Positions 1-34,868 of a stretch of 34,868 nt of DNA are shown here, one piece after another. The stretch is taken from positions 1 to 34,868 of the IMG/VR virus record IMGVR_UViG_3300020437_000933; one strand, given 5' to 3'. The stretch is from a virus. The translations under genes were made by a program, and so were the position numbers. How positions within the stretch are numbered: position 1 is the stretch's first letter; every line of letters starts with the position of its first letter. A model generated the notes under the pieces. It had not been told where the DNA came from. It ran no database searches and saw only the letters and a program-made list of their open reading frames with translations.

Positions 1-21
1 TAGCAACAAGAGAGCTGTGAT

Positions 22-2754
22 ATGGCCAAAGAGTTTACGTTAAATAATTTTCACCCGCAGGCGTTTCTGCTTTTTGCCGATGCGACGCGCCAGGTGGTTT
101 TAAAAAAATCATCGATGAAATCTCGGCCGAATGAGCCTGGTATACACAAGGTTGTAGGAAATTATCGGCCCCACTCGGTTATGTCCAAGGTTTACAATGG
201 TAACACCCCTACAGGCGAAAAGAAAAATCTTATAAAAGCAAACTTTTTTAATCTTGAAACTTATAAGATTAGCGCACTAATACCAGAACTAAGGTTTTAT
301 AAGACTGACGGGAAAAAGTTTATTCCTTTTTATTTTCCTATATCCGCTATATCCGATGAAGCGGCATCAGCGTCTGGAAATTCTAGAACAAAGGGTTCTG
401 GAATAACTAGTTTTTCTGTTAAGTACGAAGGAACTGATCCATATACTGCTCCTAGATTTTTAACTGCGGACTTAAACTTGTATGTTGATAACATTGCAAA
501 CCTTTTTGATAACGTTGAGGGTTATGCGCCGTTAGCAGATCTTTTTACCATATCTATAGCAAAAAGCGCTCTAAAGCAAGAGATTAATGGTGCCACTGTG
601 ACAAGTGGAGATTTAATTAGACCAATAGAGGTAGCAGCAACACTCGGATATGTCATACCGGATTATAAGTCAGATATCTTTACACCAGATGAAATAAAAG
701 AGATCAAATCTTCTAACATTTCATTGAGAATGAACGTTGTAACTCATAATATTGAAGTGGGACAGGACGGGACAGCTAATATTTCGGTTAGTTACACAGC
801 TAGGATAGACAATACGGCGAGAGATAGAATATTTAGTTCTGTAGATAATCCGGTAGATGTACTAAAAAGAGCAGACATTAGACAGCTTTTCTTGCCAGAA
901 GAAAAAGACATTAGCTCCACAGACAAATCCCGCACTCAGAAAGGTCCGGCCACAACAAGAAAGAGCCAAATAGACAAAGCTATAGAGCTGAGAAAAATTT
1001 TAGAAACTTTAGAGAGAGATAACAGAATATATTCTATTGAAACAACTGAAGAATCCTTAAGAACTTATACACAAATTGGGGTACCTCCGGCCCAAAAAAC
1101 TAATAGAACACCGGCCGCCGAGCCACAAGAGGTGAACGCGAATAAGGCTCCAAAAACCCCGGAACCAAAAATATCTACGAAGAAAGCAAAGTCAGTTGAT
1201 CAAATAATAGAAGACCTTGACTTATCTAAAAGAAGAGTGTATTATGTTACTTTCGGTGATTTGCTTGAGGCTTTTTTTGTAAAAACATTAGGCGGCCTTT
1301 TAGCGGCAGGAAATCTCTTAGATATGTCAGGAAGAATAGATCCAGATATAGCTGAGAAGGATGACGAATCAATTAAAGCTATAGCCAAGATACTTAATCG
1401 TAGCACAAGTGACATGATTTATCTAGCAGAGTTGGCCAAGAAAACTCCCAAAGAGAAAGAAAAAATAAAAGAAGTCATCCTATCAGCAACTAAGAAGCTT
1501 TCAAGCTTTAGGATTTTGTTAGCAGACATTGAATACAAATACTTTACGGAGTTTGAAGAAGAAGACGCAGTGAGAAGAGTTAATTTGGCTGACGTTCCGA
1601 TTGCACTAGAAACGTATCAAGAGTTTATGTTTGATAAAGTTGTAAATTCATACAGAAATACGTATACAATACCTCAATTTTTGAATGATTGTGTAAATTC
1701 TCTATTACCAAGAGTATTCGGAGAAAACTGGTCTAATTCTGGTATTGCTGCTAAAGTTATAAGTGCACCCCCAAAGTTTACCTCTACTACACACACTGCT
1801 CCGCAATTAAAGAAGTCTTTACAGAGAGAGTTGATTTTAAATCCGGAAGATGTACCAGCAGCTCAAAAGACATTTCGGCCTGCAAGTATAGAAGATGAAG
1901 CAGATTACTTTGTTATATATCAGTCTCTAGACAGAGAGCTTGCTGCAGACAGAGCAGGGGACAGGAGAGAAGATTCTAGAGATGGTATTTACCATTTTCT
2001 ACTAGGCAAAAATCGTGGCCTAATAAAATCAATATCATTTTCAAGGTTCGATGTGCCTTATGCACAAGAGCAATTAATGACTAATCAGGTAGGCCTTTAT
2101 GATGAGTTGAAAATGCCGTACCAAGCGAGTGTGACTATGGTTGGTAACAACCTGTTTATTCCAGGAAGTCAGATATATATAAACCCAAGCAATATTGGCT
2201 TAGGTTCACCAACAGATACAAACTCTCCAGCATTTAAAATTGGCTTAGGTGGGTATTATACAGTATTGGGAGTCTCAACCACTTTTACCGGTGATAGTCT
2301 AGAGACCAGTTTAGAGTGTAGTTTTGGTTCGCGAGCTAAAAATGATACTTCGTTAACCCCTAGTGGAGATGTAAAGCAAAGACTTCTTGGTCAAATTAAG
2401 TCTTCTGGCCCATCTGGCGACTCAGAACCGCAAGAGATACCCGAGCTAAATACAAATTTGGTGGAGGTATCTCAGGATCACTATTATGCAGAGCTGAAAG
2501 GTTTAAAAGACGAAACAACAGGTCAGCCAATCTTAGATGACAAGATGTCGAAGCAAATTTCTAATGATTATATTTTAAGAAGAGAAATGAGCACTGTAAC
2601 GATTCCGGGTGTAGCCCGCAAAGAATTTAACAGGACTACCGGTGCAGTACGCTATAGCTTAGACAGAGGAGAAACAATTGAGATTGATGATTCTCGACCA
2701 ACCACCCAGTCTGTGTCTGTTGTGAGGACGCGCAGGAGGAGTCAGAATGGCTGA
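22..2754 (+). CDS. Large phage structural protein, probably tail/baseplate
   Basis: This 910-residue protein has no motif I can name with certainty. Residues about 1-300 look beta-rich. Residues about 300-410 form a Lys/Glu/Pro/Thr-rich linker, followed by a helical segment with many Glu, Lys and Leu (about 410-560). The C-terminal part (about 660-800) is rich in Gly, Ser and Asn and contains a stretch around IPGSQIYINPSNIGLG, a composition common in phage tail-hub and baseplate proteins. There is no signal peptide or membrane helix. AAGAGAG at about 8-14 precedes the ATG. It overlaps the next gene by 8 bases, so the two are probably translationally coupled. A virion role is inferred from size, composition and position beside another structural-looking gene; the exact component is unknown. 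Confidence 0.6.
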   Translation: MAKEFTLNNFHPQAFLLFADATRQVVLKKSSMKSRPNEPGIHKVVGNYRPHSVMSKVYNGNTPTGEKKNLIKANFFNLETYKISALIPELRFYKTDGKKFIPFYFPISAISDEAASASGNSRTKGSGITSFSVKYEGTDPYTAPRFLTADLNLYVDNIANLFDNVEGYAPLADLFTISIAKSALKQEINGATVTSGDLIRPIEVAATLGYVIPDYKSDIFTPDEIKEIKSSNISLRMNVVTHNIEVGQDGTANISVSYTARIDNTARDRIFSSVDNPVDVLKRADIRQLFLPEEKDISSTDKSRTQKGPATTRKSQIDKAIELRKILETLERDNRIYSIETTEESLRTYTQIGVPPAQKTNRTPAAEPQEVNANKAPKTPEPKISTKKAKSVDQIIEDLDLSKRRVYYVTFGDLLEAFFVKTLGGLLAAGNLLDMSGRIDPDIAEKDDESIKAIAKILNRSTSDMIYLAELAKKTPKEKEKIKEVILSATKKLSSFRILLADIEYKYFTEFEEEDAVRRVNLADVPIALETYQEFMFDKVVNSYRNTYTIPQFLNDCVNSLLPRVFGENWSNSGIAAKVISAPPKFTSTTHTAPQLKKSLQRELILNPEDVPAAQKTFRPASIEDEADYFVIYQSLDRELAADRAGDRREDSRDGIYHFLLGKNRGLIKSISFSRFDVPYAQEQLMTNQVGLYDELKMPYQASVTMVGNNLFIPGSQIYINPSNIGLGSPTDTNSPAFKIGLGGYYTVLGVSTTFTGDSLETSLECSFGSRAKNDTSLTPSGDVKQRLLGQIKSSGPSGDSEPQEIPELNTNLVEVSQDHYYAELKGLKDETTGQPILDDKMSKQISNDYILRREMSTVTIPGVARKEFNRTTGAVRYSLDRGETIEIDDSRPTTQSVSVVRTRRRSQNG

Positions 2755-3955
2755 AACAATCAACTTTCGTGGTGGCACGACAGAAAATTTGCGAACCGAA
2801 ATAGAAGAAAGAGAGAAATATAGAAACCAAGTAGATTTTAGTGGTATGATAGATACACTTTATGAAGATTTTTCATATGGCTTTGTCAACCAAAAGCATG
2901 AACCCGTGTACATAGTTGATGATCCAGAGGTTTTTCAAAATTTTCCGACGATAGCTAGTGATGTTAGATGCTTGGGCTTTGTTGCTGACGCATTTACTGC
3001 ACTTAGGGACGATTATGTTGCTAGAATCAACAATACAGACAGGGATTATCCAAAGTATTTGTCCGGCATGATTCCGGTTATTGGTTACGAATCATTTGAG
3101 AGATCTTTTTCTGGGTACACCACTTATATTAGCACTAAGTTTTCATCTCTACTTAAGGATGACCTGACGATAAACGATTTTTCTTGCTATTTGGACGCAC
3201 TTAAAAAACTTATGATTGAACAACTCCAGGACTTTCCCGTAACTAGAAGTGGGTTTGTGTTATCTAGGCATAACAGTCCTAGAAATTCCGGGTTAGTTAT
3301 AGAGTTAGCAGATTTGGACTATAATAGTGACTTTGAGAAGGGAGAGATACTTCAAAGTAAAGATTTCGACTGCTTTTTGGATTATACAAAGTCTCACGGG
3401 TTTCTAGTTGACAAATATGCCCCTTGGCGTCTGTATGCGGACTTAAAACACCCCACAATAAAGGCATTTTTGAGAAGAAGCTCGCAAAATTTTCAAAATA
3501 TTGTATTGACAGAAGGTCAAGTTCATGATATTATGGACTCAATATACAGAATTAGGTCGCATATGGATGATGTCTTCGATTTGCAGGATTTTGTATTAAA
3601 AGTCTATAATGATATAAAAAATGAGGTAGGATATTATATAATAAGAGAATACAGCCCTACAACGTCAGAAATCAGACAAGAAAATGTATTTCGACAAGAA
3701 GTAGAATTTCTGAATGCTGAACAATGGTTAGACCTTCTTTTATTTGTCAGAATGCTAGAGTTGGGCATCTATGATGAACAAGAGCACCAAAGAAAATTAA
3801 ACGAAGTGCTACAAAATTATAGAATCTATGGCTTAAATCAAGCACTAGAGAAAATAGGCAGCATAATGTCTTCTTATATAAAAGAGAACTATGAAAAAAA
3901 CAAACAAGATAATACAAACACTCGATATCGAAAAGAACTGCCTAGGTATTTATAG
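2747..3955 (+). CDS. Hypothetical protein, probable virion component
   Basis: This is a 402-residue soluble protein rich in Asp, Tyr and Phe, with predicted helices in its C-terminal half and no recognisable catalytic motif. A strong AGGAGGAG lies just upstream of the ATG at 2747, inside the end of the preceding gene, which it overlaps by 8 bases. That coupling suggests the two proteins are made together and belong to the same tail or baseplate module. Its last 65 bases are shared with the start of the polymerase gene downstream, and a consensus-like promoter (3506-3534) lies inside it. I do not recognise the family; the structural role comes from context only. Confidence 0.55.
   Translation: MAETINFRGGTTENLRTEIEEREKYRNQVDFSGMIDTLYEDFSYGFVNQKHEPVYIVDDPEVFQNFPTIASDVRCLGFVADAFTALRDDYVARINNTDRDYPKYLSGMIPVIGYESFERSFSGYTTYISTKFSSLLKDDLTINDFSCYLDALKKLMIEQLQDFPVTRSGFVLSRHNSPRNSGLVIELADLDYNSDFEKGEILQSKDFDCFLDYTKSHGFLVDKYAPWRLYADLKHPTIKAFLRRSSQNFQNIVLTEGQVHDIMDSIYRIRSHMDDVFDLQDFVLKVYNDIKNEVGYYIIREYSPTTSEIRQENVFRQEVEFLNAEQWLDLLLFVRMLELGIYDEQEHQRKLNEVLQNYRIYGLNQALEKIGSIMSSYIKENYEKNKQDNTNTRYRKELPRYL
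3506..3534 (+). promoter_or_regulatory. Intragenic sigma-70-like promoter ahead of the polymerase gene
   Basis: TTGACA (3506-3511), a 17-base spacer and TATTAT (3529-3534). It lies inside the 402-aa gene, about 350 bases before the family A polymerase gene. The same TTGACA-N17-TANTAT pattern recurs elsewhere in the window, which argues against chance. It could start a replication-module transcript independent of the structural genes. Activity is inferred. Confidence 0.45.
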
Positions 3956-5030
3956 TCAAAACAACTTTTACTTTCAAGATGTACAAGAAGGGCTAAAAAA
4001 TAGCAAACTGGCCTGGCGTCACTCTCCTCTGTTTGAAGATGATAAAGAATGGGAGTTCATATCTCTCTATTGCAAAGGTAGAAAGCTGTCAGATTTCTCT
4101 AGTGACCCGACTACCATAACTTCAGCCAATGAGTTACTGGAGGCACAAAAAACTGCAGCTTTAACAGCAAAGATAGACTTTTCAAGTCTTTGTTTTTATG
4201 ATTTACTGCCAGATCACTTACTAAAAAGATGGTTCAGCGCCCGCGAGGATGCTATGCAGCGCATTGTTGAAAGTGTAGAGAAGCCGAAAGACTATGACAT
4301 ACTACATAAAATTCACGTTGTTGTTACAGAGATCTGTAAGAGAAATATAAAAGTTGGAAATGTTAAGGAAAAAATTATATACGATATGTTTTCTTCAGCT
4401 ACTGGCCGTCTAGCTACTCTAAGGGGCTCGTATCCAATACTGAACATATCTAAAGAAGAAAGATCTGTCATAACACCAGAGAATGATTTATTTTTGGAGC
4501 TAGATTTAAACGGAGCAGAAATTAGAACATTGCTATCACTATCCGGTCAGCAGCAACCAAATTATGATATTCATGAATTTAATAGGGACAGGTGTTTTCC
4601 TGATCTCTCTAGAAAAGAAGTTAAATCTAAATTTTTTGCTTGGCTTTATAATCCAAACGCAGTAGACTATGAATTAGAGAAGATTTATAACAAAGATATT
4701 TATAAAGATTATTTTAAAAACAATAAAGTGTTAACACCATTTAATCGTGAGCTTGATGTTGATGAAAGAAAGGCGTTAAATTACTTGCTTCAATCTACAA
4801 CTTCTGATATAGTGCTAGAGAACACGTACAATATCATGAGAACTTTGAGAGGTAGAAGAAGTAAGGTTGCCTTTACGATGCATGATTCAGTGGTACTTGA
4901 TTTTGCCCGGGAAGATTATACTATGGTAAAGGACATAAAAGAGATTTTTGAAACAAATATGTTAGGAAATTTTGTTTCTACTGTTAGTATCGGCAAAAAT
5001 TTTGGAAACTTAAAGGAAATATCGGTTTGA
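3891..5030 (+). CDS. Compact family A DNA polymerase (polymerase domain only)
   Basis: The 379-residue product carries the family A (Pol I-like) polymerase motifs in order: TGRL (171-174); motif A with D205, E210 and R212 in LELDLNGAEIR; a DIH motif (226-228); an O-helix RxxxKxxxFxxxY pattern (R241, K245, F249, Y253); NYLLQSTTSD (297-306); and motif C MHDS (330-333, catalytic D332). Two changes from the usual form are visible: the Gly after the O-helix Tyr is Asn, and motif C ends HDS rather than HDE. The protein is much shorter than Klenow, with no room for the 3'-5' exonuclease domain and shortened spacing between motifs. The ATG is preceded by GAGA and overlaps the upstream gene by 65 bases; the next internal Met is residue 122, so this start is likely. 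Replication or repair of phage DNA is inferred; a full DnaE is encoded about 14 kb downstream. Confidence 0.85.
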   Translation: MKKTNKIIQTLDIEKNCLGIYSQNNFYFQDVQEGLKNSKLAWRHSPLFEDDKEWEFISLYCKGRKLSDFSSDPTTITSANELLEAQKTAALTAKIDFSSLCFYDLLPDHLLKRWFSAREDAMQRIVESVEKPKDYDILHKIHVVVTEICKRNIKVGNVKEKIIYDMFSSATGRLATLRGSYPILNISKEERSVITPENDLFLELDLNGAEIRTLLSLSGQQQPNYDIHEFNRDRCFPDLSRKEVKSKFFAWLYNPNAVDYELEKIYNKDIYKDYFKNNKVLTPFNRELDVDERKALNYLLQSTTSDIVLENTYNIMRTLRGRRSKVAFTMHDSVVLDFAREDYTMVKDIKEIFETNMLGNFVSTVSIGKNFGNLKEISV

Positions 5031-5872
5031 AAAATATTTTAGCCTTGGGCAACGCCGCATCAAAGATCGTCGATTCTTTAGTTGAGTATAAGAAATATAA
5101 AGTATACAAGGTAAACAATTCCGAAGAAAAGGATAAAAACACGTATAATATCCCAGAGTTAGAGTCGGCAGAAGATTATGAAAATCTAAACATATTGTCA
5201 AAAATAAAATTTTTACCTAAAATAAAAGAAGAAGTTACATTTTTTGTTTGTGGTGCCTCAAAGAGTAGTGCTTTATCTTTGAAGATACTCGAATCTCTCC
5301 ACAAGAGGAATATAAAAATAAGAGTAGTTTATTTCCACCCAGAAACAGAATTTCTTTCTGAAGAGCAGGTACTTCAAGAACGCGTTATAAGAAACGTACT
5401 ACAGGAATACACGAGATCAGGCTTGTTTCAGAACATAACACTGGTGTCGAATAAAACAATAGAGGGGCTATTAGGAGAAGTTAGCGTATTAGATTATTAT
5501 AAGCAGATTAACAAAGCATTCTGTGATACTTTTCATATGATTGAGACCTTCAAGAACACAAAGCCTGTAATGTCCACGTTTTCAAGGCTTAGGGAATCTT
5601 GTAGGATCAAGACTATTGGCGCAAGTACAATAAATTGTGAAGATAGGTTATTTTCCCCTTTCAAACAAGAAGTAGAAATGATATACTATTATGGTATCAA
5701 TGAAAACAAACTTCGCGAGCAAAGCGGACTGTTTAGAGAATTAACAAACAACATAAAGTCTAAAATAGACGACGAAAAAAAAGCATATTTTGGGATTTAC
5801 CCAACACAATACGAACACGATTACATTTACGTAGAGTATTTTTCTCCAAAAATACAGTTGACAGAACAATAA
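5027..5872 (+). CDS. Divergent tubulin/FtsZ-fold protein lacking the canonical GTP loop
   Basis: This 281-residue protein starts at a TTG that overlaps the upstream TGA (TTGA), with AAGGAA about 9 bases before it. Its layout parallels FtsZ and TubZ. A first strand and loop with helix (NILALGNAASKIVDSL, 3-18) is followed by a strand ending KVYKVNN (25-31). Next come a strand and loop where the signature GGGTGTG would be (VTFFVCGASKSSALSL, 70-85) and a strand IRVVYFHP (98-105). The T7-loop/central-helix region ends IKTIGAS...EDR (194-207), like FtsZ AMMGTG...GEDR. The C-terminal strand-helix-strand pattern (214-273) matches the FtsZ activation domain. The glycine signature is replaced by CGASKSS, so GTP binding is doubtful. 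Between a polymerase and an SSB gene, a role in positioning replicating DNA or a nucleus-like structure is conceivable but unproven. The fold assignment is my pattern match. Confidence 0.5.
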   Translation: MKNILALGNAASKIVDSLVEYKKYKVYKVNNSEEKDKNTYNIPELESAEDYENLNILSKIKFLPKIKEEVTFFVCGASKSSALSLKILESLHKRNIKIRVVYFHPETEFLSEEQVLQERVIRNVLQEYTRSGLFQNITLVSNKTIEGLLGEVSVLDYYKQINKAFCDTFHMIETFKNTKPVMSTFSRLRESCRIKTIGASTINCEDRLFSPFKQEVEMIYYYGINENKLREQSGLFRELTNNIKSKIDDEKKAYFGIYPTQYEHDYIYVEYFSPKIQLTEQ

Positions 5873-5886
5873 AAATATAGTAGTAT
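5858..5886 (+). promoter_or_regulatory. Sigma-70-like promoter for SSB/recombinase genes
   Basis: TTGACA (5858-5863), a 17-base spacer and TAGTAT (5881-5886). The -35 box overlaps the last codons of the FtsZ-like gene. The next gene is the single-stranded DNA-binding protein, whose start lies about 80 bases downstream, leaving a leader of roughly 70 nt that contains a hairpin. Confidence 0.65.
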
Positions 5887-5896
5887 TATAAAAGTT

Positions 5897-5936
5897 GGTC
5901 GGGATATTTGCCGACCTGCTATAGCCGAAGTGCAAA
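5897..5936 (+). promoter_or_regulatory. Leader hairpin, possible pseudoknot, upstream of the SSB gene
   Basis: GGTCGG (5897-5902) pairs with CCGACC (5911-5916) around an 8-base loop. TTTG at the end of the loop (5907-5910) could pair with CAAA (5933-5936), giving an H-type pseudoknot. An A-rich, apparently unstructured stretch follows up to the AGGAGGT at 5954-5960. T4 gene 32 mRNA is known to be autogenously repressed by gp32 binding from a leader pseudoknot, and the arrangement here is similar. There is no T-run directly after the stem, so it is not a terminator. Function is inferred. Confidence 0.4.
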
Positions 5937-5967
5937 AAAACAACCATTACCACAGGAGGTATTAAAT

Positions 5968-6726
5968 ATGGCACTTAATTTAGACGCAATGCAAGCAAAA
6001 CTTGATAAGCTCAATGGAAAAGGAGACGGATCAGGTAATAGAAATCTCTTCTGGCGACCAGAAGAGGGAGAAAGTAATATTCGGATTGTCTCGACCCCAG
6101 ATGGTGATCCGTTTAAGGAAAAGTTTTTCCATTATAATGTAGGGACATCAGGTTTTCTTTGCCCAAAGAGAAATTTTGGGGATGACTGTCCAGTATGTAA
6201 TTTCGCAAATCAACTTTGGAACGAAGGAACAGAGGAAAGCAAGCGACAAGCAAAAGACTTGTTTGCAAAGCAGCGATTCTTTTCCCCGGTACTTGTTCGC
6301 GGTGAAGAACAGGAAGGTATTAAGGTTTGGGGCTACGGTAAGATGGCGTATGAAAAGCTTCTTACTATTGTTCTTGACCCAGATTATGGAGACATTACAG
6401 ACCCGGAGAATGGCAATGACTTGAAGCTTATGTACGGTAAGTTGCCAGGTGCAAGTTTTCCCCGGACGGATATTCGCCCTCGACCTCGTAAGACAATCTT
6501 GTGTGATGATGCCGTTGGTGGAGATGAACGCTGCGCAGAGTTACTGGAAACTATTCCAGACTTTGATCAAATCTTTGAAAGAAAAACAACTGAGGAGGTT
6601 CAAAGCGTACTTGATCAGTTTCTTAGCGCAGACTCAGGGAAAACCGAAGTTGAAAAATACGGAGGATCAAGCTCAACAGAAACAAGTGCCGTTGAATCAG
6701 CTTTTAACGATCTTTTAAATTCATAG
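5968..6726 (+). CDS. Single-stranded DNA-binding protein, T4 gp32-like
   Basis: The 252-residue product is taken from the ATG at 5968, which has an ideal AGGAGGT 7 bases upstream; an in-frame TTG 60 bases earlier lies in the leader hairpin and is rejected. A zinc-site pattern H55, C65, C74, C77 (FLCPKRNFGDDCPVCNF) matches the His-Cys-Cys-Cys site of gp32. The N-terminus (1-20) is a charged helix like the cooperative-binding region of gp32. The Ser/Thr/Glu-rich tail ends in AFNDLLNS, the sort of acidic, hydrophobic-tipped tail that SSBs use to recruit partners. It should coat single-stranded DNA during replication and recombination. The recombinase gene begins 8 bases after its stop, so the pair is likely co-transcribed, and the leader hairpin suggests autoregulation. 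Confidence 0.88.
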   Translation: MALNLDAMQAKLDKLNGKGDGSGNRNLFWRPEEGESNIRIVSTPDGDPFKEKFFHYNVGTSGFLCPKRNFGDDCPVCNFANQLWNEGTEESKRQAKDLFAKQRFFSPVLVRGEEQEGIKVWGYGKMAYEKLLTIVLDPDYGDITDPENGNDLKLMYGKLPGASFPRTDIRPRPRKTILCDDAVGGDERCAELLETIPDFDQIFERKTTEEVQSVLDQFLSADSGKTEVEKYGGSSSTETSAVESAFNDLLNS

Positions 6727-6734
6727 GATAAAGT

Positions 6735-7862
6735 ATGCCTAAAGTAACAAAATTAAAAAAAGGTGCTCTTGATATTTCCGCTATCAGGGGCATTATTAAT
6801 AAAAAAGCGGGTAGGGAAGTTGCTCACTCACTTCAAGATAACAACCCAACTGAAGTGACTGAGTGGATTCCAACCGGGTCAAGGTGGCTAGACTCAATTA
6901 TCTGTAAGGGTAAATTAGCAGGGGTTCCAGTTGGTAAAATCTCAGAGATTGCTGGACTGGAAGCAACTGGAAAGTCATTTATGGCAGCACAGATTGCTGG
7001 CAACGCTCAAAAAATGGGAATCGATGTCGTGTACTTCGATTCAGAGTCAGCACTTGACCCAAGCTTTCTAGAACGAGCAGGCTGTGATCTTGAGCGTCTT
7101 ATGTACGTTCAAGCGGAATCAGTCGAGTTTGTATTAGAAACAATTGAAGAGTTGTTAGGGACAGGGAACAAGTGGTTGTTTATTTGGGATTCCTTAGCCC
7201 TAACGCCTTCAATTTCAGATGTAGAGGGCGATTTTAACCCTCAATCATCAATGGCAGTAAAGCCAAGGATTTTGTCAAAGGGTATGGCTAAATTAACCAT
7301 TCCTATTGCCGACGCCAACGCAACGCTACTGGTCCTTAATCAGTTGAAGACTAACATGGCCGCGAGGACTCCAGCAGAAGCAATGACAACTCCTTACTTT
7401 ACTCCTGGTGGTAAAGCGATGTCTTATGCTTATTCACTTCGTGTCTGGCTAACGGCCAGAAAAGCAAAAGCATCTTTCATCACAGATGAGAATGGTTATC
7501 GTGTCGGCTCAGAAGTCAAAGTAAAGCTTGAAAAGTCTCGCTTTGGCACAGCTGGTCGAACCTGCAATTTTAAGATTCTTTGGGGCGACGAAGATATCGG
7601 TGTCCAAGATGAAGAAAGTTGGTTTGATGCTATTCAAGTATCTGAAAGACTCAAGCAGTCTGGAGCATGGTTTACTCTTGTTAAGAATGATGGCTCGGAA
7701 GAGAAGTTCCAACGCAAGATGTGGACAGAGAAACTCCAGAAGGAAGATTTCAGAGAAAGTGTCTTGACAATCATTGATGAAGATGTTATTATGAAGTTCA
7801 AGAATAGAGAAGGCAACGCACAGGACTTCTATGACACGGAGGAGACTCCGGAAGAGTCCTGA
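6735..7862 (+). CDS. RecA/UvsX-family recombinase
   Basis: The 375-residue protein has the RecA core: Walker A GLEATGKS (74-81), the catalytic Glu region YFDSESALDP (100-109), Walker B LFIWDSLA (148-155), the sensor loop LNQLKTN (201-207) and a TPGGKAMSYAYSLRVWL-like strand matching RecA TTGGNALKF. The C-terminal portion lacks the full bacterial RecA C-domain, as in phage UvsX proteins. It forms filaments on single-stranded DNA and drives strand exchange in phage recombination-dependent replication and repair. GGAT precedes the ATG. The gene follows the SSB gene directly and ends 9 bases before a strong terminator, so SSB and recombinase form one transcription unit. Whether it is closer to RecA or UvsX I cannot settle by eye. 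Confidence 0.9.
   Translation: MPKVTKLKKGALDISAIRGIINKKAGREVAHSLQDNNPTEVTEWIPTGSRWLDSIICKGKLAGVPVGKISEIAGLEATGKSFMAAQIAGNAQKMGIDVVYFDSESALDPSFLERAGCDLERLMYVQAESVEFVLETIEELLGTGNKWLFIWDSLALTPSISDVEGDFNPQSSMAVKPRILSKGMAKLTIPIADANATLLVLNQLKTNMAARTPAEAMTTPYFTPGGKAMSYAYSLRVWLTARKAKASFITDENGYRVGSEVKVKLEKSRFGTAGRTCNFKILWGDEDIGVQDEESWFDAIQVSERLKQSGAWFTLVKNDGSEEKFQRKMWTEKLQKEDFRESVLTIIDEDVIMKFKNREGNAQDFYDTEETPEES
7764..7792 (+). promoter_or_regulatory. Intragenic promoter candidate at the recombinase 3' end
   Basis: TTGACA (7764-7769), 17-base spacer, TATTAT (7787-7792), inside the recombinase gene and about 110 bases before the 5' nuclease start. A terminator at 7872-7898 lies between them, so transcripts from here would need read-through to reach the nuclease gene. 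Confidence 0.35.
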
Positions 7863-7871
7863 ACCACAACT

Positions 7872-7898
7872 GCCCGGCTCTAAGCCGGGCTTTTTTTT
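7872..7898 (+). terminator. Rho-independent terminator after the recombinase gene
   Basis: An 8-bp perfect stem, GCCCGGCT (7872-7879) and AGCCGGGC (7883-7890), with a 3-base loop is followed by eight T (7891-7898). This is a textbook intrinsic terminator closing the SSB-recombinase unit. It sits only 10 bases before the next start codon. Confidence 0.93.
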
Positions 7899-7908
7899 GG
7901 AGAGTAAA

Positions 7909-8871
7909 ATGAAGAGACTAATGATTGTTGATGCCTACAATCAATTTATACGTGGATATATTGTAGACCCTAGCAAAAACACTAATGGCCAACCTATCGG
8001 TGGTATGAGGACGTTCATTAACATCCTAAACAAAATCACCAGAGAAGTGAAACCTGATATGCTTGCTATTGTTTGGGATGGCAAGGGTGGATCAAGAAAG
8101 CGCCGCGCAATCAATAAAGATTACAAGGCGGGACGTAAGCCGCCTAGAACAAATTGGTCACAAGTAGGGCTTGATGAGCGAGATATCAAGGACAATAAAG
8201 TGTGGCAACAGATGCGAGTCATAGAATATTTAAACCAGACACCAGTGGTTCAATTTATGGAACCAGAAGTGGAAGCAGATGATGTAATCTCTTATATTAA
8301 GTCATCTTCTATATTTGCCGATTGGCAAAAGGTGATTGTATCAGCTGACAAAGACTTCATTCAATTGTTAGACGATAAAACACTTTTGTTCCGGCCAATC
8401 CAAAAAGAGGTATTAAACACAAACATGGTAATCGAAAAGTTTGGTATTCACCCTAGAAATTTTGCCCTTGCGAGAGCTATGGCAGGAGATCCAAGTGATA
8501 ACCTGCCGGGGGTGCCACGAGTTGGTCTAGGTACCGTTGCGAAAAGGTTCTCTTTTCTAAAAGAGGATAAAGATTTTTTCATCGATGACCTGATGTCTGA
8601 ATGTTCTAAAAAAGAGAACAAGCAAAAGGTTTTCAATTCAGTTTTAGAAAATCATAGCTTGATTCACGAGAACTATAATATTATGCAACTATCTTCACCT
8701 CAGATGTCACCTCAATGTAAAAGCAGAATTGATGAAACATTTGAAGAGTTTACTCCGCTTTACAACCAAACTGAATTGCGTAAACTTATGATTCATGACG
8801 GTGTATTGACAGTCAATCTGCAAGACCTAGAGCAAAAATTTAACGATATTATTACTTCCTTTTCTGTGTAA
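7909..8871 (+). CDS. 5'-3' exonuclease / flap endonuclease (FEN family)
   Basis: The 320-residue protein starts at the ATG at 7909 with GGAGAG upstream; a longer in-frame start at 7831 would run through the terminator and is rejected. FEN-family metal-binding acidic residues are in place: D8 (LMIVDAY), D57 (IVWDG), E120/E122/D124/D125 (EPEVEADDVI), D147/D149 (VSADKDF) and D194/D197 (GDPSDNLPGVPRVG, the helix-hairpin-helix start). The length matches T4 RNase H and T5 D15 nucleases. Such enzymes remove RNA primers and 5' flaps during lagging-strand synthesis, which would complement the family A polymerase here, as that lacks its own nuclease domains. Confidence 0.9.
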   Translation: MKRLMIVDAYNQFIRGYIVDPSKNTNGQPIGGMRTFINILNKITREVKPDMLAIVWDGKGGSRKRRAINKDYKAGRKPPRTNWSQVGLDERDIKDNKVWQQMRVIEYLNQTPVVQFMEPEVEADDVISYIKSSSIFADWQKVIVSADKDFIQLLDDKTLLFRPIQKEVLNTNMVIEKFGIHPRNFALARAMAGDPSDNLPGVPRVGLGTVAKRFSFLKEDKDFFIDDLMSECSKKENKQKVFNSVLENHSLIHENYNIMQLSSPQMSPQCKSRIDETFEEFTPLYNQTELRKLMIHDGVLTVNLQDLEQKFNDIITSFSV

Positions 8872-8878
8872 AATACGT

Positions 8879-8889
8879 TATACTATACT
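8879..8889 (+). promoter_or_regulatory. Weak promoter candidate before the helicase gene
   Basis: The 45-base gap before the helicase contains two overlapping TATACT hexamers (8879-8884 and 8884-8889), good -10 matches, but I see only poor -35 matches upstream (TTCCTT or TTTCTG). It may need an activator or may not be a promoter. Confidence 0.3.
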
Positions 8890-8916
8890 ACATAAACAAC
8901 TAGACAAAGAGCAAAC

Positions 8917-10302
8917 ATGGACCAACAAGTAAGTTTTTCAAAATTTGGAAAGTCTTTTCAAGAAGACTTGTGCCACTTAGTTTTAAATGACAGGCCATTT
9001 GCAGATCAAATGTTTGAAGTTCTGGATTTAAACTTTTTGGAATTAAAACACTTACGTGTTTTTGTTGGAAAAATTAGGGAGTATCGTAAAAAATATGGAG
9101 TCCACCCCACATCTAATATTATGCATTCAATCATACGAACAGGTTTGGATGGAGAAGCAGAATCAGTCAAAGTCAGAATCAGAGAGTACTATGCAAGAGT
9201 CTTGTCAAAAGGTCACATACCTCAGTCGTCTGAATACATTAAAGACACGGCTCTTGACTTTTGTAAGAAGCAAAAGTTAAAAGAAGCATTAATCAAGTCA
9301 GTTGATCTAATCAAATCGTCATCTTTCGACGAGGTATCGAAGATTATTGACGGCGCTCTAAAGCTGGGCTCTGATAACTCATTTGGTTATGAATATCTCG
9401 CAGACTTTGAGAAAAGATTTGAAAAGAAAGCGAGAGACCCTGTAACAACTGGCTGGAAAGGCATTGATGATATATCTAAAGGAGGATTAGGAAAAGGTGA
9501 GTTGGGTGTTGTGGTTGCTCCTACCGGGGCTGGTAAGTCTATGGTTCTGGTCCATCTTGGTGCTCAAGCACTTAAAGCTGGAAAAAATGTTTTACATTAT
9601 ACTCTGGAGCTTGCTGATACAGTCGTCGCTGGCCGCTATGACTCTGCTATTACTGGAGTGGAGCTTAAAAACCTAGCGGTTTTCAAAGAAAAGATTTATG
9701 ACGAAATAAAAGATTTAACAGGAAAATTAATAGTAAAAGAATATCCCACCAGATCGGCAAGCATTCAAACAATAAAGAATCATATCGATAAGTTACGACG
9801 CAGAGACTTTGTTCCAGATATGATTATTGTTGACTACGGAGACCTAATAAAGCCAGAATCTTCTAGAAAGGATGAGAAAAGGCATCAATTAGAGACTATT
9901 TACGAAGAGCTAAGGGGATTGGCTCAAGAAAGTGAATGTCCGATTTGGACAGCATCTCAGACAAACCGATCGGGTCTGAATGCCGAAGTCATTACAATGG
10001 AGTCCATATCGGAAGCTTTCAATAAATGCTTTGTAGCAGATTTTATATTTACAGTCTCTAGAACCATAGAGGACAAGAATAACAACCAAGGTCGCATCTT
10101 TGTTGCTAAAAACAGAAATGGACCTGATGGTCTTGTATACCCTATTTTCATGGATACTAGTAATGTAAAGATAAAGGTATTGCCACAAACAAACGAGTCA
10201 GTAGGGGATATAATGGAAAAATCGTCAGCAGAACGACTAAGCAATTTGAAAAAGAAATATGCGGATTTTAGAAGCAATGAAAAAAAGAAAGGAGTAAACT
10301 AA
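8917..10302 (+). CDS. Replicative DNA helicase, DnaB/gp41-like
   Basis: The 461-residue protein has a small helical N-terminal domain (about 1-150) and a RecA-like hexameric helicase domain: Walker A APTGAGKS (201-208), catalytic Glu E230 in HYTLELAD, Walker B MIIVDYGD (301-308) and the H3 motif TASQTNR (344-350, Q347). This arrangement matches SF4 helicases such as DnaB and T4 gp41. It should unwind the fork for the phage replisome. The C-terminus is Lys-rich and possibly disordered. No separate primase or loader is visible in the window, so these would have to be elsewhere or supplied by the host. The ribonucleotide reductase gene follows after 1 base. Confidence 0.9.
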   Translation: MDQQVSFSKFGKSFQEDLCHLVLNDRPFADQMFEVLDLNFLELKHLRVFVGKIREYRKKYGVHPTSNIMHSIIRTGLDGEAESVKVRIREYYARVLSKGHIPQSSEYIKDTALDFCKKQKLKEALIKSVDLIKSSSFDEVSKIIDGALKLGSDNSFGYEYLADFEKRFEKKARDPVTTGWKGIDDISKGGLGKGELGVVVAPTGAGKSMVLVHLGAQALKAGKNVLHYTLELADTVVAGRYDSAITGVELKNLAVFKEKIYDEIKDLTGKLIVKEYPTRSASIQTIKNHIDKLRRRDFVPDMIIVDYGDLIKPESSRKDEKRHQLETIYEELRGLAQESECPIWTASQTNRSGLNAEVITMESISEAFNKCFVADFIFTVSRTIEDKNNNQGRIFVAKNRNGPDGLVYPIFMDTSNVKIKVLPQTNESVGDIMEKSSAERLSNLKKKYADFRSNEKKKGVN

Positions 10303-10303
10303 A

Positions 10304-12166
10304 ATGGAATTATCAAATCAAATCTTATCAGAAATCACAGTACACATGAAATACGCGCGTTATCTTGAAGATAAACAGCGAAGAGAAACTTGGGATGAGC
10401 TTGTTACTCGTAATATGAACATGCACCTTAAGAAGTTTCCGGAAATGGAACTGCAGATTAGAAAAGCTTATAAGATGGTTTTTGATAAAAAAGTTCTCCC
10501 TTCTATGCGCTCAATGCAGTTTGGCGGAAAGCCAATTGAGGTTGCGCCAAATCGTATTTTTAACTGTGCTTTTATGCCAGCTGACGACTGGAGGTGTTTT
10601 GGGGAAGCAATGTTTTTACTCCTTGGCGGTACTGGAGTAGGTTACAGCGTACAGAAGCATCACGTAGAGAAGCTACCAGAGATTACAAAGCCAAACCCAA
10701 AGAGAACACGACGCTTTCTTGTAAACGATTCAATTGAAGGTTGGGCCGATGCAGTAAAGGCTCTAGTCCGCTCATACTTTAATGGAGGCTCGCGTCTTCG
10801 TTTTGATTATTCAGATGTCCGCCCGAAAGGTGCTGCTCTCATTACTTCTGGAGGTAAAGCCCCAGGACCACAACCTCTTCGCGAGTGTTTGGTCAAGCTG
10901 GAAGGCATGCTGTCACAGAAGGATAATGGAGATAAACTAACGCCAATCGAAGTACACGATATGATCTGTCATATAGCTGACGCTGTGCTGGCAGGCGGTA
11001 TCCGTAGGGCTGCTCTCATTTCTCTGTTCTCGGCAGATGATGAGGATATGATTGCTGCAAAGACCGGCAACTGGTGGGAGACTAACCCACAACGCGGCAG
11101 AGCTAATAATTCTGTAGTATTATTGCGTCATAAGATTAATAAAGAATATTTCATGAATCTTTGGGACAGAGTTAAGGCATCTGGTGCTGGAGAACCTGGG
11201 TTCTACTTCTCTAACGATAAGGATTGGGGTACTAATCCTTGTTGTGAGATTGGACTGAGACCATTTCAGTTTTGCAATCTTACAGAAGTGAACGTGTCGA
11301 ACGTAGAGTCACAAGAGGATCTTAACGATAGAGTACGCGCAGCATCGTTTATTGGCACCTTGCAGGCCAGCTATACAGACTTTCACTACTTACGTGATGT
11401 ATGGCGTAGGACTACCGAAAGAGACGCTCTCATCGGCGTATCTATGACTGGTATCGCTTCCGGTGCTGTATTGAAGCTGGACATGAAAGAAGCTGCAAAT
11501 TGTGTAAAAGAAGAAAACGCTAGAGTTGCAGAGTTAATTGGCATTAAGCCAGCAGCCAGAACAACTTGTGTTAAGCCAGCAGGCACAACGTCACTGACCC
11601 TTGGCACCAGTTCGGGTATACATGCTTGGCATAACGATTTCTACATCAGAAGATTGCGAGTTGGTAAGAACGAGTCAATCTATTCTTATCTAGCAGAGAA
11701 TCACCCAGAATTGGTAGAAGACGAATATTTTAGCCCTCATACCACCGCGGTTATTTCAATACCACAAAAGGCACCTGAAGGTTCAATCTTAAGAACAGAG
11801 TCTGCACTTCAGCTTTTGAAGAGGGTTAAAAATGTTACTGATGAATGGGTAAAGCCAGGCTTCCGCAAAGGTCAGAACACGCACAACATTTCTGCTACTA
11901 TATCTATCAAAGATGCAGAGTGGGTAGATGTTGGAGAGTGGATGTGGGAAAACCGCAGTAGTTACAATGGCTTATCTGTTTTACCATATTCTGACCACAC
12001 CTATAAGCAGGCTCCATTCGAAGATTGCTCCAAGGAGACATATGAAGCTCTCCTTGGCTCATTGACGTCCATAGACCTCACCCAGATTAATGAGGAAGAG
12101 GATAATACAGACCTTAAAGGTGAAGCTGCTTGTGCTGGTGGAGCCTGTGAGATTAAATTTGTATGA
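10304..12166 (+). CDS. nrdJ: Class II (adenosylcobalamin-dependent) ribonucleoside-triphosphate reductase
   Basis: The 620-residue protein matches monomeric class II ribonucleotide reductases. It has an N-terminal active-site Cys in FNCAFMP (C88), the finger-loop Cys and Glu in NPCCEIGL (C313, E315), the resolving Cys in QFCNL (C324) and a C-terminal redox pair CAGGAC (C610, C615). There is no partner small subunit nearby, consistent with class II chemistry, where a cobalamin-derived radical replaces a metal-cofactor subunit. It is shorter than the roughly 740-residue Lactobacillus enzyme, suggesting loss of the allosteric N-terminal part. The extra Cys in NPCCEI (usual form NPCGEI) is odd. 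AAAGGAG precedes the ATG. It supplies dNTPs for phage DNA and needs host vitamin B12. No cobalamin riboswitch is visible. Confidence 0.92.
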   Translation: MELSNQILSEITVHMKYARYLEDKQRRETWDELVTRNMNMHLKKFPEMELQIRKAYKMVFDKKVLPSMRSMQFGGKPIEVAPNRIFNCAFMPADDWRCFGEAMFLLLGGTGVGYSVQKHHVEKLPEITKPNPKRTRRFLVNDSIEGWADAVKALVRSYFNGGSRLRFDYSDVRPKGAALITSGGKAPGPQPLRECLVKLEGMLSQKDNGDKLTPIEVHDMICHIADAVLAGGIRRAALISLFSADDEDMIAAKTGNWWETNPQRGRANNSVVLLRHKINKEYFMNLWDRVKASGAGEPGFYFSNDKDWGTNPCCEIGLRPFQFCNLTEVNVSNVESQEDLNDRVRAASFIGTLQASYTDFHYLRDVWRRTTERDALIGVSMTGIASGAVLKLDMKEAANCVKEENARVAELIGIKPAARTTCVKPAGTTSLTLGTSSGIHAWHNDFYIRRLRVGKNESIYSYLAENHPELVEDEYFSPHTTAVISIPQKAPEGSILRTESALQLLKRVKNVTDEWVKPGFRKGQNTHNISATISIKDAEWVDVGEWMWENRSSYNGLSVLPYSDHTYKQAPFEDCSKETYEALLGSLTSIDLTQINEEEDNTDLKGEAACAGGACEIKFV

Positions 12167-12438
12167 ATCATAAAGAAATATTAGAGAAAGCTAGAAAACA
12201 AGCGTCAAAACCAGAAAATGTTGTAAAGATAGAGACTCTTCATCAAAACCTGGCACACATGACTGTGGCTCTAAAAGAAGTGGAGACAAGGTTGCTTAGG
12301 GTAGTTAATAAAACTAACAGACACAGGATAGAAAATAGTGAAATTTACTGTGTGCCTTTAGCTAGGTGTGTTGAGACAATAAAAGCGCAAATCTTAGAAA
12401 CAAAAACATACTTGGAAAAACATGATAACATTGACTAA
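12163..12438 (+). CDS. Small helical hypothetical protein
   Basis: This 91-residue, highly charged protein is predicted to be mostly helical (likely a coiled coil at about 20-50 and 70-88). Its ATG overlaps the reductase TGA as ATGA, and it overlaps the following Fe-S carrier gene by 17 bases, so all three are coupled. I recognise no family. Co-translation with nrdJ and the Fe-S carrier suggests an accessory role in nucleotide metabolism, but this is only context. Confidence 0.6.
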   Translation: MNHKEILEKARKQASKPENVVKIETLHQNLAHMTVALKEVETRLLRVVNKTNRHRIENSEIYCVPLARCVETIKAQILETKTYLEKHDNID

Positions 12439-12736
12439 ATTTGCTGCAAAGAAAATTAAGACGCTTCTTCTTGAAAAAGAAGAGACAGGCGTCAGAGCAG
12501 GTATACAAGGCGGAGGGTGTTCTGGTTTCACATACCAGCTAGGGTTTGACAACCAAAAGGAAAACGATAGAGTGATAGAAAGTCATGGCGTTACGTTATA
12601 TGTCGACCCGAAAAGTTATCTTTATCTGATGGGTACTGAGATAGACTTTGTAGATGAGCTGAACCAATCTGGGTTTAAGTTTGTCAACCCAAATGCAAAA
12701 AGAACCTGCGGCTGTGGCGAAAGTTTTTCCGTTTAA
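12422..12736 (+). CDS. A-type iron-sulfur carrier (IscA/ErpA/HesB-like)
   Basis: The 104-residue protein has the family's three Fe-S ligands: C33 in GGGCSGFTYQLGF and C96 and C98 in the C-terminal TCGCGESFSV. Length and layout match bacterial IscA/ErpA throughout. Such proteins hand Fe-S clusters to target enzymes. Related hesB-like genes are known in marine phages. The class II reductase beside it needs no Fe-S cluster, so the client is more likely another phage or host enzyme. A weak GGAA is the only ribosome-site match. Which A-type subgroup it belongs to cannot be told. Confidence 0.9.
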   Translation: MITLTKFAAKKIKTLLLEKEETGVRAGIQGGGCSGFTYQLGFDNQKENDRVIESHGVTLYVDPKSYLYLMGTEIDFVDELNQSGFKFVNPNAKRTCGCGESFSV

Positions 12737-12741
12737 AGCCC

Positions 12742-12770
12742 TTGACATTCCTGATATAATACAGTACTAT
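12742..12770 (+). promoter_or_regulatory. Sigma-70-like promoter for the GapR-like/groES/thyX unit
   Basis: TTGACA (12742-12747), a 17-base spacer and TACTAT (12765-12770) sit in a 66-base gap between genes. The next start is at 12803, with AAAGGAG 5 bases before it. Confidence 0.7.
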
Positions 12771-12802
12771 ATTAAAAGAACTTAAAAAATAAAGGAGTAA
12801 AA

Positions 12803-13075
12803 ATGAGTTCCTACGACGATAAACTATTAACTACTGAAGAACATCTTTCCAATTTTGTAAAAGAATTTTCCGCTATTGAAGATGCTATGGAGCCATTTAA
12901 GGAACAGCGCAGAGATCTAAGAGAGTCTTATAATGAAAATGGTTGGCTCTCAAAAGAGGAAATGCGATTAGCTGTAAAGGCATATCGACTAGTTAAGTCT
13001 GATACCGATATGGAACAGTTAACTGAGTATTTCAACAAACTTAAAAGAACAGTGAGGTCTATTAATCATGTCTAA
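12803..13075 (+). CDS. Small helical protein resembling GapR (DUF2312)
   Basis: This 90-residue protein has a long N-terminal helix, then a short turn with GWLSKEE, then further helices. The order (two-helix coiled coil, a loop with Gly, a basic third helix RLAVKAYRLVKSD, a closing helix) resembles GapR, a protein that encircles overtwisted DNA ahead of replication forks and RNA polymerase. The similarity is by eye over about 65 residues and has no diagnostic motif. It has its own promoter and a strong AAAGGAG, so it is probably made in quantity, as expected of a DNA-architectural protein. It overlaps groES by 8 bases. Confidence 0.5.
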   Translation: MSSYDDKLLTTEEHLSNFVKEFSAIEDAMEPFKEQRRDLRESYNENGWLSKEEMRLAVKAYRLVKSDTDMEQLTEYFNKLKRTVRSINHV

Positions 13076-13394
13076 ATATTTTGCACCGGTGTTAAAGCCT
13101 GTGAACCGACATCTTACAATTATTCCGCATCCGGACAAGCAAGAGACTTCAACCGGAGTTATTTTGCCTGATGACTTCAAGCAAGAAGAATCAAGGTACA
13201 TCACAGCTACAGTGGTAGATATTGCTTCAGATTGCTCTACAGCGTTCAAGCAACTAAGAGGGTCTGGTAGTAAAAATAAAACTATTATTGTTGAAAGATC
13301 TATGATAGAAGAGATTGTTGTTAAAGAAAAATCATATTATACTATTTTAGAAAATTATGTGGTTGGCGTTATGCGAGGGATCAATGAAAGTTGA
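13068..13394 (+). CDS. groES: GroES-like co-chaperonin
   Basis: The 108-residue protein shows the GroES pattern: an opening KPVNRHLTIIPHPDK strand (10-24), a mobile loop ending in TGVILPDD (29-36), and a barrel strand with ITATVVDI (45-52) where GroES has the conserved GxVxAVG. Cpn10 proteins cap GroEL and are needed to fold phage capsid proteins, as with T4 gp31. The phage's own GroEL is encoded about 15 kb downstream. The usual Gly-rich roof hairpin is replaced by a Ser/Lys stretch (about 65-72). Coupled to its neighbours by 8- and 11-base overlaps. Confidence 0.78.
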   Translation: MSKYFAPVLKPVNRHLTIIPHPDKQETSTGVILPDDFKQEESRYITATVVDIASDCSTAFKQLRGSGSKNKTIIVERSMIEEIVVKEKSYYTILENYVVGVMRGINES

Positions 13395-14088
13395 CCTTTT
13401 TGGAGATAACATCGGATCAGTAGAATATATTGATCATATGGGTAGCGACCTTTCCGTTGTCAACGCCGCCCGCGTTAGCTTTGGCGTAGAGAAAGATAAC
13501 CTTGATGATAAAGATATCAAGCTCATCAATTATTTGATGAAACATAATCACACAAGCCCCTTTGAGCATTGCACTTTAACCATGAGGTTTGTTGTTCCGC
13601 TATTTATTAGATCACAACACCATAGACATAGGACTTGGGCCTATAATGAAATCTCTCGAAGGTATACCGGAATTGATATGAGATTTTATTCACCAACTGA
13701 GTTCAGAACACAGCACAAGAGTAATAGACAAGCTAGTAATGACGAGTTTGTTGATCCGGTGCTTAACTCAAGTTATTTAGCAATCGGCTTTGAGAAAGCA
13801 TCAGATGCGGTAAAAATGCATAATTCTCGCAGCTTAAGCCTATACGACGCCCTAATAGAGAAGGGAGTTTGCAGAGAGCAAGCTAGAGGCGTATTGCCAC
13901 AAAATTTGTATACAGAATATTATGGCACAGTTAATTTACACAACCTGTTAAAATTTATCAGTCTACGCTCACATGAAGGAGCACAATGGGAGATACAGCA
14001 GGTTGCAAAAGCATGTCTTGATATTGCAGAAAAACACTTTCCAGTATCAACAAAGGCTTATATAGACAAGTATCACAAAGGGAACTAG
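13384..14088 (+). CDS. thyX: FAD-dependent thymidylate synthase ThyX
   Basis: The 234-residue protein is taken from the ATG at 13384 (GAGGGA upstream), which gives an N-terminus matching the family. The ThyX signature RHRx7S is exact (R81-H82-R83 ... S91, in RHRTWAYNEIS). The rest of the fold is present, including SPFEH (58-62) and the C-terminal ARGVLPQNLYTEYYGTVNLHNLLKF region with catalytic-site Arg. The enzyme methylates dUMP to dTMP using methylene-tetrahydrofolate and FAD. With nrdJ and dUTPase it gives the phage an independent thymidine supply. Confidence 0.95.
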   Translation: MKVDLFGDNIGSVEYIDHMGSDLSVVNAARVSFGVEKDNLDDKDIKLINYLMKHNHTSPFEHCTLTMRFVVPLFIRSQHHRHRTWAYNEISRRYTGIDMRFYSPTEFRTQHKSNRQASNDEFVDPVLNSSYLAIGFEKASDAVKMHNSRSLSLYDALIEKGVCREQARGVLPQNLYTEYYGTVNLHNLLKFISLRSHEGAQWEIQQVAKACLDIAEKHFPVSTKAYIDKYHKGN

Positions 14089-14089
14089 A

Positions 14090-16303
14090 ATGAGACTACT
14101 AACAACCGTCAGTGCGCTAATATTCTTATTTGCATGCACAGACGAGCTAATCATTGACAATCCAGACCCAGACTCTGGCATTTTGATATTACCAGACCAA
14201 AAAGTGAAGGACTTACAGTTAATAAACATTGACGATGCAGTGATTATAGATGTCTTACCGGCTATAGACCCTTGTGAAGATCCAGACGTAAGCGACTATG
14301 AGGAATATTGCCAATGTCGCCCACAGTGTTGTTCCTCTCAGGAGTGGTGGTGTCCTCCTCAGCCTGACAATACAATTCAATCAATGGAGGTAATTGTTGA
14401 AGTATGTAACTCTGAAGGTCAACAGTGTGAATTTGGAGTTGACCCCGAGTGCCCACCACCACAAATTCTACACCAAAGTGCTTGTCGTTTAGCTTTTGAG
14501 TGTCCCCCGGGCTCCTCACTTGATTTTCTGCAGTGGTTTGAGTGTCAACTCGCTGACGGTAGCATTGGACAACAACGTGTCTTGTGTGATAAGGGAAGGA
14601 TTGTACATGGCCCGTGTGTTTTGTGTGAGCCTGAAGTTTGCGACAATGTGGATAATGATTGTGACGACAGAATAGATGAAGATCCAATCCCGTGTGAAGA
14701 TGAGTGTGGTCCTGGGGTTGGATTATGTATTAATGGGGAAATTATTGATTGCGTAAACCGAGAGCCTGATGAAGAGATATGTAATTTTATAGATGATGAC
14801 TGTGACGGCGAAGTAGACGAGGGCCAGCGAAACGCTTGTGATGACTGTGGTGAGCTGCCAAAGGATGATTGTGATGGCGTAGATAACGACTGCGATGGCG
14901 ATGTCGATGAGGATTTAATAAGAGAGTGCGAGACTGATTGTGGTTTAGGTTTGGAGACTTGTCTTGACGGCCAGTGGGTTTCTTGTACTGCTCAGCAACC
15001 ACAAGAGGAGCAGTGTGATGGCCTAGACAACGACTGTGACGGGATACCTGATGAGGGTATTAATTGTCTATGTACAGTAGATCAAGTTGGGGTCCTGTTC
15101 CCTTGTGCAGAGGATCCGTTACTGTGTGGCCTAGGTTTCAAGACTTGTGAGTGTCTCGATATTGACTGTACAGTTTTGCAAATGGGTGATTGCAAGGCCC
15201 TTTGTGCACATTTTCCAGATGCTGTCGATGCTGATGAATGCGAGCCTGCTCTTGGTCGGCCAATAGAAAATGAGATGTGTAATAACTTTGATGAAGATTG
15301 TGATGACCTGGTTGACGAAAATATGTCACAAGCTTGCTATACTGGTCCGAGAGAAACTTTAAACGTAGGTATTTGCTCACCTGGCGAACAAACTTGTCAA
15401 GAAGGACGCTGGGGCGCCCCCGATAGGGCAGGCGTTTGGGCCCAAGATTTGTGTGGAGGAGAGGTTTTGCCACAACGAGAGGTCTGCGACGGAGCAGACA
15501 ACGATTGTGACGGACAGGTAGACTACGGAGAGGAATTGCGTCCAACTGATATTCTTTTTATAATTGATTCTAGTGGATCCATGGGCGGAGAAATTAGGGC
15601 AGTGACTAGTGCATTGAATCGCTTCGGGATGCACTTCTCGGCGGAAGAGGTATTGCATTGGGGCTTGATTGTCGGTCCAACAAGGACACTGGACCTCGAT
15701 ATTCACCCGACAGAACTTGAGGTGCTAACTCTTGTATCTAATATTTCGCCTTTTGATGTATTCTTTCAAAGGTTTATATCACTAAATCCCAATAGCTTTG
15801 TTGGTGGCTTGGAGATGTTGATGGATGCAGTTATGTTATCGATTAGGAACCTTGCACCGCTGCATGCCGATGTTGACAATAGAACATGGATAAGAGGGGT
15901 CACTTCAGTACCTTTATTAGAAAACTTTTTCGTCAACTGGAGACAGGGTACAGATAGGATAATTATACTTTTTACTGATGAAGACGAGCAATCATATATG
16001 CGTCCAGAATTTAGAGCTGAGCAAGTTATTAACGCTGTTGATGCTGCGCCAAATACAAAGTTATATACCTTCGCGTCTCCATTTTATGGTTGGGATGAAA
16101 TAGCATTAGATTCTGGTGGTGGCACGTTTGTTTTATCAAACGATGCCTTGGTTACTTACAACAACCTAATGTCCATTATTGATGAGGCATGTTTACCTCG
16201 TCCGGATGAAAATATTCAAGGCTTTAACATGTCTTACGATTATCCCTATATGCTCGCAAATTTCTTAATAGAAGAATATTCCCAGGAGAATATGTGTTAC
16301 TAA
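14090..16303 (+). CDS. Lipoprotein with MopE-type repeats and a VWA domain
   Basis: This 737-residue protein starts with a type II signal peptide and lipobox LFAC (C16), so it should be lipidated and exported. A Cys-rich region follows, then six copies of the motif CDxxDNDCDGxxDE (starting at about 184, 231, 261, 309, 397 and 466), an Asp/Cys repeat found in MopE-like surface proteins. A VWA domain (about 486-700) has a MIDAS DSSGS (493-497) and a second acidic site FTDEDE (628-633). VWA domains bind ligands through a metal ion. The start is 1 base after the thyX stop, with GGGAACT as ribosome site. This architecture is common in Myxococcota and relatives but unexpected in a phage. A role in altering the host surface, for example excluding other phages, is speculation. 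Codon use and packing match its neighbours, so it is not an obvious recent insertion. Confidence 0.85.
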   Translation: MRLLTTVSALIFLFACTDELIIDNPDPDSGILILPDQKVKDLQLINIDDAVIIDVLPAIDPCEDPDVSDYEEYCQCRPQCCSSQEWWCPPQPDNTIQSMEVIVEVCNSEGQQCEFGVDPECPPPQILHQSACRLAFECPPGSSLDFLQWFECQLADGSIGQQRVLCDKGRIVHGPCVLCEPEVCDNVDNDCDDRIDEDPIPCEDECGPGVGLCINGEIIDCVNREPDEEICNFIDDDCDGEVDEGQRNACDDCGELPKDDCDGVDNDCDGDVDEDLIRECETDCGLGLETCLDGQWVSCTAQQPQEEQCDGLDNDCDGIPDEGINCLCTVDQVGVLFPCAEDPLLCGLGFKTCECLDIDCTVLQMGDCKALCAHFPDAVDADECEPALGRPIENEMCNNFDEDCDDLVDENMSQACYTGPRETLNVGICSPGEQTCQEGRWGAPDRAGVWAQDLCGGEVLPQREVCDGADNDCDGQVDYGEELRPTDILFIIDSSGSMGGEIRAVTSALNRFGMHFSAEEVLHWGLIVGPTRTLDLDIHPTELEVLTLVSNISPFDVFFQRFISLNPNSFVGGLEMLMDAVMLSIRNLAPLHADVDNRTWIRGVTSVPLLENFFVNWRQGTDRIIILFTDEDEQSYMRPEFRAEQVINAVDAAPNTKLYTFASPFYGWDEIALDSGGGTFVLSNDALVTYNNLMSIIDEACLPRPDENIQGFNMSYDYPYMLANFLIEEYSQENMCY
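14639..15523 (+). repeat. Six dispersed MopE-type Asp/Cys motif repeats
   Basis: Within the lipoprotein gene, six units encode CDxxDNDCDGxxDE or close variants, at residues 184-197, 231-244, 261-274, 309-322, 397-410 and 466-478. The spacing varies (30-88 residues), and the units diverge at base level, so this is an old protein repeat and not a DNA tandem repeat. The alternating Asp suggests calcium or other metal binding. Confidence 0.85.
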
Positions 16304-17079
16304 GTAATGTGGTGATAGGGCACTCACTAGAGTCTGCTCTTTTCGCCTATTATAACCAGTTTTATTTTATTCTCAGTGACAATTTCCAGCCGCTCTTTTT
16401 TGAAGAGTGTCTGGATTTTTCTCTTTTTGGTACCTCGAACAAAAGAGAGATATTGTCTCATACCAAAGATCTTCTAGGTTTTTTGTCTCTCAATTTAGAA
16501 TATCCAGATCTCAAGCAAATAAGAATAAAAGAAAATAAGATAAAATTATTTAGTGACAATCTCTTGTTTGACTTTGAGTTTGATGTGTGTTATATTTGTA
16601 ATACTTTAAATGTGTCTCATGAAAATGCCATTGTGATGGCCAAGCCTGAAACCTACAGAGTTATAGATGACTTTAAAGTGTCTAGAATGGGTAAGGAAGC
16701 GGTGAATGTACAATCACTGTATAGCGAAGATAAACTACTATCAGAAATACATTTTTACAATTCACTAAGGGTGGATGGTTCGAAGTATGTTACTGATATA
16801 ATATCTGTATCTAACTTATCCAAACAAGATCTATATGACTTTGAATACTCAGATACAATTGCAACTTTTAAATTAAGAGATTGTCTAAAGAATATTGGGT
16901 ATATTGGACTAAAAGAGAACTTTATATACAAAAGTGGTAAAACTAAGATAAAAAAAGTTTTGCTAGAGCACCTAAAAAGGTATGTTTTGCCAATAGATAA
17001 TAATCAATATAGAGACTCTGAAATAGTAAAATTTATTAATCCACAAGCAAAAGATTTTATAAATGGATTCGCACCCTAA
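16294..17079 (+). CDS. Hypothetical protein upstream of the nucleotidyltransferase-like gene
   Basis: The 261-residue protein begins at a GTG with AGGAGA 4-9 bases upstream, overlapping the lipoprotein stop by 10 bases. It is rich in Phe, Tyr, Leu and Lys, with alternating strands and helices, and has no signal peptide or clear membrane span. I recognise no catalytic motif. It overlaps the next gene by 17 bases. Tight coupling with the nucleotidyltransferase-like protein suggests the two act together or on the same substrate, but the sequence does not show what that is. Confidence 0.55.
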   Translation: MLLSNVVIGHSLESALFAYYNQFYFILSDNFQPLFFEECLDFSLFGTSNKREILSHTKDLLGFLSLNLEYPDLKQIRIKENKIKLFSDNLLFDFEFDVCYICNTLNVSHENAIVMAKPETYRVIDDFKVSRMGKEAVNVQSLYSEDKLLSEIHFYNSLRVDGSKYVTDIISVSNLSKQDLYDFEYSDTIATFKLRDCLKNIGYIGLKENFIYKSGKTKIKKVLLEHLKRYVLPIDNNQYRDSEIVKFINPQAKDFINGFAP

Positions 17080-17926
17080 AGAAAACGCAGTAAATCCAGT
17101 TGGCATAATTCCATTAGCTGGCCGTGATGATATTCTAGGTTTACCACTGCCAGATTATATGCAGCCTGTTGGTGATGGTATCACTGCTTTAGAACGTTCG
17201 GTATATGAATGTGCTCACGTTGGCTGTAAAACGATATGGATTATTTGTAATGACGATACTTTGCCGGTGATAAAGAAGCGCTTAGGTGATTACGTTATGG
17301 ATCCAATAATATACGACAGTTGGCACTTTAAAAGAATCCCAAATGCTTCAAAAGAATATATACCCATATTTTATACACCAGTTCTCCAGAAAGATAGAAA
17401 TAGAAAAGATACACTAGGCTGGTCAATTTTACATGGTGCCTTGACAGCTTTTATAGTTTCAAAGAAAATTTCAAGGTGGGTGGTACCAACTAGTTACTTT
17501 GTTTCTTTTCCTTTTGGTATAAGTCACCCCAAGCAATTAAAAGAGGTTAGGGCTGATGTTCGCTCCGGTAAGAAAGTTTATGCTTCTTTTGAGGGTAAAA
17601 CTGTTCGTGATGGCTTATACTTGCCGTTTAATTTTACCCCTGATGATTGGCTGCTCTTTAGAAGACAGATCAATGAAAACAATACAGGCGGGGACAAAAG
17701 TATACCCCTAGAAGAAAGGTGGTCAGCAAAGAACTTTACACTTGACAAAATATTTTATCATGATAAAATAGATATATATAAAAAAGTAGAAGTAGAGCAA
17801 TATTACTCTTTAGATTCTTGGGAGGAGTTAAAAGAGTTTTATAGGTCAGACCTTACCATAAGGAAGATGACCAAAACAATGAATAAGCCATTTTTCTTAA
17901 GAAAGGATAAAATTTATGATGGTTGA
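17063..17926 (+). CDS. Nucleotidyltransferase-like protein (GT-A fold)
   Basis: The 287-residue protein begins with the opening of sugar-nucleotide transferases: GIIPLAGRDDILGLPLPDYMQPVGDGITALE (residues 14-44) parallels the usual signature with LAAG...GTR...PK and a following L/I-E helix. A Rossmann-type strand IWIICNDD (58-65) follows. The usual GxGTR is altered to GRDDILG, so substrate or activity may differ. The C-terminal half (about 180-287) is unassigned. A role in nucleotide-sugar or DNA-modification chemistry is plausible, but no glycosyltransferase is adjacent. It overlaps the genes on both sides. Confidence 0.5.
   Translation: MDSHPKENAVNPVGIIPLAGRDDILGLPLPDYMQPVGDGITALERSVYECAHVGCKTIWIICNDDTLPVIKKRLGDYVMDPIIYDSWHFKRIPNASKEYIPIFYTPVLQKDRNRKDTLGWSILHGALTAFIVSKKISRWVVPTSYFVSFPFGISHPKQLKEVRADVRSGKKVYASFEGKTVRDGLYLPFNFTPDDWLLFRRQINENNTGGDKSIPLEERWSAKNFTLDKIFYHDKIDIYKKVEVEQYYSLDSWEELKEFYRSDLTIRKMTKTMNKPFFLRKDKIYDG
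17742..17769 (+). promoter_or_regulatory. Intragenic promoter candidate ahead of dnaE
   Basis: TTGACA (17742-17747), a 16-base spacer and TAAAAT (17764-17769), near the 3' end of the nucleotidyltransferase-like gene and about 150 bases before the small gene that leads into dnaE. The surroundings are AT-rich, so chance matches are easy. Confidence 0.3.
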
Positions 17927-18134
17927 TGATTTTTATGATGACATTCCGTATCACACAAAAGAGGCAGCAGATATGCCTTATGTTTTTAGCGAACTTTCTG
18001 TAGATAAACAGATTTTTTTTCGTGACTTTTTTAATGAAATAGTGGATAATAGAAAACAGAAATTAACATTAATAGATGACTTGGAGCTAATCAAGTCTGA
18101 ATTGGAGGCAGTAATTGCAATCGTCAAGAAATAA
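17916..18134 (+). CDS. Small hypothetical protein preceding dnaE
   Basis: This 72-residue acidic protein is mostly helical (a predicted coiled coil at about 45-70) and starts at ATGATG inside the end of the preceding gene (11-base overlap). It overlaps dnaE by 20 bases and carries the GGAGG that serves the dnaE TTG start, so its translation probably controls dnaE expression. A polymerase-associated subunit is possible from position only. No family recognised. Confidence 0.55.
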   Translation: MMVDDFYDDIPYHTKEAADMPYVFSELSVDKQIFFRDFFNEIVDNRKQKLTLIDDLELIKSELEAVIAIVKK

Positions 18135-21100
18135 TCCCACTATCCCCTTTGTAGGTTTACACGCACACTCTGTGGCAGGTTCACCATTTGATGCACTGGG
18201 TTACCCTGATGAACACATGGACTTTGCGTATGAAAATGGCATGGATGCTTTGGCATTGACTGATCACGGTAATGCCAATGGCCTTGCAGGTCAGGTGTTG
18301 CATGCTAAAAAGATGCAGAAGGAAGGAAAAAACTTTAAGCCGATCTTTGGAGTGGAGGCATACTTTATTCCGTCCGTTGCAAACTGGAAAGAAGATTACG
18401 AAAGAATCAAGTCTGAAGCCAAAAAAAAGTCAGAGTATGAAGCGGAACAGTCAGGCACAACTGTAGAAAACGAAGCTTCTAAGAAAAAGATGAAGTCTGT
18501 GCTCAACCGTCGCCGCCATCTTATCTTGCTTGCACAAAGCCAAGAAGGTCTGCAGAACATCTTTAAGATGATATCTACAAGCTACGTCGGCGACAACTTT
18601 TATCGTTATCCCCGAGTCGATTACGCTCTACTCAAGAAGTATAACAAGGGAGTAATTGCTGCTTCTGCCTGTTTGGGCGGCGTATATGCAGGTAACTACT
18701 GGGAGAACAGAGATGAAGGAGCTGACGCTATTCTAGATGCGATGAGAAAGACGACACAAAAGATGCAGTCTATCTTCGGTGACCGCTGGTATGGTGAGTT
18801 GCAGTGGAACAATGTGCCGGAACAACACGAGCTAAATCAATACATCATTCAGATGCATCATGAGTTTGGAATTGAGCTTATCTCAACTGCCGACTCGCAC
18901 TATTACAATCCAGAGGTCTGGAAGGATAGAGAGTTATACAAGCGTCTTGGTTGGTTGGGCAAAGGACGGCCTGATTATCTGTCGGAAGAGTTGCCTGTTT
19001 CCGTAGAGGAGATTGGATACGAACTATATCCAAAGAATGGTGACCAGATGTGGGAGAGCTACAAGCATTACTCAAAGTTGTGTGGAGTAAAGTATGATGA
19101 TGAGCTAGTAAAAGCGTCAATCGCTAGGACTCATGATATTGCTCACCGACGTATCGAGTCATTCCTTCCGGATAACACTGTACGCCTACCTGATTTTGTT
19201 GTACCAGAAGGTTCGAGCGCAGGCCAGACATTAGCTGCCCTATGTGTTGAGGGTCTCCGCTCTCTGGGACTAGAGAACAGCACAGAGTATGCAGAGCGTC
19301 TACGGTATGAGGTTGACATTATCGACGACAGAGGTTTCTCTAAATATTTCTTGACTATGAAGGCTATATCAGACATGGCTGTTGAGAAACAGTTAGTTGG
19401 TCCTGGTCGAGGTTCTGCAGCCGGCTCGTTGGTATCTTATGTATTAGGTATCACTCAGGTTGACCCAATCAAGTATGGCCTTCAGTTTGAAAGGTTTTTG
19501 ACTAAGGGTGGCTCAGGCTATCCAGATATTGACTACGATGTTTCTGATCCGATGGTGCTCAAGGAACACCTGATTGACCAGTGGGGTGATGATACTGTGG
19601 TGCCTATTACCAACTGGAACACCCTCCAGTTACGCTCTTTGATTAAGGATATTTCAAAGTTTTACGGAATTGAATTCACAGAAGTCAATAATGTAACGAG
19701 CAAGATGGTGCATGAGGCTACGCCTTTGGCCAAGAAAGCTCACGGTATTACAGCTGGAGTCTATGCCCCAACTTTTGAAGAATTGATGATGTATTCGGAA
19801 ACACTGCAAAAGTTCTTGCAAAAGTATCCACACATCAAAACACACGTTGAAGCGCTGTATGGCCAAACTCGGTCAGCTAGTCGACACGCTGGTGGCGTTG
19901 TGATCGGCGAGCGTTTAGACGAATGGATGCCACTGATCAACTCTGGTGGAGTCCGTCAGACGCCGTGGTCAGAAGGTCAGAACGTTCGCCATCTGGAGCC
20001 CATGGGCTTTATTAAGTTTGACATTCTTGGTTTGGCTTCTCTTAGGATGGTAGAAGGCGCCATAGACAGAATCCTTAGAAGACATCACGGAGTTAACTCT
20101 CCAACTTTCGACCAGATTAAATCTTTCTACGATGAGCATCTCCACCCAGACAAGATTGATTTGGATGATAGTGAAGTTTGGCAAAACATCTTCCACGAAG
20201 GCAAATGGGCAGGTATCTTTCAGTTTACAGAAGGTGGAGCCCAATCTTTTTGCAAGAATGCAAAGCCAGATAATATTACTGACTTGGCTGCTATCACATC
20301 TATTTATCGTCCCGGACCATTATCGGCCGGTGTTGATAAGATGTTCATCGGCGCAAAGCAAGAACCAGATGAGGTAGAATACCTTAATGATACTGTTCGC
20401 TCTGTAACAGAAGAGACTTATGGATTTCTTATCTTCCAAGAGCAGATTGCTATGTTGGCTCACAAACTAGGTAAGAACTTGACCCTAGACGAGGGCAACA
20501 AGCTTCGCAAGCTGTTAACCAAGAAGGGAACAGGGGCAGTAGCAGAAGAGAAAGACAAGATATTTCAGAAATTCAAGACCGGGTGTGTAGAGAAAGGTAT
20601 GCTCGAAAGCGAAGCCAGAGAGCTTTGGCAGACCTTTGAATATTTCTCTGGATATGGATTTAATAAATCCCACGCAGTTTCCTATTGTATTCTATCTTAT
20701 CAGTGTGCTTGGCTTCTTAACTATTATCCGGCTGAATGGCTCGCCGCCTTCTTGGACAAGGAGCCTGAAACCAGAAAGGAACGTGCCATTGCTACTGCAA
20801 AGTCTTTGGGCTATAAAGTTGAGCCACTTAATGTTAACACTTCCGGAACTGTCTGGGAGATTGACGAGACAGGTAACACTTTGATCCAGCCACTGACTTC
20901 AATCAAAGGCTTAGGCGACAAGGCGATTGAACAAATTATCAATCATCGCCCATTCAATACTATTGAGGAGTTTTTGTTTCACCCTGAGATTGTTTACTCA
21001 AAGCTTAATAAGAAATCCATTCATGCACTGACACTGGCACAGGCAATGAACGACCTTGTTGATGACAGGTTCTCAGGTCTTAGGCACTTCCACTCGGCAG

Positions 21101-21549
21101 TTGCAGTAGACAGACCAAGAAAACCAAAGAACCTTGAAGAGAATATAACCAAGTATGAACCAGAGGGAGACTTCTCAGAAGAAGAGAAGCTAGAGTATCT
21201 AGTTAGTCTGACAGGTGTCTTTCCTATTAGTTCTGTTGTCACGACCAGAGTAAGACAAAAGTTGGACGAGCTTTACATTCCGCCTATTTCAGAATTTGAT
21301 CCAGACCTGGGAGTAACTTGGTTTATTCCGCGTGAGTGTAAACTTAAAAAGTCTAAAAACGGTAAAAACTTCTATGTAGTTAAGGTGATTGATGATAACA
21401 ACGAGACAACAACCATTCGATGTTGGGGTGTTGATCCAGATAAAGATGTGGTTCATATTAACAGGCCGTATATGGCCAGGCTGAAATATGATCCAAACTG
21501 GGGATTCTCCACGTTTAGTGTTAGAAAAATGTTTAAGTTATTGGCATAA
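18115..21549 (+). CDS. dnaE: DNA polymerase III alpha subunit (family C)
   Basis: The 1144-residue protein is a full-length DnaE. The N-terminal PHP domain keeps metal-ligand-like HAH (H16, H18) and TDHG (D50, H51). Polymerase-core signatures are GPGRGSAAGSLVSYVLGI (429-446) and PDIDYD (470-475; D471, D473), the third catalytic Asp is D636 in IKFDILGL, and HAGGVVI is at 591-597. A C-terminal OB-like region (about 1080-1144) follows. The start is a TTG at 18115 with GGAGG 6 bases upstream; the first ATG in frame would remove the PHP metal ligands, so TTG is preferred. It is probably the main phage replicase. The intact PHP residues, lost in E. coli, suggest built-in proofreading or a metal-stabilised fold. 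No clamp or clamp loader is visible in this window. Confidence 0.96.
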   Translation: MQSSRNNPTIPFVGLHAHSVAGSPFDALGYPDEHMDFAYENGMDALALTDHGNANGLAGQVLHAKKMQKEGKNFKPIFGVEAYFIPSVANWKEDYERIKSEAKKKSEYEAEQSGTTVENEASKKKMKSVLNRRRHLILLAQSQEGLQNIFKMISTSYVGDNFYRYPRVDYALLKKYNKGVIAASACLGGVYAGNYWENRDEGADAILDAMRKTTQKMQSIFGDRWYGELQWNNVPEQHELNQYIIQMHHEFGIELISTADSHYYNPEVWKDRELYKRLGWLGKGRPDYLSEELPVSVEEIGYELYPKNGDQMWESYKHYSKLCGVKYDDELVKASIARTHDIAHRRIESFLPDNTVRLPDFVVPEGSSAGQTLAALCVEGLRSLGLENSTEYAERLRYEVDIIDDRGFSKYFLTMKAISDMAVEKQLVGPGRGSAAGSLVSYVLGITQVDPIKYGLQFERFLTKGGSGYPDIDYDVSDPMVLKEHLIDQWGDDTVVPITNWNTLQLRSLIKDISKFYGIEFTEVNNVTSKMVHEATPLAKKAHGITAGVYAPTFEELMMYSETLQKFLQKYPHIKTHVEALYGQTRSASRHAGGVVIGERLDEWMPLINSGGVRQTPWSEGQNVRHLEPMGFIKFDILGLASLRMVEGAIDRILRRHHGVNSPTFDQIKSFYDEHLHPDKIDLDDSEVWQNIFHEGKWAGIFQFTEGGAQSFCKNAKPDNITDLAAITSIYRPGPLSAGVDKMFIGAKQEPDEVEYLNDTVRSVTEETYGFLIFQEQIAMLAHKLGKNLTLDEGNKLRKLLTKKGTGAVAEEKDKIFQKFKTGCVEKGMLESEARELWQTFEYFSGYGFNKSHAVSYCILSYQCAWLLNYYPAEWLAAFLDKEPETRKERAIATAKSLGYKVEPLNVNTSGTVWEIDETGNTLIQPLTSIKGLGDKAIEQIINHRPFNTIEEFLFHPEIVYSKLNKKSIHALTLAQAMNDLVDDRFSGLRHFHSAVAVDRPRKPKNLEENITKYEPEGDFSEEEKLEYLVSLTGVFPISSVVTTRVRQKLDELYIPPISEFDPDLGVTWFIPRECKLKKSKNGKNFYVVKVIDDNNETTTIRCWGVDPDKDVVHINRPYMARLKYDPNWGFSTFSVRKMFKLLA

Positions 21550-21561
21550 AGGAGAAAGAAA

Positions 21562-22209
21562 ATGGCAAGATTAACTGGACTTTCAGCAAAGATTATGGTA
21601 AAACAATACAAGGATGCTTTCGCAAAGAAAGGGTATGCATTCTTTGAGAATGGAGATTATAATTTGAATATTGTTGGAGTTAGAAATGACTCTGGGGACG
21701 CAACAAAGTTTGATGATTTTCTAAATGTATTATACAAGATTGATGGAGAGTGGGTTTGCGACGTGTACCCGGCAACAACAGAGCCCGGCGAGAAGATATT
21801 GAAGTTGCCAATAAAGCAGGTTAGACACAAAGGTACAGCCATTCTTGTTCCTGATCAATACCGAAGTACATATAAGATTGGACCCCATGGTCCAAGACGC
21901 TACACCGCCCTTATCCAGCGCGGTGACAAGGTAAGGGTCTGGCGAGATAATAATAGAGACAATGTGCCAGATTACCATGGCCCAGAGGAAAAAGGCTGGT
22001 TTGGCATCAACATCCACAAACATAGTGGTCCTGGCGCAAGAGTCAATACAGGCGGCTCTTCAGCTGGATGCCAAGTGTTTAAGAACACGCCTGATTTTTA
22101 TCAATTTATGGACACTTGCCAGGAAGCGGCAGATAAATGGGGTAATAGCTTTACCTATACCCTTGTAGAGGAACGAGACTTAACACCAGTTATAGAAGGA
22201 GTATGTTAA
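21562..22209 (+). CDS. Putative cell-wall-active protein, YkuD/endolysin-like
   Basis: The 215-residue protein ends in a motif set typical of L,D-transpeptidase-like and related phage lysis proteins: FGINIHKH (148-154) followed by GGSSAGCQVF (164-173), with candidate catalytic H152 and C170, then a helix and a closing FTYTLVEE strand pattern. The N-terminal 60 residues, including GLSAKIMVKQYKDAF, resemble a small helical wall-binding or accessory region. There is no signal peptide, so release would need a holin. AAAGGAGA precedes the ATG. It could cut or crosslink peptidoglycan; endolysin is the likelier use in a phage. The class is inferred from the His/SxGC pattern and is moderately sure. 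Confidence 0.55.
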   Translation: MARLTGLSAKIMVKQYKDAFAKKGYAFFENGDYNLNIVGVRNDSGDATKFDDFLNVLYKIDGEWVCDVYPATTEPGEKILKLPIKQVRHKGTAILVPDQYRSTYKIGPHGPRRYTALIQRGDKVRVWRDNNRDNVPDYHGPEEKGWFGINIHKHSGPGARVNTGGSSAGCQVFKNTPDFYQFMDTCQEAADKWGNSFTYTLVEERDLTPVIEGVC

Positions 22210-22679
22210 TGATTTTTGATGAAGTAAATAAGGTTAGGGTTTTTAAAACCAACCCACAAGCAAAGTTGCCAGACAGGGCACACGGAACAGATGCGGGGAT
22301 GGACTTCTTCTTTTGTCCCGACTCTAATACAGCAGCAGTTAGAGTAGAGCCAAATAGAAGTGTCTTGCTCGGTACAGGTATTAAAATGGAAGTACCAACA
22401 GGGTGCATGCTTCAGATTATGAATAAGTCAGGGGTTGCCAGCAAGAAACAGCTGGTTACAGGCGCCTGTGTCGTGGATGAAGGATACGACGGAGAAATTT
22501 TTGTAAACCTACAAAATATTGGGAAAGAAACACAATACATTTCACCGGGTCAAAAAATAGCACAAGGTGTTTTTGTTAGGATTGAGAAACCAATTCTTTG
22601 GGAAATCAAGGAAGACAGTGTTTATGGTGGCAAAACAGCTAGAGGTGCCGGTGCCCTAGGTTCTACTGGAGATTCATAA
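22209..22679 (+). CDS. dut: dUTPase (trimeric dUTP diphosphatase)
   Basis: The 156-residue protein shows all five dUTPase motifs: AGMDFFF (29-35), NKSGVAS (72-78), GACVVDEGYDGEIFVNLQN (85-103), PGQKIAQGVF (113-122) and the Gly-rich tail ARGAGALGSTG (144-154). Motif II has NKSG where RSG is usual, a small change near the phosphate site. It converts dUTP to dUMP, keeping uracil out of DNA and feeding ThyX. Two ATGs are possible, at 22203 and 22209. I prefer 22209 because it stands at proper distance from AAGGA and overlaps the upstream stop as TAATG, while 22203 is only 2 bases from it. Confidence 0.95.
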   Translation: MIFDEVNKVRVFKTNPQAKLPDRAHGTDAGMDFFFCPDSNTAAVRVEPNRSVLLGTGIKMEVPTGCMLQIMNKSGVASKKQLVTGACVVDEGYDGEIFVNLQNIGKETQYISPGQKIAQGVFVRIEKPILWEIKEDSVYGGKTARGAGALGSTGDS

Positions 22680-22930
22680 TGGGGCTCGCAAGAAAGATTA
22701 GGAGAAAGCAGATGAATACTGCGCGCAAGCAATTCTTCAAAGATTTTAAAAAGAAGATGAACCAATTTAAACTTATGGTTGCCTGTAATGCCTGCGGCCG
22801 CAGACCTGAACAAGGCGAGAACATAGACGATTGGAAGATAAACAAAGAGAGTGAAAATATAGACTTGCTTTGTACCGATTGTTTTGAAAATGAAGAGGTA
22901 TGGAACAATGAAGTTCAAACAAACTTATAG
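22679..22930 (+). CDS. Small zinc-ribbon-like protein
   Basis: The 83-residue protein has a basic N-terminal helix (1-30) and two CxxC pairs, CNAC (36-39) and CTDC (65-68), spaced as in a zinc ribbon. The start overlaps the dUTPase stop as TAATG, and its end overlaps the next gene by 23 bases. A nucleic-acid-binding role is suggested by the basic helix and zinc site, but the family is not recognised. Confidence 0.65.
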   Translation: MGLARKIRRKQMNTARKQFFKDFKKKMNQFKLMVACNACGRRPEQGENIDDWKINKESENIDLLCTDCFENEEVWNNEVQTNL

Positions 22931-23945
22931 TTTTGATGATTTACTGCTGGTCCCGGCTAAGAGCGACATCGAAAGCAGAGATGAAGTATCATTATCATCA
23001 AAAATAGCAGATTGTGAGTTTAGTATTCCAATCATTGCTAGTCCGATGGACACAGTTACAGAGTCTGATATGATGTATGCGATGGCTAAACTAGGAGGAT
23101 TGGGTGTTCTTCACAGGTACAACCCACCAGTTAAACAGGCAAGTATCTTTGCAGACACCAGGATGAGGCTCGAAGAGGAGAATCACAGCTACTCTTCTAA
23201 GTTATCTGTTGCTATTGGTTCAACTGACGACTTTGAAAAAAGAGCCAAATTGCTAGTAGAGAATGGTGTTAGGATTCTTTGCCTAGACGTGGCACACGGC
23301 CACCACTGCTTAACCGAAAGGGCTATTAAGACATTGAAGGATAGCCACGGAGAGCAGGTAATTATAATGGCTGGTAATATAGCAACCCCAGAAGCTTATC
23401 ATGATTTATCTACGTGGGGCGCAGATGCTGTCAGGATTGGAATTGGAGGAGGGTCCATCTGCTCGACAAGGATTCAAACCGGTCACGGTATGCCTACCTT
23501 GCAGTCTGTGATGGACTGTGCTAGTATGGATGGTGCAGCCATTATAGCTGACGGTGGTATCAAAACTGCCGGCGACATAGTTAAGGCACTTGCAGCCGGA
23601 GCAGATTTTGTTATGCTTGGTTCTATGCTGGCAGGGACCGATGAGTCCCCAGGTGATGTTATTAGTTCAAACGAAGATATGAAATATAAAGTGTACCGAG
23701 GCATGGCTTCTGTGGAGGCGCAGGTTGACTGGAGAGGAAAGGCGCGCTCGCTAGAGGGGATATCAACCACTATTCCATATAAAGGAAGTGTTATTGATAT
23801 AGTCAGAAATTTAGAAAGTAACATTAAGTCAGGTTTTTCTTATTCTGGTGCTAGAAGCATTACCGAGCTGCAAGCCAAAGCAAACTTTATTCAGCAAAGT
23901 TCAGCCGGCCAATTAGAGTCTAGTACACATATTTTAAAGAGATGA
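22908..23945 (+). CDS. IMP dehydrogenase/GMP reductase family enzyme
   Basis: The 345-residue TIM-barrel protein begins with the family opening [15 protein letters not shown] (7-21) and has the catalytic-loop Cys in GGGSICSTR (C185). Later motifs are [39 protein letters not shown] and a YKGSV-type flap. The CBS domain typical of bacterial IMPDH is absent, giving a length like Gua[11 protein letters not shown] resembles GMP reductase, while the tail [17 protein letters not shown]...ES resembles IMPDH. I therefore cannot say whether it makes XMP from IMP or IMP from GMP. The start is the ATG at 22908 (GAGGT 8 bases before). Either activity would tune guanine nucleotide supply in infected cells. 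Confidence 0.88.
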
Positions 23946-24253
23946 TAGAAAAAAAGATAGTTTTTCTTGACACTGACGACCAGCATGCTAGAATGATTAC
24001 AAGGCTTAGGTATGATAGGCTAACACAGGGTAACTTTTTCCGCGGCCTTATAGAGTTGTATGTTGAAAATGACATTGATATGGCTAGGATCGTCGAAAAG
24101 ATAAAAGAGAATAAGACAACCATGGGCAAAAGAAAAAGAAAATATTCTTTAAAAGAAATACAACAAGGAGAAGAAATGAAGAAAGATTTTGGACTTTCGG
24201 AAGATGAGAAGAATTTTGTTTTTGATTTAATAGAAGAGGATTTTGAAGATTAA
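23942..24253 (+). CDS. Small protein with a possible ribbon-helix-helix segment
   Basis: This 103-residue protein starts as ATGA on the preceding stop. Residues about 5-45 (KIVFLDTDDQHARMITRLRY, then RLTQGNFFRGLIELYVEND) form a strand followed by two helices like a ribbon-helix-helix DNA-binding domain, and the second half is strongly charged with two Glu/Lys-rich helices. The next gene encodes a sigma region 4-like protein, so a transcription-related pair is possible. The fold call is weak. Confidence 0.5.
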   Translation: MIEKKIVFLDTDDQHARMITRLRYDRLTQGNFFRGLIELYVENDIDMARIVEKIKENKTTMGKRKRKYSLKEIQQGEEMKKDFGLSEDEKNFVFDLIEEDFED

Positions 24254-24254
24254 T

Positions 24255-24458
24255 ATGCCTAAAGAATGCTGCAAACAAGAGGACAATAGATGCTGGATAG
24301 ATTATCCAGAAGATGATAACTGTATATACACAGCGATTGAAAAGCACGGTGCAATGACATTGCATGAAGTTTCAAAGAGGTTAGGGATATCTTTAGTAAG
24401 AGTTTCACAGATAGAAAAGCAGGCGTTAGCTAAACTTGCGAAGAGAATAAAAAAATGA
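24255..24458 (+). CDS. Stand-alone sigma-70 region 4-like DNA-binding protein
   Basis: This 67-residue protein starts at the ATG at 24255, one base after the preceding stop; an in-frame TTG 12 bases earlier is too close to its Shine-Dalgarno. Residues 34-62 (MTLHEVSKRLGISLVRVSQI then EKQALAKLAKR) closely match the sigma-70 region 4 HTH (TLEEVGKRLGLSRERVRQIE), including the RVSQIEKQAL recognition helix. Before it is a Cys cluster (C5, C6, C13, C23) that could bind metal. No region 2 is present, so it cannot be a complete sigma factor. It may bind -35 sequences or the RNA polymerase flap and redirect host transcription, as small phage proteins do. Function inferred. Confidence 0.75.
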   Translation: MPKECCKQEDNRCWIDYPEDDNCIYTAIEKHGAMTLHEVSKRLGISLVRVSQIEKQALAKLAKRIKK

Positions 24459-24475
24459 TTTTATAAAACACAAAG

Positions 24476-24484
24476 ACTATTTAT
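24476..24484 (+). promoter_or_regulatory. ACTATTTAT element upstream of the acidic head-like gene
   Basis: This 9-base string occurs 45 bases before the acidic-protein start, in an AT-rich 70-base gap. The same string occurs at 31075-31083, ahead of the 607-aa protein that also looks like a head component. It could be part of a late promoter, but spacing to the start codons differs and the match may be chance. Confidence 0.2.
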
Positions 24485-24528
24485 TATTGTATTTTACACC
24501 ATCTTTATGTGAAAAGGAGATATTTTAA

Positions 24529-25221
24529 ATGAGTAACAAGCAGCTGCTTAGTGAAAGCACAATAAGAAGATTTATGGCATTAGCAAAAGTTGACAGGCTC
24601 ACTGACAACTTTATCAACGAAAAGGTCCACAAAGATGATATTGAAGAAGTCTATATGGAAGAAGACGACATGGACGAAGGCTTAGGTGAGGACGAAATGT
24701 CGGAAGGTTCCTATATGGACGAGGATGAAGAAGCTAACGAAGGCCACTGTATGGAAGAAGGCAACTGTATGGAAGAAGACGAAATGGTCATGGAAGATGA
24801 ACTTTTCGAGCAAGAAGAAGATGACCCAATGGACGATGCAGAAGAAGACGAAGAAGGTATGGCCGATGAGCCAATCGGCGCAGAGCCTGGAGCCCAAATG
24901 GGAGAAGCGGATGTTAGTCTAACCGAAGAGGAGGCTCAACTTTTGGTTGATCTGGGTGAGAGATTGAAGATGGCCATGGAAGGTTCTGGTGATGAAGCAG
25001 AGGAGCCAGATGATATGATGCCAGACGATGAGGAAATGGAATTTGACATCGGCGCCGACGATGAAGAACCGGCCGACGAAGAAGAACCAGAAGAAGACGA
25101 CATGCCAGAGGACGAAGAAGAGGAAGACGAAGAAGAGGAAGCTCTTCAAGAGGAACTAGTACAAGAAGTTCTTCGTAGAGTCACACAAAGAATTATCAGA
25201 GAAAAAATGAACAAAAAGTAA
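24529..25221 (+). CDS. Highly acidic protein, possible prohead core/scaffold component
   Basis: The 230-residue protein is extraordinarily rich in Glu and Asp (most of residues 35-205), with a basic, helical N-terminus and a C-terminal helix ending VLRRVTQRIIREKMNKK. The N-terminus MSNKQLLSES resembles T4 scaffold gp22 (MLKEQLIAEA), with an (L/I)xE-type site at L7-S8-E9. T4 gp67/gp68 prohead core proteins are similarly acidic. These features fit a scaffold or core protein cleaved during head maturation. It is preceded by AAAAGGAGA and followed by a terminator. No sequence family match is claimed; an acidic DNA mimic is the main alternative. Confidence 0.6.
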   Translation: MSNKQLLSESTIRRFMALAKVDRLTDNFINEKVHKDDIEEVYMEEDDMDEGLGEDEMSEGSYMDEDEEANEGHCMEEGNCMEEDEMVMEDELFEQEEDDPMDDAEEDEEGMADEPIGAEPGAQMGEADVSLTEEEAQLLVDLGERLKMAMEGSGDEAEEPDDMMPDDEEMEFDIGADDEEPADEEEPEEDDMPEDEEEEDEEEEALQEELVQEVLRRVTQRIIREKMNKK

Positions 25222-25250
25222 AATACAATTTAAGCTCATTTAAATTTTAA

Positions 25251-25280
25251 AAACCCCAAAGATTTCTTTGGGGTTTTTTT
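25251..25280 (+). terminator. Rho-independent terminator after the acidic protein gene
   Basis: An 11-base stem, AAACCCCAAAG (25251-25261) and CTTTGGGGTTT (25266-25276), with an ATTT loop runs into T7 (25274-25280). A new promoter starts two bases later, so this is a clean transcription-unit boundary. Confidence 0.93.
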
Positions 25281-25281
25281 A

Positions 25282-25310
25282 TGGACAAGCTAAAACAAAT
25301 TTGATATAAT
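25282..25310 (+). promoter_or_regulatory. Sigma-70-like promoter before the protease block
   Basis: TGGACA (25282-25287), a 17-base spacer and a perfect TATAAT (25305-25310), directly after the terminator and about 45 bases before the next start codon at 25354. Confidence 0.75.
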
Positions 25311-25353
25311 ACTTACTAACAGATGCTTGAAAATAATACGGAGGGCATTTGTT

Positions 25354-25608
25354 ATGAATAGCATACTAACAGGTCACTATTGGAAGGTTTCAGAAAATGT
25401 ATTTAACATACAAGTCACCTGTGAGTCTAGCGATGAAAAAGTGGTTTCTGATTTTTTTTCAAACTGGACAAATGCTGGAGAAGGAATTGATCACGAAAGG
25501 CATAAAAAAATATTAATCTTTACAAAAACTTTTACAAATGAAGCAGAATTTAATAAAATTATTAGAACTATAAATAAAAATACAATTATCTTGGAAGAGG
25601 CAGTATGA
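25354..25608 (+). CDS. Small hypothetical protein coupled to the ClpP-like protease
   Basis: This 84-residue protein uses the ATG at 25354, with GGAGGG 8 bases upstream; an in-frame TTG 27 bases earlier lacks a ribosome site. It looks like a small alpha/beta protein, with a strand pattern FNIQVTCES ... ILIFTKTFT and a C-terminal helix-strand. The stop overlaps the protease start as ATGA. No family recognised; it may be a partner of the protease. Confidence 0.6.
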   Translation: MNSILTGHYWKVSENVFNIQVTCESSDEKVVSDFFSNWTNAGEGIDHERHKKILIFTKTFTNEAEFNKIIRTINKNTIILEEAV

Positions 25609-26294
25609 CTGACAAAAAGAAAAAAAAGAATAAAAACAAAGAGTTGGACTCGAAGAGTCCAACGGTAACCACTGACGATAAGCAGGTTGTTATTATAAAT
25701 AACATCCAACCACCGACCGACGATATTCCAGAACTTAGAACAATCAGCTTGTATGGCGATATCACGGAACGCAAAGGGGCTGAAGTTACAGCTGCTTTAT
25801 TATACCTCGAAAGCACATCAGTAACTCAGGTCTTAAAAGACCCTACCGACCCTGAATCTGATATTCTTGCTGTTGCGCGACCTATCAGTATGTACGTATC
25901 AACTCACGGCGGTGTTGCTTCGGATATGTTCTCTATTCTTGACATTATGGAAATGGTTAAGAAGAACACTTGCGATATCCATACGTATGGTGTTGGTAAG
26001 GTTATGTCTGCTGGTGTGCCTATCCTTGCGGCTGGTACAAAGGGAAAGCGAAAGATAGGAAAAAACTGTCGAATCATGCTACACAATGTTATGGCCGGCA
26101 CAGGCGGTACAATTTTCTCGATGGAAAACGAGTTAGAAGAAATTAAATGGGTGCAAGATAGTTATATAGATATGCTCGCCGGGTATACAAAAATGACTAA
26201 GACAAAGATTAAAAAGATGCTCAAAACCCAGCGGGATGTATATATCTCTGCCGAAGAAGCAATTGAGTTGGGCATTGCTGACGAAATCATCTAA
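25605..26294 (+). CDS. ClpP-fold serine protease
   Basis: The 229-residue protein has a Lys/Asn-rich, likely disordered N-terminus (1-40) and a ClpP fold. The substrate strand STHGGVASDMFSIL (99-112) corresponds to NSPGG. The catalytic triad reads S135 (KVMSAGVPILAAG), H160 (RIMLHNV) and D211 (TQRDVYISAEEA), followed by AIELGIADEI, the ClpP ending. All triad residues are present. It may act as a ClpP substitute with host Clp ATPases. Alternatively, given its place between a scaffold-like protein and a protein with a capsid-targeting-like N-terminus, it may be the prohead maturation protease. Phage ClpP-like prohead proteases are known. The sequence alone does not choose. Confidence 0.88.
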   Translation: MTDKKKKKNKNKELDSKSPTVTTDDKQVVIINNIQPPTDDIPELRTISLYGDITERKGAEVTAALLYLESTSVTQVLKDPTDPESDILAVARPISMYVSTHGGVASDMFSILDIMEMVKKNTCDIHTYGVGKVMSAGVPILAAGTKGKRKIGKNCRIMLHNVMAGTGGTIFSMENELEEIKWVQDSYIDMLAGYTKMTKTKIKKMLKTQRDVYISAEEAIELGIADEII

Positions 26295-26314
26295 TTATAT
26301 TAAGGAGATAAAGA

Positions 26315-27898
26315 ATGAGCTGGCACAAAGAATTTCTATCTGAGAATCAAAACAAGAACGTACTATCCAATAAGAGTGGGCTCTTCAAGCTAATCGAAGA
26401 AGTTTACTCAGAAAAACTCACTAAGAAAGAGAAGAGTTTAATATCAGAGGACTTTATTCAGAACACCCTGTTCGAGATATTTTCTGGAATTGATTATAAT
26501 AACTTAATCCGTAGACCAATAAACGAAAACAAAGACCTTGAAACTTTGCTTGCAGAACAAGAAGAGCTGACAGATGAAGAGATTCGACTTGGCTTGCCAA
26601 AATTAAGGATTTCAGAGGATTGGGGTAAGCCAGAATCAAATGATAGACAAATCATCCAAAGATTTTCAGCAGCGATTACAGGAGAAACTTTGCAAGAAAA
26701 ACTTGCAACAGTTAATAATGTTGCAACTGGGCAAGTTCAGATGGCATCGTTAGGTCAGATTCTGGGAACTCTTGTTGTTCTTGAGTGTCTTTACACTATT
26801 TTGGCACAATTCACTGAGTCAGCAGGCGGCTTTATTTTCGAAGGCTTCTTGGCAGGTTTGTTCGGTAAGGATGCAGTTCAGATAACTGACGTAGGTGAAG
26901 ATTCTGGGGATGCAACTGGTAAACCAATTACTGACGTTGAGCTCGGAGGCCGCGAGTATTCCTTGAAACTTTTAGGCCCAACAACAGCAGTCAAGGGCTC
27001 TTGGGTAAATATGGTAGAGCATTTTGCATCCGGCCGCGACCACGTTGTTTATTTGGATGCTAGACGTTCGGGTAAGGGAACAGCGGACAGTTTAGTCTTC
27101 GGCGAATTTGTAATAACGATGGAGAACTTTATCAAGATTTTCTATGAACCGTTTAGAGGGTTTAAACCTATTGAGGGTAAGTTCAAAAACAAAGAGCAGC
27201 TTGTATCTGCTATGGAGGAGTTTGGCGATCAGTTGTTCTTTGTGAAACTTGACTCCAAACCAGTGATTGATGGTAAGTCAGTACGCAAAGTCAATTTCAA
27301 GATGGCAGGTAAGAACGCCCCACTAGAGCGAGAGGCTCTTATGAATTTGATTCAGCGAGCAGAAGAGCTTCCATCTGGTATCTTTAGTAGGTACGAAGAA
27401 GACTACACCAAAGCCTCAGAAAAGGTTAGGAGGCTATGGGGGGACTACAATCAGTTTCAAGCCGTTGCAAAAGCGATAGAGACATTTTCAGCAAAGCCCG
27501 GCGAAGATACTAAAGCAGGGGTTATTGCAGCTCTTAAGAAAACCGCAGGATATAAAAAGCCAGAACAATTTGAGTTCACAGTTCTGCAAGCGGAATCTAT
27601 TGCAAATTTTGAGCATATTGGTAAATTATTGTTGGGAGAAAAGCAGCTTAAAAAGACTTGGATGCTTTATTCCGGCATATTAAAGAAAACCATTACGCCT
27701 GTTTATCTGTCGATGGCCCGCTTCAACGAAAATGTATCTAATTATTTCATGGGTGCTGAAGGTAGCCAGAGAAAAGCTTTCGCTCTCGCTGCACAACAAG
27801 AGCTTGGCACCCTCAAGGAAGCAACAGATGAGGCCATCTCTGCGGTAGAGCAGTCAGAGAAAGATGAATACACGCCAGAAAAAGTAGCTGCCGAGTAA
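26315..27898 (+). CDS. Putative internal head protein with a PD-(D/E)XK-like core
   Basis: The 527-residue protein begins MSWHKEFLSE, which matches the T4 internal-protein capsid-targeting sequence (MKTYQEFIAE) in length and in the EF(I/L)xE cleavage pattern at residues 6-10. Residues about 170-220 resemble a PD-(D/E)XK nuclease: a helix with E176 (GGFIFEGFLAGLFG), D207 in ITDV and YSLK (K218), although the second acidic residue is replaced by Ser, so activity is doubtful. The remainder is mostly helical and Lys/Glu-rich. AAGGAGA precedes the ATG. A protein packed in the head and injected with DNA, perhaps protecting it or attacking host DNA, is an inference. Confidence 0.5.
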   Translation: MSWHKEFLSENQNKNVLSNKSGLFKLIEEVYSEKLTKKEKSLISEDFIQNTLFEIFSGIDYNNLIRRPINENKDLETLLAEQEELTDEEIRLGLPKLRISEDWGKPESNDRQIIQRFSAAITGETLQEKLATVNNVATGQVQMASLGQILGTLVVLECLYTILAQFTESAGGFIFEGFLAGLFGKDAVQITDVGEDSGDATGKPITDVELGGREYSLKLLGPTTAVKGSWVNMVEHFASGRDHVVYLDARRSGKGTADSLVFGEFVITMENFIKIFYEPFRGFKPIEGKFKNKEQLVSAMEEFGDQLFFVKLDSKPVIDGKSVRKVNFKMAGKNAPLEREALMNLIQRAEELPSGIFSRYEEDYTKASEKVRRLWGDYNQFQAVAKAIETFSAKPGEDTKAGVIAALKKTAGYKKPEQFEFTVLQAESIANFEHIGKLLLGEKQLKKTWMLYSGILKKTITPVYLSMARFNENVSNYFMGAEGSQRKAFALAAQQELGTLKEATDEAISAVEQSEKDEYTPEKVAAE

Positions 27899-27906
27899 AA
27901 AACTGC

Positions 27907-27934
27907 TTGACATTTTCTCAAAATACATTATAAT
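27907..27934 (+). promoter_or_regulatory. Strong sigma-70-like promoter for groEL
   Basis: Consensus TTGACA (27907-27912), a 16-base spacer and consensus TATAAT (27929-27934). The groEL start follows 28 bases later. The best promoter match in the window. Confidence 0.85.
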
Positions 27935-27961
27935 AGTAGTATCATAGTAAAGTGAGGTATA

Positions 27962-29527
27962 ATGACTACTAAATTAGAACACGGCCAGACCCTACGCAAC
28001 AAGGTCTTGGAGGGTGTAAACACCCTGGCTGATTATGTTGCAACCACTCTTGGCCCTAAAGGTCAGAACGTTCTCATCCACCAGAAAGACAAGAGACCAT
28101 TCATTACAAAAGACGGCGTTACTGTTGCCCAGAATGTCAGTTTTGAAGAGCCGCACATGAATGCAGGAGCAGAAGTTGTGAAGCAAGTATCAGCAATGAC
28201 AAACGTCGAAGCTGGTGATGGTACAACGACAAGCACAATTCTGGCGCGAGAAATACTACGTCAAGCCAATAAACACATTGAGGCGGGTGTTAGTCCCATT
28301 GAGATTAAACGCGGCCTAGACAAGTGTTGTGAGGTTGTATGTGAAGGCATCGCTGGCCTTTCAAAGCCCATCTCTTCTGTTGAAGATATTCGACATATTG
28401 CTACAATTTCCGCAAACAACGATAATGTTATCGGTGAATTGGTATCAACAGCTGTCGATAAGGTTGGTAAGAATGGCTCCATCTCTGTTGAAGATGCAAA
28501 ATCACACGAGACAACACTTGAGCTTGTAGAGGGCTTCAAGTTTAGGTCTGGGTATGCAGCACGAGCATTTGTGACTGATGAACGCAGAGGTCTGATTAAG
28601 TATGAAAATCCAATGTTTCTTGTTACAGATAGTAAGATAGATCAGGTAAACGATATTCTTCCAGCTCTGGAGATTGCAGCAAGAGAAGGGCGCCCGTTTG
28701 TTATTGTTGCAGAAGACATCGAAGGACAAGCACTAGCAGCGTTGATTATGAACACGATTCGTGGCTCTATGAAAGTCGCAGCTGTTAAGGCTCCGAGTTA
28801 TGGCGAAGACCGTAGAGGAATCATGAACGACTTGGCTACAGCCACAGGGGCAAAGTTCTTTCAACAGTCAATGGGTCACAAATTAACTGAAGTATCTTTA
28901 GTAGATTTTGGCAAAGCTTCTTCTGTAGAAATCAGTAAGGCACAGACTACTGTTGTTGATGGTGAGGGCGACTACGATGAAGTAGAGAATAGAATTGAGG
29001 AGATAAAGAATGAGATTAAAGATACTGAAGATCTACACGCAGCTCAGCGTCTTCAAGATAGAATTACTCGCCTTTCTTCTGGTGTCGCTATTATACGTGT
29101 CGGCGCAAGTTCTGAGGTAGAGATGATTGAAAAGAAACATCGAATTGAAGATGCTTTAGAAGCTGTAAACTCAGCTCAGCAAGAGGGAATTGTTCTGGGT
29201 GGAGGAATGACACTTCTTCGTATCTCCGACGCCTTAAACGTAGAATTTGATAATGAAGAACAGACTGCATCGCTTGGTATAATTAAGAAAGCTCTAGCTT
29301 CTCCGTTCAATACTATGGCTACAAATGCAGGCCACAACCCAGAAGTTCTACGCTTAACTATTGGACAGTGTGAAGACTTCGAAGGGTTCAACTTTTTAAC
29401 AAACAAAAAAGAAGATCTATTTCAATCAGGAGTTATCGACCCAGCGAAGGTAACACGCTGTGCGGTAAAGAACGCGATATCAGTTGCTGGGACTCTTTTG
29501 TTAACTAATCATAGCATTGTCCACTAG
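27962..29527 (+). CDS. groEL: GroEL chaperonin
   Basis: The 521-residue protein is a GroEL: TLGPKGQNVLI (29-39), TKDGVTVA (49-56, catalytic-loop D51), GDGTTTST (85-92), an apical domain with RSGYAARAFVTD and a VGAxSEVEMIEKKHRIEDAL segment with the ATPase-essential Asp, followed by a late Gly-rich GGG. The C-terminus ends SIVH, without the GGM repeat tail of bacterial GroEL, and it is about 25 residues shorter than the usual 545. Phage chaperonins of this kind fold phage capsid proteins. The phage's own co-chaperonin is encoded at 13.1 kb. It has its own consensus promoter, hinting at high expression, and GTGAGG as ribosome site. Confidence 0.95.
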   Translation: MTTKLEHGQTLRNKVLEGVNTLADYVATTLGPKGQNVLIHQKDKRPFITKDGVTVAQNVSFEEPHMNAGAEVVKQVSAMTNVEAGDGTTTSTILAREILRQANKHIEAGVSPIEIKRGLDKCCEVVCEGIAGLSKPISSVEDIRHIATISANNDNVIGELVSTAVDKVGKNGSISVEDAKSHETTLELVEGFKFRSGYAARAFVTDERRGLIKYENPMFLVTDSKIDQVNDILPALEIAAREGRPFVIVAEDIEGQALAALIMNTIRGSMKVAAVKAPSYGEDRRGIMNDLATATGAKFFQQSMGHKLTEVSLVDFGKASSVEISKAQTTVVDGEGDYDEVENRIEEIKNEIKDTEDLHAAQRLQDRITRLSSGVAIIRVGASSEVEMIEKKHRIEDALEAVNSAQQEGIVLGGGMTLLRISDALNVEFDNEEQTASLGIIKKALASPFNTMATNAGHNPEVLRLTIGQCEDFEGFNFLTNKKEDLFQSGVIDPAKVTRCAVKNAISVAGTLLLTNHSIVH

Positions 29528-29566
29528 CATCTACTACTTACTAGTAAATGGCTGGAGGGCTTACCA

Positions 29567-29839
29567 ATGAGTGATGAAAGCAAAGTATGTATGCTTGAAA
29601 TGCAAGTTAAACTAGATAAAGTTTGCAATGGTATCGAGGTTATGCAAGACAAGCAAGAAGAGATGTCGCAAGACATTGCAAAAATAAAAGAAGCAGTATA
29701 TAACCCAGACCAAGGCTTATACGCCCGCCTGCGTGAGCTAGAATCTTGGAAACAAACTTCGTCAAGAATGATATGGACTTTGTTTACTACGGTCGTGGGT
29801 TTAATAGGTGCTTTTGTGCTAAAATCAATAGGAAAATAA
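29567..29839 (+). CDS. XhlA-like coiled-coil membrane protein
   Basis: This 90-residue protein has an N-terminal coiled coil (about 8-60) and one C-terminal transmembrane helix (68-86, MIWTLFTTVVGLIGAFVLKSI). The layout matches the XhlA/hemolysin-like family, which assists holins at the membrane. GGAGGG precedes the ATG. It may be a holin accessory; the endolysin-like gene is 7 kb upstream, so they are not in one cassette. Confidence 0.6.
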   Translation: MSDESKVCMLEMQVKLDKVCNGIEVMQDKQEEMSQDIAKIKEAVYNPDQGLYARLRELESWKQTSSRMIWTLFTTVVGLIGAFVLKSIGK

Positions 29840-29840
29840 T

Positions 29841-30128
29841 ATGCTCTTAAAATTAAGACAACTAGTGGTAGAAAACCTAGGTTACAAAAGAAACATTACA
29901 AGTAAAATTGTTTATATAAACAGCAACAATATTATATCAATTACAGATTACGCCGGAGCTTCAGACTTTTTACTGTCAGAAGGTTCACAGTTTTCTAACG
30001 ACAGCTTCTCTTTGATTAGAGTGAGTAACGGAAATAAGACTGAAGATGTGATCACTTTCGGTGATGCAGATTCCATATACTCTATGACCAGGGGCGAGCA
30101 ACTTCAACGAAGGCTTTTAAATGACTGA
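29841..30128 (+). CDS. Hypothetical protein
   Basis: The 95-residue product starts one base after the preceding stop and overlaps the glutaredoxin gene by 8 bases. It looks like a small mixed alpha/beta protein, with IVYINSNNIISITDY and a C-terminal RRLLND helix. No recognised domain. It is accepted as a gene because of its spacing and the lack of any competing reading frame. Confidence 0.55.
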   Translation: MLLKLRQLVVENLGYKRNITSKIVYINSNNIISITDYAGASDFLLSEGSQFSNDSFSLIRVSNGNKTEDVITFGDADSIYSMTRGEQLQRRLLND

Positions 30129-30375
30129 CAACAGATATATAATCATTGGCCGGAGTACTTGTCCGTTTTGCTGTATGGCTGCCGATTTATGTAAAGCAGA
30201 AAAAATTCAGCACATAATGCTAGATTATGCAAAAGACGAAGATATCTTAGAAGATTATAAAACTTTCCATCAACAGAATACCGTACCAATTATTCTTGAG
30301 AACTGTCTAAAAACAGGTTACACTAAAAAGATAGGTGGATATTCTGATTTGGTGGCTCTATTATCGAGTAAATAA
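30121..30375 (+). CDS. Glutaredoxin
   Basis: The 84-residue protein has the glutaredoxin fold: the redox site CPFC (14-17) after the first strand, TVPII with the cis-Pro (54-58) and GGYSDL (about 73-78) near the end. It is a dithiol type, with an extra Cys beside the motif (CPFCC). Glutaredoxins reduce disulfides and could recharge the C-terminal Cys pair of the phage NrdJ. It is coupled by overlap to the preceding gene and followed after one base by the next. Confidence 0.92.
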   Translation: MTDNRYIIIGRSTCPFCCMAADLCKAEKIQHIMLDYAKDEDILEDYKTFHQQNTVPIILENCLKTGYTKKIGGYSDLVALLSSK

Positions 30376-30376
30376 A

Positions 30377-30721
30377 GTGTCAAAAGAAAAAGACATATCA
30401 GTAGAAATTTCATCAGCTGCTATAAAAATCATGCATGATGCAGCCGAACCTTATTACTATAGGGTTGACTCCCTTATAGAGGATCATTACCAGGGTATAC
30501 AAAATTTTAGTGAAAGTTCGTTAATGGCTATGATGGAATTAAGAATTAGTTTACAGATACTATTAACCTACCTTAAAGACTTGCTTGAGCAAGTGCATGA
30601 GCAGAATGTCAAAAGTCTTCATATCCCTCCGGAGGAGTTAAAGTCTATAGTTTCATTAGCCAAAGGGTTATCCGCAGCCAGCCTTATTCAGCTAGATAAT
30701 ACTAATCTAAGAGATCAATAG
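30377..30721 (+). CDS. Helical hypothetical protein
   Basis: This 114-residue protein is predicted almost entirely helical, with Leu-rich segments and no membrane span. The GTG at 30377 lies one base after the glutaredoxin stop; an in-frame GTG 42 bases upstream inside glutaredoxin is less likely. Its stop overlaps the next GTG start as TAGTG. Family unknown. Confidence 0.5.
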   Translation: MSKEKDISVEISSAAIKIMHDAAEPYYYRVDSLIEDHYQGIQNFSESSLMAMMELRISLQILLTYLKDLLEQVHEQNVKSLHIPPEELKSIVSLAKGLSAASLIQLDNTNLRDQ

Positions 30722-31059
30722 TGAAACTCTTAATAGGTATATTATTTTTTTTATGCGGCCAGGTCGCGGGCTGGTATCAACTTAATCTACAAAAAATGTA
30801 TGACTGGTGGGCCGATAAAGCAATTTTATCAGCTATTTTAGTGGGTGTGCCAACAAGTATTTTATTTTGGTATGGATGGAAATATATATCAGAGGCGACA
30901 GGTTCAGTTTGGTCAGCAAGATTTATTGGCTCTTCTGCTGGTTTTGTTGTATTCCCAATATTGACTTGGTTTATGTTAGGTGAGTCTATGTTCACAGCAA
31001 AAACGCTTGTTTGCCTGGCTCTTTCTATACTGATTATCTTGATACAGATTTTTTATTAA
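30721..31059 (+). CDS. Four-helix integral membrane protein
   Basis: This 112-residue protein has four hydrophobic segments (about 1-18, 36-54, 67-85 and 91-112) and starts at a GTG overlapping the upstream stop. Size and layout recall small multidrug-resistance/EamA-type half-transporters or a phage membrane protein. No signature residues (such as the conserved membrane Glu of SMR) are obvious. Transport or membrane remodelling is possible; function is unknown. Confidence 0.6.
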   Translation: MKLLIGILFFLCGQVAGWYQLNLQKMYDWWADKAILSAILVGVPTSILFWYGWKYISEATGSVWSARFIGSSAGFVVFPILTWFMLGESMFTAKTLVCLALSILIILIQIFY

Positions 31060-31074
31060 CACTAGAAAAACATA

Positions 31075-31083
31075 ACTATTTAT
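31075..31083 (+). promoter_or_regulatory. ACTATTTAT element upstream of the 607-aa gene
   Basis: The same 9-base string as at 24476-24484, here 20 bases before the start of another probable head component. See that entry; evidence is limited to two occurrences. Confidence 0.2.
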
Positions 31084-31102
31084 AGTAAAAAGGTGTTTCT
31101 TT

Positions 31103-32926
31103 ATGCAATTTAATAAACAATGGAAAGAATTCTTACTAGAAGAGAGGTATCCAGAGCTTCTCGTCGAGGCAAGAGTTAAAGATGTTAAGGCCAAGTATCC
31201 AGCGCTTGAAAAATTAAACTGGATAAATTGGGGACGACGACAACTAGAGAATACCCTTGGTCCTAAAGGCGTATCAAAATATCTTATGTTCTTCGCCAGA
31301 GAATTATTTAATAATTTTGATGAAGAATTTGAAGAATACCTTGAATACGGTGAATCTTTGGAATATAACGAAAATGATGTTCTTAGGGTTGCAGAAGAGA
31401 TTATGGATGTCATACAAGACTTCCAGCAGAATCAACAAAGGATGGAAGAGAAGGACATATACAAATACAACGTCGGCGAACTGCAATATAAGTTAGACAA
31501 GCTTGGCATATCAAAGCGCGCCAAACTAGCTGCTCTAAAAGATAAGGAGGCGGCCGAAGAAGGTTCTAAGATGGTTTACAACGATCATGGTATTATGGCG
31601 ATACGTCCAGAAACAATGCAAGCTAGTTGTTACTACGGTCACAATCCAAGACTCACAACTTGGTGTATATCCACCAAGTCGGAGAGGAATTACTTTGACA
31701 AGTACACTAAAGAAGATGGTCTAGCATTTGTTATCGCTAGGTTTTTTGGCATACCAGAAGGTAATAGGGACCATATACTCGCTCTACAGTTTGACTATGA
31801 TGGAGATATACAAATGTTTTGGGATGCACCAAACAAATCTCAAGACCCAGACGACCTTTTTAGTGTAATCAGTAACCACTTGGCAGGACTCAAAGAATAT
31901 AAAGATCAGGACGAAGAGACTCGCGAAGAGTTGGTATCTCAGATATACGATGAGCTGCTAACCAATTCAAAGGAAGCTATCCAAGGTAACCCACCACCAG
32001 ACCCCCTTGCAGCAGCAGAGAAAGCTTGTGAAGAAATACTACAAGAAGCGGAAAGAGACCTACAACATGTAGAGATTTTCCACGAGGTTATGGAAGATTA
32101 TACTACTGCCGGTCAAGAGATATATGTAAATTACGGGGCTAGTGTTAACATTAATTTTGACATATCATCCGAAGCATTCACTAATGCGCCAAATGATATC
32201 ACTGATATGTCAAGCGGCGAACAACAACAGCTAGAGCGTGAAATCGAAGCTCGACTACAAGATGTTGGGATATATAGTTTTGAAGAGATTCGTATCTACC
32301 AACCGCAAGGTGAACAGTTACAAATTGAAGGCATTGTTAGTGAAGGAGATGACTTTACAGTAGAAGGATTCAGAGAGTTTGTAAACTTCATAGCAGCGCA
32401 ACTTGAAAACCAAGTCAACGATATAAAGCAAGTAATTAATGCGATTCTCACGGAAAAGGAATACTATGCTCCATCCGGCCAGCAAATAAAATTACCGGGA
32501 ATAGAAGAGGATATACAAAGATATTTTAAACACAACCACTTGACAAAGCAAAGCTTTTATGATAGTATAGAAAAAGAAATTGTAACAGAAGAGAAGGGTC
32601 GAAGCAGGCAACGAGGTATTTATAAATTTTATTGCATGTTATCTTACGGTTTGACGATTGAAGAGAACAGATCACGCGGACTGGACGATATATTAGCAGA
32701 CCTTCGTGCCTTGCCTAATGTTACAATTGTTACAGTTGTTATCAAAAACCAAAAAGTTTCTGAGGGTAGATATATTGCAGGTCTTTCTATTAAATTTATA
32801 CCGTCAACTCCCGGACAACTTAATGCACCAGAAGATGTAAAGTTGAGAATTCTAAAAGATATTAAACGGTTAGGTAACGTTCAGTCTTTGTTCAAGGTGT
32901 CGGCAGGACTAGAAAGGTTGGAGTAG
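31103..32926 (+). CDS. Large phage protein with a capsid-targeting-like N-terminus
   Basis: The 607-residue protein opens MQFNKQWKEFLLEE, containing the EFLxE pattern of T4-type capsid-targeting/cleavage sites (residues 9-13), with a second LVEA site at 20-23. Residues 157-215 hold a conserved-looking phage segment with YYGHN (177-181) and TTWCIS (185-190), similar to the YGxxTKWCTA motif I associate with uncharacterised phage proteins. The middle (about 270-350) is Glu-rich helical and the rest mixed alpha/beta. AAAGGTG precedes the ATG. An injected or internal virion protein is the best guess; catalytic function is unknown. Confidence 0.5.
   Translation: MQFNKQWKEFLLEERYPELLVEARVKDVKAKYPALEKLNWINWGRRQLENTLGPKGVSKYLMFFARELFNNFDEEFEEYLEYGESLEYNENDVLRVAEEIMDVIQDFQQNQQRMEEKDIYKYNVGELQYKLDKLGISKRAKLAALKDKEAAEEGSKMVYNDHGIMAIRPETMQASCYYGHNPRLTTWCISTKSERNYFDKYTKEDGLAFVIARFFGIPEGNRDHILALQFDYDGDIQMFWDAPNKSQDPDDLFSVISNHLAGLKEYKDQDEETREELVSQIYDELLTNSKEAIQGNPPPDPLAAAEKACEEILQEAERDLQHVEIFHEVMEDYTTAGQEIYVNYGASVNINFDISSEAFTNAPNDITDMSSGEQQQLEREIEARLQDVGIYSFEEIRIYQPQGEQLQIEGIVSEGDDFTVEGFREFVNFIAAQLENQVNDIKQVINAILTEKEYYAPSGQQIKLPGIEEDIQRYFKHNHLTKQSFYDSIEKEIVTEEKGRSRQRGIYKFYCMLSYGLTIEENRSRGLDDILADLRALPNVTIVTVVIKNQKVSEGRYIAGLSIKFIPSTPGQLNAPEDVKLRILKDIKRLGNVQSLFKVSAGLERLE
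32540..32568 (+). promoter_or_regulatory. Intragenic sigma-70-like promoter ahead of the LeuA-like gene
   Basis: TTGACA (32540-32545), a 17-base spacer and TAGTAT (32563-32568), near the 3' end of the 607-aa gene and about 360 bases before the next gene. It has the same -35, spacing and -10 as the SSB promoter. Confidence 0.42.
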
Positions 32927-33519
32927 TGAAAACACCAGAAGATTTTCGTAGGGATGATGTTCGCAGTGTGTTTGCCCGTCGGCTGGGAGAAAACATTGTG
33001 ACACTAAAACCAACTCTCTTTAGAGTGGAGGAAAATCTTCTCAGCGACAAAACAATAGTTGACATATGTTTTCAGAAAACAGAAGATAAGACAACTGTAG
33101 AGTATAAATTTAACGAAGTTTTAGGTTCTGGTTTTCTTGACGCGATATATAAAGTGTGCTATAATACTTTTATGAAAGATTACCCATCACTAAGAAATGT
33201 TAGTTTGGTTGATTTGGTTGTGAAGCCAATATTTTCTATGTCTTTATCCGAGGCACAAACTGACGCAAAAGCTGATGTCTATTTAAGACTAAGAACTAAA
33301 CAACATGGAATATCAGAGTTCAGCTCAAGGTCGAGGTCGATTATATATTCTAGCCTAACTGCAATGCTCGATGCCTTTCAGTTTTACATGAATTGTGATA
33401 AAACATTTAAAATATTACAGTTGGTGCTAGATGATGCTCGTTCTAGAAATAGAGGAGATATTATGCAACAATGTCGAGCTGAGCTTTCTGTTCTTACACG
33501 CGTGAATACTTATGACTAA
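32926..33519 (+). CDS. Free-standing protein resembling the LeuA regulatory (dimer) domain
   Basis: The 197-residue protein starts at a GTG overlapping the previous TAG, with TTGGAG upstream. Residues about 60-156 resemble the allosteric C-terminal domain of isopropylmalate and citramalate synthases: GSGFLDAIYKV (67-77, the GxGxxDAxY opening), VSLVDLVVK (92-100) with the strand pattern, and a segment containing SRSRSIIYSSLTAMLDAFQF and ending YMN (134-156), which matches the closing GxSxDIIxASxxAxxxAxN helix. The catalytic TIM barrel is absent. It may bind a small metabolite or modulate a host synthase. The match is by eye. Confidence 0.5.
   Translation: MKTPEDFRRDDVRSVFARRLGENIVTLKPTLFRVEENLLSDKTIVDICFQKTEDKTTVEYKFNEVLGSGFLDAIYKVCYNTFMKDYPSLRNVSLVDLVVKPIFSMSLSEAQTDAKADVYLRLRTKQHGISEFSSRSRSIIYSSLTAMLDAFQFYMNCDKTFKILQLVLDDARSRNRGDIMQQCRAELSVLTRVNTYD
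33137..33165 (+). promoter_or_regulatory. Extended -10 promoter inside the LeuA-like gene
   Basis: TTGACG (33137-33142), a 17-base spacer and TATAAT (33160-33165) preceded by TGC, giving an extended -10 (TGnTATAAT). It lies about 350 bases before the small membrane genes at 33.5 kb. Confidence 0.5.
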
Positions 33520-33598
33520 ATGGAAAGACCCAAGACTAGTGTTAATTGCCCTTGCCGTTGCTGCGGCCGCAAATGTATATGTTAGATTTTTTAAATAA
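33512..33598 (+). CDS. 28-residue membrane peptide
   Basis: A very short gene with an ATG overlapping the end of the LeuA-like gene. It encodes a charged tip (MTKWKDPR), one hydrophobic helix (about residues 9-25, Leu/Val/Ile/Ala-rich) and a basic end (RFFK). This positive-flanked single-span peptide is typical of tiny phage membrane proteins. I see no strong Shine-Dalgarno. Accepted mainly on hydropathy and overlap. Confidence 0.4.
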   Translation: MTKWKDPRLVLIALAVAAAANVYVRFFK

Positions 33599-33785
33599 AA
33601 TAATGCCTTTTGTAATCATTCTGTGGATCATCGCCTTAATTACTTTAGGAGTGGTTTCGCATTATGCACAAAAAGACATCGACAATCAGGGGACTCAAAG
33701 TAGGAGATCTGGTATACCATCTGCTGTATGGGAGAGAATGGGTGGGTGTGATTATAGACATCCTAGATGTATACACCGACAATGA
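33573..33785 (+). CDS. Small membrane protein, overlapping reading frame
   Basis: From the ATG at 33573 (or 33579) this frame encodes a convincing membrane helix (about residues 9-29, IMPFVIILWIIALITLGVV, flanked by Lys) and then about 40 polar residues. The last 122 bases overlap the 96-aa gene in another frame, and the polar tail may be mere shadow of it. There is no good ribosome site. Possibly a real membrane peptide, or a membrane anchor joined to the next frame by frameshift or sequence error. Confidence 0.35.
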   Translation: MYMLDFLNKIMPFVIILWIIALITLGVVSHYAQKDIDNQGTQSRRSGIPSAVWERMGGCDYRHPRCIHRQ

Positions 33786-33954
33786 TAAAATGAATCACAG
33801 AACCGAAATGGCCATTGTGAAAATGCAACCAGGTACAAAATATGCAACTTTTTTTGAACACATGGTCTCTAGAAGCAATAAGTTAACTGACTCTATGGGG
33901 CTGGTGACTACAAATTGGCTCTTTCGCTTAGAAAAAGAAAAAGAAAGGAATTAA
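33664..33954 (+). CDS. Small SH3/KOW-like protein
   Basis: The 96-residue protein starts at an ATG with AGGAGTGG 9 bases upstream. Residues about 10-32 (LKVGDLVYHLLYGREWVGVI) form a short beta-barrel opening like SH3/KOW or Tudor-type domains, a pattern I associate with small phage proteins. The rest is mixed. It is followed by a protein whose N-terminus opens with a similar barrel pattern. Function is unknown; binding of nucleic acid or protein is possible. Confidence 0.6.
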   Translation: MHKKTSTIRGLKVGDLVYHLLYGREWVGVIIDILDVYTDNDKMNHRTEMAIVKMQPGTKYATFFEHMVSRSNKLTDSMGLVTTNWLFRLEKEKERN

Positions 33955-33955
33955 A

Positions 33956-34378
33956 TTGCAAGGCTTTAAAGTTACAAAAGGCGACTTGATAACAACATCG
34001 GAACAATCAGGGATTGTAACAAAAACAACTCAGAATTATATTTATTATCTCATTGGGCAACACAACACGAAGATGAGAAGAGAGACACTTTGGTCAGCTT
34101 TTGATACTAGAGATGATGTTAAAATACACTATGGTAAACTAAAATATAGAAGACCTCAAAGAAAAATGCGTACATTAAATTTACATGGCACAAAACATAC
34201 TGATGCTGATAACGAAATAAGAAAGTTCTTAAATTTTGTTGAACTTCCCTGTAAAATAATAACAGGAAACTCTGATAGGATGAAAAAGTTTGTAAAACAA
34301 ATCGTGTTAGAGTACGATTGGAGCTTTCATGAGGAAAGCGCACACAATCCTGGAACACTGATTATTATGGAAGAATGA
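33956..34378 (+). CDS. SH3-like plus Smr-like domain protein
   Basis: This 140-residue protein starts at a TTG with AAAGGAA about 7 bases upstream, one base after the previous stop. Residues 1-60 resemble the barrel of the preceding protein (KGDLITTSEQSGIVTK). Residues 71-138 resemble an Smr domain: LNLHG (74-78, the LDLHG motif), a long helix, then IITGNS (101-106, in place of the usual HGKGTG) and a closing strand GTLIIME. Smr domains bind or nick DNA or RNA. The altered Gly motif leaves nuclease activity uncertain. Its stop overlaps the next start as ATGA. Confidence 0.6.
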   Translation: MQGFKVTKGDLITTSEQSGIVTKTTQNYIYYLIGQHNTKMRRETLWSAFDTRDDVKIHYGKLKYRRPQRKMRTLNLHGTKHTDADNEIRKFLNFVELPCKIITGNSDRMKKFVKQIVLEYDWSFHEESAHNPGTLIIMEE

Positions 34379-34635
34379 AAATATTAAGAAACACCTTGCT
34401 GACTATAGCCCTGTTATCTTGTGATGGTACCCAGGCGCTACATGATCCTGATCAGCCATCAGATGAGCTATACATTTGTCATAGCCCTCACACACCGGAG
34501 CATGGTAAATTATGCACAGATAAGTGCTATGAACCTGGCAATCCGCACACATTTTGCTGGCTAATAACTAGAGACAGCTGCAACTATGAACACCAACACG
34601 AATGGCAAAAAGAAAATTGTCACTTTTTCGATTGA
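34375..34635 (+). CDS. Small Cys-rich lipoprotein
   Basis: This 86-residue protein has a type II signal peptide with lipobox ALLSC (C16) and six further Cys (35, 47, 51, 61, 69, 82) that could form three disulfides outside the cytoplasm. It may be a surface or periplasmic protein (superinfection exclusion), or an Rz1-like spanin subunit, though Rz1 is usually Pro-rich and not Cys-rich. The ATG overlaps the previous stop as ATGA. This is the second lipoprotein in the window. Confidence 0.65.
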   Translation: MKILRNTLLTIALLSCDGTQALHDPDQPSDELYICHSPHTPEHGKLCTDKCYEPGNPHTFCWLITRDSCNYEHQHEWQKENCHFFD

Positions 34636-34660
34636 CATCACCTTGAAAATATAGTATTAT
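34632..34660 (+). promoter_or_regulatory. Sigma-70-like promoter at the end of the lipoprotein gene
   Basis: TTGACA (34632-34637), a 17-base spacer and TATTAT (34655-34660). The -35 box contains the lipoprotein stop codon. The next small gene starts 28 bases later. The sequence around the -10 (AAATATAGTATTAT) closely resembles the SSB promoter at 5858-5886. Confidence 0.7.
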
Positions 34661-34688
34661 TATATTACTAAAATTTCAGTGGAGATAA

Positions 34689-34844
34689 ATGTTGAAAAAG
34701 TTAGAGAAGGTCATTTTCAACACGCTTGACAAATATAAGAGTAGTAGTATAAACTTATCATCAGAAGCTGCCCGTCTTGCTTTAGCATACGCTATAGCTA
34801 GTGAGATTAGAGATGAAATAGATAAAGAAAGAGAAAACAAATGA
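34689..34844 (+). CDS. 51-residue hypothetical protein
   Basis: A short gene with GTGGAGAT before its ATG and a promoter 28 bases upstream. The 51-residue product (MLKKLEKVIFNTLDKYKSSS...) is helical, with an Ala/Leu-rich middle (SEAARLALAYAIASEI) and a charged tail. Its stop overlaps the next start as ATGA. No family recognised; accepted on promoter, ribosome site and coupling. Confidence 0.6.
   Translation: MLKKLEKVIFNTLDKYKSSSINLSSEAARLALAYAIASEIRDEIDKERENK
34726..34753 (+). promoter_or_regulatory. Promoter candidate inside the 51-aa gene
   Basis: TTGACA (34726-34731), a 16-base spacer and TATAAA (34748-34753), about 90 bases before the start of the gene at the window edge. It could add to the promoter at 34632. 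Confidence 0.3.
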
Positions 34845-34868
34845 ATTACGGTTATGCTTGCATCAACA
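34841..34868 (+). CDS. Partial gene, probable UV-damage endonuclease (UvdE)
   Basis: Only nine codons are inside the window, reading MNYGYACIN, starting as ATGA on the previous stop. The opening GYACIN is typical of the N-terminus of UvdE/UvsE family UV-damage endonucleases, which nick DNA beside UV lesions and occur in marine phages. With so few residues this is a lead only; the gene continues beyond the window. Confidence 0.4.

Follow-up and report, generated by a model that had tools for sequence, protein, structure and literature searches.

A stretch of viral DNA 34,868 nucleotides long, here called the window (positions 1 to 34,868 of IMG/VR record IMGVR_UViG_3300020437_000933), carries beside its replication genes an open reading frame that encodes 281 amino acids (positions 5027-5872, + strand, TTG start). 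The original prediction, made from the sequence, described the product as an FtsZ/tubulin-fold protein with a degenerate GTP-signature loop, possibly a non-polymerising or differently fuelled relative, and proposed to check this by structure prediction with Foldseek and by a profile-profile search for tubulin-family matches. To our knowledge, almost all known tubulin-superfamily proteins are polymerising GTPases, and the locus raises the question of what a tubulin-like protein stripped of its GTPase parts would do directly behind a phage DNA polymerase gene.

A conserved phage gene with a predicted tubulin/FtsZ fold

The open reading frame is a genuine phage gene and is conserved. Hundreds of viral contigs carry relatives at 78 to 33% identity, the distant ones found by profile searches, and an ORF arisen by chance is thereby excluded; the close relatives, in 11 viral contigs, share 68-78% identity with the window protein, and profile scans confirmed at least 593 and at least 566 of 600 candidate stretches as relatives. 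Omega was 0.13 in one pair, with dS saturated against most other close relatives. The TTG start is supported by AAAGGAAAT (5012-5020, + strand), a probable ribosome-binding site that ends 6 nt before it and resembles A/G-rich GGA stretches upstream of relatives, by the TTGA that the start shares with the stop of the upstream gene, and by the alignment, in which 32 of 36 members of clade A, the branch of the family to which the window protein belongs, use TTG at the corresponding position. Members of clade B mostly start with ATG, and the near-fixed TTG of clade A is possibly a device for translational coupling with the polymerase stop.

The family is carried by numerous uncultured bacterial viruses, most of them marine. 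A search of 50,697 phage records gave no match, not even with an E-value cut-off of 0.01, and cultured phages yielded none either. Scans of Pfam, PHROG, and NCBIfam with the window protein returned nothing useful and the family is absent from all three, which means that tubulin-like genes of this type are missed by these collections. A weak PHROG 'phosphatase' match of the window protein (0.045) was dropped, as was a phmmer match to mitochondrial dynamin that went from 0.0042 to 0.27 with a profile. The sole match in the GTDB scans (L208, 5505-10861, WOR-3 MAG CP070664.1) is a short fragment that borders a run of N, carries a shortened UvsX, and has unrelated bacterial-type genes on its flanks; it was rejected on these grounds as a chromosomal gene and is likely a piece of a related phage joined into the MAG by a scaffolding artefact. 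The tubulin-like gene is present in one copy per record in 17 of 17 carrier records, no canonical tubulin exceeded the cut-off in the 20 records searched, and no description of the family was found in the open-access papers searched.

AlphaFold2 gave confident models for the window protein (27-member alignment; pLDDT 88.8, pTM 0.89) and for a distant relative, L103 (pLDDT 93.7, pTM 0.91), and both contain the N-terminal nucleotide-binding domain, core helix H7, and C-terminal domain of the superfamily. When the window model was compared with the PDB using Foldseek, the top 50 matches were all FtsZ (best E 2.7e-12, TM about 0.7), and the top matches of the L103 model were FtsZ or TubZ (FtsZ E 2.4e-13). 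VIA-align matched the window model to CetZ with a Z-score of 24.6 (2.8 Å over 258 residues), to TubZ with 22.6, and to tubulin with about 22, and the L103 model to CetZ and TubZ with 25.9 and 23.4, respectively. For both models the matches extend from end to end, H7 and the C-terminal domain included. The viral model that best matched the window structure was an uncultured-phage protein annotated as FtsZ (E 7e-13), and phage tubulins came next. Because two confident models match the same structural families, the predicted fold is that of tubulin/FtsZ across the family, as originally proposed, and not a different one.

A sequence relation to a known superfamily member, beyond the fold, is indicated by PhuZ, the tubulin-family match found in the profile-profile search. 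All four family alignments scored 36-45 against PhuZ (E 3e-4 to 1.4e-5) over a region running from T1 through T4, whereas the decoys, 10 unrelated phage (neighbour) family profiles and 24 shuffled or reversed profiles, peaked at 23.4; this was a single-pair test with a wide gap to the decoys. The FtsZ profile was built from matches in the 'phages' collection, most of which look like bacterial contigs filed as phage, and was not significant against the family profiles, lying within noise. By fold and profile, the family belongs in the FtsZ-tubulin superfamily. A mere generic Rossmann-like fold, in a protein unrelated to tubulin, would account for the weak matches to TrkA-N and similar Rossmann families in some members and for Pfam Tubulin reaching only 0.0085-0.019, in one member. 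It sits poorly with the whole-chain Foldseek matches to FtsZ (window) or FtsZ/TubZ (L103), with VIA-align Z-scores of about 22-26, with the PhuZ link well above the decoys, and with ftsZ being the NCBIfam model most frequently matched by members, though weakly, and we consider it extremely improbable.

Lost GTPase motifs and retained putative pocket residues

The loss of the GTP-signature loop extends from the window protein to its entire family. Residues 75-81 read CGASKSS in the translation, as first reported, and in the alignment of members the T4 position (residues 75-82, CGASKSSA; 5249-5272; the features of the gene are all on the + strand) stands in place of GGGTGTG. None of the 132 distinct members has a GGGTGTG-type T4 loop, none has the T3 GAG motif, and none has the catalytic NxDxx[D/E] motif in the T7 region. 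The T1 loop (residues 6-13; 5042-5065) reads ALGNAASK, the clade B consensus being GLGxAGCN, and the T7/H8 position (residues 177-191; 5555-5599) has neither NxDxxD nor, in the models, a full H8. Helix H8 amounts to three helical residues in a lower-confidence stretch of the window model and is missing from the confident L103 model, and H9 is absent from both. Conservation is also lower at T7 than in the pocket loops (mean information 2.04 vs 2.73 bits, P 0.014). The likeness of the segment IKTIGAS...EDR to FtsZ S7/H9 in the original prediction stands in its first half, IKTIG being strand S7; the letters EDR are not conserved as such, and the proposed C-terminal H9 resemblance is weakened, as the models have no H9 helix and no full H8 there.

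In the tree, clade A comprises 39 members including the window protein (support 0.989) and clade B the remaining 93. Gly6, Gly11, Asp30, and Gly78 are kept almost without exception in clade B: Asp30 of T2 is found in 92/93 members, compared to 3/39 in clade A, and Gly78 of T4 in 90/93, with Ser at this position in 36/39 members of clade A. Gly6 and Gly11 are lost in part of clade A. Clade B retains the T1 sequence GLGxAGCN, Asp30, and a GxG..SG remnant of T4 and, judging by these residues, may have kept some nucleotide or dinucleotide binding and hence some form of switch. It seems that the pocket loops decayed in two steps, the window lying in the more eroded clade; we infer this order of loss from a midpoint-rooted tree.

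Near-invariant in both clades are N142 (97%, weighted; 5450-5452), Y157 (96%), and N162 (97%). Profile alignment and secondary structure pair N142 with Asn165 of FtsZ (IPN) and, at the start of helix H7 (residues 157-162, YYKQIN; 5495-5512), Y158 and N162 with F182 and N186, FtsZ residues that hold the guanine base. Since the FtsZ alignment is not significant alone, reading N142/Y158/N162 as counterparts of the FtsZ guanine pocket is an educated guess. Conservation peaks at the end of H5 (residues 122-132, LQ[ENQ]Y[AT]RSG; 5390-5422), of which Q126, R130, and S131 are present in every member; FtsZ has nothing similar, and we read this motif as a partner site.

With the T4 loop degenerate in all 132 members and the T7 motif gone, GTP-driven polymerisation of the family protein is unlikely, and the suggestion of a non-polymerising or differently fuelled relative gains support. 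Cytoskeletal filaments formed without GTP hydrolysis or with another nucleotide, placing phage DNA or virions in the manner of PhuZ and TubZ, would suit a tubulin fold that is complete, having both domains and H7, PhuZ as the nearest sequence profile tested, and the high conservation of both the pocket side (N142, Y157/158, and N162) and the H5 end. However, the longitudinal contact of PhuZ, tubulin, and FtsZ has T7 and H8 at its core (PMC3678025), and in the family these two are poorly conserved or lost, evidence against the canonical head-to-tail mode only. The window protein also has no acidic C-terminal H11-type tail, and chimallin (201phi2-1 gp105) was unmatched by BLAST in ten carrier records, a weak test in which distant homologues are missed. 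Such filaments are in our view rather unlikely.

The replication-gene block

The tubulin-like gene is located in a block of replication genes on the + strand. Its start is overlapped by 4 nt by the stop of a family-A DNA polymerase gene (3891-5030), which encodes the polymerase domain only, with the catalytic residues kept. It is followed by genes for a single-strand DNA-binding protein (SSB, gp32-like; 5908-6726), a UvsX/RecA-like recombinase (6735-7862), a 5'-3' exonuclease (FEN; 7831-8871), a DnaB-like replicative helicase (8917-10302), and a ribonucleotide reductase (RNR; 10304-12166) whose nearest matches include the B12-dependent class. The recurrent order is 910-aa protein, 402-aa protein, PolA-like polymerase, tubulin-like gene, SSB, UvsX, FEN, DnaB, and RNR. 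Two conserved proteins that are usually upstream of the polymerase are encoded at 22-2754 and 2747-3955; neither was matched by a Pfam family, and the 402-aa protein has no convincing solved-structure match. Also encoded in the window are a DNA polymerase III alpha of the bacterial type (PHP, NTPase, and finger domains; 18115-21549), a head maturation protease (25605-26294), a GroEL-type chaperonin (27962-29527), and a 737-aa protein (14090-16303) that has MopE-type metal-binding repeats and matches VWA weakly.

Starting from the tubulin-like gene, SSB is found downstream in 127 and the polymerase upstream in 116 of 138 loci. A reverse search was started from the polymerase to avoid counting what the first search had selected, and yielded 136 distinct polymerase sequences, 132 with the gene downstream, three on contigs that end too soon, and one without it. 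The gene is thus adjacent to the polymerase or shortly downstream in 132/133 testable polymerase loci (directly adjacent in 100), and the original placement beside replication genes is confirmed as an almost invariable setting. Among loci in which the polymerase was called as the next gene, a 4-nt overlap was the most frequent arrangement (46 cases). The sole polymerase locus without a tubulin-like gene within 1.6 kb is L310, in which inspection by eye showed, after the polymerase, one ORF that may be ferritin-like and another that resembles Nudix (5211-6797). Microcystis phage Mel-JY01 shares the polymerase, SSB, UvsX, FEN, DnaB, and RNR and has other small genes at the tubulin-like position; because its block has no tubulin-like gene, the replication module can work without one. 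In the Mel-JY01 locus (L013, PP395634.1 44000-64000), the RNR is annotated as hypothetical and is 66.6% identical to that of the window.

The near-obligate pairing with a polymerase, and not with host-takeover genes, bears on whether the protein could mimic FtsZ, bind the FtsZ of the host, and block it, halting division during infection. Phage inhibitors of FtsZ are known, and an FtsZ-like fold without GTPase parts would fit such a role. Both the gene setting and the distance from FtsZ itself (8-14% identity, profile match non-significant) argue against it, making a mimic improbable.

We favour, with a probability of roughly 60%, the reading that this GTPase-less tubulin relative is a scaffold or ligand-responsive partner, non-hydrolysing and not driven by GTP, in the phage replication module. 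With T3, T4, and T7 lost in a conserved gene, the protein would neither hydrolyse GTP nor form GTP-driven filaments, and its near-obligate pairing with the polymerase points to a job in the replication module, gene neighbourhood and co-translation being no proof of shared function. A diverged superfamily member lacking T3 GAG, T4 GGGTGTG, T7 NxDxx[D/E], and most of H8 would be made together with the family-A DNA polymerase, its old nucleotide pocket would be either vacant or holding a different small ligand, and the H5-end motif (QEYARSG) and the H1-S2 region would contact a partner, e.g. the polymerase or SSB. That the tubulin fold serves here as a dedicated accessory subunit of the phage DNA polymerase/SSB replication machine is possible, and we put it forward tentatively; such use of a tubulin relative is not described in the open-access papers searched.

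The scaffold reading overlaps with that of a ligand sensor, in which the rebuilt pocket would bind another nucleotide or dinucleotide (dNTP, NAD-type) and so inform the polymerase or RNR of the nucleotide supply. The nearby RNR and thymidylate synthase genes, the Rossmann-type GxGxxG with an acidic residue ending strand 2 in clade B, and weak TrkA-N/NADP-domain matches in some members are consistent with a sensor. The same glycine and acidic pattern, however, belongs to the tubulin T1/T2 design, the Pfam matches are mostly below cut-off and cover segments that differ by member (residues 2-36 or 67-99), and in the clade of the window the acidic residue and several glycines are gone. We regard a sensor as quite unlikely.

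Comparison with known tubulin-like systems

A scaffold or ligand-responsive partner in the replication module, if true, would mean that the tubulin fold is used for something other than a cytoskeleton. The fold without its GTP parts, behind a polymerase gene, suggests that a fold known for forming filaments has taken on a different task in the replication of viral DNA. This is a large, polymerase-paired phage family in which the fold and an aromatic/asparagine pocket persist and the phosphate loops and catalytic residues are gone. Its two clades (B with T1/T2 and the T4 remnant, A more eroded) offer a natural series for asking which parts of the pocket matter.

The best reading of the family is a superfamily-level tubulin relative, not FtsZ, PhuZ, TubZ, or CetZ proper; motif tests for FtsZ, PhuZ, TubZ, CetZ, tubulin, and FtsZl1/2 came out negative, and it is therefore not to be filed with any of these. 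CetZ and TubZ gave the best structural Z-scores for both models, at about 12-16% identity, and unlike the family they are GTPases with the signature loop. FtsZ matches the fold over its full length, and its N165, F182, and N186 have putative counterparts in the family, but the family is without the T3, T4, T7, and H8/H9 features and its profile match to FtsZ is not significant; no divisome genes were found in the neighbourhood examined. FtsZl1 and FtsZl2, diverged FtsZ-tubulin families that were found by distant similarity, are cellular and have a GGGTG(S/T)G loop and other domain layouts (PMC2875224), whereas in the present family the loop is absent and the carriers are phages. PhuZ of the nucleus-forming jumbo phages is likewise phage-encoded, with a tubulin fold, and it alone has a profile link that stands well clear of the decoys; the window protein differs from PhuZ in lacking the GGGTGTG/GGGSGS loop, the T7 acids, and the H11 tail, and its family differs in being encoded inside a PolA-SSB replication block.
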